64,000 nt of DNA, taken from assembly GCF_020172685.1 (NCBI RefSeq), contig NZ_CP083986.1, positions 1,941,926-2,005,925 of the forward strand, read 5' to 3'. Source of the stretch: [Mycobacterium] nativiensis. GTDB lineage: Bacteria; Actinomycetota; Actinomycetes; Mycobacteriales; Mycobacteriaceae. Numbering within the stretch: the stretch's first letter is position 1; each line of letters begins with the position of its first letter. Position numbers and translations under genes: made by a program. The notes below the pieces were generated by a model. That model saw only the letters and a list, made by a program, of their open reading frames with translations. It was not told where the DNA came from and did no database searches. Shown in pieces: positions 1 to 64,000 of this stretch.

Positions 1-81
1 CTGCACCACCGAAGTGCCTGCACACACCAGATCAAGGAACTCTCTCCGCAGCGCCCACGGAGCCCGATAACCAGTCGGCAA
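1..81 (-). CDS. Transposase-like protein, N-terminal fragment (partial at window edge)
   Basis: Only the first 27 codons are in the window. They read LPTGYRAPWALRREFLDLVC and continue AGTSVVQ, with TTG as start at 79-81. An AGGAGG ribosome site sits five bases before that TTG, which is strong support for translation. The pattern of basic residues followed by a hydrophobic helix ending in AGTSV looks like the N-terminal DNA-binding helix of IS30-like transposases, but that assignment is by general resemblance only. An inverted repeat just upstream (80-110) could be an element end or an operator. The rest of the gene lies outside the window. Confidence 0.45.
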   Translation of the reverse strand, partial: MPTGYRAPWALRREFLDLVCAGTSVVQ

Positions 82-110
82 TGCAACCTCCTAATCAGGG
101 ACGTTGCATT
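80..110. repeat. Inverted repeat AATGCAAC-N15-GTTGCATT
   Basis: Two perfect 8-base arms (80-87 and 103-110) separated by 15 bases. The left arm overlaps the TTG start of the transposase-like gene on the minus strand. It could be the terminal repeat of an insertion sequence or an autoregulatory operator; the sequence alone does not decide. Confidence 0.4.
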
Positions 111-193
111 GACCGTATGAATCTGCCGCCGGATTTCGCTGCATGGCTGCAATCTCGGCGGACTGTCGGTGCCCACGAGCATGCTTGCGCGGC

Positions 194-1069
194 ATGAAGG
201 CATTTCTCGGCAGCGAAGCCGTCGCCGCGGGTGCGGTTTCCCGGGGTCGGCTGGGGCGACGGTGCCGAAGGATCTTCCCCGACGTCTACCTTCCCGCCGA
301 CCAGCCGATTCCGTCGTTGCGGGACCGCATCGGCGGAGCCTGGCTCTGGTCGCATCGCCGCGGGGTCATCGCCGGTGTTGCGGCGTCCGCATTGCACGGA
401 GCCTGCTGGGTCGACGACGACACGGTGGTCGAGATGCTGTTGCGCAACGGGCGGCCACCGCGTGGGGTGATCGCGCGTAACGAGGCAGTGGCCGACGACG
501 AGGTGATGTCTGTCGGGCGTCTTCCGGTCACCACTCCGGCCCGTACCGCTTTCGACATGGCGCGCCACCTACCGCGCGGGCAGGCCCTCGCCCGGCTCGA
601 TGCCTTGATGTGGGCGACGCCGTTCGCGGCCGAGCGAGTTCTGATGCTCGCCGATCGGTATCCGGGCGCCAGGGGATTGCGGCAGCTTCGGGAAGTGATC
701 CCGCTCGTCGACGGTGGCGCGGCGTCCCCCAAGGAGACGTGGTTGCGGCTCTTGCTCATCGACGCCGGATTCCCCGTCCCGACGACGCAGATTCCCGTGC
801 ACCTGAACTATCACCTGTTCGCCATGCTCGACATGGGCTGGGAAGAGTTCCGTGTCGCCGCCGAGTACGACGGAGACCAACACCGTACCGATCGCCGCGA
901 GTACGTCCGTGGTGAGCGCCGCCAGCGCAAGCTGCCGCAATTGGGCTGGCTCAACGTCAAGGTGATCGCCGAGGACCGGCCGGACGAGGTGATCGAACGT
1001 GTCTATCGTGCGCTGAGGTCGCGGGGGTGGCGAGGCGCCCTGACCCCGAGATTGCACACACGCACGTGA
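194..1069 (+). CDS. DUF559/Vsr-like nuclease-fold protein, hypothetical
   Basis: A 291-residue protein of a type common in mycobacterial genomes. The C-terminal third contains EYDGDQH followed by basic stretches (RGERRQRK) and a conserved Trp-Leu-Asn-Val strand, the signature of the DUF559 / very-short-patch-repair endonuclease fold. The N-terminal part resembles the AbiEi-like winged-helix region seen in front of DUF559 domains. ATG 194 is preferred over 143 because the family-like sequence begins there (MKAFLGSEAVAAGAV); the ribosome site is weak at both. The coding end lies inside a hairpin-forming inverted repeat, and the same motif occurs upstream of the gene. Biological role unknown; nuclease activity is inferred from fold only. 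Confidence 0.6.
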   Translation: MKAFLGSEAVAAGAVSRGRLGRRCRRIFPDVYLPADQPIPSLRDRIGGAWLWSHRRGVIAGVAASALHGACWVDDDTVVEMLLRNGRPPRGVIARNEAVADDEVMSVGRLPVTTPARTAFDMARHLPRGQALARLDALMWATPFAAERVLMLADRYPGARGLRQLREVIPLVDGGAASPKETWLRLLLIDAGFPVPTTQIPVHLNYHLFAMLDMGWEEFRVAAEYDGDQHRTDRREYVRGERRQRKLPQLGWLNVKVIAEDRPDEVIERVYRALRSRGWRGALTPRLHTRT

Positions 1070-1103
1070 TTTCGAATTCTTTCGTGCGTGGCTGCAATCT
1101 CGG
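1046..1103. repeat. Long inverted repeat spanning the stop codon of the DUF559-like gene
   Basis: Arms of 21 bases at 1046-1066 and 1083-1103 pair with two mismatches around a 16-base loop that contains the TGA stop. Each arm carries the core CCGAGATTGCA / TGCAATCTCGG. The same core in the form TGGCTGCAATCTCGGCG occurs once more at 144-160, upstream of the gene, so three copies bracket it. It may serve as a terminator, an operator, or a mark of element boundaries. Confidence 0.6.
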
Positions 1104-1173
1104 CGCCACTGCCCGCTGAAAACGCTATAGCGCAGGGGCATCGGCGCGTCTTACAGTGGTTCACGAGGACGCC

Positions 1174-1485
1174 ATGTCACCCGCATTCCGCAACCGCTGG
1201 ATGCCCGCCGCCGTCGCGGCGTGCGGGCTTGTTGCGGCCGGGGTCGCGGTTAGCGGTTCACCGGTGGGAGCCGTCCCACCGCCGAAGGGTTGCGCCGCGG
1301 AGCCGTTCGGCATGTTGTGTGACAGCCCGGTTGCGTCCGACAACACCTTCATGCGATGTCGGATTTCGCGCGGAATGCTCGGTGCCCGGGGCCTGTATCT
1401 GCCGGCTACCGAGAAGTGCTGGGTGGTCAACCTGGACGACGCGGACCCCAGCTACGGCAATGACTTGCCGCACCAGCATCTGTGA
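1174..1485 (+). CDS. Small secreted CDGP-like protein
   Basis: A 103-residue exported protein. ATG 1174 is chosen because GAGGA lies six bases before it. Residues about 8-32 form a hydrophobic Ala/Val-rich signal peptide with a probable cleavage near SPVGA-VPP. The mature part holds four cysteines and a CAAEPFGMLCDSP stretch, like the C-A-A-E-P-x-G ... C-D-G-P pattern of the mycobacterial CDGP family of small exported proteins, although here CDGP reads CDSP. No enzymatic motif is visible and the function is unknown. It ends 48 bases before the convergent uspC gene. Confidence 0.6.
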   Translation: MSPAFRNRWMPAAVAACGLVAAGVAVSGSPVGAVPPPKGCAAEPFGMLCDSPVASDNTFMRCRISRGMLGARGLYLPATEKCWVVNLDDADPSYGNDLPHQHL

Positions 1486-1533
1486 CTGTGTCGTTGTTCG
1501 GACAAACGCCCCACCGGCACGAGCGGATCCGCC

Positions 1534-2865
1534 TCACCGCCGGGCCGCCGCGTTGGCGGCGTCCTGCGCCCGGCGCAGCGTGCCGGCGACATCGGTGCGG
1601 CCCAGGAACATCTCGTCGAAATAGGGTTTGATGGCCTGATTTCCGGCCGGAAACCCCTCGCCTCCGCCCGGGGCGGGGATGCGCGGTCCGGCGAGCACCT
1701 CAAAGAACGGGGTGACGTCGACCCCGCGGCGCGCCCAGTAGTCGAAATAGGTCGGTTGCGCGCTGAGCACCGCCGGAATCGCCGCCCCGTGCCGGCCCAC
1801 ATATTGGTTGCCTTCGCGGCTTCCGAGCCAGGTCAAGACTTCCCGTACCGCCTCGGGGTGGGGTGAGGCGGCGTTGCCGACGGCGGCGATCCCGTTGGTG
1901 ACGCTGACCCGTCCGGCCGGGCCGGCCGGCAGCATCGCCACCCCCCATTCGAATGCCGCCTGCTCGGCGATGGCCGCCAGGTTGTAGGTGCCGGATTGGA
2001 ACAGCGCCATCTTGCCGGCCAGGAACTGGTTTCGGGAGAAGTCGCCGTTGGTGTTGGTCTCGGACGCCGGCGGTGCCACGTGGTCGTCGTTGATCAACGC
2101 GACCAGGTAGCTGAACGCCTCGTCGGCGGCGGGCCCGGCGAAGGCGAATTCGTCGCCGCGCTGGAACACCCCGCCGGCCGAGCCGAGGTAGTTCAGGTAG
2201 ATGCCCTGTGGGTCGTTGGCGGCGTTGTATCCCCACTGTCGAACCCGACGTTCGTCGAAACCCGTTGTGCCCGCGGCACGCCCGGCCGAATCGCGGGTGA
2301 GCTTCGTCAGCAGTGGGCGCAGGGTGTCGCGGGCGCCGTGCGGATCCCAGCGCAGGCCGGCCAGCGCGGCGGGTTTCACGCCGGCGGCGGCCAGCAGGTC
2401 GGTGTTGTAGTACACGGCGATACCCGCGTCGGTCAGCTGCGGCACCCCCCACACAGTGCCGCGCCGGGTGAACTGGGTGGTCACCGACGGCTCCCAGTCC
2501 GCGGACACCGCGTCGATTGCCATCAGTCGGCCGTTGTCGGCGTAGCCGGCCAGGTAGGCGTTGGACAGCCAGAAGATGTCATCGGCGCCGCCGCCTGCCA
2601 CGTCGGTGCGCAGCGTGTCGAAGTACGTCACGTAGGCCACCACGTTGGCCCGCACCTCGATGCCGGGGTGGGCGCGGTTGAACGTCGCGAACGACTCCCG
2701 GTAAGCGGCCGCGACCTGCTCGTCCCACAGCCGCACCGTCACCACCGTCTTGGCGCCGGCCGAGTGGGTCGAGGCGTGGTCGAGCAGCACCGCCGCGGCA
2801 CCGAACAGCGCGGCCAACGCGACCACTGCCGCGGCGAACAGCGTGGAGAACCGCGGCCGGCTCAT
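1534..2865 (-). CDS. uspC: Sugar ABC transporter substrate-binding protein UspC
   Basis: A 443-residue extracellular solute-binding protein (family 1). It begins MSRPRFSTLFAAAVVALAAL, a hydrophobic N-terminal segment without a lipobox cysteine, so it is probably membrane-anchored rather than a lipoprotein. The start at 2865 overlaps the stop of uspB by ATGA, showing translational coupling; the longer upstream reading frame overlaps uspB and is rejected. Size and order (two permeases then binding protein) match the M. tuberculosis UspABC system, which is linked to uptake of amino sugars and related saccharides. Nearby tldD/pmbA genes also match the M. tuberculosis neighbourhood. No ATPase gene is present; a shared one elsewhere must energise it. 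Confidence 0.8.
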   Translation of the reverse strand: MSRPRFSTLFAAAVVALAALFGAAAVLLDHASTHSAGAKTVVTVRLWDEQVAAAYRESFATFNRAHPGIEVRANVVAYVTYFDTLRTDVAGGGADDIFWLSNAYLAGYADNGRLMAIDAVSADWEPSVTTQFTRRGTVWGVPQLTDAGIAVYYNTDLLAAAGVKPAALAGLRWDPHGARDTLRPLLTKLTRDSAGRAAGTTGFDERRVRQWGYNAANDPQGIYLNYLGSAGGVFQRGDEFAFAGPAADEAFSYLVALINDDHVAPPASETNTNGDFSRNQFLAGKMALFQSGTYNLAAIAEQAAFEWGVAMLPAGPAGRVSVTNGIAAVGNAASPHPEAVREVLTWLGSREGNQYVGRHGAAIPAVLSAQPTYFDYWARRGVDVTPFFEVLAGPRIPAPGGGEGFPAGNQAIKPYFDEMFLGRTDVAGTLRRAQDAANAAARR

Positions 2866-3704
2866 TTGATCCCCGTGACGACGATCGACTGCACGATCCG
2901 GCGTTGGAACACCATGAACAACACGATCAGCGGGATCATCGCCACCGTCGTCGCCGCCATCACCAGCGTCCACTGCGCGTTGTACCGGGACTGCAGAGCG
3001 GCGGTCGCCACCGTGAGCACCCGCCACTTGTCGCCGCTGGTGATCACCAGCGGCCACATGAAGTTGTTCCACTGCGAGACCACCGTGATCAGCCCGAGGG
3101 TGACCAGGATCGGCCTGCTGGCCGGCACCATGACGTGCACGATCACATCGAGGGTGTTCGCGCCGTCGAGGCGCGCGGCGTTGATCAAGTCGTTGGGGAC
3201 GGAACGAAAATGCTGACGCAGCAAGAAGATCGCGTACGGGGACCCGAACACGAAAGGCAACACCAACGCCCAGAACGTGTTCCGCAGGCCCAGCTGCGCC
3301 ATCATCAGATACAGCGGCACCACCGTCACGGTGGCCGGCACCATCAGGGTTGCCACATACACCCAGAACAACTTGTCCCGGCCCGGGAAGTCCAGCCGCG
3401 CGAATGCGTAGGCGGCCAGCACCGAAAAGGTCAGCTGCCCCAGCACGATCACCGCCGTCATCAGTGTGGTGACCGCGGCCGCCCGGCCGAAACCGGCGCT
3501 CCCCAGATCGCCGTAGTTGTCCAGGGTCGGTGGATTCGGCCAGGCCAGCGGGGTGCCCGTCGCAAACTGTCGCGCCGGGGTGAACGACGTCAACAGCCCG
3601 AGCCCGAACGGTGCCAGGGTGATCAGTGCGCCGAGTGTCAGCAGCGCATAGATCGCTGAGGCGCGAACCCGCTTGGGCGGAGTGCGTAGGTTGCTGATCA
3701 ACAT
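2862..3704 (-). CDS. uspB: Sugar ABC transporter permease UspB (MalG type)
   Basis: A 280-residue inner-membrane permease of the MalG/UgpE type with about six hydrophobic segments. The cytoplasmic EAA-like loop is visible near residue 190 as NAARLDGANTLDVIVHVMVP, the contact for the ATPase. The last codons overlap the uspC start (ATGA). Unlike the usual arrangement, uspA is not directly upstream: an lpqH-like gene on the opposite strand lies between, so uspB probably needs its own promoter, and a perfect 18-base palindrome lies about 110 bases upstream of its ATG. Confidence 0.8.
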   Translation of the reverse strand: MLISNLRTPPKRVRASAIYALLTLGALITLAPFGLGLLTSFTPARQFATGTPLAWPNPPTLDNYGDLGSAGFGRAAAVTTLMTAVIVLGQLTFSVLAAYAFARLDFPGRDKLFWVYVATLMVPATVTVVPLYLMMAQLGLRNTFWALVLPFVFGSPYAIFLLRQHFRSVPNDLINAARLDGANTLDVIVHVMVPASRPILVTLGLITVVSQWNNFMWPLVITSGDKWRVLTVATAALQSRYNAQWTLVMAATTVAMIPLIVLFMVFQRRIVQSIVVTGIK

Positions 3705-4009
3705 GACCCGGGGTTGCTCATGTCGGCGATCAGCGCCCCGCGTTCGAGCAGACGGCCCACCACGGCCACCCCTTCCCGCCTCGGGTCCAGAACCGCGCGT
3801 CCCGGAGCAAATATCAGGTAATTACCTGATGCGCCGAGGTCGGCCCGCCCAGCACACTCCCAAATGAGCGCGGCGGGCGGTCTGCCACGGGCGTCAGCAC
3901 ACCGCCATCTGATCAGGATGCGGACTAGAGCCTAGCCCGCCGGCCCCCGCCCGCGCCCACCGAACAACACGAAACCAGGCACGTGACCACCCACCACAAA
4001 GGAGTACCG
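3705..4009. other. Divergent intergenic region between uspB and the lpqH-like gene
   Basis: No gene is seen in these 305 bases. They separate the divergent starts of uspB (minus) and the LpqH-like lipoprotein (plus), and hold the perfect palindrome at 3813-3830. An AT-rich patch around 3808-3830 contrasts with the GC-rich surroundings and is the most likely promoter or operator area. Confidence 0.5.
3813..3830. promoter_or_regulatory. Perfect 18-bp palindrome, probable operator
   Basis: ATCAGGTAATTACCTGAT is its own reverse complement over all 18 bases, with no spacer. It lies 109 bases upstream of uspB and about 180 bases upstream of the lpqH-like ATG. Such a site is typical of a dimeric helix-turn-helix repressor; which family binds cannot be told. 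Confidence 0.6.
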
Positions 4010-4504
4010 ATGAAGCGTTCAATAACGGTTGCCGCAGCAGCGGCAGCAATCGCGGTCGTAGGCCTGTCTGGGTGCTCCGGTGACAAGAAGACCGAAAGCG
4101 CCCCCGCATCCTCGTCGAGCTCATCGGGTGGATCCAGTGCGTCGGTGAACGTCGGGGGCGCCGCCGCCCACACGAAAGTCACTATCGACGGCGAGGACCA
4201 GAAGGTCAGCGGAACGACCGTGTGCACGACGATGGCCGGCGACGTCAACATCGCGATCGGCGGAGCGGCTACCGGCATCGCCGCAGTACTCACCGACGCC
4301 AACCCCCCTGAGGTGAAGTCGGTCGGACTGGGCAACGTCAACGGTGTGACGCTGGCCTACACCGCGGGTACCGGTCAGGGCAAGGCTGAGGCGTCCAAGG
4401 ACGGCAACGGATACAAGATCAGTGGCACCGCGACGGGAATCGATACGGCCAACCCGATGCAGCCGGTGAACAAGCCCTTCGAAATCGACGTGAGCTGTTC
4501 CTAG
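4010..4504 (+). CDS. lpqH: LpqH-family (19 kDa antigen type) lipoprotein
   Basis: A 164-residue lipoprotein. The start at 4010 has AAAGGAG six bases upstream; an in-frame GTG at 3983 is rejected. Residues 1-21 are a lipoprotein signal peptide ending in the lipobox LSGC, followed by a Ser-rich linker ([10 protein letters not shown]) and the beta-rich LpqH domain with two further cysteines (in TTVCTTM and at the end, VSCS). Family members are surface-exposed acylated antigens and TLR2 agonists; the molecular role is not settled. Its stop codon abuts the stop of uspA on the other strand with no spacing. It splits the usp operon, and mycobacteria often carry several lpqH paralogues, so the symbol denotes family membership. 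Confidence 0.8.
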
Positions 4505-5374
4505 CTACGTGAGGTCGTAGCTGACCCGCCGTCCCAACGAAAGCTGCTGCACCACCGTGACACCGACCAGCACGGCGAACAGCACCAGCGCCATCACCGC
4601 CGCCCGGCCGATCGCCGCCGCCCCGAACGCCTCGTCGTAGATGCGGTGCGCGATCAGGTCGGTGCGCCCGGACGGTCCGCCCCCGGTCAGGGCGTACACG
4701 GTGTCGAACACCTGGGCTGCGCTGACCACCCCGGTGACCAGGACGAAGAACATGGTGGGCCGCAGCATCGGCAAGGTGACCCGCCAGAATCGCTGCCAGC
4801 CGCTGGCCCCATCGATGCGGGCCGCCGACAGCACCTGGGTGGGGATGGCCAGGATTCCGGCCAGGAAGAACAGGGCGACGTAGCCGACGTTGGTCCACAC
4901 CACCACCGCCGAGGTCACCGGCAACGCCAGCCCGGGGTCGGTCAGCCAATCGATGCGCCTGCCCGCCAGGGTGCTCACCGCGCCGCCGGTGGGGCTCAGG
5001 ATCCAGCGCCACAGCACCGCGATCGCCAACGGTGCGCAGATCCACGGCAGTACGTACACGGTGCGGAACACGCCGCTGCCGGGCAGCTCGCGGGCCAGCA
5101 GCACCGCCACCCCCAACCCCAGCACGGTCTGGAGCGGGACCACGAGTGCCACGAAAAGCACTGTCACCGCAAGGGAATTGCCGAACACCGGATCGGTCAG
5201 CACCGATCGCCAGTTGTCGGCGCCGACATAGCTGATCGGGCTCAGTAGGTCCCAGCGGTGCAGACTGAGCCACACCACCACCAGCATCGGCAGCAGCAGG
5301 AAGGCGACCACCCCGAACAGGCTGGGGGCCAGCAGCGCGTAACCCAATGCCGTCGAGCGAGGGGCGCGGCTCAT
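4505..5374 (-). CDS. uspA: Sugar ABC transporter permease UspA (MalF type)
   Basis: A 289-residue membrane permease of the MalF/UgpA type with six predicted transmembrane segments starting at residue 12. The EAA loop appears as SAARIDGASGWQRFWRVTLP near residue 190. Length agrees with M. tuberculosis UspA (about 290). The gene is first in the transport unit but is separated from uspB by the antisense lpqH-like gene; transcription through it would produce antisense to lpqH. The start ATG at 5374 has an AAAGCGCTT half-palindrome about ten bases upstream, of the kind bound by LacI-type regulators, but this is weak evidence. Confidence 0.8.
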   Translation of the reverse strand: MSRAPRSTALGYALLAPSLFGVVAFLLLPMLVVVWLSLHRWDLLSPISYVGADNWRSVLTDPVFGNSLAVTVLFVALVVPLQTVLGLGVAVLLARELPGSGVFRTVYVLPWICAPLAIAVLWRWILSPTGGAVSTLAGRRIDWLTDPGLALPVTSAVVVWTNVGYVALFFLAGILAIPTQVLSAARIDGASGWQRFWRVTLPMLRPTMFFVLVTGVVSAAQVFDTVYALTGGGPSGRTDLIAHRIYDEAFGAAAIGRAAVMALVLFAVLVGVTVVQQLSLGRRVSYDLT

Positions 5375-5432
5375 AGGTGTATTAAAGCGCTTGTGGGGGC
5401 GGTTACCAGCGGGGCACCGGCCGGGCGTTGAC

Positions 5433-6449
5433 TCAAAAGCGGGTCTTCATCCGCTCAAGAATCCCGGGCACGTCAGCGAAGGCGAAGGACTCTCCGGCCA
5501 AGGAGGTCACGGTGCCCCGATAGGTGCCGGCGAGCTGCCAATAGTCGATCGCGGCCGCCACCAGGTTCGCCTTGACCGCTTTGCGGCCCGCGGGCGTGAA
5601 CGTCACATCGAGCCGGCCATCACGGTCGCGGACGTGTGCGGTCGACAGCGGATCATCTGAGTCGAAGTCGAACTGGATTCCCGTGAGCGGCTCCACATCA
5701 CCGGGAACCCAGTTGGACGACTCGTCGTCATCGTCGCTGAACTCCGACCGCTCAACGAAGTTGGAACCGACCACACCGCCGGCCATCCGGACCGCAAACG
5801 TGCCCCACGTCCACAATGTCGAATACGGGAACTGCGAACGGTGCTCGTCGAGGATGGCGAAATCGCGTGATCGCTCGAACACATAGGTTCGGTCACCGAC
5901 CGTGAGCGTTCCGTCCACCGGAAACGGCTGTTTGAACGTGTAGTAGTCGATCGACGACGTGATCTTCGCGCTGAGGCTGAGCGCCGGCGCGGCGCCTTGC
6001 ACATACAGCGTCAGCGCACCGGTGATCGCGGGTCCGTGCCTGTCTGCCGCGCAGTCGATCCGCACGGTGACCGTCCCGGTCTCGGCATCGAAGTTGTATT
6101 CGAGCAGATAGCGGCTCGTCTTGACCCGGCAGCGGCCGCCGTGCAGCAGGTCGTCGGGCAGGCCCAGGCTGCCTCCCCGGAACCGAGCGTTCTTCTCCAC
6201 CAGGACACCGCTCGTCTGGTCGCGGACGAACAACTCCGACGACGCGAGGTACTTCACGTCCTGCATGATCATCGCGCCCGACATCTCGGGGTGGATCAGG
6301 GCGAAACCGACCCACTCCTTGAGCCGGAACTCGCGCCAGAGGCGAGACAGGCCCCGGTGCGCGTCGACCGGGTTGGTGTCTTGCACCCGCGCATCGAACC
6401 GGCCGTACCGTCGAACCCCGTCTTCAACCAGTCGCTGCGGTGCTGTCAC
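5433..6449 (-). CDS. DUF2804-like protein
   Basis: About 338 residues. It has the features of the DUF2804 family: the early KEWVGFALIHPEMSGAMIMQDVKY block, alternating beta-strands, and a late WTWGTFA segment. The fold is thought to be lipocalin/AttH-like, suggesting binding of a lipid or hydrophobic ligand; no function is established. The start is uncertain: GTG 6449 (VTAPQRLVEDG) is chosen because homologous-looking sequence begins there and it avoids overlap with divergent tldD. Upstream in-frame codons would run into tldD. Convergence or operon partners are not evident; uspA begins 59 bases downstream in the same direction. Confidence 0.55.
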   Translation of the reverse strand: MTAPQRLVEDGVRRYGRFDARVQDTNPVDAHRGLSRLWREFRLKEWVGFALIHPEMSGAMIMQDVKYLASSELFVRDQTSGVLVEKNARFRGGSLGLPDDLLHGGRCRVKTSRYLLEYNFDAETGTVTVRIDCAADRHGPAITGALTLYVQGAAPALSLSAKITSSIDYYTFKQPFPVDGTLTVGDRTYVFERSRDFAILDEHRSQFPYSTLWTWGTFAVRMAGGVVGSNFVERSEFSDDDDESSNWVPGDVEPLTGIQFDFDSDDPLSTAHVRDRDGRLDVTFTPAGRKAVKANLVAAAIDYWQLAGTYRGTVTSLAGESFAFADVPGILERMKTRF

Positions 6450-6511
6450 GCCGTGATCATTGATGACCCCTATGCCGTGGTCAACCACCGGCACGCCGTT
6501 ACGGTGGACCG

Positions 6512-8026
6512 GTGACCGCGAACCGGGGGATCGATGCCGAATTTGCCGCCCTGCCCCGCCACGAGCTGGCCGACGCTGCACTGTCGGCGGCCAGAGCGGC
6601 CGGAGCCGAGCACGCCGACCTGCGGATTCATCGGATAGCCACCGAAGTCATCCGGCTGCGCGACGGTGAGCTGGAGACCGCCGTGGTCAACCGTGAGCTT
6701 GGGTTGGCCGTACGGGTGATCGTCGACGGCACCTGGGGCTTCGCCTCGCATGCCGAACTGTCGCCGGGCGTGGCCGCCGACACGGCGCGCCGCGCGGTAC
6801 AGGTGGCCAAGACGCTGGCCGCCCTCAACGGCGAGCGCGTCGAGTTGGCCGCCGAGCCGGTCTACCGCGACGTGACATGGGCCTCGGACTTTTCCATCGA
6901 TCCGTTCGAGGTGCCCACCGCCGACAAGATCGACGTACTGGAGGACTACTCCGGGCGGTTGCTCGCGGCCGACGGCGTGCATCACGTGACCGCATCGTTG
7001 ACCGCGGTCAAGGAGCAGACGTTCTACGCCGACACATTCGGGTCGTCTATCACTCAGCAGCGGGTGCGGCTGATGCCGGTCTGCGAGGCGGTCACCGTTG
7101 GTACGGGGGGCTTCGACTCGATGCGGACGCTCGCACCGCCGACCGCCCGCGGATGGGAGGCAGTGATCGGCGACGACGTGTGGAACTGGTCTGAAGAACT
7201 GGCTGAGCTACCACAATTGTTGGCCGAGAAGATCAAAGCCCCCAGCGTGACGGCCGGGCCCACCGACCTGGTGATCGACCCGACCAACCTGTGGCTGACC
7301 ATCCACGAGTCCATCGGGCACGCAACCGAATACGACCGGGCCATCGGCTATGAGGCGGCCTACGCCGGCACATCGTTTGCCACCCCGGACAAGCTCGGCA
7401 CGCTGCGGTACGGGTCGCCGGTGATGAACGTGACCGCCGACCGCACCGTGCCCTACGGCCTGGCCAGCATCGGTTACGACGACGAGGGCGTGGCCGCCCA
7501 AAGCTGGGATCTGGTGCGCGACGGGCAGTTCGTGGGCTACCAGCTGGACCGGGTGTTCGCGCCCCGGCTGGGCCAGTCCCGCTCCAACGGATGCTCGTAC
7601 GCCGACTCGCCGCACCACGTGCCGATCCAGCGAATGGCCAACGTGTCACTGCAGCCGGGCACCGAGGACCTTTCGACCGCGGATCTGATCTCCCGGGTGG
7701 ACGACGGCATCTACATCGTGGGTGATCGATCGTGGTCGATCGACATGCAGCGCTACAACTTTCAGTTCACCGGGCAGCGGTTCTTCCGGATCCGCGACGG
7801 GCGCCTGGACGGACAGCTGCGCGACGTCGCCTACCAGGCCACCACCACCGATTTCTGGAATGCGATGGAGGCCGTCGGCGGCGCTTCGACGTGGCGGCTC
7901 GGCGGGGCGTTCAACTGCGGCAAGGCCCAGCCCGGTCAGGTCGCCGCGGTCAGCCACGGTTGCCCGTCGGCACTGTTCCGCGGAATCAACGTGCTCAACA
8001 CCCGCAACGAGGGGGGCCGGGAATGA
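6512..8026 (+). CDS. tldD: TldD-family metalloprotease subunit
   Basis: A 504-residue protein of the TldD/PmbA family with a GTG start. The zinc-binding HExxxH motif is visible as HESIGH near residue 266, so this is the catalytic subunit. TldD and TldE form a heteromeric protease that degrades unfolded peptides and trims modified peptide precursors in other bacteria. It overlaps the next gene, pmbA, by four bases (ATGA), indicating translational coupling and 1:1 production. The pair sits next to uspABC as in M. tuberculosis (Rv2315c/Rv2314c region). No peptide precursor gene was noticed beside it. Confidence 0.85.
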   Translation: MTANRGIDAEFAALPRHELADAALSAARAAGAEHADLRIHRIATEVIRLRDGELETAVVNRELGLAVRVIVDGTWGFASHAELSPGVAADTARRAVQVAKTLAALNGERVELAAEPVYRDVTWASDFSIDPFEVPTADKIDVLEDYSGRLLAADGVHHVTASLTAVKEQTFYADTFGSSITQQRVRLMPVCEAVTVGTGGFDSMRTLAPPTARGWEAVIGDDVWNWSEELAELPQLLAEKIKAPSVTAGPTDLVIDPTNLWLTIHESIGHATEYDRAIGYEAAYAGTSFATPDKLGTLRYGSPVMNVTADRTVPYGLASIGYDDEGVAAQSWDLVRDGQFVGYQLDRVFAPRLGQSRSNGCSYADSPHHVPIQRMANVSLQPGTEDLSTADLISRVDDGIYIVGDRSWSIDMQRYNFQFTGQRFFRIRDGRLDGQLRDVAYQATTTDFWNAMEAVGGASTWRLGGAFNCGKAQPGQVAAVSHGCPSALFRGINVLNTRNEGGRE

Positions 8027-9393
8027 TCAACCCGCAGCAGGTGATCGACCGCGCACTGGCCGCCGCGGCGGGCCGATCCAACACCGAGACCATTGTGCTG
8101 GTCACCGACCGGGCCGAGGCGTCACTGCGCTGGGCGGGTAACTCGATGACCACCAACGGGGTATCGAACAGCCGCACCACCACCGTGGTCTCGATCATCC
8201 GCGACGACGAGGGCGCGCGGGTGGGCTCGCTGTGCTCGGCGGAGGTGGATCCGGCGTTGATCCCCGAACTGGTGGCGGCGTCGGCGGAGGCGGCCGCGGG
8301 TGCGCCGGAGGCCCGTGACGCCGCCGACCTGGTGGACGGCAACGGCACACCGGACGACTGGGACGCTTCGGTGCCGGGCACCGGTGCCGACGTCTTCGGC
8401 GGGCTGGCCGGCTCGCTGAGCCGCGGTTTTCGCGGCGCCGATCAGCTGTACGGCTTCGCGAGGCACGAGGTGGAGACGACGTTCCTGGCGTCCTCGACCG
8501 GGCTGCGGCGGCGTTTCACCCAGCCGACCGGGACGGTGGAGATCAACGCCAAACGCGACGGCGCCAGCGCCTGGGCAGGGATCAGCACGCCGGATTTCGT
8601 TGATGTGCCGGCGGATTCGCTGTTGGAGCAGCTGTCGACCCGGCTGGGGTGGGCGGCGCGCAGTGTCGAGTTGCCGGCCGGCCGGTACGAGACGCTGATG
8701 CCGCCCTCGACGGTGGCCGACATGATGATCTACCTCGGTTGGACGATGAGTGGGCGCGGCGCGCAGGAGGGCCGCACCGCCTTGTCGGCGCCCGGCGGTG
8801 GCACCCGGGTGGGGGAGCGGCTCACCGAGTTGCCGTTGACCCTGTACTCCGACCCGCACGCGTTTGGGCTCGAATGTGCACCGTTCGTGGCGACGGGCAC
8901 CTCCTCGGAGACGGCGTCGGTGTTCGACAACGGCCTGGACATCGGCTGCGTGGACTGGATCCGCGGCGGGGTGATCAACGCGCTGACCTACCCGCGGGCT
9001 GCCGCCGCTGAGTTCGGGGTTCCGGCCGCGCTGGCCGCCGACAACCTGCTGATGACCGGCGGTACGGCGAGCATGGACGAGATGATCGCCTCCACGGAGC
9101 GCGGGCTGCTGCTGACCACGCTGTGGTACATCCGCGAGGTCGACCCGACCACGCTGCTGCTGACCGGGTTGACGCGCGACGGCGTCTACCTGGTCGAGGA
9201 CGGCAAGGTGAGCGCGGCGGTGAACAATTTCCGGTTCAACGAGAGCCCGCTGGATCTGCTGCGCCGCGCCACGCAGGCCGGCATCGCCGAGCCGACCCTG
9301 CCGCGGGAGTGGGGTGACTGGGCGACCCGGGCGGTGATGCCGTCACTGCGGATCCCCGACTTCCACATGTCGTCGGTCAGTCAGGCGCAGTGA
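8023..9393 (+). CDS. pmbA: TldE/PmbA-family protein, TldD partner
   Basis: A 456-residue TldE/PmbA homologue. The start at 8023 (MINPQQVIDRALAAAAG) overlaps the tldD stop; the longer reading frame starting inside tldD is rejected. No HExxxH motif is present, as expected for the non-catalytic partner that forms the chamber with TldD. The family-typical N-terminal domain (VLVTDRAEASLRWAGN) and C-terminal region (LTRDGVYLVEDGKVSAAVNNFRFN split over the end) are complete. The 3' end overlaps the convergent giant regulator gene by 17 bases. Confidence 0.85.
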   Translation: MINPQQVIDRALAAAAGRSNTETIVLVTDRAEASLRWAGNSMTTNGVSNSRTTTVVSIIRDDEGARVGSLCSAEVDPALIPELVAASAEAAAGAPEARDAADLVDGNGTPDDWDASVPGTGADVFGGLAGSLSRGFRGADQLYGFARHEVETTFLASSTGLRRRFTQPTGTVEINAKRDGASAWAGISTPDFVDVPADSLLEQLSTRLGWAARSVELPAGRYETLMPPSTVADMMIYLGWTMSGRGAQEGRTALSAPGGGTRVGERLTELPLTLYSDPHAFGLECAPFVATGTSSETASVFDNGLDIGCVDWIRGGVINALTYPRAAAAEFGVPAALAADNLLMTGGTASMDEMIASTERGLLLTTLWYIREVDPTTLLLTGLTRDGVYLVEDGKVSAAVNNFRFNESPLDLLRRATQAGIAEPTLPREWGDWATRAVMPSLRIPDFHMSSVSQAQ

Positions 9394-12300
9394 GGGCGTC
9401 GAACCGCGCGAGCGCGGCGTCGAGGTCTGATTCCTCGAATATCTCGCAGCGGTCGAACAGGTCGCCGTCGACGGTGAACAGGACAACATCGCGCCATTCG
9501 GCGTCGAAGCCTTCTTGCGATGTTCCACGCGCGACATGGGTGATGACAGCGCCGGCGCTGCTCAGCCGATGCACGGTCTCGACGTAGACCGTGATGTTGG
9601 GCGCGAGGTCCCATGTGGCGTGCATGTATTCGGTCAATTCGCCGGGTGCGAACGCTCGCGCACGTCGATGGTCGATGTTCACCCAGTCGGGCGCGCGGAA
9701 CTCCCGTCGGTTGAACGCGGCGTAACCGCTCGTGACGACCGACCAGGTGTGCGCATGGTCGGCTGCTTCGCCGGCGAGGTATCGGGTGTCGAGTTCTGCG
9801 AAGGCGGCGTCGATGTCGTTGAGATCGAACGTGACACCCGCCGCGATCCGGTTGTCAGTGTCAATTTCGATGATGGTCAGCAATTCGAGGCCGAACGCCT
9901 CGGGATGTTGGTCGCCGCCCGACACGCGAGCACGACTGAGCGCGACGCGCTCCCCGCGGGTCGCGATGACGAATGATTCGAAGTTCTTGACCCCGACGTC
10001 GACGATGGCCCGCAGATTCGCCATCTGGGCATCCCGACCGCACCGGATGCCGCCGCTCACCACCTGGCGACGATCGTCATCGCAAATTTCGTCGGCGATC
10101 ATCTCCCCCATGGCATCCCAGTCGCGAGCCGCGAGGCACGCATTGAAGCGCTCGTACATTCGGCTTGCCGTGTTTTCCAGTCGTGGTGTTGGGCGGCTGA
10201 GCTCGTCGTACCTTGCGAGCGCGGCGTCGATGTCTGTCTCGTCGAACAACTCCCCGCGATTGATCAGGTCGCCTTCGACCGTGAAAACGTTCACTCCGCG
10301 CCACTCGGCTTCGAAGCCCTCCGGAGAGGTCCCGTGCCCCGCAAAGGTGACAACTGCCGCGAGGTTGCTCAGCCGATGCACCGTCTCGACGTAGATGTCG
10401 CCGGTGCTGCCCTCTAGCGACGCACGTATGTAGGCGATCGCGTCACCGGGCGCAACCGTTGTTCCCCGGCGGTGGTCGATGCTCACCCAGTCAGGCGTCG
10501 TCGCTGGGGGTTCGTGCCGGCTGATCGCTGCGTAGAATTCGGCGATGACCGACCACGTGCGCGCGTGCGCGGCCGCCTCGCCGGTGAGGTAGCGGGTATC
10601 GAGCTCGGCGAAGGCTGCATCGATTTCGTCGGGATCGAACACGACGTCAGCCACGATTCGCTCGTCGGCGTCGATCTCGACGACGCTTAGCGCGTCGGCT
10701 TGAATCGCCTCGGGGTCGTGGCCCGAGACGCGAACTCGTATGAGGGCAAGACGCGCGCCGCGGGTAGCCAGGGCGCCCACCATCGTGATTGTGAAGCCGA
10801 CGTCGACGGTGGCCTGCGTGCTTTTGATGTTGACATCGCGACCATGCAGGATTCCGGAGTTGACGACCCGCCGACGATCATCGACGGAAACATTCTCGGC
10901 CGTCGTTTGAGCCACAGCCTGCCAGTCGCGGGCTGCAATGTACGAGTAGGCGCGCTCGGATACCTGCGTCGCGCTGTTCTCCAGCCGCGGCGCAGGTCGG
11001 CTGAGCTGTTCGAACCTGGCGAGCGCGGCGTCGAGGTCTGTCTCATCGAAGATTTCGCAGCGGGTGATTCGGTCGTCTGCGACAACAAGAACGTGAATCA
11101 TGCGCCACTCGACATCAATGCCTTCGAGCGACGTCCCATACGTGTAATGGGTGAGGACTGCCCCGATATCGCTGAGGCGATGCACCATTTCGATCTGAAT
11201 CCTGACCTTCGGAGTGAGATCCCAGAAGGAGCGGATTGCCGCGGCCAGTTCACTGGACGTGAACGGCATGCCTCGACGGTGGTCGACGTTGACCCAGTTC
11301 ACCGCGGGCATTTCATGCCGGTTGACTGTGGCGTAGACATCGGTGATCACCGACCAGGTGTGTGCGTGGGGAGCAGCTTCGCCGACGAGGTAGCGGGCGT
11401 CGAGTTCCGAGAACGCAGCATCGATCTCGTCGAGATCGAGCATGACCGCCGACTCGATCCGCTGGTTGGCGTCGAGCTCTACAAGACCGAGCACGTCGGT
11501 GTGGAACGCCTCGGGCCGTTGGTCACCGCCCCCGAAACGAAGGCGACTCAGGACAAGTCGTTGTCCGCGAGTGGCGATGACGGTGGACGTCAGGTTCTTG
11601 ACCCCGACATCGGCGGTCGCTCGCCAGTCTGCGATGACGGTGTCTCTACCACACCGGACGCCGACGCCCAACAGCTGACGACGGTCGTCGGTGGATGCGT
11701 CATCGGCCAATAACTCCGCCATTGCATCCCAGTCCTGGACCGCGAAACTCGCGCCGAAGCGCTCGGCCACTTGACTTGCCGTGTTGCCAAGCCGTTTCGG
11801 CGCTTGCAGCTCGTCGAAGCGGGCCAGGGCCGAGGCGAGGTCTGCCTCGTCGAAGAATTCACCGCGGCTGATCAGGTCGGCCTTGAAGGTCAGAAGGTGG
11901 ATGTAACGCCACTCTGTGGCGAATCCCTCTTGCGAGGTTCCGTGAGCCTTGGCTGTGATGACCGTTCCGGACGCACTCAGCCGGCGGACCGACTCGATGT
12001 AAACCTTGACGTCCGGTGTGATGTTCCATGACGCTTGGATGTACGGAATCATCTCGCCGGACGGAAATCCGAGCCCGCGACGGTGGTCGATGTTCACCCA
12101 ATCTGGCGCCAACGGCGATATCTGGTGCCGGTTGAATGCCGTATAGGCCTGGGTAGTGAGGGACCATGTGCGCGAATAGGCGGCCGCCTCGCCGGCGATG
12201 TAGCGCGCGTCGAGTTCGGCCATGGCGGCGTCGAAGTCGCCGAGGTCGAAAGTGACCAGTGCCGTGGCCCGCTGATCGGCGTTGATCTCAAGGATGCTGA

Positions 12301-13400
12301 GTGCCTCGGTAAGAAATGCCCCGGATTCTTGATCGCTGCCCGCGAAGCTGTTGCGCGCGAGGACAAGGCGTGTCCCACGGGTCGCTATGAACGTCGTTGT
12401 CACGTTTGTGAACAGGCCGGCAGTGGCTTGGGCGTCAGTCACCGTGGCATCTCGGCCATGCCGGATTCCCGATCCCACGACCCGACGACGATCGTCATTC
12501 ACGAAGTTGTCAGCGAGCATCGTCGCAACAGCTGTCCAATCGCGTGCCGCGAAGAGCGGCTGGAGGAGCCCTGCCAGTTCGCCTGCCGCGTTTTCGAGAC
12601 GAGGAGTCTGTGAGTCCAGTTCTTCGAATCGTGCGAGCGCGGCGTCGAGGTCGTTCTCGTCGAAGACTTCGCAGCGTTCGATCCGGTCGTTGTGGAGTAC
12701 CAAAAGGTCGATCGCTCGCCACTCGGCAGGGAAGCCCTCCCGCGAGGTTGCATGCCCGACATGGGTGATGACAGCGCCGCAACTGTTGAGCCGATGTACC
12801 GCCTCGAGGTGGATACTGAGGTCTGGCGTGAGGTCCCAAATGCTGCGGACGGACGGGGTCATGTTGCTGGGCTCGAACGGTGTCGCTCGCCGGTGGTCGA
12901 TGGTGATCCATTCCGCCGCAGGGACTTCACGACGGTTGAACGCAGCGTAGGCATTCGCGATCGCCGACCATGCGTGCGAATAGTCAGCCGCTTCCCCAGC
13001 GATGTAACGGGCGTCGAGTTCGGCGATGGCGGCGTCGAAGTCGTCGACGTCGAACACGACCGCCGTCGCGGCCTTATCGTCCGAGTCGATCTCGATGACG
13101 TTGAGGGCATCGTTCTGAACCGCCCCGGGGTCGGGGCCGGACGCACGGACGCGGGTGAGGACGAGGCGCTCGCCGCGAGTTGCCACGATGCCCAACAGGA
13201 TCATCCCGAAGCCGACGTCGGCGGTAGCCTGCAGCTCCTTCATCCCGGCATCGCGACCACGCCGGATCCCGATATTCACCATCCGTCGGCGATCGTCGAG
13301 GACATAGTTGTCGGCTGCTGCTTGAGCGATGGCAACCCAGTCACGGGCCGCGAACTGCGGGTAAAACCGCTCGATCATCAGCGCTGCCTTATTCCAAGCG
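9377..13400 (-). repeat. Five tandem ~0.8-kb coding repeats (paired NTF2-like domains)
   Basis: Within the giant regulator, the linker before each A domain recurs (ENAAG, GNTAS, ENSAT, ENTAS and the related WNKAA) at about 12595, 11785, 10980, 10180 and 13395, giving a period of 800-810 bases (about 268 residues). Each unit has an A domain (AARDW ... DDRRR ... GRD ... ATRGxRLxLxR ... IDAAxAELDARY) and a B domain (YAAxNRHE ... DWVNIDHRR ... EGFxAEWR ... RCEIFDExDLDAALARF). Units are diverged but collinear, as produced by repeated internal duplication. Confidence 0.8.
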
Positions 13401-16400
13401 CGTGGCCCGGATGCGCGTTCGGCCTCGAATCGGGCATGCAGCGCATCGAGTTCGGCGATCGCTGCGTCGATGTCCTCGACGTCGAACCAGATCTGGAGCG
13501 CGACTCGGCCCTGATCGTCGATGCCGAACAGCTGGAGCAGCTCATCGTGTGGTGCGCCCCGGCTCGTGTCGGGGCTGGTCGTGATCAAGCGAGACAAAGC
13601 CAGGCGCTCACCGCGTGCGGCGATCATGACGTGGTCGATCCGCGCGGTGCCCGCCTCGAGTTCACGCCGGATCCCCAGTCGCACTGCGTCAGATGGCAGC
13701 GACAAGCCGACGACTTTCCGGCGACTCTCGATGACGAGGTCGGGCGCGAAGAGTTGCTCCAACTCGTCCCACGCATACCGATGAGCAGCAGCCATGACGC
13801 GTTCACCCACTCGGACGGCCGCAGTGTCGAATGCGACGGCCGGCTCCTCGGGTGGCGCTGCGGCGGGAGGTGTGATGCGCTGCCCAAGAACCAGCCGCGC
13901 CATGTCGGCAAGTGCGCCAGCACCTTTCCGTTCATACAGGCCTACAGACTGCTCGGCGGCAGCGCGCGCCCCGGCGGCGTCGCCGGCGGCACCCAACACC
14001 GTCGCCAGCGCCAGACACGCGTCGCCGTGATCTACCAAAAGGTCGGTGCGCTCGGCCAGGCCGACCGCGGCCTGAGCCATCCGCCGGGCCTCGTCGGGCT
14101 CGCCGCGACGAGCCAACAGCAGTGCCCGAAGCGTGCGCCAGGAGATCGATGCCTTCAGCGCGTGGCCGGCGAGTCGCTCACTTTCCGAACACAACTCCGC
14201 AGCCTCGGCATCCCGGTCGAGCGCAAGACACGCCCGACCCAGCATCGCGGCGGTCTCGGCAGTGTCCGCGTCCAGGCCCATCCGGCGAAAACCGTGGTAG
14301 GCCTTACGTAAATGCGGCTCCGCAGCGCCAGGATCGTCGGCCACCAGCTCGACGATCCCGGCGAACTGCTCAACCTCGAGCAGTGCGTGGCGCAGGCCGA
14401 GTTCGGTGATGGTGCGCCGGGCCGAGTCGATCATCTGCCGGGCCGCCTCGGTGCGGCCGCGAAACGCCTCCAATAGGGCCTGGCAACGTGTCGACGTCGC
14501 CTCGACCGCAGGGGAATCCGTGGTGATGCGCAGCAGCCGCACCACGTCCAGGCAGCGCCCGCCCGCCCTGGGCACCGGGTTGGGGCCCCACAACGCGGCC
14601 AGTGGCGCGTTGGCCAGTACGGCGTTGACCCGTCGGTGCTCGCCGGCGCGTCGAGCGGCTGTGAGAGCGTCGTCCAAGGCATCTTCGCAGTCGCCTATCC
14701 GCCCGAGGCGGGCAAGGCACCCGGCACGTACGGTGTGGGCCTTGGCCTCTCCCGACGCATCGGCGATCTGGGCAAGTCTGCCGGCGGCCTCCCCAACGGC
14801 GAACTCGACGTCGTCCAACCGTTCGGGGTGAATCAGCATCGACAGCTGGCCGTCGAAGCAGGTGGCCCACGCCGCCAGTCGGACCGAATCGATTGTTGCG
14901 GCTTGCAATTGCGCGACCGCCCCGGCAGCCGAAACCACGTCGCCCGCGGCCAACAGTGCCTCGCAGCGGGCGATCAGCAGCTCGGCGGCCTGCTCGTCGC
15001 GGTCGGGCACTTCCTCGTCGATCTCGTCCAACGCGTGCAGGGCCTGGTCATAGAGGTCGGCGGCACCCTCGTAAGCGAGGCGGGCCATCGCCTGGTCTGC
15101 GGCACGCCGGCAGTACTCAACTGCCTTGGCAGCGTTTCCCGCCCAAGCGCACTCGAAGTAGTGGTACGCCAGTTCGGCGAGCAACTCGTCGTCTGCGCCG
15201 AGCTCGCCTTCCAGCGTTGTGGCGATGCGCTGGTGCAACCGCATGCGACGCACCGACGGGAGTTCGGCCAGTAGCGATTGACGGACGATCGCGTGGTTGA
15301 ACCGGTAACGCCCACCGGATTCCTCGATGACGATGCCGGCCTGGTACGCCTCGTCGAAGGCGTCGACGAGATCCTGATCCACCACCCGCTCGACGAGTTC
15401 CAACGCGAAGCGGCTGCCCACCACCGCGGCCGCGGCAAGGGCCTTGTTCGTCTCCGCCGGAAGCCGAGAGAGTCGGCGGCTCACGGCTTCGCGAACACCC
15501 TGCGGCAAGGTGCTCGGGTCCCAGACGCCGCCGCTTTCGGCGACATGGCGCAGTGCCTCGATCAGGAAGAACGGATTGCCGCCGGTGACCGATGCCAACG
15601 CGTGGGCGAGCTCTTCGTCATCGTGTCCGGCCTCGGTGACGTAGGCAGTCACATCATCCTCGTCGAGGCCACTCAACTGGAGGCGGTCGGCGGTGCCGTC
15701 CCGGTGAAGGTCGGCGAGCATCGCCGCCAGCGGGTGGGAGCGGTCGAGGTCGGTGCTGCGGTATGTCGCGACGACTTGTAGGCGGGTGTGGTCACCGAAG
15801 CGCAGCAGATGCCGCAACAGCAACAGCGTGGGTTTGGCGGCCCAGTGCAGGTCATCGAGAATTAGGACGACCGGTGCACTCGCGGAGGCCAGTTCCAGCA
15901 GCGCGACGGCGGCGTCGAACAGTGCGTAGCGTTCGGTGTCGGGGTCGGCACGCGGTGGCGTGACCAGATCGGGCAGCGCATCTGCCAGCCCGGGGACCAG
16001 GGCAAGCAGTGCTTCGAGACCACGCAGCCCCCGCAGCCGTTTGGGTTCGATGCAGGGTACAAGCGAACGCAGGGCTTCGGCGAACGGTTGATACGGCGCA
16101 CCGAGATCCTCGTCGGATCGGCCGTACAACACGACGGCGCCGTACTCGTAGGCCTGCCGGGACCATTCACCTGCCAAGCGCGTCTTTCCGATACCCGGTT
16201 CACCGGCGATCAGCACTGCGTGAATGCCATCGGTGAGCGTCGTCTGCCACGCCGCCGCGAGTCGCCCCAGCTCGCGGCTGCGTCCCACGAACGGCCCGGG
16301 GCCGGTCAATATCGCGGGAAGGGCGGGCCGCTGCAGTGGAGCATCGCTGGTCTCCTCGGGTCGCGTGGCGGCCTCCAGCCGAAGCTCGAAGACGTGTTCC

Positions 16401-17683
16401 GGGCGCGGCAGGTTGCGAAGCTGACGCATCCCGAGGTCGGCGAGCGCGACGTCGTCAGGCAGTGCGTCGATGACGAGTTCTGCGGTCGCGCCGGAGCACA
16501 GAATCTGCCCGCCCACGGCCAGCGACCGCAGCCGAGCGGCGCGGTTGACCGCGCGACCGAAGTAGTCGCCGTCGCGCAGCTCCACCTCGCCGGTGTGCAG
16601 AGCGACCCGGATTCGGATGGGCTCTCGCAGGGCCCAGGGCTCGCGACGGATCGCCTCTTGCAGCTCCAAGGCGGCGGCAGCTGCCGCCGACGGCCGCTCG
16701 AACACCGAGAACGTGGCGTCCCCCTCGCCGCGGGTCTTGATCAGCCGTCCGCCGCGGGACGTGACGACCTGTTCGGCGAGCTCGTCGTGGCGGGCCAACG
16801 CAACCGCCATGGCGTCGGCATCGGCCTCCCAGGCGGTGGTCGACCCTTCGATGTCGGTGAGCAGGAAGGTCACGGCGCGGGTCACCGACGAAAGGTGTTG
16901 TGCTACCGGATAATCCAGCGACGTATCCTGGGTGACGATCGCGGCCTCGAGCCGCCGAAGCTCCGGGCCCGGGTCGATCCCGAGCTCGTCGGCCAGCAGC
17001 GACCGTGCCCGTTGATACGCGCCCAGCGCTTCGCCCTGCCTGCCGGCGCGGTAGAGGGCGAGCATCAGCTGGGCCCATCGCCTCTCCCGCAGCGGCGCGT
17101 CGGCCACCGCCGCCTCGAGTTCGCCGACGATCTCCGCGGCTCGGCCCGCCGCCAGCAGCGCATCCGCTCGATCCTCGACGAGCGCGGCATGGCCTTCGCT
17201 CCAGCGGGTCTTCTCGGAGATCCCCCGGCGCGAATCGGGCAGCTCGGGGGTTCCGCGCCAGAGGGCCATCGCCTCCTCGAAGCAGACCACGGCCTGGGTG
17301 GTGTCGCCGACGGCCGCGGCCGCCCGGCCCAGTTTGGTGGCCAGTTTGTAGCGCGGGGCGTCAACGTCGGTGATTCGGAGCATCCAGCCCAGTCCGTCGG
17401 TGACCACGAAGCCGTCGCCCAACACCCGGCGTAGCGAGGAGATGTGGGTCTGCAGGGCCTTGGCGGCGGTGCGCGGCGGATCGTCGCCCCAGAGCAGGTC
17501 GGTCAGGGTGTCGGCCGATACCACCGAACCGCCGTACAGCCCGAGCATGGTGAGGATGGCGCGCGGTTTGGCCCCCGGGATGGTGACCGGGGCGCTGTCC
17601 CGCCGGGCCTGGAGAGGTCCCAAAACCCCCAGCTCCACGCCTTGAATGGTAGTCACGCCGTCATCGTCGGTGGGGCGATTCAA
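9377..17683 (-). CDS. Giant SARP/BTAD + class III cyclase + STAND ATPase regulator with an array of 11 NTF2-like domains
   Basis: A 2768-residue protein. In order: an OmpR-type winged helix and bacterial transcriptional activator domain (about 10-255; DLLWGDDPP, LQTHISSLRR); a class III nucleotide cyclase homology domain from about 268 (TFLLTDIEGSTTAWE, LHTGEVELRDGDYFG); a STAND-type ATPase with Walker A GEPGIGKTR near 496 and Walker B LILDDLHWA near 609; a long TPR-like helical region (about 800-1280); then about 1480 residues of NTF2/SnoaL-like domains, one single A-type followed by five A+B pairs. Mycobacterial relatives of the first half usually end in a LuxR domain or in TPRs; a C-terminal NTF2 array is unusual. 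The cyclase metal-binding Asp (TDIEG) is present; activity is not proven. TTG 17683 or GTG 17656 could be the start. No obvious target gene identified. Confidence 0.85.
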   Translation of the reverse strand: MNRPTDDDGVTTIQGVELGVLGPLQARRDSAPVTIPGAKPRAILTMLGLYGGSVVSADTLTDLLWGDDPPRTAAKALQTHISSLRRVLGDGFVVTDGLGWMLRITDVDAPRYKLATKLGRAAAAVGDTTQAVVCFEEAMALWRGTPELPDSRRGISEKTRWSEGHAALVEDRADALLAAGRAAEIVGELEAAVADAPLRERRWAQLMLALYRAGRQGEALGAYQRARSLLADELGIDPGPELRRLEAAIVTQDTSLDYPVAQHLSSVTRAVTFLLTDIEGSTTAWEADADAMAVALARHDELAEQVVTSRGGRLIKTRGEGDATFSVFERPSAAAAAALELQEAIRREPWALREPIRIRVALHTGEVELRDGDYFGRAVNRAARLRSLAVGGQILCSGATAELVIDALPDDVALADLGMRQLRNLPRPEHVFELRLEAATRPEETSDAPLQRPALPAILTGPGPFVGRSRELGRLAAAWQTTLTDGIHAVLIAGEPGIGKTRLAGEWSRQAYEYGAVVLYGRSDEDLGAPYQPFAEALRSLVPCIEPKRLRGLRGLEALLALVPGLADALPDLVTPPRADPDTERYALFDAAVALLELASASAPVVLILDDLHWAAKPTLLLLRHLLRFGDHTRLQVVATYRSTDLDRSHPLAAMLADLHRDGTADRLQLSGLDEDDVTAYVTEAGHDDEELAHALASVTGGNPFFLIEALRHVAESGGVWDPSTLPQGVREAVSRRLSRLPAETNKALAAAAVVGSRFALELVERVVDQDLVDAFDEAYQAGIVIEESGGRYRFNHAIVRQSLLAELPSVRRMRLHQRIATTLEGELGADDELLAELAYHYFECAWAGNAAKAVEYCRRAADQAMARLAYEGAADLYDQALHALDEIDEEVPDRDEQAAELLIARCEALLAAGDVVSAAGAVAQLQAATIDSVRLAAWATCFDGQLSMLIHPERLDDVEFAVGEAAGRLAQIADASGEAKAHTVRAGCLARLGRIGDCEDALDDALTAARRAGEHRRVNAVLANAPLAALWGPNPVPRAGGRCLDVVRLLRITTDSPAVEATSTRCQALLEAFRGRTEAARQMIDSARRTITELGLRHALLEVEQFAGIVELVADDPGAAEPHLRKAYHGFRRMGLDADTAETAAMLGRACLALDRDAEAAELCSESERLAGHALKASISWRTLRALLLARRGEPDEARRMAQAAVGLAERTDLLVDHGDACLALATVLGAAGDAAGARAAAEQSVGLYERKGAGALADMARLVLGQRITPPAAAPPEEPAVAFDTAAVRVGERVMAAAHRYAWDELEQLFAPDLVIESRRKVVGLSLPSDAVRLGIRRELEAGTARIDHVMIAARGERLALSRLITTSPDTSRGAPHDELLQLFGIDDQGRVALQIWFDVEDIDAAIAELDALHARFEAERASGPRAWNKAALMIERFYPQFAARDWVAIAQAAADNYVLDDRRRMVNIGIRRGRDAGMKELQATADVGFGMILLGIVATRGERLVLTRVRASGPDPGAVQNDALNVIEIDSDDKAATAVVFDVDDFDAAIAELDARYIAGEAADYSHAWSAIANAYAAFNRREVPAAEWITIDHRRATPFEPSNMTPSVRSIWDLTPDLSIHLEAVHRLNSCGAVITHVGHATSREGFPAEWRAIDLLVLHNDRIERCEVFDENDLDAALARFEELDSQTPRLENAAGELAGLLQPLFAARDWTAVATMLADNFVNDDRRRVVGSGIRHGRDATVTDAQATAGLFTNVTTTFIATRGTRLVLARNSFAGSDQESGAFLTEALSILEINADQRATALVTFDLGDFDAAMAELDARYIAGEAAAYSRTWSLTTQAYTAFNRHQISPLAPDWVNIDHRRGLGFPSGEMIPYIQASWNITPDVKVYIESVRRLSASGTVITAKAHGTSQEGFATEWRYIHLLTFKADLISRGEFFDEADLASALARFDELQAPKRLGNTASQVAERFGASFAVQDWDAMAELLADDASTDDRRQLLGVGVRCGRDTVIADWRATADVGVKNLTSTVIATRGQRLVLSRLRFGGGDQRPEAFHTDVLGLVELDANQRIESAVMLDLDEIDAAFSELDARYLVGEAAPHAHTWSVITDVYATVNRHEMPAVNWVNVDHRRGMPFTSSELAAAIRSFWDLTPKVRIQIEMVHRLSDIGAVLTHYTYGTSLEGIDVEWRMIHVLVVADDRITRCEIFDETDLDAALARFEQLSRPAPRLENSATQVSERAYSYIAARDWQAVAQTTAENVSVDDRRRVVNSGILHGRDVNIKSTQATVDVGFTITMVGALATRGARLALIRVRVSGHDPEAIQADALSVVEIDADERIVADVVFDPDEIDAAFAELDTRYLTGEAAAHARTWSVIAEFYAAISRHEPPATTPDWVSIDHRRGTTVAPGDAIAYIRASLEGSTGDIYVETVHRLSNLAAVVTFAGHGTSPEGFEAEWRGVNVFTVEGDLINRGELFDETDIDAALARYDELSRPTPRLENTASRMYERFNACLAARDWDAMGEMIADEICDDDRRQVVSGGIRCGRDAQMANLRAIVDVGVKNFESFVIATRGERVALSRARVSGGDQHPEAFGLELLTIIEIDTDNRIAAGVTFDLNDIDAAFAELDTRYLAGEAADHAHTWSVVTSGYAAFNRREFRAPDWVNIDHRRARAFAPGELTEYMHATWDLAPNITVYVETVHRLSSAGAVITHVARGTSQEGFDAEWRDVVLFTVDGDLFDRCEIFEESDLDAALARFDALTAPD

Positions 17684-17817
17684 AACGCGGTCAAGATCGA
17701 GTAAAGACGGTTCTCGGGTTCACCCCCAAGGAGCAGCACGAAGCCGACAGCACAATTCGACCCCCACCGGCGAACGTGTGGAGTAGCTGGTGTTTCAGGC
17801 GCAGTGACGGCGCTGGT

Positions 17818-18297
17818 TCAGACCAGATCGCTGGCGTCGAATATCCAGGACATGTCTTCGGTGGCGAGGCTGTCGAAGTAGTTGGGTGGGGCGAACGCCA
17901 GCACGCCGGAATAGTCCCAATAGTCTTTCCACACCGTGATTTTCCCGTCGACAACCCGGTGCACGGTGGCGAATCTCAGGGTGCCCTGCTCGCCGGTGGG
18001 GAATACCCAGGTCTCGGAGTGTTCGTACATGACTTCCGAACCGTTGGACACCATTTGGCCGCCGTGGTGCCGGTATTCGGCCAACCGGTCGAACAACAAC
18101 CGGAGCCTTTTGACGATGTCTTCGGGGCCGCGTGCCGCCGCGGCCGGGATCGGCATATCGACGTAGAGGCAGTCCGGGGCCAAGAAGGTCTTGAGTGCGT
18201 CCCAATCATGGCGCCCCAGTGCCTGCCACATGCCGAGGACGACCTCGCCCGATGCGGTGGATGAACCTGGTGTGGAGGCGTCCATCATGATGGTCAC
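17818..18297 (-). CDS. NTF2-like / limonene-1,2-epoxide-hydrolase-like protein
   Basis: A 159-residue single NTF2-fold protein (VLGMWQALGRHDWDALKTFLAPDCLYVDMPI ... GKITVWKDYWDYSG). The conserved late W-K-D-Y-W-D segment resembles SnoaL-like and limonene epoxide hydrolase-like proteins. Start may be GTG 18297 or ATG 18288. It is transcribed toward the giant NTF2-array regulator 134 bases downstream, so the two may be co-transcribed, and it could resemble the ancestor of the array domains. Substrate unknown. It is divergent from htpG with only 45 bases between. Confidence 0.7.
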   Translation of the reverse strand: MTIMMDASTPGSSTASGEVVLGMWQALGRHDWDALKTFLAPDCLYVDMPIPAAAARGPEDIVKRLRLLFDRLAEYRHHGGQMVSNGSEVMYEHSETWVFPTGEQGTLRFATVHRVVDGKITVWKDYWDYSGVLAFAPPNYFDSLATEDMSWIFDASDLV

Positions 18298-18342
18298 TGA
18301 ACCGGGTTACCGAGCCGGTGTCAATGAAGAGGGGAGATTTCG

Positions 18343-20274
18343 ATGAGCGCGCGTGTGGAGCAGCTGGAGTTTCAGGCTGAGGCCCGTCAGCTGCTGGACT
18401 TGATGATCCACTCGGTCTACTCCAACAAGGACGCGTTCCTGCGGGAGCTGATCTCCAATGCTTCCGACGCACTGGACAAGCTGCGGCTTGAGGCCTTCCG
18501 CAACAAGGACCTCGAGGTCGATACCTCCGATCTGCACATCGAGATCGAGGTGGACAAGGCCGCGCGCACCCTGACCGTCCGCGACAACGGCATCGGCATG
18601 TCGCGTGATGAGGTGGTGGACCTGATCGGCACGCTGGCCAAGTCCGGCACCGCCGAGCTGCGCCAGCAACTGCGCGAAGCGCAGAATGCCGAGGCGTCCG
18701 AAGATCTGATCGGCCAGTTCGGTATCGGGTTCTATTCGGTGTTCATGGTCGCAGACCGAGTCGAGATGCTCACCCACAAGGCCGGCCAGAGCGAGGCCAT
18801 CCGCTGGCAGTCCAGTGGTGACGGCACCTACACCATCGAGCCCATTGAGGATGCGCCGCAGGGTACGTCGATCACCCTGCATCTCAAGCCCGAAGACGCC
18901 GAAGACGAGTTGCACGACTACACCGCCGACTGGACGATCCGGGGCCTGGTCAAGAAGTACTCGGACTTCATCGCCTGGCCGGTCCGGATGCAGGTCGAGC
19001 GCCGGACCCCGCCTGTCGAAGAGGGCGGCGACGAGGTGGTCACGGTCGAGACCGAGACACTGAACTCGATGCAGGCGCTGTGGGCGCGCCCCAAAGACGA
19101 AGTCTCGCCGGAGGAATACAAAGACTTCTACAAGCACATCGCGCACGCCTGGGACGACCCGCTCGAGGTCATCGCGATGAAGGCCGAAGGCACCTTCGAA
19201 TACCAGGCACTGCTGTTCATTCCGTCGCACGCCCCGTTCGACCTGTTCAACCGGGACGCCCAGGTCGGGATCCAGCTGTATGTCAAACGGGTGTTCATCA
19301 TGGGCGACTGCGACCAGCTGATGCCCGAGTACCTGCGCTTCGTCAAGGGTGTTGTCGACGCAGCGGACATGTCGCTCAATGTGTCTCGGGAGATCTTGCA
19401 GCAGGACCGCCAGATCAACGCGATTCGCCGGCGGCTGACCAAGAAGGTGCTGTCCACCATCAAGGAGTTGCAGTCGCAGCGACCCGAGGACTACCGCACC
19501 TTCTGGACCGAGTTCGGCCGCGTCGTCAAGGAGGGCTTGCTCTCCGATTTCGACAACCAGGAGGCACTGCTGGCAATCAGCTCGTTCGCCTCGACGCACA
19601 GCGACTCCGAGCCGACCACCCTGGCCGAGTATGTCGACCGCATGAAGGACGGCCAGGAGCAGATCTTCTACGCCACCGGTGAGTCCCGCCAGCAGCTGCT
19701 GAAGTCGCCGCACCTGGAGGCGTTCAAAGCCAAGGGCTACGAGGTGCTGTTGCTGAGCGATCCGGTCGACGAGGTGTGGGTGAGCGCCGTCGCCGAATTC
19801 GCCGGCAAGCCCCTGCAGTCGACGGCCAAGGGCGAGGTGGACCTGGACTCCGAGGAGGAGAAGAGTGCCCATGAGGCCGAGCGCAAGGAGCGGGAAAAGG
19901 ATTTCGCCGACCTGATCGCCTGGCTGCAGCAGACCCTGACCGAGCACGTCAAAGAGGTGCGGCTGTCCACCCGGCTGACCGAGTCGCCGGCCTGCCTGAT
20001 CACCGACACCTTCGAGATGACCCCGGCGCTGGCGCGCATCTACCGCGCCAACGGTCAGGAGGTCCCGGTCGGCAAGCGGATCCTGGAGCTGAATCCGGGC
20101 CATCCGCTGGTCACCGGCCTGCGCCAGGCGCACGCAGAGCGCGGTGAAGACGCCGGATTGGCCGAGACCGCGGAGTTGCTCTACGGCACAGCGCTGCTGG
20201 CCGAGGGTGGGGCGTTGGAGGATCCGGCGCGCTTCGCCGAGCTGCTGGCGGATCGGCTGGCCCGAACCGTCTGA
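18343..20274 (+). CDS. htpG: Molecular chaperone HtpG (bacterial Hsp90)
   Basis: A 643-residue full-length HtpG. The N-terminal GHKL ATPase motifs are clear: NASDALDKLR, DNGIGM and GQFGIGFYS. The middle domain and C-terminal dimerisation domain follow without interruption (LNVSREILQQDRQ). GAGGGGAG precedes the ATG by seven bases. HtpG is an ATP-dependent cytosolic chaperone for partially folded clients. It ends nine bases before the convergent oxidoreductase gene. A 608-codon antisense reading frame covers the gene but is a codon-bias shadow. Confidence 0.97.
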   Translation: MSARVEQLEFQAEARQLLDLMIHSVYSNKDAFLRELISNASDALDKLRLEAFRNKDLEVDTSDLHIEIEVDKAARTLTVRDNGIGMSRDEVVDLIGTLAKSGTAELRQQLREAQNAEASEDLIGQFGIGFYSVFMVADRVEMLTHKAGQSEAIRWQSSGDGTYTIEPIEDAPQGTSITLHLKPEDAEDELHDYTADWTIRGLVKKYSDFIAWPVRMQVERRTPPVEEGGDEVVTVETETLNSMQALWARPKDEVSPEEYKDFYKHIAHAWDDPLEVIAMKAEGTFEYQALLFIPSHAPFDLFNRDAQVGIQLYVKRVFIMGDCDQLMPEYLRFVKGVVDAADMSLNVSREILQQDRQINAIRRRLTKKVLSTIKELQSQRPEDYRTFWTEFGRVVKEGLLSDFDNQEALLAISSFASTHSDSEPTTLAEYVDRMKDGQEQIFYATGESRQQLLKSPHLEAFKAKGYEVLLLSDPVDEVWVSAVAEFAGKPLQSTAKGEVDLDSEEEKSAHEAERKEREKDFADLIAWLQQTLTEHVKEVRLSTRLTESPACLITDTFEMTPALARIYRANGQEVPVGKRILELNPGHPLVTGLRQAHAERGEDAGLAETAELLYGTALLAEGGALEDPARFAELLADRLARTV

Positions 20275-20283
20275 TCCCGGCCT

Positions 20284-21288
20284 TTAGGGCACCAGCACCA
20301 CTTTGCCGACGTTCTCCCGCGCCGCCAGAATGCGGTGGGCCTCCGGGGCATTCGCGAACGGCACCACCGCATGCACCACCGGGGCTGCGATCCCGTCTGC
20401 CAGCGCTTCGGACAGCGGGGCGATCCAGGGTCCGAGCGTGCCGCGGTCGTCCCACAGCCGCAGCATGTTCAGGCCGATGACGGTCTTGGACTGCTCCATC
20501 TGCGTGATCAGGCTGAAGCCGCGCAGCATCGCCAGCGCCTGCGGCGCCGCCCGTAGCAGGGAGCGCTTCTCACCCTGCTGCAGTGAAGAAAGGCCGTAAG
20601 CGACAAGGCGCCCGCCGGGACGCAGCAACTTCAGCGAGCGCCGCAGTGAGGTCCCGCCGAGCCCGTCGAGCACCATGTCGTAGGGCGGCAGGCCTTTCCA
20701 CCAGTCGTTGCGGCGGTAGTCGATGGCGCGGTCGATGCCCAATGCGTCCAGCTGGGCGTGTTTGCCCGGAGACGCGGTGCCGTGCACGACCGCCCCGGCG
20801 GCCTTGGCGAGCTGGATCGCCGCGATGCCGACACCGCCGGCCGCGGCGTGCACCAGCACCTGCTCGCCGGCCCGCAGCGACCCGTAGCCGTGCAGCGCGG
20901 CCCACGCCGTCGCATAGTTCACCGGGATCGCGGCGCCCTGCTCGAAGCTCATCGACGGCGGCAGCACGACGGTGTCGGCGGCGTTGGCGTTGACGATCTC
21001 GGCGTATCCGCCGAAACGGGTGCCGGCCAGGACCCGCTCGCCGACGCGGGCCGGATCGACGCCCTCACCGACGGCCTCGATGGTCCCGGCCACCTCGTAG
21101 CCGACCACGGCGGGCAGCTTCGGCGCATCGGGATACAGGCCGACCCGGGCGAGGTGGTCGGCGAAGTTCACCCCCGCCGCGCGGACCGCGATCCGTACCT
21201 GCCCGCTGGCCGGTGGCGGGGGATCGGGGCGGTCTTGTACCTGCAGCACCGAAGGTGGCCCGGTTTTGGTGATGACGACGACGCGCAT
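20284..21288 (-). CDS. NADPH:quinone oxidoreductase-like medium-chain dehydrogenase
   Basis: A 334-residue zinc-independent medium-chain dehydrogenase. The N-terminal GroES-like domain (ADHLARVGLYPDAPKLPAVVGYEVAG) is followed by a Rossmann domain with the glycine-rich HAAAGGVGIAAIQLAKAAG near residue 150. No structural or catalytic zinc cysteines are seen, placing it with quinone oxidoreductase/zeta-crystallin proteins that reduce quinones or enones with NADPH. Physiological substrate unknown. Its promoter region holds the tandem 58-bp hairpin repeats. Confidence 0.85.
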   Translation of the reverse strand: MRVVVITKTGPPSVLQVQDRPDPPPPASGQVRIAVRAAGVNFADHLARVGLYPDAPKLPAVVGYEVAGTIEAVGEGVDPARVGERVLAGTRFGGYAEIVNANAADTVVLPPSMSFEQGAAIPVNYATAWAALHGYGSLRAGEQVLVHAAAGGVGIAAIQLAKAAGAVVHGTASPGKHAQLDALGIDRAIDYRRNDWWKGLPPYDMVLDGLGGTSLRRSLKLLRPGGRLVAYGLSSLQQGEKRSLLRAAPQALAMLRGFSLITQMEQSKTVIGLNMLRLWDDRGTLGPWIAPLSEALADGIAAPVVHAVVPFANAPEAHRILAARENVGKVVLVP

Positions 21289-21318
21289 GGGTTTCAGCCT
21301 ATTGCCACGGCGTACATA

Positions 21319-21434
21319 ATCGGTGGTTTAGCGAGCCTCGACGAAGGAGAGGCGAAGCTGGAACCGCCGCATAAACATCGGTGGTTTAGCGAGCCTCGAC
21401 GAAGGAGAGGCGAAGCTGGAACCGCCGCATAAAC
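21319..21434. repeat. Two tandem copies of a 58-bp hairpin repeat (intergenic)
   Basis: Copies at 21319-21376 and 21377-21434 are identical. Each forms a hairpin: GGTGGTTTAGC (21322-21332) pairs with GCTGGAACCGCC (21357-21368) with one bulged G. The array fills the space between two divergent genes and ends eight bases before the ATG of the next gene, so it must be in that gene's leader or promoter. A diverged tandem pair of the same element occurs at 62566-62679. Confidence 0.85.
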
Positions 21435-21442
21435 TCAGTGGG

Positions 21443-22261
21443 ATGGACGTTCTCGTTGAGCTGAACCGATTGGTGGCGTGCTCGGATGGCCGGTTGGGCA
21501 CCTTCGTCCGCCAGGTGTGCGCGCGGACGGTGGGCCTGCCGGCGCTGCCGGCCGAGGTGAGCGCCGGCGTCTCCGATGCCGATCCGGCGGTGGCCGAGTT
21601 CGCCGAGCAGTTCAGCGTGGACGTCTCGATGATCAGCGACGCCCAGCGGGAACGGCTGCGGGAGGCGTTGGGGGATAGGGCCTTCGGTGCCGTCGTGCAG
21701 ATGTTCATCGGCGATTTCGTGCCGCGGGTGCGCGCTGGGCTTGCTGCGGTGGGTGTCGAGGTGGCCTGGCCGGACAGCATCGCCTGGGATCACCCGGGCA
21801 ACGCGGCCGACGCGCTGTTCAACGGCTTCATGCCCGCCGTCGCCCGGCTGCGGTCCCTGGACCCGGTGACCTCCGAGGTGGTGCGGCTGCGTGGTGCGGC
21901 CCAGCACAACTGCCGGCTGTGCAAGTCCCTGCGCGAGACCACCGCCCTGGATGCCGGCGGATCTGAGTCCCTCTACGACGAGATCGAGCGATTCGAGGGA
22001 TCCGGGCTGCTCAGCGAAGCGCAGAAGGCGGCGCTGCGCTACGTCGACGCGCTGATCTGGACGCCGGCGCACATCGACGCCGAGGTGGCCGCCGGGGTGC
22101 GGCGGTATTTCACCGATGAGCAGGCCATTGAGCTGACCTTGGACGTGATGCGCAACGCGGGCAACAAGATCGCGGTGTCACTGGCCGCGGATGCGCCGCG
22201 GGTGGCAGAGGGCACCGAGCGCTACCTGCTGGACGCGAACGGCCAGACCGTCTTCGGCTGA
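21443..22261 (+). CDS. Carboxymuconolactone decarboxylase / AhpD-like protein
   Basis: A 272-residue protein of the CMD/AhpD-like superfamily. The diagnostic segment [20 protein letters not shown] near residue 152 contains the C-x-x-C redox pair and is followed by the helical core. Such proteins act as peroxidases/disulfide reductases or have unknown redox roles. There is no Shine-Dalgarno sequence: the 58-bp hairpin repeats reach to within eight bases of the ATG, so translation may start from a leader made of the repeat or from a leaderless transcript. It is convergent with, and two bases from, the alpha/beta hydrolase gene. Confidence 0.75.
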
Positions 22262-22262
22262 G

Positions 22263-23126
22263 TCAGCCGGTGTGACGGGCCAAAAAGCCCAGAATTGCGT
22301 CGGCGAAGACGTCGTTGCGGTCGCCGGCGACCATGTGGCCGGCCCCGGCGACGTCGACGAACTCCACCTGCGGGAACCGGGCCAGGAAATCCTCGGCGTT
22401 CTGGGCGCTGACCAGGTCGCTGAGTTGACCGCGCACCAGCAGGATCGGTACGCCGCCGTCGAGGATGGTCTGCACCGCGGCGTTGAGTCGCTCGACGTCG
22501 TGGATCTCCATCGGCCCCTGGTGTTCAGGACCGCTGATGAACTGTGGGTCCCAATGCCAGTACCACCGATCGCCACGACGGCGCAGGTTGGTGGTGAGCC
22601 CGCCCAGATCGGTGGGGCGGGGCCGGTGCGGGTTGTAGGCGGCGATCGCATCGGCGACCTCGTCGAGGGAGTCGAAGCCGGACTCCATGTTCTCGGCCAT
22701 GAACGCCTGCACCCGCTCGGCGCCGGAGGTGTCCATGTTGGGCACGATGTCGACCAGCACCACCGCACTGGCCGCGCCGGGCGCCAGTTCGCCGCCCAGC
22801 AGCATCGCGGTACACCCGCCCAAGGAGGCGCCGACCAGCACCGGGTCCGGTGGCAGGGTGCGCAGCACCTCGTGGACGTCGGCGGCGAAGCTGACCAGAC
22901 GGTAGTCGCCTTCGCTCGCCCAATCCGATTCGCCGTGGCCGCGCAGATCGACGGTGACCGCCTGCCAGCCGCGCTCGGCCACTGCGGCGGCGGCGCGGCC
23001 CCAGGACCGGCGGGTCTGCCCGCCGCCGTGCAGGAACACCACTGCGCGTGCGGCCGGGTCACCATGCCGGTCGGCGATGATCCGGAGATCGTCGGGGGCG
23101 CGGGTGACGAACGTTTCAGCGGTCAT
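22263..23126 (-). CDS. Alpha/beta hydrolase
   Basis: A 287-residue alpha/beta hydrolase with oxyanion HGGG (residues 33-36), nucleophile elbow GASLGG, acid region near VRGQLSDLV, and the terminal His in GAGHMVAGD. The fold and length are those of epoxide hydrolase / esterase family enzymes; DLRGHGESD is typical. Substrate unknown. Convergent with the AhpD-like gene and divergent from the MddA-like gene. Confidence 0.85.
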   Translation of the reverse strand: MTAETFVTRAPDDLRIIADRHGDPAARAVVFLHGGGQTRRSWGRAAAAVAERGWQAVTVDLRGHGESDWASEGDYRLVSFAADVHEVLRTLPPDPVLVGASLGGCTAMLLGGELAPGAASAVVLVDIVPNMDTSGAERVQAFMAENMESGFDSLDEVADAIAAYNPHRPRPTDLGGLTTNLRRRGDRWYWHWDPQFISGPEHQGPMEIHDVERLNAAVQTILDGGVPILLVRGQLSDLVSAQNAEDFLARFPQVEFVDVAGAGHMVAGDRNDVFADAILGFLARHTG

Positions 23127-23238
23127 CCTGAGATAGTAAGCCTGTCTCTATAACTGACGGTCGATTGCCCGGTAAAACCCCTGGTGACCTGCCGGTTGTG
23201 GGGATTACCATGCGGGGTCATCACATCGGGAGGGCACC

Positions 23239-24003
23239 ATGGCTCGCCACCTGGCCCTGGTCTACGGGGCACTGAACTATCTCGGTTTCCTCGCTGTGTT
23301 CCTGTACCTGGTCGGCTTCGTCGGCAACTTCGTTGTGCCGCGTAGCGTCGACCACGGCCCGCCGGCGCCGGTGGGGTGGGCGATCGTCATCGATGTCGCG
23401 CTGGTGACGCTGTTCGCGGTGCAGCACAGCGTGATGGCCCGCCCGGCATTCAAGCGATGGTGGACGCGCGTGGTGCCCGAGAGCATCGAACGCAGCACCT
23501 ATGTATTGGCGTCGAATCTGGCTCTGGCGCTGCTGTATTGGCAGTGGCGGCCAATCCCGACGACCATCTGGAACCTGACGATGCCGGCGGAGCGGACGGT
23601 GCTGTGGGGACTGTTCTGGATCGGCTGGGCCATTGCCCTGGCGTCGACATTCATGATCAGCCACGTGGACCTGTTCGGGCTGCGCCAGGTGTACCTCGCG
23701 TGGCGCGCACAGCCCTACTCCCATATCGGGTTTCACGCGCGGGCGCTGTACCGGGTGGTGCGGCACCCGCTGATGGTGGGGTTCGTGATCGCGTTCTGGG
23801 CGACCCCCACCATGACCGCCGGCCATCTGCTGTTCGCGGTCGCGGCCACCGGTTTCATCGTGATCGCGGTGCAGCTCGAGGAGCGTGACCTGATCGCCGC
23901 GCTCGGTGACGAATATCAGCAGTACCGGCACCGGGTGCCGATGTTCGTGCCGGTGCGCCTGCCCGATCACCTCGGTCCTATCGGCCATCCGCAGGGGCGT
24001 TGA
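23239..24003 (+). CDS. mddA: MddA-like methanethiol S-methyltransferase, integral membrane
   Basis: A 254-residue polytopic membrane protein, preceded by GGGAGGG. It has five to six hydrophobic helices and the isoprenylcysteine-methyltransferase-like C-terminal motif (YRVVRHPLMVGFVIAFWATP ... EERDLIAALGDEYQQYRHRV), which binds S-adenosylmethionine. This is the NnrU/ICMT superfamily; length and sequence fit the MddA subgroup that methylates methanethiol to dimethyl sulfide and is found in mycobacteria. Assignment within the superfamily is by recognition, not search. Confidence 0.7.
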   Translation: MARHLALVYGALNYLGFLAVFLYLVGFVGNFVVPRSVDHGPPAPVGWAIVIDVALVTLFAVQHSVMARPAFKRWWTRVVPESIERSTYVLASNLALALLYWQWRPIPTTIWNLTMPAERTVLWGLFWIGWAIALASTFMISHVDLFGLRQVYLAWRAQPYSHIGFHARALYRVVRHPLMVGFVIAFWATPTMTAGHLLFAVAATGFIVIAVQLEERDLIAALGDEYQQYRHRVPMFVPVRLPDHLGPIGHPQGR

Positions 24004-24015
24004 GGTCGCGGTCGC

Positions 24016-24399
24016 TCAGGCGAACGGTTGCAGCGCGAATCGGCCCCAGGCCAGAAACGCGAACAGCGCGATAAACGCGACATCGCCGGCCATGTACCCC
24101 CACTCGCTGCGGCGGAACCGGGTGGTGGCGGCCCCGGCCATGAACAACATCAGTCCGGTGGCGGCGATCGGCACCAGCAGTGGTGCCACACCCACGGTGG
24201 CCGGAAGGATCAGGCCGATCGCGCCGATCAGCTTGATGGTGCCGATGGCTGTGAGTTGGCCGTCGCTGAAGTCGTCGACCCACTGCTGGTTGGCGCCCAA
24301 TTCCCGATACTTCTTCCTCGGCAGCAGTAGCAGGGTGGCGCCGCCGATGGCATATGCGGCAGCGGCGACGCCGGCGATGATCCACAGGGTGGTGTTCAT
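24016..24399 (-). CDS. DoxX-like membrane protein
   Basis: A 127-residue membrane protein with four hydrophobic segments (MNTTLWIIAGVAAAAYAIGG; LTAIGTIKLIGAIGLILPA), typical of DoxX/DoxX-like proteins often linked to thiol-redox stress. AAGGAGTC precedes the ATG. It is divergent from the ECF41 sigma gene and is preceded by a GGTTACC-N16-CGTC promoter that mirrors the sigma gene's own, so it is very likely a direct target of that sigma factor. The same DoxX/sigma layout recurs at 57155-58597. Confidence 0.8.
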   Translation of the reverse strand: MNTTLWIIAGVAAAAYAIGGATLLLLPRKKYRELGANQQWVDDFSDGQLTAIGTIKLIGAIGLILPATVGVAPLLVPIAATGLMLFMAGAATTRFRRSEWGYMAGDVAFIALFAFLAWGRFALQPFA

Positions 24400-24413
24400 G
24401 GCGACTCCTTCGT

Positions 24414-24440
24414 GGTTACCTCGGTCGGGTGGGGTCCGTC
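24414..24440 (+). promoter_or_regulatory. ECF41-type promoter of the sigma gene (GGTTACC-N16-CGTC)
   Basis: GGTTACC at 24414-24420, a 16-base spacer, then CGTC at 24437-24440, 37 bases before the sigma start codon. The layout is that of ECF41 promoters (TGTCACA-N16-CGTC) with a changed -35 element. It overlaps the opposing promoter 24450-24476. Confidence 0.65.
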
Positions 24441-24449
24441 ACTACCTAT

Positions 24450-24476
24450 GACGGACCGACACCACGAGAGGTAACC
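24450..24476 (-). promoter_or_regulatory. ECF41-type promoter of the DoxX-like gene (GGTTACC-N16-CGTC)
   Basis: On the minus strand GGTTACC (24470-24476), a 16-base spacer and CGTC (24450-24453), 50 bases before the doxX-like ATG. Identical -35 and -10 sequences and spacer length to the sigma gene promoter that faces it, so the two -10 elements lie inside one imperfect palindrome and the two transcripts cross. Confidence 0.65.
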
Positions 24477-24477
24477 G

Positions 24478-25365
24478 ATGGCCACCGAGTCGCAACTGGC
24501 GGAGATCTTCGAACAGCAGCGTCATCGCATGCTGGCGCTGGGGCATCGGGTGCTGGGCTCGCGGTCGGACGCCGAAGATGTGGTCCAGGAGGCGTGGCTG
24601 CGGCTGTCGCGCCAGGACGCGGACGCGATCGACAACCTGCCCGGGTGGTTGACGACGGTGACCAGCCGGATCTGCATCGACACCCTGCGCTCGCGCGCCG
24701 CGCGGCCCGAGGTCCCCATCGATCACGACCTTCCCGAACTCGTCGTGACCGATGACCGCGACATTCCAGAAGATGCAGCGGTGCTGTCGGATTCGATTGG
24801 ACTGGCACTGCTGGTGGTGCTGGGGTAACTACGCCCCGACGAACGTCTGGCGTTCGTGCTGCACGACATGTTCGCGGTCCCGTTCGCCGAGATCGGGCCG
24901 ATCGTCGGCAAATCAGCCGATGCGGCCAAGATGCTGGCCAGCCGGGCCCGCCGCAAAGTTCAGGACGTGCCTCGGCCGGCGGGGGATCGGCGCGCGCAGC
25001 GTGAGGTGGTCGACGCCTTCCTGGCGGCCGCCCAGTCGGGCGATTTCGACGCACTGCTGCGCGTGCTCGATCCCGACGTCACGTGGCGCCAGCACACGGC
25101 CCGCGGTGTCACGGTCACGACCGGATCCGGCGAGGTCCTAGAGGCGGTCCGCCGGGGCCAGGGGGCACGCATCACCGTTCGCCGCGTGCTGGTCAACGGC
25201 GAACCCGGAATCCTGGGCTGGGGTCCGACGGGCCGGCCGCTGAGTTTGATGGCGTGCACGGTGCGCAACGGCCGTCTGGTGGGCATCGTGTCGATCGCCG
25301 ACCCCGTCCGGTTGGCCCGGCTCGATCTGCCTGAGCCCCCCGAGGTGCTGGACAGCGGTAATTAG
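24478..25365 (+). pseudogene. ECF41 (SigJ-like) sigma factor interrupted by one in-frame stop
   Basis: The frame encodes sigma region 2 (VVQEAWLRLSR, GWLTTVTSRICIDTLRSR), then TAA at 24826-24828, then continues in the same frame with region 4 (AFVLHDMFAVPFAEIGPIVG) and a SnoaL-like C-terminal domain (LRVLDPDVTWRQH ... GRPLSLMACTVRNGRLVGIVSI). Comparison with the intact paralogue at 57731-58597 shows no other lesion: LLVVLG-stop-LRPDERLAF against LLVVLDTLTPAERVAF. Either it is a very young pseudogene, a sequencing error, or two polypeptides are made (116 residues, and a re-initiated product from about 24856, 169 residues). Its own promoter and the divergent DoxX promoter remain intact. Confidence 0.8.
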
Positions 25366-25467
25366 CCAACCGGATTTCGCCGGGCGGGCACGCCCACCGT
25401 GGCTGGGGGCGGTGGCTGGCTCGGTTGGATCCGCGGACTTATGGTCTGGATGCGGTCCCCGCCTACC

Positions 25468-25507
25468 AATGAAGGAAGGCCCCGCTGTTGCGGGGCCTTC
25501 CTTCATT
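25468..25507. terminator. Perfect 18-bp stem hairpin, bidirectional terminator
   Basis: AATGAAGGAAGGCCCCGC (25468-25485), loop TGTT, and its exact reverse complement (25490-25507). The GGCCCCGC-GCGGGGCC core flanked by AAGGAAGG/CCTTCCTT gives a strong stem with T-rich sequence on both sides, suited to ending both the sigma-gene transcript and the convergent His-rich gene transcript. Confidence 0.85.
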
Positions 25508-25569
25508 GCGTTCGATCCACCGCCGACGTTGCGTTTACGCCCGCGTCGCGCTCGCCGGGTGGTGAGTGA

Positions 25570-25722
25570 TCAGTGCTCGTCGTAGTGGTCACCGTGGGCG
25601 GCGTGCCGGTGACCGTCGTGGAGGTAGTCCACGTGGTCGCCGTGCTGAATCGCTTGGTGGCCGCAGTCGGTGCCGTGGGTGTGGTCGGTGTGGGAGTGGG
25701 TCTGGTGCTCTGTCGTGTTCAT
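25570..25722 (-). CDS. Small His-rich putative metal-binding peptide
   Basis: A 50-residue peptide beginning MNTTEHQTHSHTDHTHGTDC and containing 14 or more histidines in HxH, HGDH and DGHRH clusters, one Cys and several Asp/Glu. Such composition points to zinc, nickel or cobalt binding in the cytosol or to metal storage/delivery. The 100-residue longer frame is rejected because the His-rich part starts at 25722 and the upstream stretch covers an AT-rich, operator-like patch. No transporter or ArsR-family regulator gene lies next to it. Function is inferred from composition only. Confidence 0.6.
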   Translation of the reverse strand: MNTTEHQTHSHTDHTHGTDCGHQAIQHGDHVDYLHDGHRHAAHGDHYDEH

Positions 25723-25736
25723 GGCAGCAACGGTAC

Positions 25737-25770
25737 AGAAAACATGCATGCATTGCAATATAACGATGTA
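25737..25770 (-). promoter_or_regulatory. AT-rich palindromic patch upstream of the His-rich peptide gene
   Basis: A markedly AT-rich stretch in GC-rich DNA, holding overlapping palindromes TGCATGCA and ATTGCAAT followed by ATATAACG, 20-45 bases upstream of the His-rich gene start. Position and composition suggest a promoter with an operator for a metal-sensing repressor; the regulator is unknown. Confidence 0.4.
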
Positions 25771-25914
25771 AACGGGCGCATGCTCCATCGGCATGATCGA
25801 CAGCGGATGGGAAGTCGCCGACGAATGCATCACCACGGCGTGGATGGGGCGCACGGCGCGTGACGACGTCACTGGCGCGGCATGGCACGATGGTTCCCGC
25901 GCGCATGCGTATCA

Positions 25915-25988
25915 GGGGCGGTAGCTCAGTCGGTTAGAGCCGCGGACTCATAATCCGTTGGTCGCGGGTTCGAGCCCCGCCCGCCCCA
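25915..25988 (+). tRNA. tRNA with CAU anticodon (Met elongator or Ile2)
   Basis: A complete cloverleaf: acceptor GGGGCGG/CCGCCCC with discriminator A, D-arm AGCTCAGTCGGTTAGAGC, anticodon arm GCGGA-CTCATAA-TCCGT, T-arm CGGGTTCGAGCCCCG. No CCA is encoded in full. The CAU anticodon reads AUG, or AUA if the C is converted to lysidine by TilS. The TTGGTCG variable region resembles bacterial Ile2 tRNA, but the acceptor does not settle identity. It is not an initiator: the G-C pairs of the initiator anticodon stem (GGG/CCC) are absent. Confidence 0.93.
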
Positions 25989-26176
25989 CCGCAGACTTGT
26001 ATTACCTCGGGTGAGGCTTGACAGTTGCTTCGGTTGATCCTTGACACTCCCTGGATGAGGGAGTTGAGCGAGCAGCAGTCACCCCGTGAGTGCACCGACG
26101 CGCCGAACGCAACTGGGCTAACGGCGCCCGGTCACTTGGCAAGTGCGACCGCTCGGCTCAAGGCCTCAGCGGTGCG

Positions 26177-26938
26177 TCACACCGCGAACCATGAGTTGAA
26201 CAGCGCTTGGAACAACTCGGGCATGGTGAGCTCTGGAATCTCATTGAATGTGGTCATCCCGACGGTATCCGATGTGGCCGAGGCGATCTGGTCTGCCGTC
26301 AGCCCCAGGTAGGCATTGTGGACCGCCATCCCGAACAGCACGTCCTGCCAACTTGTGTTCCCGAACAGCAGGTCTATCCAACTTGTGGTCAGGGAGTGCG
26401 TCGCGTAGATGTCGCCTTGGATGTTGAACACTTCGGTGGGATACAGGTTGGTGGGGACGGCGGCGGGGGTGGCGCCGAGCATCACGAAACGTAAGGCATT
26501 GGCGGGGACGCCGGCCTCGATGAGGTCATCTTGGGCATTGGCGGCCACCAGGCTGCTTTGGGAGTAGGTGAAAATAGTCAGCGGGTCGGTGCACACGCCG
26601 AGGTTGTTGCAGCCCATGTCGCCGTTCTGGAAGTCGGCGAGGATCGCGTCGACGAGGATTTTTTCGCCCTCCGGGACGCTCGTCAGGAAGTTATAGGAGT
26701 TGGGAGTGGTCAGCGCCAGCGTCGACGCGGCGGTGCCCTGGTACCCCAACGGATCGAGATACAGGTCCATCCCGTGGTTGATGTAGTTGGCACTCGGAGT
26801 CGAGATGCCGGTCGGGCCCAGGACCAACGCGTCGGTTGAGCCGTAGAGGAAGTCGTAGTTCTGGTTGGCTGCGTTGGCTCCAGCGGCCAGCGCCAGTGCG
26901 GCGCCACACAGCGCGGCGCCGATGATCAGTCGCTTCAT
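26177..26938 (-). CDS. Secreted PE-PPE-domain hydrolase-like protein (copy 1)
   Basis: A 253-residue exported protein. Residues 1-23 form a signal peptide ending ANA. The mature part is a PE-PPE domain (serine alpha/beta hydrolase fold found in mycobacteria): LVLGPTGISTPSANYI, the nucleophile region TIFTYSQSSLVA, and LRFVMLGATPAAVPTNLYPT. GGGGGACC precedes the ATG. No PE or PPE N-terminal domain is present. The tandem neighbour at 27142-27873 is a clear paralogue, and both carry the same 43-base upstream block. Likely a cell-wall or secreted esterase; substrate unknown. Confidence 0.8.
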   Translation of the reverse strand: MKRLIIGAALCGAALALAAGANAANQNYDFLYGSTDALVLGPTGISTPSANYINHGMDLYLDPLGYQGTAASTLALTTPNSYNFLTSVPEGEKILVDAILADFQNGDMGCNNLGVCTDPLTIFTYSQSSLVAANAQDDLIEAGVPANALRFVMLGATPAAVPTNLYPTEVFNIQGDIYATHSLTTSWIDLLFGNTSWQDVLFGMAVHNAYLGLTADQIASATSDTVGMTTFNEIPELTMPELFQALFNSWFAV

Positions 26939-27045
26939 TAGGTCCCCCTTGTTCGCAGAGGATAACGCCCAGCTTTTCTGCCGGGCAGGTGATTAAGTTG
27001 GACTGCTACTCCCCGCGGGGAGATGTGCCGATGGCGCTCTGTAGT

Positions 27046-27088
27046 ACCGGTTGTCGATATACGGATTATTGCCGTTGACGTCAATTTG
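27046..27088 (-). promoter_or_regulatory. 43-bp conserved upstream block of PE-PPE copy 1
   Basis: Shares 36 of 43 bases with 27986-28028, at a similar distance upstream of the paralogous gene. The blocks agree at both ends: ACCGGTTGTCGA on the left and GTTGACGTCAATTTG on the right (plus-strand reading), with TGACGTCA palindromic, and differ mainly in a six-base central stretch. Conservation at this distance points to a shared regulator or promoter rather than chance. Confidence 0.5.
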
Positions 27089-27141
27089 ATGTCCGGAATC
27101 GAAATTTTGGTGCGTCCCTGATTTTGGTGCGCCGCTGTACA

Positions 27142-27873
27142 TCACGCGGCGCTGAGCGCGTTGAGTAGCGCGTCCCAGAGTTCGGTGGAAGTAAGTGTCG
27201 GAATGTCGTTGATCGTGGTCATTCCGTCGACCACCGTTGTGGCCGAGTCGACTTCGGCGGGTGTCAACCCGAGGTAGGCCTCATGGAGTTCCAGCCCGAG
27301 CATGAGGTCCTGCCAACTGGCGCCCAAAGAGCCGGGTTCGGCGTAGGCGTCGCCGTGAATGTTGTACACGTCGGTGGGGTACAGGTCGTCGGGAACCACG
27401 CTGGTGTTGGCGCCGAGCATTACGAAACGTAAAGCATCGGTGGGGATGTTGTCTGCGGCGAGTTGCTGTTCGGCGAGGGAGGCCACCAGGCTGCTCTGGG
27501 AGTAGGTGAAAATGGTCAACGGGTCGCTGCAATCGCCGGAGGCATCGCAGCCCATGTCGCCGGCGGCGTAGTCGGCGAGGACCGCGTTGACGAGGATGGA
27601 TTCGCCCTGCGGGACGCTCTGAAGGAAGTCGTTGGATTCGGGGGTCGTCAGGGCCACCGTCGACGCGGTGGTGCCGTCATACCCGTTCGGGTCGAGATAC
27701 AGGTTGAGCGCGTCGTTGATGTAGGCGGCATTCGGTGTCGGGATGCCGGTCGGGCCGAGGACCAATGCGTTGGTCGAGCCATAGAGGAAGTCGTAGCTGT
27801 CGTCGGCGTTGGCTGCTGCTGCTGACGCCAGCGCTGCGCCACACAGCGCGGCGCCGAAGATCACTTGCTTCAT
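27142..27873 (-). CDS. Secreted PE-PPE-domain hydrolase-like protein (copy 2)
   Basis: A 243-residue paralogue of the preceding gene, start at 27873 (MKQVIFGAALCGAALASAAA) with GGGGGG a few bases upstream; a longer frame from 27900 is rejected. Signal peptide to about residue 22 (ANA-DDS). The domain matches copy 1 throughout: LVLGPTGIPTPNAAYI, LTIFTYSQSSLVASLA, LRFVMLGANTSVVPDDLYPT. Gene plus upstream region look like a roughly 1-kb tandem duplication. Start-to-start direction is the same, so a transcript could cover both. Confidence 0.8.
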   Translation of the reverse strand: MKQVIFGAALCGAALASAAAANADDSYDFLYGSTNALVLGPTGIPTPNAAYINDALNLYLDPNGYDGTTASTVALTTPESNDFLQSVPQGESILVNAVLADYAAGDMGCDASGDCSDPLTIFTYSQSSLVASLAEQQLAADNIPTDALRFVMLGANTSVVPDDLYPTDVYNIHGDAYAEPGSLGASWQDLMLGLELHEAYLGLTPAEVDSATTVVDGMTTINDIPTLTSTELWDALLNALSAA

Positions 27874-27985
27874 CGGTCCCCCCAGGGATCGCAAGTTCAT
27901 AGATGATGTCGCCCAGCCACTCTGCTGGGCGCATTATTTACCGTGGCCGACATGTCCCCCCGGTGGATGCCGAACGTGCTGTGGC

Positions 27986-28028
27986 ACCGGTTGTCGACGG
28001 CAAGATTATTGCAGTTGACGTCAATTTG
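27986..28028 (-). promoter_or_regulatory. 43-bp conserved upstream block of PE-PPE copy 2
   Basis: Counterpart of 27046-27088, located 113-155 bases upstream of the ATG. Same ends (ACCGGTTGTCGA ... GTTGACGTCAATTTG) and the internal GATTATTGC. See the entry for copy 1. Confidence 0.5.
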
Positions 28029-28136
28029 GTCTAGGGAAACGACATGATCGCCTAGCGAAGCTGACGGCGTCTGGCCTCGCGATGTGCGACACCGATCGGC
28101 ACCGCCGAACGCAGGTGAGGTATTGCCGCGGCGCGG

Positions 28137-28772
28137 TCACCTGCTGGTGGCGGTCGGCCTGGGGACGTCGGCCGGTGTGCGCCCGAGCGCGTACAGTGCC
28201 ATCCGCCGATTGGCCATGTCGTGTTCGCCCAGAAACACGCAGCCGCTGCTCTCACAGAACCTGCGCGCCCGCTTGTTTCGGTGGTCCGGGTCGAACATGA
28301 TCCGGCGGCAGCGCGGGTCGGCGTTGAGCACGCTGGCCACGAAGTACGGCAGCACGTATTGGGCGATGCCCCTGTTCATGATTCCCAGATCCGCGATCCC
28401 GGCGTGGATGCCCAAGTCGTAGGGATCGCAGTCATACCGATCGGCGATGGAATCCTTGGCCGCTCGGTATAGCTCGATGTAGGCACAGTCGTCTCCGTCG
28501 GCGCTGGCGATGAACGGCCGGGAGAAGCTGCCGTCGAGTTGCGCATGCAGGTACCGATGCCAGCGCTCCGTCGGCCAGGCGTACTCCCAAGCCTCGGCCA
28601 GGTGCGGGCGGCTCATCCAGCCGGCAACCATCGCGGCATCGGCATCGGGGTCGGCCAGCCGAAACGCGTACGGCGCCGGCACCTCGGGGTGTGACGGGGG
28701 CGCCCCGACTTCGCGGACGGCATCGGGCAGGTCGGTCCGTTCCCGCGGCAGAATCACCTCCGATCGGCTCAC
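28137..28772 (-). CDS. mbtK: MbtK-like siderophore N-acyltransferase (GNAT)
   Basis: A 211-residue GNAT-fold protein of the IucB/RhbD/MbtK type ([30 protein letters not shown] ... [20 protein letters not shown] ... [24 protein letters not shown]). Members acylate the hydroxylamine of N-hydroxylysine or N-hydroxyornithine to form a hydroxamate; MbtK adds a long fatty chain. The GTG start at 28772 overlaps the mbtH stop (GTGA), so it is the last gene of the same operon. Length agrees with Rv1347c. In M. tuberculosis mbtK is in a separate locus; here it is directly in the cluster. Acyl-chain specificity cannot be read. Confidence 0.8.
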
Positions 28773-28984
28773 CGCGACCCCATCGCGTCGCGCAGACTCT
28801 TCGGCCGCATGTCGGTCCAGTGTTCCTCGACGTACTGCAGGCAGTCCCCGCGGCTGGCTTCGCCGTAGATCTGACGCCACCCGGCCGGAATGTCGGCGAA
28901 CGCCGGCCACAGGCTGTACTGCTCCTCGTCGTTCACCAGGACCAGAAAGGTGGCGGTTTCGTCATCGAATGGATTGGTGCTCAT
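28769..28984 (-). CDS. mbtH: MbtH-like NRPS chaperone
   Basis: A 71-residue MbtH-like protein with the family signature ([28 protein letters not shown], ...[14 protein letters not shown]). MbtH proteins bind adenylation domains and make them soluble and active. ATG 28984 has GGAG at ideal spacing; ATG 28987 is one codon earlier. It overlaps the end of mbtG by 23 bases and the start of mbtK. Confidence 0.95.
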
Positions 28985-30272
28985 CATCTCTCCTCAACGC
29001 AGGCCGGGCGGGATCGCCGCCGGCCGTGTCAGTGGGGGACAGTTCGGCGCCCAGTACCCGATCGGACAGCAGGCCCAGGCAGCTCAGATTGGGAAAGCCC
29101 GGCCCCTGGTTCAGGCCGGCAAGGTTGGGCAGGAACAGTTTGGGCGCAACGCCTTCCACGGCCAGGTCGTAGCCGATCGCCTCCTGCAGGCGGTCACTGC
29201 CCAGCGGCCCGCCCAGCCCGAGTTCCAGGAGGTCCAGGGCGTCCTGGCTGAACAGCGAGGTGAACCACAGCGCGTCCAGGCCCGATCCGTCGATCACCAG
29301 ATCGAAACCATGGACAGTCTCGAAATCCTCGCTGCCGCGGTTGGTGCTCAAGGTGAGGCGGATCTGCCCGTCCCGGCCGACGGCATGCGCGACGCGGCCA
29401 CGCAGATGCCGGATCCGGTCATCGGCCATCAGCACGTCCTGCACACTCGACGAGAACACCCCCCGGTCGGTGCGGGCGATCGCGTCCCGACGTTCCTGCA
29501 GCGTCAGAGCGGTCCAGTGCGTCGGATCGGAGAACAGTGAATTCTCGAAGTAGCTTTCGCCGCGGGTGAACAGGGTCACCTGCGGTGAGATCACGGTGAT
29601 CGTCGAAACCGGGTGCCCGCGAAGCTCATTGAGCATGGCTGCAGCGGTCTCTCCGCCGCCGATCATGGCGACGCGCTCGGCGTTGATCCGGTCGTGCTGC
29701 GCCGCGCGATGCCAGAACTGGGCGATCGACAACACCCGCGGGTTACCGGGCAGCAGGGTCCGTTCGGCCTGGCCCGGCCCGGTGACCATCAACGCATCGG
29801 CGTGAATGGTGTTGTCGCGGGTGTGCAGGGCCCATCGCCGGCCGTCGACGGCGATCCGGTCCACCTCGCCGTGGGCCACCTCCATGTCGATGCGCTCGGC
29901 GACCCAGCACAGGTACTGGCCCCACTGACGGTGCGTGGGCGCCGGGCGGCCGCGGTCGATCCAGTCGGCAAACTGGCCGGTCGCAATCAGATACGCCTGC
30001 CAGCTGTAGCAGGTCATCCGCTCGTCGAGCTCGGCGTTGCGGCGCGGCACCAGCGCCGACCGATAGGGGAAGCCCACGTCCTTCTCCGGTCCGGTGCCCA
30101 ATCGGTGCGCGCCGTCGGTCCAACCGCCGATGGCATACCAGTTGGCGGCGACCCCGGTGCGTTCGACGGCAATGACATCGGGTGGGTTGATACCCATCTC
30201 ACGCACCACCGACGCCTTGGCCGCGACGGCCACCGCCTTGGCTCCCGCGCCGAGCACTGCGAGTGTGGTCAT
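28962..30272 (-). CDS. mbtG: L-lysine/L-ornithine N-hydroxylase MbtG-like
   Basis: A 436-residue flavin-dependent N-monooxygenase. The FAD site opens the protein ([20 protein letters not shown]), a second nucleotide site appears near residue 215 ([14 protein letters not shown]), and the C-terminal [13 protein letters not shown] region fits MbtG. Start 30272 overlaps the mbtF stop (ATGA). It makes the N-hydroxylated side-chain amine that becomes the iron-binding hydroxamate after acylation. Whether it takes Lys or Orn is not decided by reading; length (431 in M. tuberculosis) and context favour the MbtG type. Confidence 0.88.
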
Positions 30273-33200
30273 GGCGCCATCTCCTTCAGGGCTTCTTCCC
30301 ACAGTGCTTGCAGCGCCGAGAGGTCCGCCTCGGGCAGGACGTCGGGCAATGCCCGCCACTGTGTCAACAGGACATGCCGGCCGCCGGAGCTGAGCAGCGC
30401 GGCCATGATGGTCAGCTCATGGCGCACCGCGAGATCGGGCTGTGCGATCGGCGGTACCCCGGCGAGCAGCCCACGGTCGAGCTGCAACCCGGTACCGCTG
30501 TCGCCGATATCGGTGCGCCCCAGGTAATTCAGCAGCAGCTGCGGACCCGGGTAGCTGCGGAACCGTTGCGCGGTGTCGGCGCGCAGGCAACGCAGCAGCC
30601 CGTAGTCGATCGCGGTGCCGGGGATGGCGGCCACCTGCTCGCTGATCCGCACCGGGTCGGCGTCGGGTATCCGCAGCGGGTAGATGGCGCTGAGCAGTCC
30701 GACGGTGTCGGTGATGTCCAACGGCTCGTCGCCCGCATCGCGAACCATGGTGTCGGTGCGCCCGTGCGTTTCCAGCGCCAGCAGCGGCGGGGGAGTCGGC
30801 TGGCCGCGGCTGCGCCGCCAACCGATCACCATTCGTGCCGCCGCGGCCACCAGGAAATCGAACACCGGCAGACCCGACTCCAGCAGGGCGCGGGACACCT
30901 CGGCGTCGCTCGCGCTCGATCGGACCAGCAGAGCGCGGGCCCGGTCGCGGCCGGGCTCCACCCGCCGGGCCCCCAGGTCGGGGTCTTCACCGTCGAGCTG
31001 GGCAAGCCAGAACTGTTCGGTGTGAAGGATGTCGGTGCGCTGAACAAGTGCCTCGGCCCACCGTCGGTAGCTGGTGTGCTCGCGGATCGGCGGGGCCTCC
31101 TGACCGGTGGCAAGCAGGTGCAGGGCGGTGTCGAGTTCACCGACCACCACCCGCCACGACGCCGGGTCCATCGCCAGGACGTGCACGGTCAGTACCAGCA
31201 CACTGTGCCCGTCGGACGGCCGAAGCCAGCTCGCCGCGAGCATCCGACCGAGTTGGGGATCGAGGCCCGCCATGGCCTGTTCGGTGCGTGCGGTGACCGC
31301 TGCGCCCAGGTCGCCGGTCACCGCGACCTCGTCCAGAACGGCGGTGGCCGGGCTGGGGATCAGCGTCATGGCGGTCCGGTCGAGTCGGGTGCGCAGCACT
31401 TCGTGGCCGTCGATGATGGAGCCCAACGCGGTTCGCAGCTGCTCGCCGGTTACATGCTCCGGCAGGATGATTGCCTCGGTCTGCGCCAGCCGGCGGGGGT
31501 CGCCGTATTCATAGAGCCAGCGCGCGTTCGGCAGCAGCGGCAGTGGCTCGTTGCTGTGGTCGACAGGATGGACGGCACGGGTGGTGTCGGTGTCGATAGC
31601 TGCGGCCAGTTCGCGGACGTTGCCGCACTCGAGGATCAACCGGGCGCGTAACGGGATGCCGCGGCGACGGGCTGCCTGCACCACAGACAGCGCCATGATG
31701 CTGTCCAGTCCCAGCCGGACGAAGTCAGCGGTCACGTCGACCTGGGCGGCATCGGGCATGCCCACGAATTCCGCGAGTAACGCCGCCAGCGCGGACTCGG
31801 TGTCGGTTTCGGGTGCGGTCGCGGGGGTTTCGGCGGTGTTGATGTCGGCCAGCGCCACCTCGTCGAGCTTGCCGTTGGCGGTCAACGGAATGTCGTCGAC
31901 CACGACGATGTGCTGCGGCACCATGTAGCGCGGTAGCCGCTCGCCGAGCATGCACCGCAACTCGGCGGCGGCGGGAGCCGCGCCGTCGAGCGGCACAGCG
32001 TAGGCCGTCAGCCGAGCGCCACCTCGATGTTCGCGCACCACGACATCGGCGTGGCGCACCGCCGGATGCGCTTCGAGCGCGGCGCAGATCTCGCCCGGTT
32101 CTACCCGGTAGCCGCGGATCTTCACCTGGGCGTCGGCCCGGCCGAGGTATTGCAGCGCACCATCCCGCTGGCGGCGCACCACGTCACCGGTGCGGTACAT
32201 CCGCTCGCCGGCGGCGAACGGATCGGGGACGAATCGAATGGCCGTCTCTGCGGGCCGCCCCAGGTAGCCGCGAGCCAGCTGCGCGCCGGCGAGGTACAGC
32301 TCGCCCGCCGCTCCGTGGGGGACCGGGCGCAGCGCGGAATCCAGAACGTAACTGCGGGACTGCGCGGTGGGGCCGCCGATGGACGGCTCGTCGTGATCGC
32401 AGATCGCCGCGACCACGGCCTCAACCGTTGCCTCGGTGGGCCCGTAGCAGTTGTATGCGGTCATCCCACTGCGTGAGCACTCTCGGCGGATCGCATCCCA
32501 GGTCTGCGGGCCGATCGCTTCGCCGCCCAATGCGAGCACCGCCAACGGCACGCCGTCCAGCAAGCCGAACGCCTGCAGCTGAGCGAACATCGACGGGGTG
32601 GTGTCGATCATGTCGAGCTGGTGCTCGGCGATCGCGGCAACCAGGGCCTCGGCGTCGTGCTGGGTGGGTTCGTCGACGATGTGGAGGCTGTGCCCGTCGA
32701 GCAACGCGGCCAACGGCTGCCAGGAAGCGTCGAAAGCAAACGACCACGCGTGCGCAATGCGCAGCCGCCGGCCCAACCGGGCGGCCGCGGGACGCAGTAC
32801 CGAAGCGATGTGATCGTCGGCAAAAGCACTCAGCGCGGCATGAGTTCCGATGACCCCCTTGGGTTCTCCGGTGGTCCCGGAGGTGAAGATGACGTAGCCG
32901 GCCTGCTCGGGATCGGCGTCGACGGGCCGGAAATCCTGGACCGTGGGTCCGAGGGCAGACTCGACGGTCCCGTCGATGACATAGCCGGCACCCGTCTGCC
33001 GCATGATCGAGTCCACCCGTTCGGGGGGCATCCCGGGCTCCAGCGGAACACACATCCCGCCGGCCTTGAGTACCGCAAGCATCGCGACGACGTATCGGTG
33101 GCTGCGTGGAAGCATGATCGCGATGGGTGTTTCGGGTGCGATTCCGCCGTTGTAGCGCGTTCCCAGTTGCTGGGCCAGTTGGTCGGCGGCAGCGTCCAGC

Positions 33201-34696
33201 GCGCCGTAGGTCATGGTGCCGCCCGCCCAGCTCAGTGCGGTGGCTTCCGGCTGGGCCGCTGCGATCGCGGCAAACCGGGTGTGAAAGGCCACCGACCGGT
33301 CTGCGCGGATCCGAGCGGCGACGGTCCGCGGTCGGGCCTCATCGTCGAAGAGCACGCTGACATCGCGCATCCGGCTTTCCCACATCGACAACAGCCGTTC
33401 GGCGGTGACCAGCACCCGGCGGCCGAGCTTCTCGGCGCTGGTCGAGCCCAGCGCCTTGTCGAGCACCTCGATCAGCAGGACCAGATCGTCATCGGCCATG
33501 TGTGCGGCCAGTGCCACCGGGAAGTGCGAGACGCTCTCCAGTTCCGCGGGCCGGAATGTCACACCGCCGGCGGTCAATTCGCGGTGCTCGGCCAGTCCGG
33601 CGGTCGGAAAATTCTCGTAGACCAGCAGCGTGTCGAACATCTCGCCGACCCCACCGAGTGCGCGCAGTTGTGCGTGGCTGAGGTAGCCGTGGTCGCGCAG
33701 CAGGGCCGCGGTGCGTTGCAGCGCCAGGCACTGCGTCCCGACGTCGGCGCCCGGGTCGAGCCGTACCCGCAGCGGAATGGTGTTGATGAACAGGCCGATC
33801 ATGGATTCGACGCCGGCGAGTTCGGGGGGCCGACCGGAGACCGTGACCCCGAATACCACGTCGTCGCGGTCGGTGTGCCGCGACAGCACCAGTGCCCAAG
33901 CCATCTGCATCACGGTGTTGACGGTGATGCCGCGGGAGCGGGCGCCTTCACTCAGCCGCGCGGTGAGCTGTCGGCCGGCGTGCAACTCGGTGCGCCGGGG
34001 CAGCCCGGTGCGCGACGCGTCGATCGCCATCGCCGCCGACAGCAGAGTGGCGCCCGGCAAGCCGGCGAGGTGACCGCGCCACACGTCTTCGCTGGCCGCG
34101 TTATCGCGGCTGCTCAACCAGCCGATGTAATCCCGGTACGGCCGCGGTTGCCGCGGCAGCGACGCGGGATCACCCCCGGCGCCGTACAAGGCGATCATCT
34201 CCGCGGCGAACACCGGCAGCGACCAACCGTCGATCACGATGTGATGTGCCGTGATCACCAGATGCCAGTGATCTCCCGGCAGTTCGATGAGCAGGAAACG
34301 GATCGCCGGGGTCCGTTCGAAGTCGAACGGCCGCGATCGCTCCGCGGCGGCCAGCCGTCCGATGTCCTCGGGAAGGGCGCGAACCTGCCGCCAGGGCAGG
34401 TCCACCCGTGATGGGACGATCTGCACCGGACGAGGAATGTCGCGGCTGACGAAGCTGGCCCGCAGATTCGGGTGGCGCGCCAACATCGCCGCGGCGCACC
34501 GCTTGAGCAGCTCGACGTCCAGCGGCCCGCTGATGTCCGCGGCGATCCCGATCAGATAGGGGTCCTCGACCCTGCCGTCGTCGGATACCTCGGTGAGCCC
34601 GGACAACACCGTGTGCGAATACAGCCCCTCTTGAAGTGGGCTGAGCGCCATCACATCCTCGACGGCCGGTGGCGGGCCGGCTTTGGCGGCGGTCAT
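30269..34696 (-). CDS. mbtF: MbtF-like NRPS (C-A-T-C), terminal module
   Basis: A 1475-residue NRPS. Domains: C with intact HHIVIDG near 155; A with core [10 protein letters not shown] near 607 and A10 lysine PLTANGKL; T with LGLDSIM near 997; terminal C from about 1030. Reading the A-domain pocket against GrsA gives Asp235-Ala236-Gln239-Asp278-Ala299-Gly301-Cys322-Val330-Glu331, with two acidic residues that suit a basic side chain such as Lys or Orn. The last C domain reads HVLAMDP in place of HHxxxDG, so the catalytic His is missing; in MbtF this domain is linked to release by cyclisation. There is no thioesterase. Start at 34696 overlaps the previous stop (ATGA). Confidence 0.88.
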
Positions 34697-37600
34697 GCCG
34701 GGCGGCCGTCCGCCGGACTCCACGAGCGCGTCACCGCCGCCAAATCCTCGGCGGACAGCCCCGAAGTGCTCATCGGTGCGTGCTGGGTGTCGGACGCAGC
34801 CGAGTTGGCCTGTGCCGCGTCCACCGCTGCCGCCAACTGCTGCACGGTGGGGCTCTCGAACACCATGCGCGGGTGAACGGGCAGACCGGCCGCCCGCGCA
34901 CGTGCGGCGACCTGGACCGACAGGATGCTGTCCCCGCCGAGCGCGAAGAAGTCGTCGAAGCGTCCCACCGCCGCGATGGGCAGCAGATCGACGAACACCC
35001 GCGCCAGCGCACGCTCGGTGCCGGTGCGCGGGGGCTCGCTCTCACCGGTGGTGCTGACCGCGGGTCGCGGCAGCGCAGGCCGATTCAGCTTGCCCGACTC
35101 CGTTTTCGGCATCTCGTCGAGCACGGTGACCGAGGCGGGCACCATGTATCCGGGCAGCACCCGGGCGACGTCGGCGCGCACCGCGGCGGCGAACGCGGAC
35201 CGCTCGGCCTCGTCGGCCAGCGGTCGCCGCGGCACCACGTAACCGGCCAACGTGGTGCTGCCCCCAACCTGCCAGGCGCGGGCTGCGGCCGTGGCCACAC
35301 CATCGGCGGACTTGAGCGCCTCGTCGACCTCGCCGAGTTCGACTCGGAAACCGCGGATCTTCACCTGGTGATCGGTGCGGCCGACGAACTCCAGTCGGCC
35401 GTCCTGGGTCCAGCGGGCCCGGTCGCCGCTGCGGTACAGCCGCGCGCCGGGGTCATCGGTGAACGGGTTGGCGACGAAGCGCGACGCGGTCAGCCCCGGG
35501 CGTCTCCAGTAGCCCCGCACCAGTTGGCCGCCGGCGTAATACAGTTCGCCGATCACGCCGGGCGGCACCGGGCTGAGGCCGTCGTCGAGCAGATACACCT
35601 GGGCATCGGTCATCGGCGTGCCCAGCAGCGGCACGGGGGGTGTCAATGGGCCGCGGATCAGCGCGCCCGATGTCTCGGTGGCGCCGAAGTTGTTCAGCAG
35701 CTCGGGGCCGTCGGCGTCGCCGTAGCCGGCGAGCAGCTGTTCCTGCAGCGACGCCGGCAATGGTTCGGCGCCGCACACCAGCCGGGTCAGCGACCGGAAG
35801 GCATCCGGCCAGGAACCGATGATCGCCGAGACCAGGGTGGGCACCGCGGTCACCTGCGCGATCGAGTGCCGCCGCACCAGCGACGCCAACGCCTCCGGGT
35901 CGCGGTGTTCGGCGTCGTCGGCCAGAATCGTGGTGGCGCCGGCGGCAAGGCCGCCCAGTGTCTCCATGCAGCCCTCGAGGAAGGTCCACGAGGCCTGCGC
36001 CAGCCGAATGTCGTTGCCGGCGACGGGATAGTTCGCGAGCTGCCAATTGAGCCGGGTTGTCATCGCCCGGTGAGTGCCCAGCACTCCCTTGGGCTTGCCG
36101 GTCGAGCCGGACGTGAACACCAGGTACATCGGGTCGTCGGGGTCAGCGGCGGGAAGCGGGGACTCCGCGCCGTTTCCGTCGGTGGGTGGTGCGTCGAACA
36201 CCGCCGGGTCATCCAGTGAGATCAGGGCCATGCCCGGGCGTTCAGGCATGGTCGGGAGAGCTTCGGCGGTCACCACGACGACCCGGGGGTCGGCGTCGTC
36301 GAGCATGAACTGTTTGCGGGCGAAGGGATAGCCGGGGTCGAGGGGAAACAGACCGGCGCCGGCCTTCATGATGGCTACCATCGCAACGACCATGTCGATG
36401 TCGCGCCGGGTCGACAAGCCCACCAGCGACCCGGGCCGCACCCCGCGTGAGGCGAGCAGCCGCGCGAAGTTGTCGGAACGGCGGTGCAGCGCAGGGTAAT
36501 CGATCTGGTCATCACCGCAGCGCAGCGCGATCCGGTCCGAACCCCAGGCACGGCTCGGTTCGAGCAGTTCGGCGATGGTCAGCGGACGCTCGACCGGAGG
36601 TTTCGGCCCGCGGCTCCACTCGGTGAGGATTCGGTTCCGTTCGGGCGGGTTGATCAACGAGACGTCGCGCAACGTCTGATCCACGTCCCGGGTGAAGGCA
36701 TCCACGACGTGGGTGAGCCAGCCGACCAGCCGCTCGATGGTTGCCCTGCGGTACAGCTCCGTGCGGTAGAGCACATTGCCCCGGTATCCGGTGTCGCCGG
36801 CGAAGAAGTTCACGCTCAGATCGGCATGCGCGATGTCGAATGTCGGTTCCACCACGCTGAATACGGTGTCGCCTCCCGAGTCGGAGTCGATCACCTGGGC
36901 GGCCGGCAGGTGGTCGCGCACGTGCACGACCACCTGAAACAGCGGATTACGGGCGAGGGTGCGGATCGGCGCGGCCACATCCACGACCCGGTCGAACGGC
37001 AGGTCCTGGTGGGCGTAGGCGGCCAGCGCCGTGTCTCGGGTGCGGGCCAGCACCTCGCGCAGCGTCGGGTTGCCGTGCAGGTTGTTGCGCAGCACCAGAA
37101 TGTTGATGAAGAAGCCGATCAGTTGGTCGAGCTCCGGCTCGTCGCGCGCCGCGATCGGGGTGCCCACCGGAATGTCCACGCCGCCGCCGGCTTTGTGCAA
37201 CACCACGGCGACGGCGGCCTGCAGCAGCATGAATTCGGTGATGCCGAGGTCACGGCTGACGGCCGCAAGCTTCCCGCGGGTCGATGCGTCGATCTCGAAT
37301 TCGACCGAGTCACCTGCCCCGCTGGGCACCGGCGGCCGCGGATAGTCGGGCCGCAAGCCGGTGTCCTCGGGCAGACCTGCCAGCTGCCGCTTCCAGTAGT
37401 CGCGCTGCGTCGTGGCGATACCGGGCTCGTCTCCGCCCGACTCGGCCAGCAGGGCGGCCTGCCACGCTGCGTAGTCGGCGTACTGCACCGGCAACGGCGC
37501 CCAGGATGGCGGCTGCCCGGCCCGACGGGCCCGGTAGGCGGTCAGCAGGTCGGTGAAGAGCACCCCGCCGGACCAGTGGTCGATGGCGATGTGGTGCACC

Positions 37601-40600
37601 ACCAACGACAGCGTGTGCTCATCGGGACGATCCGTGGTGCTGAGCACCGCGGCCCGGATCGGCCACTCACGGTCCAGGGCGAAGCAGTACCGACGTTCGG
37701 AGTCCAACTGTTCCTGCAGCCAGAGCTCACCGGTCCCGGTGGCCCGCCGCACCGGCACCGCACCCACGGGCTCGATCACCTGATAGGGGACACCGTCGAT
37801 CGAGGTGTAGGTGGTACGCAGGATCTCGTGTCGCGCCACCACGTCGTTGAGAGCTGCGGTCAGCGCATCGACATCGCACGGCCCGCGCAGGCGCGCTCCG
37901 AACGGAATGTTGTTGACTTCGGAGGGGCCTTCGATCTGATAGGCGAACCAGGTGCGCAACTGCGAAGCCGACAGCGGTAGCGGACCGTCGTGGGACGTGC
38001 TGCACAGTCGGGGACGCGTGCTGGTGACCGCACCCGACGCTGATCCTTCGATCCACTGGGCAAGGCGTGCCACCGTGGCGGACTCGAACACATCGCGGAT
38101 ACCGATCTCGACACCGAATTCGGAGCGGATCGACGCGACCAATCGGGTGGCCACCAGAGAGTGCCCGCCGAGGTCGAAGAACGAGTCGTCGACACCGACG
38201 CGATCGTGTCCGAGCAGCGTGGCGAACAGATCCGCGAGGCGGTGTTCGGTTGCCGTCGTCGGCTCCCGATACTGCGTTGCAGACCCGACTTCCGGGTGCG
38301 GCAACGCATCCCGGTCGATCTTGCCGTGCGCGGTCATCGGGATCTCGTCGAGCACGACGTAGCCCACCGGAATCATGTGAACCGGCAGTGCGGCAGCCAC
38401 TCTCGCTCGGATCCGCTCAACGTCGACGGTGCCGGTATCGCTGTCGGCGGGAGTCACGTAGCCGACCAGGCTCTTTCCGATCTGCGGTAGGTCGAGGGCC
38501 ACGACAACGGCCTGCCCGACGCTGGGGTCCACCGAGATCGCGGCAGCCACTTCGCCGAGTTCGATCCGAACGCCGCGGATCTTCACCTGTTCGTCGACGC
38601 GCCCGACGAATTCGATATCCCCGTCGGCGTTGCGCCGAGCCAGATCACCCGAACGGTACAGGCGTCCACCGGGTGTGAAGGGGTCGGCGACGAACCGCTC
38701 GGCGGTCAGGCCCGGCCGGCGGTGGTAGCCGCGAGCCATCTGGGTCCCGCCGATGTAGATCTCGCCGACCACGCCTGCCGGAACCGGCTGCAGGAACGCG
38801 TCGAGCAGATGCATCTGGGTGTTGATCTTGGGGCGGCCGATAGGCACGGTCCGAGCGCCCTGGGTGCCTTCGACCTGATAGCTGGTGGCGTTGATGACGG
38901 TCTCGGTGGGTCCGTAGAAGTTGTAGAGCAACGCATCGAAGGTGGCGTGGAACTTGTCGGCGATCTCACCGGGCAATGCTTCCCCGCCGACGGGTACCCG
39001 GCGCAGCGTGCGCCACTGGTTGACCCCGGGCAGCGACAGGAACAATCCCAGCAGCGACGGCACGAAGTGCATGGAGGTGATCCCTTCGCGTCGCAGCAGA
39101 TCGGTCAGGTAGCCGACGTCGCGCAGGCCGTCCGGTCGCGGAATCACCAGGCGTCCACCGCAGATCAGCAGCCCGAAGATCTCGGCGATGGACACGTCGA
39201 ACCCGGGGGAGGCCACCTGCAGCAACCGGTCCGTCTCGTCGACCTGGTAGGCGTCGCCGAACCAGCTGAAGTACTCGGCGATCGGCGCGTGCGGTACCGG
39301 GACCCCCTTGGGCAGCCCGGTCGAACCCGATGTGTACATCAGGTAGGCGGTGTTGTCCGGACGCAGCGGCCGGATCAGCTCGTCGTCGGTCAGATCAGCG
39401 CCGGAGTACTGCTGCAGACCGGTGACGGCCTGACGCAGCACGAGGGCGGCGGCCGCATCGTCGACGATGAACGCCAGCCGGTCTTCGGGATAGGTCGGGT
39501 CGATCGGCAGGTAGACCGCTCCGGCTTTGAGGATGCCCAGGGCGGTGATCACCAGTTCCGGTGACTTGTCGAGCAGCACCGCAACCCGGTCCTCGGTACC
39601 GAGGCCCTGCTCGATCAGCCAGCGGGCCAACCGGTTCGCCTCCTCGTTGACCTGCCGGTAGCTGTATTGGCGGCCTTCGTAGACCACGGCCACGGCGTCG
39701 GGCGCCAGGGCTGCGCGGGCGGTGACCAATGCCGGCAGGGTGGTGCTGGGACTGCTGAACTCGGGGCCGGCCGAAGCGGCGCGCAACCATTCCGAGTCGG
39801 CAGCGCTCATCAGCGTCAGCCGCCCGATCTGGGTGTCCGGTTCGGCCAACGCGCTGTCCAACAGGACGGTGTAGTGGTCCAGCAGCTGCTGCACCAACGG
39901 CTGGTCGAGAACCTCGACGAGGTACTCGGCCTCGACCAGGGGTCCGGCCCCGGCCGCGGTGGGCCACTCGACCATGAACGTCAGGGGGAGCTGGGCGAAG
40001 TGGCCGTGCAGGTCACTGCGCTCGCACTCCACACCCGGTGGGCAGAACCCGTGGCCGTCGGGTTGCCGGAAGCCGAAGCCCACCCGGGCCGTCGGCTCGA
40101 TACCGCGGCAAGCGCCGGGGTCGGATTCAAACGCCAGCCAATCAAGGTCGACGCCCGGATGGGAGAATGCTTCGGCGGCGGAAGCACGGATGGCGCTGTG
40201 CAACTCACGGAAACTCTGCCCGGCTCGCGGTCGGGCCCGCAGCATCGCCAGGTTGCCGAAATTGCCGACCGCGTCCTCGGTTCCTGCGCGGCGACCAGAT
40301 ATCGGCGCGGCAATCAGGAAGTCAGTGGCATGCGTGTAGCGGTGCACCAGGGCGGCGAACGCGGCCAACAACACAGTATGGGGGCTGGTCTCATTCTCAT
40401 AGGCAAACGCGGTGGCGCCCTGCACGGTCGGTGCCGGCAATCGCCGGGTGATGCGACGTGCGTGCCAAGAGTGCGGCACCACTGAACCGTTGGCACCCGG
40501 AAGATCCAGGGGCTCAGGTAGATCGGACACCAGCGTCCGCCAGTGATCCAGGTCAGAATCGACGGGGATGGAGCCGTCGATGATCGTCGGCGGCGGCTCG

Positions 40601-43600
40601 AGACTCGCTGCGGCATCGGGATCGCCATAGGCGCGGGTGAGGTCCCGGAAGAATACGGGCCAGGAGCCGTCATCCCAGGCGATGGGGTGGGCGATGACGA
40701 GCAACGCGAGTTTATCGGTGCCGAGGTGTGCCGCGGTGATCCGTAGCGGCGAATCGGCGGTCAGGTCGAAGGGCCGGCCGAATTCCCGCTGCGCAAGCAC
40801 TTCGAGTCGCAGCCGCTGCGGCTGCTCCTCGAGGTCGGACAGGTCGTATTCGGCCCAGGCTGGCCGCAGTTCGGAGTGGACGACAAGGTGTTGCTTTCCG
40901 TCGTCATCGCGGCGGTAGGTCGACCGCAGTGGCGGGTGCCAGGTGGCGACCGTGTCGACGGCGCGGTGGAGTCGGGCGCAGTCGACGGCGCCAGTGACCT
41001 GATAGGAGGCACATACATTGAGTTGCGCGCTGTCCGGGTCGACTGACTGCAGAGACCAGATCCGGCGCTGGGTTGCGGACATCCCCGGTGTTGCGCCGAC
41101 TGCCGGAGCCGATGGAGGAGCCGATGGAGCAGCCGGAACGCCTTGGATGGCTTCGGTATCGGCCACGTGGGATCTCCGCTCTGGCTCGGCGCCCTCGGAC
41201 GGCCGGTCGGACCGCACCATGTCGATCACCTCGGCGCCGGTCATTCCGCCGAGCAGCTGCGACAGCGGGATCGTGCGACCGATCACCCGGCTCAGCCGCT
41301 TGCGCAGATCCACCGCAAGCAGGGAATCCAGACCGAGATCGAGCAGTGGTGCGGTCAAGTCGACCGAAGCTGCGACGCTGACTCCCAGCAGCTCAGCGAT
41401 CTCGGCACGCACCACCTGATCGACGGATCGGCCCACGGTCCCGTCGCCGGTCGGTTGCGGTTGCGATGTTGTCGGCGCCGCAGCGAATGGTGAAGGAAGG
41501 CCTTGGCTCTCGAAGAAGAGACCCAAGCGGTCGAAATCGGCAGCGATGATCACCGGATCACTGTCGTGCTGGCAAAAACTCGCCATGACTGCGGCATCCG
41601 GGTCCATCGCGACCAGTCCGGACCGCTCGATACGGACTATCTCGTCGTGGTCGGCCAACGTGGTGTCGCGCCACAGTCCCCACCGCATCGATATGGCGTT
41701 GAGTCCGTCGGCCCGAAGGCGAGTGGCGAGTGCATCGAGCATTCGGTTCGAAGCCGCATAACCGCCGTGTCCGTAACCGCCCCACAGGCCCGATACCGAC
41801 GAGCACAGCAGGAGTCGCGCGTCTTCCCGCAGAGGCCACTTCGTCGCCAGCAGCTCCAACCCCGCGACCTTCGCACCGAACATGTCTTCCCAGTCGGCGC
41901 GGGTCAGCCGGTCGTGCGGGCCGAAATGGGCGGTACCGGCCGCGTGGATCAGCAGTGACGCACCGTCGCCGGCATATTCGGCCGCGGTGCGCCGCACCGA
42001 CTCCGGGTCGGTGATGTCGCACGCTGGTGCCCGTAACTCGACATACCGCCCGTCGCGCAGCCGGTCCAAGTCGTGCTGGCGAAGGCCGCCGCGGCTCAAC
42101 AGGGTCACCCGTCTGGCACCGCATTCGATGCAGCGCAGCGCATAGGCCTGGCCGATGGCACCGCTGCCGCCGGTGATAAGCACGTTGTCCAACGTCGGTC
42201 GGTCGAGTGCCTGGTGGGGCACAGGATCGTTGGTTTCGCTCAATCGGCGGACGTAGGGTCGCAAGGTCCCGTTGGCGTCTTCACGAAGTGCCACGTTGTC
42301 GACGTCGCCGGTCAAGACGTCGACGCAGACGCGCCCGTGATCCGTGGCGATGTCCCGCCGAGGCAGATCGAGGTGACCGAATGACTTGTCCGGGAACTCG
42401 AAGCCGGTACTGCGATGCAGTGCGGTCAGGGCGGATTGGGCGGGCAGGACCGGGGGGTCGTCGGCGGCTACCGTCTCGCCCTGGGCTGTGACCAGCCATA
42501 CGGTACGACAGTGCGGACCGATGAGGTGACGGTAATCCGGTGGGCCCGCGTCGATCAGGGCGCGACTGGCGGCGCTCACGCCGGGCTGATCGAAGGCGGG
42601 CGCCACGATCACGGTTATGTCCGCCTCATCGGTGGTTGTCAGCTCGCAATCAGATTGCGCGACAATGGCGTCCGCCAGGAGCCGTGCCAACGGTCCGGTG
42701 CTCGCGTCGGGTGCGATCACAGCGATACGGTGGCCGGCCTGCTTCGTCGGGTGCGCGCTGTCAGCAGGTTCCCAGTGCTCATACGCAACGGTCACCGAAG
42801 TGCCCGGCACGGCCGGCAGCGAATCTCGTGCCGCCCAGAAATGGACGGTGCCCATCGGGGCGTTGGGGAATCCCCACAGCGGCGGGCGATCGCGGACGCC
42901 CGCGAACTGGATCCATCGGTAACCGGGATCTGCCAGCGCTGCGGCGGCGATGTTGGCGGAAATGCGGTCGGTACCGAGCTCGTGGCGGGTACCCGAGTCG
43001 ACCAAGACGGTCGAATCGTCATCGACCAGCTCAGCCAGTGCGGACAGCAGGGAGGGGTGCGCTGAAAGCTCGGCAAACGCATTGGCGCCTCGTTCGATCG
43101 CCACAGCGACGGCCCGGTCGAATCTGACCGGGGTACGCAGATTTCGCCACCAGTAGTCGGCAAAATCGGTTCCGGGACCCACCACTGTCCCCAGCGCCGA
43201 ACTGACGAATTCGACGGGGGACTCATGAAACTCAGATGCCGGAAGCAATTGTTCGAACATCGGTCGCAACGGGTCCAGCGCGCTGGTGTGCCCCGGATAC
43301 TCGACGGTGATGGGGCGGGCGAAAACGCCGCGCTCTTTGGCGCGCTGCACAACGACATCCACGGCGCCCCGGTCGCCTGAGATCACCGTCGACGATGGAG
43401 CATTGACGGCCGAGATCTCCAACCAACCAGGGGTTTCGGCGATGAGGCGTTGCGCCTCATCCACTCCGGCGCCCAACACGGCCATCCCGTAGCGTCCCGG
43501 CAATTGATCGATGACAGTGGCCCGAGCTCCGACTACGGCGACGGCGGCCGGTAGCGTCACCGCCCCGGCGACATGTGCCGCTGCCGCCTCACCGAGGCTG

Positions 43601-44160
43601 TGCCCCACGGTGATGCCGGGAAAAACACCGTACGACCGCCAGATACGCGCCAAACAGACGGAGTGGGTGAACTGTGCACCCTGGATCTCGACCTGCGACC
43701 AGTCCCGCTCGACCGGGGCATTCACCAGGTAGGACAGGGGTGATGGCAGGCCGGCGGCAATGAACACCTCCGCGCAGCAGTGCGCCTCCTCCCGATACAG
43801 CGCAAGTTGGTGGTAGGCGGCCGACCCCATCGATGGCCATTGATTGCCCTGGCCGGGAAACACGAATGCCGTCTGCACCGCAGCGCTCGCCGACGACCGG
43901 GTGACCAGCGGGTGATCCTCGTCGCTCGCCAGTGCCCTAAGCCCAGCGGAGAGTTCGGCGATATCGGCGGCCCGTATCAGTGCCCGGTGGCGGCGGACTC
44001 GTCGCCGGTGCAGCAGCGTCGCGGCGACGTCGGTGAGTTCGTCCGCGCTCGGTTCACGGTCCAGGTAGTCCAGGATCGCTGCGGCATCCTGAGCAACCAA
44101 GTGCTGCTCATGCGCGCTCAGCAGCACAGGGATACGACCGTCCGGCAAGCGGGCGGTCAT
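34693..44160 (-). CDS. mbtD/mbtE: MbtD-MbtE fusion: PKS (AT-KR-ACP) joined to two NRPS modules (C-A-T-C-A-T)
   Basis: A 3155-residue protein; M. tuberculosis has separate MbtD (about 1000) and MbtE (about 1680). Domains by approximate residue: AT (active Ser in GHSLGEA near 187), KR (GGSGAIG near 665, YAASN near 800), ACP (LGLDSLL near 944), C1 near 1160 reading HPIAWDD, A1 ([10 protein letters not shown] near 1612), T1 (LGGHS near 2000), C2 near 2192 reading HHIAIDH, A2 ([10 protein letters not shown] near 2685), T2 (LGGDS near 3075). C1 has Pro where the catalytic His belongs. A1 has the usual Asp235; A2 has Leu there. It starts at 44160, sharing one base with the mbtC stop. A natural fusion, not an assembly artefact, is supported by uninterrupted domain order and a Pro/Ala-rich linker near 1010-1035. 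Confidence 0.88.
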
Positions 44161-45482
44161 CACACCGCCTCCGGCATCGCGACGATGGCGTGTGCGTTGG
44201 TGCCGCTCACGCCGAAAGCCGACACCGCCGCCAGTCGCCTTCCATCGACGGCGGGCCACGGTGTGAGTGTTTGAGCAAGCCGCAATCCTTGGTTTTCCCA
44301 GTCGACCTCGTGGCTGGCCTCTTCGACGTGCAGGGTCGGCGGAATGGCGCCATGTTCTGCGGAGACCAGAACCTTGGCCAGACCTAACGCGCCGGCGGCG
44401 GCTTGGGCATGCCCCAGGTTCGACTTGACCGAGCCCAGCAGCGCACCGCGGCCGGGTGGGGCCGCGCCATAGGTCTGCGACAGCGACCGCAACTCGGTGC
44501 GGTCACCCAGGCGAGTGGCGGTGCCATGGCCCTCGATCATCGCGATGTCTTCGGGGCGCACTCCAGCCCGGCACATCACCCTCTCGAACAGGTGTTTCTG
44601 CGCCTCCGCGCTGGGAGCACTGAGCCCAGCGCTATGACCGTCCTGATTGACTGCGATGGCACGGATCTCGGCCAGGATCCGATGACCATCACGCACCGCC
44701 CCGGATCCGCGCTGCAGCACGAATATTCCAGCGCCCTCAGCCCACACCGTTCCGCTGGCCTGGGCGCTGTAGGGACGGCAGTGGCCGTCGTCGGACAACG
44801 CCTGCTGTTTGGAGAACTCCACGAAATAACCCGGTGAGCCCATCACGCAGACACCCCCGGCCAGGGCCATGTCGCAGTCCCCGGCTCGCAGCGACTGGAC
44901 GGCGATGTGCAGCGCGGCCAGCGCGGATGTGCACGAGGCGTCGACGGTCAGGGCCGGGCCGGCCAGTCCGAGCGTGTAGGCGATCCGACCGGACACCACT
45001 CCCATCGCGGTTCCGCTCAGCAGATGCCCGGTGTGGCTCGAGAATTCGGCCATATCGGGCCCGTACCCGGTTGGGGACGCGCCGATGTAGCAGCCCACGT
45101 CGTGTCCCTGCAGATCATCGGGGTTGATCCCGCTGTTCTCCAGGGCTCGCCAGGCTACCCGCAAGGCGACTCGTTGCTGCGGGTCCATCGCGGTGGCTTC
45201 ACGCGGCGAGATGGCGAAGAATGCCGGGTCGAATGTGCCGGCTCCGGTCAGGAAGCCACCCGAGTTGTGGATTCGTTTGAAGCCGTCGCGGCAGGAACCG
45301 GCCAACAGGTCGCGGATCGCCCAGCCCCGGTCGGCGGGCAGCGGGGACAACGCTTCCCGCCGATGGGACAGCAGCTCCCAATATCCCTCGGGGGTGTCGA
45401 TGTCGCCGGGCGCCTCGACTGCCATTCCGACTATTGCGATCGGATCATTGTCAGTGGCCTTGGCCACTGGCTGACTGGACAT
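44160..45482 (-). CDS. mbtC: Stand-alone ketosynthase MbtC-like
   Basis: A 440-residue beta-ketoacyl synthase without other domains, as MbtC is (about 444). Active-site Cys lies in VDASCTSALAA, the two His in EGHGTATRLGD and NLGHAQAAAG. With the AT-KR-ACP part of the next protein it would make a beta-hydroxyacyl unit (beta-hydroxybutyrate in mycobactin). It has only a poor ribosome site, but a 19-codon ORF with a near-perfect one ends two bases upstream, so translational coupling is likely. In M. tuberculosis mbtA and mbtB precede mbtC; here nothing of that kind does. Confidence 0.9.
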   Translation of the reverse strand: MSSQPVAKATDNDPIAIVGMAVEAPGDIDTPEGYWELLSHRREALSPLPADRGWAIRDLLAGSCRDGFKRIHNSGGFLTGAGTFDPAFFAISPREATAMDPQQRVALRVAWRALENSGINPDDLQGHDVGCYIGASPTGYGPDMAEFSSHTGHLLSGTAMGVVSGRIAYTLGLAGPALTVDASCTSALAALHIAVQSLRAGDCDMALAGGVCVMGSPGYFVEFSKQQALSDDGHCRPYSAQASGTVWAEGAGIFVLQRGSGAVRDGHRILAEIRAIAVNQDGHSAGLSAPSAEAQKHLFERVMCRAGVRPEDIAMIEGHGTATRLGDRTELRSLSQTYGAAPPGRGALLGSVKSNLGHAQAAAGALGLAKVLVSAEHGAIPPTLHVEEASHEVDWENQGLRLAQTLTPWPAVDGRRLAAVSAFGVSGTNAHAIVAMPEAV

Positions 45483-45484
45483 GA

Positions 45485-45544
45485 TTACTCGTTCGGCGAC
45501 GATGCCAGTGACGAGTGGTCGGCAAACCCGTTGAAAGTCATCAT
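45485..45544 (-). CDS. 19-codon leader ORF upstream of mbtC
   Basis: Reads MMTFNGFADHSSLASSPNE and stops at 45485-45487, two bases before the mbtC ATG. GGGGGAGGA lies five bases before its first ATG, a far better ribosome site than mbtC has. The ORF is probably translated, either to couple translation into mbtC, as a regulatory leader, or as a peptide in its own right. It contains no run of regulatory codons obvious enough to call an attenuator. Confidence 0.55.
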   Translation of the reverse strand: MMTFNGFADHSSLASSPNE

Positions 45545-45624
45545 GATTTCCTCCCCCTGACCGATGAAATTGACGGTGAGTCCGGTCTGATCGGGTTTCG
45601 CTCGCGATGGGGACCGTCAGACCG

Positions 45625-45648
45625 ACAACCGGTCACCGGTCCGGTTGT
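45625..45648. promoter_or_regulatory. Inverted repeat ACAACCGG-N8-CCGGTTGT
   Basis: Perfect 8-base arms at 45625-45632 and 45641-45648 with an 8-base spacer that is itself near-palindromic (TCACCGGT). A third copy of ACAACCGG is at 45725-45732. Situated 80-105 bases upstream of the leader ORF of the mbtC operon, it is a likely operator. Confidence 0.55.
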
Positions 45649-45787
45649 GAAATTGACGGTCACGTCTGCGAGCAATCGCGCGATGCGGTGAGCGGTAGCA
45701 GTACCCGTGCAGGCAGGGCGACAAACAACCGGCATCTACCTGCGAAGTTGTCGTTTTCCGGGGTGTCGGGCCGCTCTTGCCTGCGGC

Positions 45788-45818
45788 TGTTGTGCAGGAA
45801 TAGTCCTCCCGCACAACA
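45788..45818. promoter_or_regulatory. Inverted repeat TGTTGTGC-N15-GCACAACA
   Basis: Perfect 8-base arms at 45788-45795 and 45811-45818. It shares the GTTGT/ACAAC half-site with 45625-45648, suggesting that one regulator may bind several places between the two divergent transcription units. Confidence 0.45.
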
Positions 45819-46085
45819 ACTTTCGGGAGCGTCAAATCCGCTGGTTGTGGCACCTTTAGGTGGGAAGTTCGGCGGTCTGGCGCGGGCGCTTTCGCAACTC
45901 GACGCCTATCGCCCACGTATCAGTTGAACAACAGATTAAATGTTAATAACGATTCGCTACGGGTGGTCGCGGTCCGCTCGTCGCCCTCGCCGTCGAAGCA
46001 GGGCGTCGTACGGAGACAGTGGGAAGGTTCCCAGTTTGCGTTGGGACGTGCGCGGGTAGCTGATTCGGATGACCGCGTGGCCGTG

Positions 46086-47561
46086 ATGGCCGTAAAGCGA
46101 TCTCTCAAGACATCCACCACACAGTCCGAGGTTGAGCGGAGGCCGACCGTGCGACTCCAGGCATATTCGGGGCGGCCCACACCGGTCGTGGACGACAACG
46201 AGCTGAATCCCGACAACCGGCTGTCCCACATGGACCAAGCAATGTTCCTGACCCAACGCGCCACCGGACGCAATGCGATCGTCCAGTGCGTCTGGGTCTA
46301 CCAGCATCCCGTGGATCTGGCAGCGCTGAGGCGTTTCCATCGGTCTCTGGGCTTGGGGCTGTTGGGGCGGCGCATCGAACGTTCGCCGCTACCGTTTGCC
46401 CGCGCTCGGTGGGTGAGTGATCGGGGTCCGGTCGATATCGACATTGCCCGGCGCGCCCGACCGCGAGCCGAACTCAGCGACTGGCTCGATGACCGCGGGC
46501 GCCTCCCGGTGGACGCTGAGCGGGGCCCCGGTTGGCATCTGGGAGTCCTGCCGTTGATCGACGGCTCGACGGCAATGACTCTGGTGGCTTCACATTGTCT
46601 GGTCGATGGTCTCGGGATCATCGGTGCCGTCGCCGACGCCGCCGCGGACACCACCTGCGCGCTCGGCTATCCACCGCCGAGGTCCCGGCCGCGACTGCGT
46701 GCGCTGGTTCAGGACGCGCGTCAGACCGTGCAGGGTATGCCCGAGATTCGGCGGGTGATCGCCGAGGCGGTGCGTACCGCGCGCATTCAACGCGCGCAGA
46801 CATCATCGATATCGGCGCCACCACTGCGACCCATTCGCAGCCGTGGGGCGGGTCGCCACGAGTCTGTGATCGTCCCCGCCGTCGCCATCCACGTCGACCT
46901 CGATGAGTGGGACAGGTGCGCGGAGGATCGGGGCGGCACCAGTCATCACCTGGCCGCCGGCTTCGCCGCGAAACTCGCCGAGCGGCTGGGACGACGGCGC
47001 ACCGTGGATGGCGCCGTCACCTTGCAGATCCCGCTCAGCGGCCGGATCGAGGGCGACACCCGGGCGAACACCTTGTCGTTTGTCAGCGTGAGCATCGATC
47101 CAACGAGGGTGACATCGGATTTGTCGGACGCCCGGACGGTGATCAGGCGAACCTTCGAGAAATTGCGACAAGCGCCGGAACAGGTATCGCCGCTGCTTCC
47201 GTTGGCGCCGCTGGCACCGTTCGTGCCGAAGCCCGTGCTGAAACACCTCACCGAGGCGGCGTTCTGCTATACGGATCTGCCGGTGGCGCTGTCCAGCATG
47301 GGGGAGGTTCCCCCGATAGCCGGCCGCCCGGACGGATCCGAGGCGGAATACGTATTCGGGCGGGGGATGATTCAACGTGTCATGAGGCGGGATCTTGAAC
47401 GCGCCCAAGGCGAACTTGCGCTGTTCCTCTTGCGAGGCTGCGGCCAGATGTGCATTACGGTCACCGCCTATCGGCCTGGCGGAAGGAACACCAAATCAGA
47501 ATTGCGTGACTTAGTGGCAGGAACTCTGGCTGAGTTCGGTCTGCGAGGCGTGATCGAGTAG
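46086..47561 (+). CDS. HxxxDG acyltransferase (WS/DGAT- or PapA-like)
   Basis: About 491 residues from ATG 46086; the frame is open further upstream to 45924 and the true start is unclear. The catalytic HxxxDG motif is visible as SHCLVDGLGI in the first third, and NTLSFVSVSID plus a C-terminal CITVTAYRPG segment fit the CoA-dependent acyltransferase / condensation-like fold. Such enzymes ester- or amide-link acyl groups; WS/DGAT members make wax esters or triacylglycerol, Pap proteins acylate polyketide lipids. Its position, divergent from mbtC across the shared regulatory region and followed by a P450, suggests tailoring of the siderophore or of a linked lipid. Substrate unknown. Confidence 0.65.
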   Translation: MAVKRSLKTSTTQSEVERRPTVRLQAYSGRPTPVVDDNELNPDNRLSHMDQAMFLTQRATGRNAIVQCVWVYQHPVDLAALRRFHRSLGLGLLGRRIERSPLPFARARWVSDRGPVDIDIARRARPRAELSDWLDDRGRLPVDAERGPGWHLGVLPLIDGSTAMTLVASHCLVDGLGIIGAVADAAADTTCALGYPPPRSRPRLRALVQDARQTVQGMPEIRRVIAEAVRTARIQRAQTSSISAPPLRPIRSRGAGRHESVIVPAVAIHVDLDEWDRCAEDRGGTSHHLAAGFAAKLAERLGRRRTVDGAVTLQIPLSGRIEGDTRANTLSFVSVSIDPTRVTSDLSDARTVIRRTFEKLRQAPEQVSPLLPLAPLAPFVPKPVLKHLTEAAFCYTDLPVALSSMGEVPPIAGRPDGSEAEYVFGRGMIQRVMRRDLERAQGELALFLLRGCGQMCITVTAYRPGGRNTKSELRDLVAGTLAEFGLRGVIE

Positions 47562-47606
47562 CAGGCCGAATGCGTTGACTCGGCAGACAAGCCGGAAAAG
47601 AGATAC

Positions 47607-49010
47607 ATGATGAATAGCACAGGCACCCAGGTGGGCCAGGCGATAAGTGGACCTCAGGCTGTCAGACTTCCGCCGGGGGTTCCGCGGATCATCCCAAAAG
47701 TGGTGCAGGGCATAGCGTTCTTTGCCGCACGGCGACAGGTCACCGAATTCCTGGCGCGTCGCTACGGTGCGGTCTTCCGGCTGGAGGTCCCGGTGTTCGG
47801 GCGGCTTGTGGTCGTGGTCGACCCAGCCTTGGCCAAGAGCGTCTACACCAGCAGGCCGGATGCTCTGGGCGCCATACAGCCGAACTTGAGCCGATTGTTG
47901 GGGTCGGGCTCGGTATTCGGGCTTGAGGGCGCCGATCACCGACGCCGGCGCAAGTTGCTGGCCCAGCCGTTTCACTCCAGCAATATGAAGCACTATGAGC
48001 GGATCGTCGAGGAAGAAACTCTTCGCGAGATCGTGAATTGGCCTGAGTCCGAATCGTTTGCCACGCTGGCACCGATGAAGCGGATCACGCTGAACGTCAT
48101 TCTCCGCGCGGTTTTCGGTGCTGAAGGCGCGGAATTCGACGAATTGCGAGCGATCATCGTGCCGTGGGCCAGATTGGGCGCGCGCCTTTCGGTCCTGCCG
48201 ATTCCGCGGCGTACCTTCGGCCGATACACCCCGTGGGGTCGGCTGGCGGACTGGCGGCGAAAGTACGACGCCGTCATCGATCGGATGATCGACAATGCGA
48301 TGTCGGATCCGGCTTTGACGGAACGCACCGACATCTTCGCATTGCTGTTGTGCAGCCGATACGACGACGGTTCGCCCATGTCGCGGCGTGACATCCGCGA
48401 TGACCTGCTGACCCTTCTGGTTGCCGGGCATGAAACCACCGCGACTACGTTGGCGTGGGTTTTCGAACGGCTTAGCCGTCACCCGGCGGTGCTGGCCGCA
48501 CTGGCGGCCGAGGCGGACACTGACGACACTGAGCTGCGTCACGCGGCGATCTACGAAGTGCAACGCACGAGGCCGGTCATCGACTTCTCCGGTCGGCGAG
48601 TGCGCGTGCCCGAGTTCAAGCTCGGCGAGTGGGTGCTTCCCCAGGGCTATTCGATCATCGTGAGCATTTCGCAATGCCATGCCAATCCCGACGCTTTCAG
48701 CGATCCCGACCGATTCGACCCTCGGCGCTACATCGACGGAAAGCCATCACCGTTCGCGTGGATTCCGTTCGGGGGAGGAACGCGACGCTGTGCGGGCGCG
48801 GCGTTCGCCAAGATGGAGATGAACGTGCTGATGCGGACCGTGCTGCGCAACCTGACCATCGAGACCACCGAGGCGCCGGGGGAGAAGCTGCAGGCCGGTG
48901 GCCTTGGCTTTCTGCCGAAAGACGGCGGCCGGATCACGGTCGGCAAACTCCGGGCGCCGCGGTCATTCCATCGAGCGTCCCACCATCCAGTAGGCGCGCG
49001 CAGCAATTGA
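47607..49010 (+). CDS. Cytochrome P450 (CYP135/CYP138-like)
   Basis: A 467-residue P450 with AGHETTATTLAW (oxygen-binding I helix), EVQRTRP (the ExxR region) and the haem-ligand loop FGGGTRRCAG. The N-terminal PPGVPRIIPKVVQGIAFFAARR and overall length suit the CYP135/CYP138 group of mycobacteria. It is a soluble mono-oxygenase needing ferredoxin partners encoded elsewhere. Starts 45 bases after the acyltransferase gene, same direction, so probably co-transcribed. The last 48 bases overlap the convergent siderophore-interacting protein gene. Confidence 0.85.
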   Translation: MMNSTGTQVGQAISGPQAVRLPPGVPRIIPKVVQGIAFFAARRQVTEFLARRYGAVFRLEVPVFGRLVVVVDPALAKSVYTSRPDALGAIQPNLSRLLGSGSVFGLEGADHRRRRKLLAQPFHSSNMKHYERIVEEETLREIVNWPESESFATLAPMKRITLNVILRAVFGAEGAEFDELRAIIVPWARLGARLSVLPIPRRTFGRYTPWGRLADWRRKYDAVIDRMIDNAMSDPALTERTDIFALLLCSRYDDGSPMSRRDIRDDLLTLLVAGHETTATTLAWVFERLSRHPAVLAALAAEADTDDTELRHAAIYEVQRTRPVIDFSGRRVRVPEFKLGEWVLPQGYSIIVSISQCHANPDAFSDPDRFDPRRYIDGKPSPFAWIPFGGGTRRCAGAAFAKMEMNVLMRTVLRNLTIETTEAPGEKLQAGGLGFLPKDGGRITVGKLRAPRSFHRASHHPVGARSN

Positions 49011-49694
49011 CTTGCGGGGGATGCCGTAGTCGTTCTGCAATACGCGGGTCAGTGCCCTTGTGGTGCGGCTGTCGCACGCCACCCAACCGAAGTGGTCTCG
49101 CGCGTCGAATGCCCTCGCCCTTACGTGCGCTACCAATGCGTCTCCGTCGTCCGCACGGTCGAGCCAGCTGACATCACGGCCGCGGGCTACCGGCAGGCGT
49201 CTGTCGTCGTCGTAGCCCGCCTCGAGGAATACCTGCGCGGGCGCATCGCCGATCGCGTTGAGCAACGAGTTGATCGCCGGAAGGGAGGCGGTGTCTCCGA
49301 TGATGAGGTATCCCGCCGGGGGCGGGTCGGGGACGGTGAACTTGCTGCCGAGGACGGTCGCCGCGAGTGTGTCTCCCGATCGTGCGGTCCGGGCCCACTG
49401 CGATGCCAGACCGTCGTGCAGCGCGAATTCGATGTCCACGGTGTCGGTGGCCGGATCCGGGTCGACGAGTGTGTACGCGCGCTGGTGCAGCCGGTCTTCG
49501 TCGGCGAACCACATCCGGACCCACATCGTGGGATGTGGCCGGTGTGCCCGCAACATCCCCCCGGCGTCGAAGCTCAGCCGGACATAGTGCGGGCTGATCT
49601 CCCACCGGCCGGTGACCGTGAGCCAGTAGTCCGATGCGCCCAGCAGCTTGAGGACTGCGCCGCCCAGCCCCCGCGATCCCGTCTGTTGAATCAT
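48963..49694 (-). CDS. Siderophore-interacting protein (ferric-siderophore flavin reductase)
   Basis: A 243-residue SIP/ViuB-type protein. The FAD-binding beta-barrel has the R-A-Y-T signature (LHQRAYTLVD) and FALHDGLASQWA; the second half has GDTASLPAINSLL and the C-terminal RKSIAARAYWMVGRS block of the family. These proteins reduce ferric iron in imported siderophores to release it. Its presence is the best single support that the neighbouring NRPS product binds iron. Start overlaps the stop of the upstream P450 gene (ATGA), so the two are coupled. Confidence 0.9.
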   Translation of the reverse strand: MIQQTGSRGLGGAVLKLLGASDYWLTVTGRWEISPHYVRLSFDAGGMLRAHRPHPTMWVRMWFADEDRLHQRAYTLVDPDPATDTVDIEFALHDGLASQWARTARSGDTLAATVLGSKFTVPDPPPAGYLIIGDTASLPAINSLLNAIGDAPAQVFLEAGYDDDRRLPVARGRDVSWLDRADDGDALVAHVRARAFDARDHFGWVACDSRTTRALTRVLQNDYGIPRKSIAARAYWMVGRSME

Positions 49695-51136
49695 GCCGTC
49701 CGATGCTCCGATTCCGGCCGAGGGGTGATGACCGCGGGCACACCGCCTTTGACCGGCCAGACCACAGCGGCATCATGCTGCGGTGCCCAGCCGGCCGGGG
49801 TGAGGATGCGGTAACGCTGAAAGATCTGGGTGAGCAGGAACTGGGCCTCCAGATAGCCCATCGCCGCCCCGAAGCACCGGTGCGGTCCGGCACCGAACGG
49901 CATGTACGCCAGAGGAGGGCGTGCGGCGGAGATCTGCTTGTCGTAGAACCGCATCGGGTCGTAGCTGTCGGCGTTGGGACCCCACCACCGTGGATCGCGC
50001 TGCAGATGATAGATCGGGATCCCGATCAGATTTCCACGACGAATGCGGTATCCGCCGATGGTGTCGTCGGTCATGGCGAAGCGCGGCTGCAGCAGCAGCC
50101 CCTGCAGACGCTGGCCCTCGTCGAAGCACGCCTTGGTCCACTGCAGCCGGTCCAGGTCCTGATAGCCGGGCCGGGCGCCTGCGAGCAGGTCGATCTCGTC
50201 GTAAAGCCGCTGCTGTGCAAGTGGATTCTGTGGCAGCAGGGCCAGCGTCCAGGCCAGTGCCGCCACAACCGTCTCGTAACCGCCGCCGATGAGCATGACG
50301 GCTTCGGTGACGGCGTCGCGTCGACTGATCGGTGTGCCGTCCTCATAGCGCGCGTCGAGCAGAACCTGCAACAGGTCGTCGTGGGACGTGCCGGCGGCAA
50401 GCCGTTCCTCGATCTGCTGCGTCACCCACCGCCGCATCCGCCACCAGGCCTGGATCGGATTGCCATCTCCGGGCAGCAGCCGTGGTGGAGGGGAGAGAAG
50501 CAGCGGGGACGATGCGCTTGCCATCAGGGTGCGGATATCGGTGTCGAGTTGGGCGAGTACGTCATCGGTCGGCGCCGTGCTGAACATGGCTCGCATGAAG
50601 GCCGGGATGACCACACCGTTGATCTCGTGCTGCAGATCGATGGTTTCACCGGTGTCGGCGAATCGGTCCCAGTCGGTCAGTCTGACGGCGAATTCGTCGG
50701 CGACGGCGGCGGCGACCTTGGTGAGCTGCGTGCGGCCCATCATCGGTCCCAGCAGCTTGCGTCGCTGACGGAAGTCGTTGCCTTCCAACAATTGCATCGA
50801 CGCGCCCAGCAACTTCTTGGCCCAGCTGACCGGACCGGTCATGCTGTATTCGCCGTTGCGGTGGTTCATCACATGGCGGACGTGTTCCGGGTTGTTCACG
50901 ATCACCACGTCGTACAACGGCAACGGCAGCCGGAAGACATCACCGTAGGCGTCGCCGAGGCGCTGCAGGTAGCCGAACGGATCCGCCTTGAGTTCGGGGA
51001 GGACCCCCACGAAGGGTCGCCCGCGCGGGCCCGGGGGGCGAGGCGCAGCATCCGAACGCTGCCGCGATCGCAACAGATCCCGACCACGTCCGACCGGGTT
51101 TCGCGACATCCAGAAGGTATCTCGCGTCGCAGTCAT
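49691..51136 (-). CDS. Cytochrome P450
   Basis: A 481-residue P450 with GGGYETVVAAL (I helix, Thr present), the ExxR region altered to EGQRLQG, and the haem loop FGAGPHRCFGAAMGY. MTATRDTFW at 51136 is taken as start, 20 bases after the methyltransferase stop, with GAGGTG upstream; the longer frame into the methyltransferase is rejected. EGQRLQ in place of ExxR keeps Glu and Arg. Operon order methyltransferase - P450 - siderophore reductase suggests a shared task, perhaps tailoring of the same molecule. Substrate unknown. Confidence 0.8.
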   Translation of the reverse strand: MTATRDTFWMSRNPVGRGRDLLRSRQRSDAAPRPPGPRGRPFVGVLPELKADPFGYLQRLGDAYGDVFRLPLPLYDVVIVNNPEHVRHVMNHRNGEYSMTGPVSWAKKLLGASMQLLEGNDFRQRRKLLGPMMGRTQLTKVAAAVADEFAVRLTDWDRFADTGETIDLQHEINGVVIPAFMRAMFSTAPTDDVLAQLDTDIRTLMASASSPLLLSPPPRLLPGDGNPIQAWWRMRRWVTQQIEERLAAGTSHDDLLQVLLDARYEDGTPISRRDAVTEAVMLIGGGYETVVAALAWTLALLPQNPLAQQRLYDEIDLLAGARPGYQDLDRLQWTKACFDEGQRLQGLLLQPRFAMTDDTIGGYRIRRGNLIGIPIYHLQRDPRWWGPNADSYDPMRFYDKQISAARPPLAYMPFGAGPHRCFGAAMGYLEAQFLLTQIFQRYRILTPAGWAPQHDAAVVWPVKGGVPAVITPRPESEHRTA

Positions 51137-51155
51137 CGGGTCACCTCGGGTCCGA

Positions 51156-51947
51156 TCAATCCTTGACCAAGCAATACATTCGGTAGGACGTCTCTCCGGT
51201 TTGCAGTCCGCGGCAGATCTTCGCGTTGGAAGCGGCGACCGCGGCACGTACCGGCCCGTGCAGCAGCGGCGGCGTCCGGCGGGTGAACATGTGCTGTGAC
51301 CGCGGCAGGCTCTTCATCAGTCCGCGTACCACGTTCTCGCTGATGATCTCTTTGCCGGCCATGCGCATCGGGGCGTCGGTCAGCGCCGACTCCCATTCCG
51401 CGTAGTGGTCGAACCGGCGGACATCGGTGTACAGCAGGTGACCGCCCGGGCGCAACACCCGCGCCGCTTCGGCGAAGAATCTGGGAAGCGACGGATAGCA
51501 GTGCGACGCTTCGACATTGACCACCGCATCGAAGGATCCGTCGTCGAAGGGCAGGTTCTCGGCGTCGCCGCACACGAACTCCAGTCCTGGAAGTTGATGG
51601 GTCTTGCGGCAGATCGCGATTCCAGCGGGGTTCAGGTCCAGGCCGGTATAGGAGGCGGGACGCATGCTGCGCACCAGATACGAGGCTCCGCCGCCATGAC
51701 CGCAGCTGACTTCCAGCACCTTCTTGCCGGTGAGGTCGGTCTGGGTTGCCACGCGATGGTAGAGCTGGATGCAATACCGGTCGGTTTCGTCGGATGCCGA
51801 CAGCGGCACCGCCATGGGTGGGGATTCCTCGTATCCCAGGTTCAAGAACGCCACGTCATCGGCGCCGTGGCGGGTCAGGAACGGGTAGTAGTACTGGGCG
51901 AAGACCTTCCAGGCCGGGGTGGCGATCACGCGGCTGATCAGGCTCAT
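51156..51947 (-). CDS. SAM-dependent methyltransferase, Rv2952 / GPL O-methyltransferase type
   Basis: A 263-residue class I methyltransferase. The sequence YEESPPMAVPLSASDE, LYHRVATQTDL, EVSCGHGGGASYLVRSM and the end SYRMYCLVKD closely recall M. tuberculosis Rv2952, which methylates phthiotriol lipids, and the glycopeptidolipid O-methyltransferases. SAM motif I is VLEVSCGHGG. The start at the MSLISRVIATP Met is chosen because family homology begins there; the open frame extends far upstream across the divergent promoter. No phthiocerol or GPL genes are in the window, so it may act on the NRPS product or another lipid. Confidence 0.82.
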   Translation of the reverse strand: MSLISRVIATPAWKVFAQYYYPFLTRHGADDVAFLNLGYEESPPMAVPLSASDETDRYCIQLYHRVATQTDLTGKKVLEVSCGHGGGASYLVRSMRPASYTGLDLNPAGIAICRKTHQLPGLEFVCGDAENLPFDDGSFDAVVNVEASHCYPSLPRFFAEAARVLRPGGHLLYTDVRRFDHYAEWESALTDAPMRMAGKEIISENVVRGLMKSLPRSQHMFTRRTPPLLHGPVRAAVAASNAKICRGLQTGETSYRMYCLVKD

Positions 51948-52022
51948 GGGGAAGGTATGCCCGCGATGGGGCGCCGCAAAACGGTGGTATCCGATCACTG
52001 ACGGACTTCGACACCGTAAACC

Positions 52023-52042
52023 GTGCCATTGACAAATGGCAC
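52023..52042. promoter_or_regulatory. Palindromic operator GTGCCATT-N4-AATGGCAC in a divergent promoter
   Basis: Perfect 8-base arms around GACA. The spacer and flank include TTGACA, so the operator covers a probable -35 element for the rightward hydrolase operon, and it is 76 bases upstream of the methyltransferase start. It also covers the first in-frame ATG (52036) of the hydrolase, arguing that the real start is further in. Confidence 0.6.
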
Positions 52043-53052
52043 AATTGCTGGTGTTGTTTGTGCCCGTGGCAGAACCCGATGGCTCAGAGCTTCCGACCGT
52101 TCCCACCCGAGCAACGTTGCGTGCCGTGGTGGCGGCCACGTCCACGCGCTGGACGCTGCACCTGCTCAACAACGTGATCCCGATGAATCGACCGGGTGTC
52201 GCCTTCGCACGCGGATTGATCGCCACCATTATGGGCAGCCTGGGATCGATGCCGTCCGGCACCAAGGTCATTCCGGTGCACGACGCAGGAGTTCGTGGCG
52301 AATGGGTGCTGGGACCCGGCGTCGAGTCCGGCAGGCGGGCCGGTTACTACGTGCACGGCAGTGGCTACGTGCTGTGCTCGACGCGGACGCACCGCAAGCT
52401 GGTCGCCAGGTTGTCGGAGGCGACCGGTCTGCCGATCTTCTCCGTGGACTACCGATTGGCCCCCGAGGACCGGTTCCCGGCGGCGGCCGACGATGTCGAA
52501 GCCGGCTACCGGTGGCTGTTGGCCCAGGGGCACGCCGCATCCGACATCGTGATCGGTGCGGACTCCGCCGGCGGTCACCTGACCTGTGACATGTTGCTCG
52601 CGCATGCCGACGAACCGGACTTTCAGCCTGCCGGCGTGGTGCTGTTCTCCCCGTTGATCGACCTCACCATGGGGTTGGCCGAACAGCAGGAGAAGGAGCG
52701 GCGTGATCCCGCGATCTCGGCGGCCGCGGCCCGCGCACTGGTGGCGCTCTACGTGCAGGACCACGATTACGACAACGTGCGCTTGCGGCTGGACTTCGCC
52801 CGGGCGGATCGGCTGCCGCCGGTGTTCACTCAGGTCGGCGGGTTCGAGATGCTCAGCGCCGACTCGCGGTACCTGGACGCCGAAATCCGCCGCAACGGTG
52901 GCGTCAGCACCTTGGAGGTGTGGCCGGGGATGGTCCATGTCTTCCAGGCCCTGCCGCGGCTGGCCCCGGAGGCCAGGCCCGCGCTGCGCCGTGTGGCGGC
53001 ATTCATCGCCCAGGCCTTTGACGACCAGCGCGAACTCAAGGAGACCTGCTGA
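52036..53052 (+). CDS. HSL-family alpha/beta hydrolase (Lip-type esterase)
   Basis: Up to 338 residues. Hormone-sensitive-lipase family signs: the oxyanion motif HGSG (usual HGGG) near 110, nucleophile GADSAGG near 175, and late FTQVGGFEMLSAD plus WPGMVHVF with the catalytic His. The start is uncertain: ATG 52036 lies inside a palindromic operator, and GTG 52069 is a good alternative. It is likely a carboxylesterase or lactone hydrolase. First gene of a four-gene run (hydrolase, SDR, diiron protein, BVMO) with overlapping or short junctions; hydrolysis of the ester made by a Baeyer-Villiger enzyme would be logical. Confidence 0.8.
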   Translation: MAQLLVLFVPVAEPDGSELPTVPTRATLRAVVAATSTRWTLHLLNNVIPMNRPGVAFARGLIATIMGSLGSMPSGTKVIPVHDAGVRGEWVLGPGVESGRRAGYYVHGSGYVLCSTRTHRKLVARLSEATGLPIFSVDYRLAPEDRFPAAADDVEAGYRWLLAQGHAASDIVIGADSAGGHLTCDMLLAHADEPDFQPAGVVLFSPLIDLTMGLAEQQEKERRDPAISAAAARALVALYVQDHDYDNVRLRLDFARADRLPPVFTQVGGFEMLSADSRYLDAEIRRNGGVSTLEVWPGMVHVFQALPRLAPEARPALRRVAAFIAQAFDDQRELKETC

Positions 53053-53909
53053 TGTTCGGACTTGACATGGTGCTGTCACTGTTTCGCGGCGAGCAGCGGA
53101 CTGCCAACGCCAAGGCGGTGGTCACCGGCGCCGGTAGCGGTATCGGGCGGTCCTTCGCGCTGGAATTGGCCCGCCGCGGCGGTGACGTCATCTGCGCGGA
53201 CATCGACGAAGAACGAGCAGCCGAGACGGTGGCGCTCATCGAGCAGCTGCCCACCGGCAGCGCACATGCTGTGCAGTGCGATGTATCCGACCGCACCGCG
53301 ATCGAACAGCTGGCCACCCGCGCTCGGGAGATCTTCGGCGGTGCACCGACCCTGGTGATCAACAACGCCGGCGTCGGGATTGGCGGAAAGTCCGTCGGCG
53401 ACATCGGCTTCGACGACTGGAACTGGGCACTCGGGATCAACCTGTGGGGCGTGGTCTACGGCTGCGAGGTCTTCACCCCGATCCTGCGCGACGCCGGCCG
53501 CGGCGGAATCATCAACGTGGCATCTGCGGCCGGCTTCGCCGCCGCACCGTCGATGGCGGCCTACAACGTGTCGAAGGCCGGGGTGATGTCACTGTCGGAG
53601 ACCCTGGCCGCCGAACTGGACGGCACCGACATCGCCGTCACCGTGTTGTGCCCAACTTTCGTGAAGACCAACGTCTTTACCGACGGCCGGATCACACCCC
53701 GGTCGATGAACCTCAGCCAGCAGCTGGCCCGCTGGACCGGGCTGTCGGCCGACAATGTCGCGGCGCGCACCCTGGACGCACACGACGATGGCCGGCTGTA
53801 CGTGGTGCCGCAATTCGACGCGACGGTCATCTGGCACCTCAAGAGGCACTTCCCAGAGCTGTACACCCGGGGAGCCGGACTACTCGGTCGCATCCTTCCC
53901 CAGAACTGA
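53052..53909 (+). CDS. Short-chain dehydrogenase/reductase
   Basis: A 285-residue classical SDR: NAD(P) site TGAGSGIGRSFALEL, NNAGVGIGG, and catalytic YNVSK. The ATG at 53052 shares one base with the hydrolase stop (TGATG). It would oxidise an alcohol to the ketone or the reverse, fitting the step before a Baeyer-Villiger oxidation by the gene two downstream. Substrate unknown. Confidence 0.9.
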   Translation: MFGLDMVLSLFRGEQRTANAKAVVTGAGSGIGRSFALELARRGGDVICADIDEERAAETVALIEQLPTGSAHAVQCDVSDRTAIEQLATRAREIFGGAPTLVINNAGVGIGGKSVGDIGFDDWNWALGINLWGVVYGCEVFTPILRDAGRGGIINVASAAGFAAAPSMAAYNVSKAGVMSLSETLAAELDGTDIAVTVLCPTFVKTNVFTDGRITPRSMNLSQQLARWTGLSADNVAARTLDAHDDGRLYVVPQFDATVIWHLKRHFPELYTRGAGLLGRILPQN

Positions 53910-53941
53910 ACCCCGACGAACGCGAAAGGAACCAGAAGATC

Positions 53942-54862
53942 ATGGCGATGGACCTGGACGACATGCTGCAGAAGATCAAGGACAAGCAGTGGGCCTTGGT
54001 CGATATCGACTGGGACGCACCGGGAGCCGAGCTGATCGAGCCGGAGCTGTGGGCCAAGCTCAAGCCGTTCCTGACCGACCTGATGTGGATCGAAAACGTC
54101 GGCGCCCGCGGTTTCGCCGCGCTGGCGAAGAAGGCTCCTACCCCGACGCTGAAGAGCATCTACGAGCACTTCCACGCCGAGGAACAGAAGCACGCGAACG
54201 CCGAACTGGCCTTGATGCGCCGGTGGGGCATGCTCGAAGACGACGAGATCCCCGCTCCGAGTGTCAATGTGCAGCTGGTGATCACCTGGCTGGACAAGTT
54301 CTCCGACAGCATGTCGCTGTCGATTCTGGGCACCGTCATCCCCATGCTGGAGGTGGCACTGGACGGCGCGCTGATCAAGTTCATCACCGATGAGGTCAAA
54401 GACCCGGTGGCGCAGGAAGTGTTCAAGCGAATCAACTCCGACGAGTCGCGCCACCTGGCAGTCGACTTCGAGGTGATGGACATTCTGGGCCACGCTGACC
54501 TGCGCAAGCTGGCGGTCGAATTCGTCGGCAGCTGGATGAACCCCGCACTGCTGATCGGCACGCTGAGCTACTTCCCGCTGCTGAACAAGATGCGCGACAA
54601 CATCGTGGCGATGGGCGTCAACGAAGAACGCCTGTATCAGGCTATGCGGCGTTTCCGGAATGTCGGTGAACGAAGCGCTTTCGTCCGCCGGGTGCCGATG
54701 TACCGGTTCATCTCCTGGCACAGCAAGAAGGTGATCGACCGCAGCTCCAAGTACCACTGGCTGGCCGACTCCCTGGTTGCGGTCACCAGCGTCATCCCCA
54801 AGTCCCTGGTGGAGTACACCCCGTCCTGGTCCGACGAACTGACCTACGAGCCGGTCGCGTAA
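53942..54862 (+). CDS. Ferritin-like diiron protein (metal-dependent hydrolase/oxygenase type)
   Basis: A 306-residue all-helical protein. Ligand patterns for a carboxylate-bridged diiron centre are visible as EHFHAEEQKH near residue 74 and DESRH near 168, with an earlier Glu in WIENVGARG and another in PMLEVALDG. The family is often annotated as metal-dependent hydrolase, but a ferritin-like oxygenase or oxidase is equally possible. ATG 53942 is preferred over 53948. The longer frame starting in the SDR gene is an overlap artefact. In the middle of the hydrolase-SDR-BVMO run. Confidence 0.7.
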   Translation: MAMDLDDMLQKIKDKQWALVDIDWDAPGAELIEPELWAKLKPFLTDLMWIENVGARGFAALAKKAPTPTLKSIYEHFHAEEQKHANAELALMRRWGMLEDDEIPAPSVNVQLVITWLDKFSDSMSLSILGTVIPMLEVALDGALIKFITDEVKDPVAQEVFKRINSDESRHLAVDFEVMDILGHADLRKLAVEFVGSWMNPALLIGTLSYFPLLNKMRDNIVAMGVNEERLYQAMRRFRNVGERSAFVRRVPMYRFISWHSKKVIDRSSKYHWLADSLVAVTSVIPKSLVEYTPSWSDELTYEPVA

Positions 54863-54873
54863 AGGAGCAGGAC

Positions 54874-56358
54874 ATGACGACCTCTGTAGCCATCATCGGC
54901 GCCGGCTTCGCCGGCATCGGCGCCGCTATGCGCCTGAAAGATCAGGGCATCACCGATTTCGTGATCCTCGAACGCGGTTCGCGGGTCGGGGGCACCTGGC
55001 GGGACAACACCTATCCCGGCGCGGAATGCGACATTCCGTCGCGGTTGTACTCCTACAGCTTCGCGCGCAATCCGGAATGGTCAAAAACCTATTCGGGCAG
55101 TGCGGAGATCCTCGGATACATCGACAGCATGGTCGAGTCTGCCGGAATCACACCTCATATCAGGTTCGAGCACAACGTGACCGGTGTCGAGTACGACGCC
55201 GAGGCGGGGGAGTGGACAGTCGGTCTTTCCGACCGAGAGCCGCTGCGGGCCCGTGCCGTGATCGTGGCCTCCGGGCCGCTGGCCAATCACAGTTTCCCCA
55301 ACATCCCGGGCATCGAGACCTACGAGGGCCACAAGATTCACAGTGCCCGCTGGGATCACGACTACGACTTCGCCGGCAAGAAGGTCGCCGTCATCGGCAC
55401 CGGATCCAGCGGCGTGCAGGTTATTCCGGAGCTGGTCAAGGTGGCCAAGTCGGTCAAGGTGTTCCAGCGGACACCGGGCTGGGTGCTGCCGAAGGTCAAC
55501 ACGTCGACCGGTGATCGGCTCAAGCAGATCTACAAGCACGTGCCGCTGGCCGAGAAGCTGATGCGGTCCGCGTGGTACTGGGGCCACGAGTCTGTCGCCC
55601 TCGGCGTGGTGTGGGACACCCCGCTCACCCGGCTGGTGGAGGCCCTCAGCTCCGTCAATCTGCGTCTGCAGGTGAAGGATCCGTGGATGCGGCGCCAGCT
55701 GACACCGGACTTCTCGGCCGGCTGCAAGCGACTGCTGATGACCAGCGACTACTACCCGGCGCTGCAGGCGGACAACTGCACACTGGTGACCTGGCCGATC
55801 GCCAGGCTGTCCCCCAAGGGAATTCGCACCGTCGAGGGCATTGAGCACCAGTTCGACGCCATCGTGTTCGCCACCGGTTTCGAGGTGTCCAAGGCGGGCA
55901 CCCCGTTCCCGGTCACCGGGGTGGACGGCCGCGATCTGGCTTCGGAGTGGAGCCGGGGCGCCTACGCCTACCGCAGTGTGGCGGTATCGGGTTATCCGAA
56001 CCTGTATTTCACCTTCGGTCCGAACTCGGGTCCCGGCCACAACTCGGCACTGGTCTACATGGAGGCCCAGATCGACTACATCGTCGGGGCGATCGCCAAA
56101 ATGCTGCAGTTCGGCTGGAAGTCGCTCGACGTGCGGCCCGAGGTTCAGGCCCGGTACAACCAGGACATTCAGCGGCGCCTGCAGTCCACCACGTGGAACT
56201 CCGGGTGCCAGAGCTGGTATCTGACCGAAGACGGCTTCAACGCCACCATGTTCCCGGGATTCGCCACCCAGTACGTCAACCAGCTCAAGACACTGGATCT
56301 GCACGACTTCACGATCACCGAGGCGAAGACGGTCGGTGACCCCGTGCTGACTGCCTAG
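54874..56358 (+). CDS. Flavin-containing (Baeyer-Villiger) monooxygenase
   Basis: A 494-residue FAD/NADPH monooxygenase. Two Rossmann motifs, GAGFAGIGAAMRL and GTGSSGVQVIPEL, flank the BVMO fingerprint, here YEGHKIHSARWDH. GGTWRDNTYPGAECD is typical of MymA/EthA-type enzymes. It inserts oxygen beside a ketone to give an ester or lactone, or S-oxidises thio compounds. AAAGGAGC precedes the ATG by six bases. The run with a Lip-type hydrolase and SDR recalls the mymA operon of M. tuberculosis in gene content, though fadD13 and tgs4 counterparts are absent. Confidence 0.88.
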   Translation: MTTSVAIIGAGFAGIGAAMRLKDQGITDFVILERGSRVGGTWRDNTYPGAECDIPSRLYSYSFARNPEWSKTYSGSAEILGYIDSMVESAGITPHIRFEHNVTGVEYDAEAGEWTVGLSDREPLRARAVIVASGPLANHSFPNIPGIETYEGHKIHSARWDHDYDFAGKKVAVIGTGSSGVQVIPELVKVAKSVKVFQRTPGWVLPKVNTSTGDRLKQIYKHVPLAEKLMRSAWYWGHESVALGVVWDTPLTRLVEALSSVNLRLQVKDPWMRRQLTPDFSAGCKRLLMTSDYYPALQADNCTLVTWPIARLSPKGIRTVEGIEHQFDAIVFATGFEVSKAGTPFPVTGVDGRDLASEWSRGAYAYRSVAVSGYPNLYFTFGPNSGPGHNSALVYMEAQIDYIVGAIAKMLQFGWKSLDVRPEVQARYNQDIQRRLQSTTWNSGCQSWYLTEDGFNATMFPGFATQYVNQLKTLDLHDFTITEAKTVGDPVLTA

Positions 56359-56368
56359 GATTGCGCTG

Positions 56369-57139
56369 GTGACCGAGTACCGGATCGACGACCTCGCGCG
56401 GGAGGCGGGCACGACCACCCGGAACGTGCGCGTCTACCAGGAGAGCGGCCTGCTGCCCCGGCCCCAGCGCCGGGGCCGGGTCGCCATCTACACCGACCGG
56501 CACCTGCGTCAACTTCAGGCGATAATCCGTTTGCTCAGTGAAGGTTTCACGGTCAAGCACATCCTCAAGTTCCTGACCGGACTGCAGCGTGGCGAGGCGC
56601 TGGTCGAGGTGCTTGATCTGGCCGACCTGGGCGAGTTGGTGACCGCGCCGTGGTCGAGCCCGATATCGCAGACCATGACCCGCGAACAGTTGGAGGCGCG
56701 GCTGGGTCGGCTGGACGCGGCGATGCTACGCCGCCTGGCCACCAGCGGGGTCATCGAGGCGACCGACACCGACAACGTCTACCGGGTGGCCGACACGCAT
56801 CAGATCGACGACTTCGCCACGTTGATCTCGCGCGGGATGCCCTTGTCGGTGATGCTGAAGACCGTGACCGCCGTCGACAAGAAGCTCGACGAGGCGGCCG
56901 GACTGCTGACCCGCAGCGGCCACGCCGAGGTGGTCCGGCAGCGCGGGCCCGGGTGGTTACCGGCCACTGACGACGAACTGGGCTGGGCCGCCGACCTGGT
57001 CGACGCCATGCGCCGGGTGGCGAGGCGGTCGGCGCACGCGAGCCTGGACCGCGCGTTCGACGCGGCGGTGCGCGCCGAGCTGCGGGAGTACCGGCAGGCC
57101 GGCAAAGAGAACGACGCTGATCCCGAGCGCAACGTCTGA
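56369..57139 (+). CDS. MerR-family transcriptional regulator
   Basis: A 256-residue MerR-type protein: N-terminal winged helix RIDDLAREAGTTTRNVRVYQESGLLPRPQRRGRVAIY followed by a coiled linker and a long C-terminal effector region with no metal-binding cysteines. GTG start, ten bases after the BVMO stop, so it is the last gene of that run and probably its regulator, sensing an organic ligand. Which promoter it binds is not known; MerR spacing was not recognised. Confidence 0.85.
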   Translation: MTEYRIDDLAREAGTTTRNVRVYQESGLLPRPQRRGRVAIYTDRHLRQLQAIIRLLSEGFTVKHILKFLTGLQRGEALVEVLDLADLGELVTAPWSSPISQTMTREQLEARLGRLDAAMLRRLATSGVIEATDTDNVYRVADTHQIDDFATLISRGMPLSVMLKTVTAVDKKLDEAAGLLTRSGHAEVVRQRGPGWLPATDDELGWAADLVDAMRRVARRSAHASLDRAFDAAVRAELREYRQAGKENDADPERNV

Positions 57140-57154
57140 CTCGTGCAGTGGGGG

Positions 57155-57568
57155 TCAGCGCGGACTGGCCAACCGCCGCGACGCCGGCCGCAACGCCCAC
57201 GACGCAAACACCACCCCCAGAAACGCAATCGGCGCGATCACCTTGCCCGCCGGATCGTGCACCGCGAGGTGCGACACGACGGCTCCGGTGTAGACGATGG
57301 TCGCCCCGGCGTACGCCCATTCCTTGAGCCGGGGAAATCCGGGCGCCAATATTGCGAGCCCGCCCAGCAGATACCAAGTACCGAGCAGCACGGCGAAGTA
57401 GTCGGGGTAGCCCAAACCGTGCAACGTCTCGCGGGCATACGGTATCCGCAGGATGCCCCACATGCCGCCGACCAGCATCTCGGTGCCGAGCACGCCGGTC
57501 GCGGTCCAATAGGCGATAGTCCGGCCCCGGTCGGGGGCGGCGGTTGTGGAGGCGGTCAGGCTGGTCAT
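57155..57568 (-). CDS. DoxX-like membrane protein
   Basis: A 137-residue protein with four hydrophobic segments (TGVLGTEMLVGGMWGI; LGTWYLLGGLAILAPGF). Divergent from the intact ECF41 sigma gene and preceded by GGTCACA-N16-CGTC, so it is a likely target of that sigma factor. Oxidoreductase-like, decarboxylase-like and DoxX-like genes are the usual partners of ECF41 sigma factors. Confidence 0.78.
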   Translation of the reverse strand: MTSLTASTTAAPDRGRTIAYWTATGVLGTEMLVGGMWGILRIPYARETLHGLGYPDYFAVLLGTWYLLGGLAILAPGFPRLKEWAYAGATIVYTGAVVSHLAVHDPAGKVIAPIAFLGVVFASWALRPASRRLASPR

Positions 57569-57612
57569 ATCGATGTCCTTGTCACGTTGATGGTTCGGTC
57601 CCTCACTCGTTT

Positions 57613-57639
57613 GACGGATGGCGACCAGCGGATGTGACC
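57613..57639 (-). promoter_or_regulatory. ECF41-type promoter of the DoxX-like gene (GGTCACA-N16-CGTC)
   Basis: On the minus strand GGTCACA (57633-57639), 16 bases, CGTC (57613-57616), 44 bases before the ATG of the doxX-like gene. One base off the ECF41 consensus TGTCACA-N16-CGTC. Confidence 0.75.
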
Positions 57640-57668
57640 GTGACCGGCGCCGGAGGGTTCGAACTCCT

Positions 57669-57695
57669 TGTCACGTTCGTGGTCGCCGATCCGTC
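57669..57695 (+). promoter_or_regulatory. ECF41-type promoter of the sigma gene (TGTCACG-N16-CGTC)
   Basis: TGTCACG at 57669-57675, a 16-base spacer, CGTC at 57692-57695, 35 bases before the GTG of the sigma gene. Implies autoregulation. A second TGTCACG at 57580-57586 has no CGTC at the right distance and is probably not a promoter. Confidence 0.75.
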
Positions 57696-57730
57696 ACACA
57701 ATTGACGGATAGCAACCGAAGGATTCGACG

Positions 57731-58597
57731 GTGGACGACACGGAGTGGCTGGCGACGCGATTCGAAGACACCCGCGCGCACCTGTGCGGGGTGGCCTACC
57801 GGATGCTGGGCTCGCTCACCGAGGCCGATGACGCAGTACAGGAGGCCTGGCTGCGGCTGAGCCGGGCCGATGTCGGCCAGGTCGACAATCTGACCGGATG
57901 GTTGACGACGGTGGTGGCGCGGGTATCCCTGGACATGCTGCGGTCGCGCAACGCCCGACGCGAGGAGTCGCTGGACGCCCGGCTGCCCGACCTCATCCTG
58001 GGCCCTGACGGCCCGGCCCCCGAAGACCAGGCGGTGCTGGCCGACTCGCTGGGTCTGGCCCTGCTGGTGGTGCTCGACACCCTCACCCCGGCTGAACGGG
58101 TGGCGTTCGTGCTGCACGACATGTTCGCCGTCCCGTTCGAGGAGATCGCCTCCATCGTGGACCGTTCACCGATCGCGGCCCGGCAACTGGCCAGTCGCGC
58201 CCGTCGTCGCGTCCGGGGCGCCCCGGTACCCGACGCGGATCTGGACCGCCAGCGTGAGGTCGTCGGCGCCTTCCTCGCCGCGGCCCGCGACGGTGACTTC
58301 GACGCATTGGTCGCCACCCTGCATCCCGACGTCCTGGTGCGCGCCGAGACCGGAGCGCCGCAGCCAGTGGAGCTTCGCGGTGCTCGTTCTGCCGCCCAGC
58401 GCGCGATGCTGTTTGCCCGCTACGCCGAGTTCGCCCGCCCGATCCTGGTGAACGGGGCAGCCGGCATCATCGCGCTCTCGGGTGGGCGACCGCTGTCGGT
58501 CATGGGCTTCACCGTCGTCGCCGGACAGGTCGTCGAAATCGACATCCTCACCTCCGCCGATCGCCTGCGCGAACTCGACCTGACTAACCTCGACTAG
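57731..58597 (+). CDS. ECF41 (SigJ-like) sigma factor with SnoaL-like C-terminal domain
   Basis: A 288-residue ECF sigma factor. Region 2 (LCGVAYRMLGSLTEADDAVQEAWLRLSR), region 4 (ERVAFVLHDMFAVPFEEIASIVDRSPIAARQLASRARRR) and a C-terminal NTF2/SnoaL-like domain of about 100 residues (DFDALVATLHPDVLVRAE ... GRPLSVMGFTVVAGQVVEIDIL) define group ECF41, in which the C-terminal domain replaces an anti-sigma factor. GTG start. It drives its own promoter and the divergent DoxX gene, and is followed within 20 bases by two decarboxylase-like genes, matching the ECF41 pattern. The inducing signal is unknown. Confidence 0.9.
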   Translation: MDDTEWLATRFEDTRAHLCGVAYRMLGSLTEADDAVQEAWLRLSRADVGQVDNLTGWLTTVVARVSLDMLRSRNARREESLDARLPDLILGPDGPAPEDQAVLADSLGLALLVVLDTLTPAERVAFVLHDMFAVPFEEIASIVDRSPIAARQLASRARRRVRGAPVPDADLDRQREVVGAFLAAARDGDFDALVATLHPDVLVRAETGAPQPVELRGARSAAQRAMLFARYAEFARPILVNGAAGIIALSGGRPLSVMGFTVVAGQVVEIDILTSADRLRELDLTNLD

Positions 58598-58615
58598 GAG
58601 GTCTGGAGAAACACG

Positions 58616-58930
58616 ATGTCCGACATCACCGAACTGCACAAAGCGCTGCTCGGCCGCATCCTCGGCGCCGGCGCAACCGCACCGCCGCAACTGCGCCGCG
58701 CGGCCTTCGACAACACCGGGCTCGACGAACCGATGGCCACCTTGATCGACAAGGTGGCCCACCGCTCCTACCGGGTGACCGACGGGGACATCGCCGCGGC
58801 CCGCGCCGCCGGCCTGAGCGAAGATCAGATCTTCGAGATCGTGGTGTGCGCCGCGGTGGGCCAGGCAACCCGGCAGTACTCCGGCGCGATGGAAGTCCTG
58901 GCCGGTCTCACCGAAGGCCAAGAACGATGA
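58616..58930 (+). CDS. Carboxymuconolactone-decarboxylase-like small protein
   Basis: A 104-residue helical protein (LRRAAFDNTGLDEPMATLIDKVAHRSYRVTDGDIAAARAAGLSEDQIFEIVVCAAVGQATRQYSG, shown in part) with the shape of a CMD-like domain but without the C-x-x-C pair; it holds one Cys. GGAGG lies about ten bases upstream of the ATG. It is in one operon with the sigma gene and overlaps the next gene by four bases, suggesting a complex with that C-x-x-C bearing partner. Confidence 0.7.
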   Translation: MSDITELHKALLGRILGAGATAPPQLRRAAFDNTGLDEPMATLIDKVAHRSYRVTDGDIAAARAAGLSEDQIFEIVVCAAVGQATRQYSGAMEVLAGLTEGQER

Positions 58931-59502
58931 GGCTCGCGATTCTCGACCACGGACACCGCCTGGGCACCAAGGCCCTACTGGGCATGATTCGGCTGGTCTC
59001 GCGCCAGCCGGTCGTGGACGCGGTCAAGCTGGCCTTCTACCGCCCCGAGTTCTACGGCGGCGGTCCGCTGACCAACGAGGCGATGCGCGGGCCGTCGGCG
59101 TGGTCGATCGGGGAGCGCGAGCTGATGGCCGCGTATGTCTCCAAGGTCAACGCCTGCCCGTTCTGCATCGCTGCGCACACCGCCACCTCCAACTACTGCT
59201 ACGGCGACGACGCGACGGCCGCGGCCACCCTCGCCGATCTGGGGAGCGCACCGATCGCTGCGCCGCTGCGGGCAACACTGGAGCTGCTCGGCAAGCTCAC
59301 CCGGGAAGGCAGCGTCGATGCCGATGACATCCGGGCCGTGCTCGCCGCCGGCGTCACCCCCGAGCAGGTCAAAGACGCATTGGCGGTGAGCCTGGTCTTC
59401 GACATCACCAACCGGCTCGCCAACGCCTTCGACTTCGAGGTGGCCGGCCCCGCGGCGATGGAGGCCGGTGCGCGCCATCTGGTGAAGCGTGGTTATGGGT
59501 AG
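58927..59502 (+). CDS. AhpD-like / carboxymuconolactone decarboxylase protein
   Basis: A 191-residue AhpD-like protein with the redox motif CPFCIAAHTA near residue 78 and the typical surrounding ERELMAAYVSKVNACPFC. The start at 58927 overlaps the previous stop (ATGA). Members act as thiol peroxidases or dehydrogenase partners. As the last gene of the ECF41 operon it is the probable effector of that response. Longer upstream frame is rejected. Confidence 0.85.
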   Translation: MRLAILDHGHRLGTKALLGMIRLVSRQPVVDAVKLAFYRPEFYGGGPLTNEAMRGPSAWSIGERELMAAYVSKVNACPFCIAAHTATSNYCYGDDATAAATLADLGSAPIAAPLRATLELLGKLTREGSVDADDIRAVLAAGVTPEQVKDALAVSLVFDITNRLANAFDFEVAGPAAMEAGARHLVKRGYG

Positions 59503-59527
59503 GCACGCGGACTAGAATCTTGAGTTC

Positions 59528-60247
59528 ATGGCCATCCGGCGCGCGGTGCTCGTCATCGCCGACATCGGCGGATACACCGCCTACATGAACTGGAACCGGA
59601 CCCACCTGGTGCACGCCCAGATGGCAGTGGCCGCACTCCTGGAATCGGTCATCGATGCCGCCAAGGGCATGAAGCTGGCGAAGCTCGAGGGTGATGCCGC
59701 CTTCTTCTGGGCGCCCGACGGCGACGCCCAGGTGTTGGTCAGCGAACGGTTGTCGCGGATGCATCAGGCGTTCCTGAACAGACGGGCCCGTATCGAGAAC
59801 GGCCGTAACTGTCGCTGCGAAAGCTGCGAGCAGCTGAAGAACCTGTCGCTGAAATTCGTTGCGCACGAGGGTGAGGTGGCCGAGCAGAAGGTCAAGCGCC
59901 GCACCGAACTTGCCGGTGTCGATGTCATCCTGGTGCACCGGATGCTGAAGAATCGGGTGCCGGTGCCCGAATACGTGTTGATGACCGATCCCATCGCGCA
60001 GCATCTTGACGAGCCGGTTCGCGCAGTGTGCACGCCGCTGGTGCACGACTTCGAGGGGCTGGGCCAAACGCCGACCTACTACCTGGATCTCGCGAGGTCG
60101 GCGGTGCAACCACCGGCAGATGCCATGGGATTGCGCGGCAGGATGAGATTTCGGTGGAAGGCGCTGCCGTTCGTGGTCGGAGCCAAGGAACCCTGCGAAG
60201 GATTTCGCAGTCTGGGCCGCGGCGCGGTCGAGCCGGCCGCCGGGTAG
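59528..60247 (+). CDS. DUF2652 protein, class III cyclase-like fold
   Basis: A 239-residue protein beginning [21 protein letters not shown], the DUF2652 signature, which resembles the first strand and metal-binding Asp of class III nucleotide cyclases. [12 protein letters not shown] matches the second cyclase-like segment. Later parts carry two cysteines in CRCESC. Key substrate-binding residues of true cyclases are not obvious, so it may be a degenerate member binding nucleotides. Starts 25 bases after the AhpD-like gene and may be co-transcribed. Function unknown. Confidence 0.7.
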
Positions 60248-60259
60248 AGCTCAGACCGG

Positions 60260-60946
60260 CTACAGCCGTCCGGCGACGAAATCGGCTGCTTGGTTGACCA
60301 TGCCCGACGAGACATAAGCGCTGGCCAGGTGTTGCGGCCAGTTCTCTTCCCAGGTGTTCGGGTCGGCCGGGTTGCAGACCGGGTCGGCGCCATGACACTG
60401 CTCGATGGTCCGATCGTTGTAGACCGGGCTGAAGTTCGTGATCGGGCCTACCCATTGACTGCCGTTGCCGAACAGCGCAACCGCGGCGATGTGCTCGTCG
60501 GCGCCCGGGGGCAGGGGATTGGTGAAGCCCCACGCCTGGAAGGGGACCGCAAGCACCACATCGGTGACCGCCGCGCCCAGCGAGTAGCCCCCTGGCACTA
60601 TCCGGGTGTTCGGACATCCGTTGATCGTGTTCTGGATGTGGGCACTCATGTCGTTGGCGCCCTGGTCGATCTGATTGTCAGCGGGGTAATTCACCGCATA
60701 CACGCTGACGTATTTGGAGGTCTTGGAGCGCAGTGCGCTGACGAACGCGTTGCCGACCGCCCCGGCCCCGGGCGATTCCAGACGCCCACGGGCGAACACC
60801 ACTTCGACGTCGGGGCAGGCCGCGCCGGCCGGTGCGACCGCACCGGGTGTCCCGGCGGGAATCACGACGGGGGCGGTCAGCAAGACTGCCGCCAGCACTG
60901 TGCCTCGCCTCGTGAGTCTCAATCGGCGGGCCGAGGAATTGCTCAC
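60260..60946 (-). CDS. Secreted cutinase-like serine esterase
   Basis: About 228 residues from GTG 60946; the start is uncertain because the frame is open further upstream. Signal peptide of basic residues plus a hydrophobic stretch ending near GAAC. Cutinase features: CPDVEVVFARG at the mature N-terminus, nucleophile GGYSLGAAV (family GYSQG), the DPVC acid region and a C-terminal His in WPQHLASAY. Four cysteines can form the two conserved disulfides. Mycobacterial cutinase-like proteins hydrolyse fatty-acid esters outside the cell. Divergent or convergent neighbours show no operon. Confidence 0.85.
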   Translation of the reverse strand: MSNSSARRLRLTRRGTVLAAVLLTAPVVIPAGTPGAVAPAGAACPDVEVVFARGRLESPGAGAVGNAFVSALRSKTSKYVSVYAVNYPADNQIDQGANDMSAHIQNTINGCPNTRIVPGGYSLGAAVTDVVLAVPFQAWGFTNPLPPGADEHIAAVALFGNGSQWVGPITNFSPVYNDRTIEQCHGADPVCNPADPNTWEENWPQHLASAYVSSGMVNQAADFVAGRL

Positions 60947-61034
60947 GAAGGGGATCGTAGTGGTCCGCGGCCGCCTTGTCGCCACGGCCCGGGACCCGGT
61001 CAACACCCGGCGTCGGTGGCCGTCCGGCTGGGCA

Positions 61035-61667
61035 TCAGCCGGTTCGGGACTGTTCGAGGTAGGCCGCCAACGCATTGGTCAGGCCACGGCGGGCCTCGTC
61101 GAGATCGGCGTAGGAGCCCAGCTGACGCTCCGAGACCAGCCCGCGCATCGCACCCGGGATGAGCGCGGCCACCTCCCGCACCCGCTGCGGGTCTACGCCG
61201 AGATCGGCGAACGCGTGATGGCAGGTCTGCAGCCAGCTTTTGCCCCAGGAGAACAACTCGGCGGCGGTGCGCGGATACAGGCGCTCCAGCTCGAGGTGAT
61301 CGCGGGGGAGCGCGGCCCGTAGGTTCTCGATGGCGCGCGAATCCTGCGACGCCAGCCCGTCATAAAGCGTGTCGATGATCGCCGCGACCCGGTCCCGCAG
61401 CGGCGCATTCGATTTCACGCCGGCGAACGCCGACATCGCCGCGTCGCGACGCTCAGCGGTGCGGTGCAGCACCGCCGCCCAGAAGCCGTCGACGTCGCCG
61501 AACTGGTACTGCACCGCGCCCCAGGTGGCACCGCTCTCCTTGGCGATCCGGCTCGCGGACACCGCGGCAGGGTCGCCGGTGGCCAGTGAGCGCACCGCGG
61601 CATCCAGCATCGCCTCGCGGGTCGCCTGACCCCGCTTATTGCTGCGCCGTGACACCGGTCGAGTCAT
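61035..61667 (-). CDS. TetR-family transcriptional regulator
   Basis: A 210-residue TetR regulator. The N-terminal helix-turn-helix reads ATREAMLDAAVRSLATGDPAAVSASRIAKESGATWGAVQYQFGDVDGFWAAVL (in part), with a ligand-binding domain behind. It is divergent from the Rieske oxygenase gene, and the 106-base gap holds a TetR-like palindrome at 61690-61707, so it probably represses both itself and the oxygenase operon. Ligand likely the oxygenase substrate. Confidence 0.88.
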   Translation of the reverse strand: MTRPVSRRSNKRGQATREAMLDAAVRSLATGDPAAVSASRIAKESGATWGAVQYQFGDVDGFWAAVLHRTAERRDAAMSAFAGVKSNAPLRDRVAAIIDTLYDGLASQDSRAIENLRAALPRDHLELERLYPRTAAELFSWGKSWLQTCHHAFADLGVDPQRVREVAALIPGAMRGLVSERQLGSYADLDEARRGLTNALAAYLEQSRTG

Positions 61668-61689
61668 CCCCGGAAGCCTACCAATTTTT

Positions 61690-61707
61690 TCATAGTGACC
61701 CCTATGA
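61690..61707. promoter_or_regulatory. TetR-type operator TCATAG-N6-CTATGA
   Basis: Perfect 6-base arms with a 6-base spacer, TCATAGTGACCCCTATGA, 22 bases upstream of the tetR start and 66 upstream of the oxygenase ATG. It lies in an AT-rich pocket that also holds TTTTTT, as promoters in this DNA do. Confidence 0.65.
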
Positions 61708-61773
61708 TTCTGAGATCGGGCGAACTATGCTGCCGGAATCGGTCCCGTCGAGACCACCGAGAGGAGACGCCGA

Positions 61774-62922
61774 ATGGCCAAACCGCCCTTGTCGATGCAA
61801 CCGACCGGCTGGTTTCAGGTCGCCTGGTCCGACGAGATCGGTATCGGCGACGTCCACACCATGAAGTACTTCGGCCGGGAGATGGTCGCCTGGCGCGCCG
61901 AGTCCGGTCAGCTCACCGTGATGAACGCCTACTGCGAACACCTCGGTGCGCACCTGGGCTACGGCGGCACCGTCCACGGCGAGGTGCTGCAGTGCCCGTT
62001 TCACGGCTGGCAGTGGAATGCCCAGGGCCGCAACGTCTGTATCCCGTATCAGGACAAGCCCAACCGCGGCCGGCGCATCGGCACCTACCCGGTGGTCGAA
62101 CGCAACGAGTCGGTCTACATCTGGCACGACGTGCACGGGCGTGAGCCGTACTTCGATCCGCCCGATGTGTTCGCCGCCTTCGACGACCGCACCGCCGCGG
62201 ACTACTACCCGCAGCAGCGGCTGTACCGGCAAACCCTGGAGCTGCACCCGCAGTATGTCCTGGAGAACGGGGTGGACTTCGCTCACTTCAAGTACGTGCA
62301 CCGCACCCCGATCGTGCCGGTCTTCACCCGCCACGACTTCGCCGAACCGGTGTCCTACGTCGACTTCACCATCACCTTCGAAGGCGACGACGGCCAGAAG
62401 ATCGAAGACGTCAACAGCGGGGTGGAGGCCATCAACGGCGGCTTGGGTATTGCGGTGACCAAGAGCTGGGGCATGATCGACAACCGCACCATCTCGGCGA
62501 TCACCCCCGTCGACGAATCCACCTCCGATGTCCGGTTCATGGTCTACATCGGTCGCACACCGGCCGGCGGTTCAGCGAGGCTCGACGGAGGAGAGGCGAA
62601 GCTGGGACCGCCGCATGAGCCGGGCGGTTCAGCGAGGCTCGACGGAGGAGAGGCGAAGCTGGGACCGCCGCATAAACCCGCCGATCCCGCCCGCGCCGAA
62701 GCCCGCGCCGGCGATTTCGGACGCGAGGTGATCCGCCAGTTCGAACAGGACATCCACATCTGGTCGCATCAGCGGTATTCGGATCCGCCTGCCCTGGCGA
62801 CCGCTGAGTGCGAGGGCTTCACCGCAATTCGCCAGTGGGCCAAACAGTTCTATCCCGACGGCATCGGTGGCAGTGCTGCTGAGGTCGCTGAAGCCACCGC
62901 CCAGAAAGGCTCAACCGCATGA
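61774..62922 (+). CDS. Rieske non-haem iron oxygenase (KshA-like) with in-frame repeat insertion
   Basis: A 382-residue oxygenase component. The [2Fe-2S] Rieske motif is C-x-H (YCEHLGAHL, residue 54) and C-x2-H (CPFHGW, near 73); the mononuclear iron ligands are in ENGVDFAHFKYVH near 170. It needs a separate reductase. Similar proteins hydroxylate steroids or other ring compounds. Two 19-residue copies of GGSARLDGGEAKLGPPHEP (second copy with K for E) lie at about 265-302, encoded by the 57-bp repeats; without them the protein would be 344 residues. The insertion is between YIGRTPA and ADPARAEA, in a loop before the C-terminal helix FGREVIRQFEQDIHIW. GAGAGGAG upstream of ATG. Overlaps the next gene by four bases. 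Confidence 0.85.
   Translation: MAKPPLSMQPTGWFQVAWSDEIGIGDVHTMKYFGREMVAWRAESGQLTVMNAYCEHLGAHLGYGGTVHGEVLQCPFHGWQWNAQGRNVCIPYQDKPNRGRRIGTYPVVERNESVYIWHDVHGREPYFDPPDVFAAFDDRTAADYYPQQRLYRQTLELHPQYVLENGVDFAHFKYVHRTPIVPVFTRHDFAEPVSYVDFTITFEGDDGQKIEDVNSGVEAINGGLGIAVTKSWGMIDNRTISAITPVDESTSDVRFMVYIGRTPAGGSARLDGGEAKLGPPHEPGGSARLDGGEAKLGPPHKPADPARAEARAGDFGREVIRQFEQDIHIWSHQRYSDPPALATAECEGFTAIRQWAKQFYPDGIGGSAAEVAEATAQKGSTA
62566..62679 (+). repeat. Two tandem 57-bp hairpin repeats inside the Rieske oxygenase gene
   Basis: Copies at 62566-62622 and 62623-62679, nearly identical to each other and related to the 58-bp pair at 21319-21434. Arms GGCGGTTCAGC and GCTGGGACCGCC (62601-62612 in copy 1) pair with one bulged G. 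Compared with the other locus, stem changes keep base pairing (T-G wobble for T-A, C-G for T-G, C-G for T-G). The length 57 is a multiple of three, so the reading frame is kept. Confidence 0.85.
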
Positions 62923-64000
62923 GCGCATCGGCCGCACCCATCCGCGTGTTCCAGGTCGCCACCGGCAATGTCGGCAAGGAGATGATCAAACGGATCACCG
63001 CCCGTCCCGACCTCGAACTGATCGGTGTGCACTGCTATTCGCCGGACAAGGTCGGCAAGGACACCGGCGAGCTGGCCGGCATCGCACCCAACGGGGTGAT
63101 CGCGACCGGCGGCGTCGAGGAGATCATCGCGGCCAAGCCGGACGTGGTGACCTTTCACGGCGTGTTCCCCGACGAGGACCTCTACGTGCAGGTGCTGGAG
63201 GCCGGGATCAACATCGTCACCACCGCCGACTGGATCACCGGCTGGCACCGCGACCGAAACCACCCGCACCCGTCGGGAAAGCCGGTGACGCAACTGCTTT
63301 CCGAGGCCTGCGAAAAGGGTGGGGCGACCTTCTACGGCACCGGCATGAACCCGGGCCTCAACCAGATTCTCGGCGTGGTGTGTGCGGCTGATGTCGCCGA
63401 GATCGAGAACGTCACCACCATCGAATCCGTCGACGTGTCGTGTCATCACTCCAAGGAGACCTGGATCGAGGTCGGCTACGGGCAGCCCGCCGATGATCCG
63501 GAGATCCCGGCCAAGCTGGAGAAGTTCACCCGGGTGTTCGCCGACAGCGTCCTGATGATGGCCGACTGCTTCGACCTGACCCTGGACGAGGTCACGTTCG
63601 GCTACGAGTTGGGTGTGTGCACCAGGGATGTCGACCTGGGCTGGTACACCCTGCCCAAGGGATCGTTGGGCGGCAATTACATCAAGTACCAGGGCATGGT
63701 GGACGGCGTCCCGCGCATCGAGACCCATCTCGAGTGGCAGATGACACCGTTCACGCAGCCGAACTGGAATATCAAGGGCTGCTACATCACTCGGGTCACC
63801 GGCGATCCGTGCGTCTACAACAAGCACATGATCTTCCCCAAGCCCGGAGTGGACCTGTCCGACCCGGACAACTTCGCCTCGATTGGCATGACGGTGACCG
63901 GCCTGCCCGCTCTCAACGCGATCAGGTCGGTGGTGGCGGCCCGCCCGGGGCTGCTGACCAGTGCCGACCTGCCGTTGCGCGGATTCGCCGGGCGCTTCAA
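62919..64000 (+). CDS. DapB-like NAD(P)-binding oxidoreductase (partial, runs off the window)
   Basis: At least 360 residues, 3' end outside the window. It begins with a Rossmann motif APIRVFQVATGNVGKEMIKR, then ELIGVHCYSPDKVGKD, typical of the dihydrodipicolinate-reductase-like / amino-acid dehydrogenase-like family common in mycobacteria (DHDPR N-terminal domain). The second half (WYTLPKGSLGGNYIKYQG) is characteristic of that group. The start overlaps the Rieske gene stop (ATGA), so it is co-translated with the oxygenase and may act on its product. True substrate unknown. Confidence 0.82.
   Translation, partial: MSASAAPIRVFQVATGNVGKEMIKRITARPDLELIGVHCYSPDKVGKDTGELAGIAPNGVIATGGVEEIIAAKPDVVTFHGVFPDEDLYVQVLEAGINIVTTADWITGWHRDRNHPHPSGKPVTQLLSEACEKGGATFYGTGMNPGLNQILGVVCAADVAEIENVTTIESVDVSCHHSKETWIEVGYGQPADDPEIPAKLEKFTRVFADSVLMMADCFDLTLDEVTFGYELGVCTRDVDLGWYTLPKGSLGGNYIKYQGMVDGVPRIETHLEWQMTPFTQPNWNIKGCYITRVTGDPCVYNKHMIFPKPGVDLSDPDNFASIGMTVTGLPALNAIRSVVAARPGLLTSADLPLRGFAGRF

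Follow-up and report, generated by a model that had tools for sequence, protein, structure and literature searches.

A second mycobactin-type gene cluster without aryl-cap genes in [Mycobacterium] nativiensis

Mycobactin is the textbook siderophore of mycobacteria, and its aryl cap provides two of the iron ligands. Additional sets of mbt genes have been described in several cases. Plasmid pMAH135 of M. avium hominissuis carries an mbtB–F cluster, which is portrayed as accessory to the chromosomal set (PMC4324632). In M. abscessus, the mbt genes have been reported to occupy more than one locus and the mycobactin to be unusual; mbtA is present, and iron boxes are indicated at mbtT, mbtE, mbtA, mbtE' and mbtI (PMC9505556). 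Nontuberculous mycobacteria from Hawai'i possess duplicated mbtC, mbtD, mbtE and mbtF, mostly outside the mbt locus; the sections of that study dealing with duplication provide gene counts and do not describe domain loss, absent cap genes or regulation (PMC10667711).

Here, we analyzed a 64,000-nucleotide stretch of [Mycobacterium] nativiensis DNA (the window; contig NZ_CP083986.1), which contains an mbt cluster. Like the pMAH135 cluster, it is an extra mbt-like set beside a chromosomal one. However, the plasmid cluster retains an mbtB homologue (PMC4324632), whereas the window cluster lacks mbtB and lies within a single 5.28-Mb contig. An NRPS of pMAH135 ranked with the top plasmid matches to MbtE of the window, at only 38% identity. 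A recent plasmid origin was considered and rejected, as no close plasmid match was found.

Two mbt loci in one genome

The first-pass annotation had recognized the gene order mbtC-(mbtD/E)-mbtF-mbtG-mbtH-mbtK, beginning with a ketosynthase. Pfam and NCBIfam matches bore this out, with all genes on the minus strand:

44160..45482, minus strand: mbtC2, stand-alone ketosynthase (PF00109/PF02801; Cys/His/His motifs intact; 68% identical to the main-locus MbtC)
34693..44259, minus strand: mbtD2-mbtE2 fusion in one ORF, 3188 aa, AT-KR-ACP followed by C1-A1-T1-C2-A2-T2
39760..41090 (bounds approximate), minus strand: C1 condensation domain of mbtE2 (AHPIAWDD for AHHIAWDD, second His replaced by Pro; N-terminal helix absent)
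35050..36612, minus strand: A2 adenylation domain of mbtE2 (Leu at 235, TFLEGCM; FGATE for YGPTE in motif A5; Lys517 kept; positions assigned by eye)
30269..34723, minus strand: mbtF2, C-A-T-C (code residues 1–9 DAWDAGCVE, same as in the main MbtF)
28962..30359, minus strand: mbtG2, lysine N6-hydroxylase-like (PF13434)
28769..28987, minus strand: mbtH2 (PF03621, 99 bits)
28137..28775, minus strand: mbtK2, lysine N-acyltransferase-like (PF13523; start codon uncertain, ORF extends to 28910)

The MbtD part of the fused ORF scored 1330 bits against the NCBIfam MbtD model (NF037940, cut-off 1150), and the MbtE part is 59% identical to the main-locus MbtE. The fusion itself was seen in the window only; in 14 other records, the MbtE part is matched best by a stand-alone ORF of 1973–2185 aa. 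All ORFs of the window cluster are full length. A motif table revealed that the motifs of T1, C2, A2, T2, KS, AT, ACP and the first C and T domains of MbtF are kept. Judging from the Pfam matches, both lysine hydroxamate enzymes, MbtG and MbtK, are predicted to be present. The reported absence of mbtA and mbtB from the window was confirmed by tblastn with M. fragae queries, which detected paralogous NRPS domains only; M. fragae MbtT gave no match in the window. A siderophore reductase, said to be close by, was not detected in Pfam scans of flanking ORFs, which represent part of the window's ORFs.

Approximately 120 kb from the window cluster, the same genome has its main mbt locus, with mbtA, B, T and C–H. 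The window cluster is the second mbt locus of this genome. The first-pass annotation had considered that mbtA and mbtB might lie elsewhere, and that a genome with both genes and no other mbtC–F would contradict a separate system. Both genes do reside in the main locus, but they are accompanied there by a full further mbtC–H set. The window cluster shares the C-D-E-F-G order, the domains and the two-module MbtE with mbt-1 (mbtA–J) in the form found in M. fragae, with 58–81% identity from C to G. It differs in that mbtA, mbtB, mbtT and an iron box are missing, the C1 histidine is replaced, mbtD and mbtE are fused, and mbtK, an acyltransferase and a P450 gene are attached. The related line of M. 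fragae is linked directly to mbtA/B.

The best site for an IdeR-type box in the mbtC2 spacer matched 10 of 19 positions, which is below the shuffle mean of 11.6. Boxes with at least 14/19 matches, a threshold chosen after the scores were seen, occurred in all 15 mbtA|mbtB spacers of main loci versus one of 17 second-cluster mbtC spacers. The latter count includes G138 and G022, whose MbtE is cut by the locus end and stays outside the motif counts; M. intermedium (L018), whose contig provides no upstream sequence, is outside this count and inside the MbtE count of 18. As the search revealed no IdeR-type box at mbtC2, iron regulation by IdeR would not be expected there, in contrast to the boxed genes indicated for M. 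abscessus in the available account (PMC9505556).

Three further genes lie upstream of mbtC2:

45924..47561, plus strand: WS/DGAT-like acyltransferase (TIGR02946, E 3e-7, below cut-off; start uncertain)
47607..49010, plus strand: cytochrome P450 (PF00067; in 15/15 second clusters with sequence extending to this point)
49691..51247, minus strand: second cytochrome P450 (PF00067; elsewhere only in L009 and L013)

The acyltransferase-like gene adjoins the mbt genes in 15 of the 16 other second clusters for which upstream sequence is available. Its HxxxDG motif is invariant in 11 aligned sequences, and its structure model is poor (mean pLDDT 51.7). Its assignment as a new cap enzyme is conjectural.

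Module A2 and condensation domain C1 of MbtE

The C-A-T-C-A-T architecture of the MbtE part, noted earlier as an extra module, was confirmed but is not unusual: it was found in 116 of the 396 genus genomes searched (three candidates scored each; a second genus sample comprised 148 genomes with five each) and in the main-locus MbtE of the same genome. Two-module MbtEs measure 2179 aa in M. terrae, which we take to make mycobactin R of ordinary size, and 2190 aa in M. avium hominissuis. The latter forms salicylate-labelled species with a mobility similar to those of M. tuberculosis, for which the relevant part of the report gives no structure (PMC4810606). A longer peptide resulting from the extra module is unlikely, as the same architecture is common and includes M. 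avium hominissuis.

The A2 residues listed above are marks of hydroxy- or keto-acid activation, a meaning taken from the corresponding part of PMC11253843. Because A2 bears these marks and sits at the position of mycobactin's hydroxy acid, the module probably does not lengthen the chain. The "residue 2" of the original proposal would thus most likely be the hydroxy acid already contained in mycobactin, and the alternative of an elongated mycobactin, given mbtA/B elsewhere, would be unlikely. Some genomes whose MbtE has an A domain with these marks gave no full MbtD match, and the ordinary MbtE of one group retains an eroded remnant of A2. In Rhodobacterales matches (L022–L025, 31–33%), the A2 FLEG motif was not seen.

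C1 is the ortholog of the domain that receives the salicyl-oxazolinyl chain from MbtB. Its catalytic His is lost in 8 of 18 second-cluster MbtEs versus none of 14 MbtEs beside mbtB (Fisher p 0.0044, with related genomes counted separately; G006 and the M. gordonae record, with identical C1 and KR motifs, possibly belong to a single species). In an alignment read by eye, the N-terminal RLEL(L/M/F)R helix is present in 14/14 mbtB-linked and 0/18 second-cluster MbtEs. Wherever the sequence of second-cluster MbtEs reaches them, the motifs of C2, A2 and the T domains are preserved. G133 has an MbtE without C1, and in M. alsense, the ORF is broken and the columns of A2 Lys517 and T2 are empty. With Pro at the catalytic position, the window C1, judged by its motif, would not be fit for an aryl-oxazoline.

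This substitution bears on two other readings. The second line might use the MbtA and MbtB encoded at the main locus, yielding an ordinary or acyl-variant aryl-capped mycobactin without elongation. The presence of mbtA/B in the same genome, an MbtB match in 13 of 14 genomes searched (including M. fragae, where it is adjacent) and an intact C1 His in 10 of 18 second clusters are consistent with such sharing, as is the direct linkage in M. fragae. In the window, however, the altered C1 and its missing helix argue against it, and the cluster persists in Ca. M. methanotrophicum, which gave no MbtB match at E ≤ 1e-100. We regard sharing as unlikely. The line of the latter organism is further shortened, yet its C1 motif is intact. 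Thus, an intact C1 need not imply an aryl cap, and loss of the cap need not kill C1.

Far less probable is the start favored by the first-pass annotation, in which C1 joins a β-hydroxyacyl starter from MbtC/MbtD to residue 1, followed by residue 2 and a cyclic lysine, resulting in a lipopeptide siderophore with the mbtD-mbtE fusion as its trace. The fusion does place the ACP beside C1, and the KS, AT and ACP motifs are intact. Such a start, however, would depend on the condensation domain immediately following the ACP, and it is this domain whose catalytic His is missing from the window and from seven further second clusters. Moreover, this C1 belongs to the MbtEs that lie beside mbtB in M. 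fragae, and A2 resembles a hydroxy-acid domain.

Recurrence and history of the locus

The cap-less locus was found in 17 further genomes, including M. intermedium, where the upstream part lies beyond a contig that begins inside mbtD. Since the unit recurs in the same order in 14 named Mycobacterium records, a chance arrangement was dismissed. Horizontal arrival of the cluster is inferred. Two features mark its site:

28119..51730, no strand: 23.6-kb unit found here; relative G361 lacks it between the same pair of flanks (deletion scar)
51156..52271, minus strand: methyltransferase, phthiotriol dimycocerosate methyltransferase family (NF045823, 425 bits, cut-off 300; true start inside the ORF)

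Relative G361 retains approximately 90 codons of the methyltransferase 5' part. The SDR/FMO/abhydrolase stretch (52036–56358) was rejected as a remnant of an mbt flank because four relatives have it at the site without the cluster.

An alternative reading takes the window copy for a decaying relic that makes no product and is nearing loss. In line with this, G361 has lost the whole unit, the catalytic residue of C1 and mbtT are lost in the window, mbtC2 lacks a box, and matches are split in some relatives (two pieces each for mbtD of M. szulgai and G241 and for mbtE of M. alsense). Against decay, the window ORFs are full length, the other tested catalytic motifs are intact, the cluster is kept in 17 other genomes, and dN/dS values versus Ca. 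M. methanotrophicum are 0.13 for A1, 0.25 for C2 and 0.16 for A2. Among 21 second-type pairs (M. fragae included), dN/dS ranged from 0.17 to 0.38 for C1, as against 0.07 to 0.24 for A1 and 0.11 to 0.25 for C2, a difference that favors loss of the cap branch; the main-locus C1 gave 0.12–0.23 in 17 of 18 pairs and 0.38 in one very close pair. As the C1 values are far from 1 and overlap those of the main-locus C1, the C1 domains of second clusters are, by this sequence measure, still constrained. We consider a relic rather improbable.

Proposed product and significance

The best explanation, to which we assign a probability of roughly one half on sequence grounds, is a second mycobactin-type NRPS/PKS line, kin to the complete M. 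fragae locus, that would have lost the aryl-cap branch and would deliver a cap-less product independently of IdeR. T1 would start the line with N6-acyl-N6-hydroxylysine, which C2 would esterify to a hydroxy acid; this acid would come from loading by A2, from synthesis by MbtC-MbtD, or from both. MbtF would then add and cyclize a second hydroxylysine. The predicted product is a mycobactin core without the hydroxyphenyl-oxazoline, that is, a bis-hydroxamate with its α-amine free or otherwise acylated; the acyltransferase may cap it and the P450 may oxidize it. Of the original proposal, a non-aryl product from a line without cap genes thus remains plausible, while its β-hydroxyacyl start and residue 2 are unsupported.

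More tentatively, these clusters may make an overlooked, widespread family of compounds among slow-growing mycobacteria and in one lineage of Mycolicibacter. Its members would be metallophores with a de-arylated mycobactin core or envelope lipopeptides, with a role other than classical iron uptake; the remodelled mbt line producing them would have left IdeR control and recruited a P450 and an acyltransferase. The same tentative view includes A2 of MbtE as a direct hydroxy-acid loading route alternative to MbtC/MbtD. The comparison further points to a way of filling a gap in mycobactin biosynthesis, since the MbtE of many species bears an A domain with hydroxy- or keto-acid marks at the very point of hydroxy-acid entry. 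Recurrent loss of the cap genes, the iron box and the cap-accepting site would show a siderophore pathway turned to another use.

Gene content of the second cluster and of the main mbt locus

The second cluster, an mbt set lacking mbtA and mbtB, and the ORFs next to it are arranged in the window as follows:

45482 down to ~28137, minus strand: mbt-like gene set, consisting of the next six genes
first gene from the 45482 end, minus strand: ketosynthase (mbtC2)
within 45482..~28137, minus strand: 3188-aa ORF, AT-KR-ACP followed by C-A-T-C-A-T (domain search)
within 45482..~28137, minus strand: C-A-T-C protein
within 45482..~28137, minus strand: lysine-oxygenase-like protein
within 45482..~28137, minus strand: MbtH
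ending the set at ~28137, minus strand: MbtK-like acetyltransferase
from 45924, plus strand: WS/DGAT-like acyltransferase, adjoining mbtC2
from 47607, plus strand: cytochrome P450, after the acyltransferase
49691-52271, minus strand: second P450 and methyltransferase of the phthiotriol dimycocerosate type

The 3188-aa ORF scored 1330 bits with the MbtD model of NCBI (cut-off 1150). Of the other loci read, only two, from MFM001 and Ca. M. methanotrophicum, share the P450 and methyltransferase at 49691-52271. The siderophore reductase that the first-pass annotation had placed close by was not found among the flanking window ORFs scanned. Two adjacent small proteins, weakly matched by PE-PPE domains (26177-26938 and 27142-27900), sit between a tRNA-Met (25915-25990) and the cluster end. 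A repeat that is dispersed and partly tandem, with ~57-base steps, has a copy at 21321-21434 and many copies in the seven related genomes searched.

The genome is a single contig of 5.28 Mb. Genome-wide searches for condensation, AMP-binding, lysine-oxygenase, MbtK and MbtH proteins revealed the main mbt locus at a distance of ~120 kb from the second cluster, with mbtA (minus strand), mbtB (plus strand), mbtT, mbtC, mbtD, mbtE, mbtF, mbtG and mbtH. Its MbtA and MbtB are 67% and 66% identical to the M. fragae proteins. An MbtK homologue is located ~10 kb from this locus, beside two ORFs that we read, from position and size only, as irtA/irtB. Identity between the window and main-locus proteins is 46-68% (MbtC 68%, MbtD 46%, MbtE 59%, MbtF 48%). 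The main-locus MbtE (2162 aa) also has the order C-A-T-C-A-T, and the region of its second adenylation domain (A2) is 94%, 92% and 88% identical to that of [Mycobacterium] crassicus, [M.] vasticus and Mycolicibacter terrae, respectively, which places the genome very probably within Mycolicibacter (M. terrae complex). An additional piece of a main-type MbtE (L004, G000:C1:1888043-1889353) was observed outside the main locus within a 973-aa frame, with 81% identity to MbtE residues 1377-1814.

The two-module MbtE and its second adenylation domain

The extra module had initially been taken as a reason to regard the cluster as unusual. This reason does not hold, as the two-module MbtE is common and also encoded in the main locus. 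A search with the window A2 gave matches at E<=1e-150 in 116 of 396 genomes of the genus (three candidates scored per genome), mostly within open frames ~2150-2400 aa long. Among the named carriers are M. avium hominissuis (2190 aa), M. xenopi, M. heckeshornense, M. simiae, M. kansasii and M. terrae. The sizes of the broken MbtE of M. avium silvaticum and paratuberculosis, 1148+1059 and 1759+431 aa in the accessible text of PMC12337445, agree with the two-module length.

Six other genomes yielded a C-A-T-C match of ~1700 aa. Ordinary MbtEs of this length (L033-L039, L056, L057) contain eroded A-domain motifs in the stretch from the second C to the last T, most clearly in L037, L056 and L057; a more distant MbtE group (46% identity) had no such remnant at this place. 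In a tree of the C-A-T-C part, the second-cluster type has the remnant group as its sister, with the Mycolicibacter main type outside both; loss of A2 from the ordinary MbtE is therefore the simpler history.

The A2 code of the second clusters reads, by eye, L-E-M-T-V-G-N-G-A, with Leu at position 235, and motif A5 is FGATE, not YGPTE. According to the accessible part of a review (PMC11253843), an aliphatic residue at 235 accompanies A domains for alpha-hydroxy and alpha-keto acids, and the keto-acid domain StsA has another residue in place of a Pro that amino-acid domains conserve; in our own reading of the LgrA alignment, this Pro would be that of YGPTE. These marks are not proof, since the same text records Val at 235 in a Phe-activating domain. 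The loci L112 and L113 (from G004 and G185) have the order mbtA, mbtB, two-module mbtE and mbtF; mbtT, mbtC and mbtD do not occur between these genes. Furthermore, 8 of the 43 genomes with an A2 match within a 148-genome MbtD sample gave no full MbtD match (one of them, G076, has stop codons in the A2 frame). In genomes without a full MbtD, the hydroxy acid would not come from an ordinary MbtD, and direct loading by A2 would fit both these eight genomes and L112/L113, though the other 35 of the 43 carry A2 alongside MbtD. The A2 code of L112/L113 differs from that of the second clusters (L-E-I-T-V-C-A-G-A, by eye), so that the substrate may differ as well. We consider A2 to be probably a hydroxy- or keto-acid domain. 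A 31-bp mbtE deletion common to M. paratuberculosis reference strains, given as 5053-5084 of M. avium hominissuis mbtE in the accessible text of PMC4810606, would by its position fall in A2.

Distribution, proposed gain and loss of the second locus

A search for related loci found the unit in 14 Mycobacterium records (gordonae, szulgai, angelicum, gastri, persicum, attenuatum, ostraviense, innocens, intermedium, alsense, fragae, Ca. methanotrophicum, MFM001 and Marseille-P9652) plus four distant Rhodobacterales. In all 14, mbtE is a separate ORF. In M. fragae the unit is the main locus, with mbtA and mbtB-T-C-D-E-F-G together and no other mbt-kind MbtE among the matches listed. Twelve other records have further MbtEs of ordinary kinds among the matches listed; in intermedium, gordonae and szulgai, this match extends over residues 1-1049 of ~1690-1700-aa frames. 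At E<=1e-100, 13 of the 14 records gave an MbtB match; the exception was Ca. M. methanotrophicum. The cap-less locus is present in four more genomes (G235, G006, G216, G241); one of these, G006, is perhaps conspecific with the gordonae record. Including the window and leaving out M. fragae, 18 second-cluster MbtEs were counted; counts of upstream genes rest on 17, as this region is off the contig in M. intermedium. mbtT is kept in 16/17 (exception: the window), the acyltransferase in 16/17 (exception: methanotrophicum) and the P450 in all 15 clusters reaching that far. The mbtD of szulgai (L014), the mbtD of G241 (L106) and the mbtE of alsense (L021) matched in two pieces; the gene or the assembly is therefore broken there.

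The cluster is missing at the corresponding place in five Mycolicibacter-type relatives. The two flanks nearly touch in G361 and G305, ~3.5-4.4 kb of other sequence separates them in G022 and G069, and in G322 the right-hand match starts only at window position 58616. In G361, window position 28119 is joined directly to 51730 within the methyltransferase gene, of which ~90 codons remain from the 5' part; the letters GGTGAGGT are, by eye, common to both window ends of the junction. This junction is a deletion scar left by removal of the whole unit, and an ancestor of G361 therefore possessed at least its methyltransferase end. Among the 396 genomes searched, with three candidates scored in each, two A2 matches occurred in the present genome alone. 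In the C-A-T-C-part tree, its second MbtE falls beside Ca. M. methanotrophicum, not with Mycolicibacter; the simplest reading would therefore be horizontal arrival in the Mycolicibacter-type lineage and subsequent loss in G361.

Loss of the cap-accepting site and of the iron box

The motif AHHIAWDD of C1, the condensation domain fed by MbtB, is present in 14/14 MbtEs adjoining mbtB. Among the second-cluster MbtEs, 10/18 keep the catalytic His; 8/18 have it replaced, by Pro (window, G241), Arg (Marseille, G235), Ser (methanotrophicum) or Gln (gordonae, G006, alsense). The difference from the mbtB-linked MbtEs gave a Fisher p of 0.0044, with related genomes counted separately. C2, A2 and T retain their motifs wherever the sequence reaches them, the M. 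alsense ORF being broken before the A2 end. His losses fall into at least three groups, with alsense perhaps a fourth: window/methanotrophicum/Marseille by the C-A-T-C-part tree (calculated without G235, G006, G216 and G241), the gordonae group, and G235, placed with the kansasii group by its N-terminus.

Identities of the M. fragae or window protein to the others are 50-74% for C1, 80-91% for A1 and 74-84% for C2. Pairwise dN/dS values (NG86, 21 pairs, fragae included) were 0.17-0.38, 0.07-0.24 and 0.11-0.25, respectively, the highest C1 values (0.33-0.38) belonging to window and szulgai/angelicum pairs. Main-locus C1 gave 0.12-0.23 in 17/18 pairs; the remaining pair, a very close one, had 0.38. 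From these overlapping ranges, the constraint on C1 appears loosened, not gone. The N-terminal helix RLEL(L/M/F)R was seen by eye in 14/14 mbtB-linked and 0/18 second-cluster MbtEs (9/14 and 0/18 with a stricter scripted pattern), two of the latter keeping RLELLQR; this helix may dock to MbtB. The motif xHVLAMD in the last C of MbtF is shared by the second clusters with fragae and with some mbtB-linked loci, and is therefore uninformative on cluster type.

Ca. M. methanotrophicum also encodes a 2591-aa fusion, C-A-T-C-A-T-C (L086:8115-15890), composed of MbtE C1-A1, a T domain and MbtF. mbtH and an acyltransferase homologue adjoin it, and no mbtC/D match was found in the 36 kb read. Its C1 motif is intact, even though MbtB gave no match in this genome, and a simple coupling of cap loss to a dead C1 is thereby made less likely. 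The fusion shows that such mbt lines are under remodelling, with the acyltransferase remaining alongside the lysine part.

Spacers were scanned with a 19-base IdeR-box consensus. The mbtA|mbtB spacers had a site of 14-16/19 in 15/15 loci, scores reached by <=3% of 60 shuffles each. With a threshold chosen after the scores were known, the box was found in 1/17 second-cluster mbtC spacers (angelicum, 15/19); the other 16 had best sites of 10-13/19, like shuffles, although these spacers are longer and chance sites are therefore favoured there. The best IdeR-type site was 10/19 in the window mbtC spacer and 11-12/19 in four additional mbtT spacers, and none was detected in the whole window at 15/19.

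Additional mbtC-F copies in nontuberculous mycobacteria and a plasmid-borne mbtB-F set are on record in the accessible texts of PMC10667711 and PMC4324632, respectively. In the literature searched, most subscription papers being outside reach, no description was found of a cap-less second locus, of MbtE C1 loss or of A2 acting on a hydroxy acid, which lends weak support to novelty. The proposal of an unusual, plausibly non-aryl cluster stands, on grounds other than the extra module. We conclude that the second locus is genuine and conserved, a variant of a pathway type already known, and that the surprise is the joint loss of the cap genes and the iron box, together with that of the cap-accepting active site in 8/18 second clusters, the window included.
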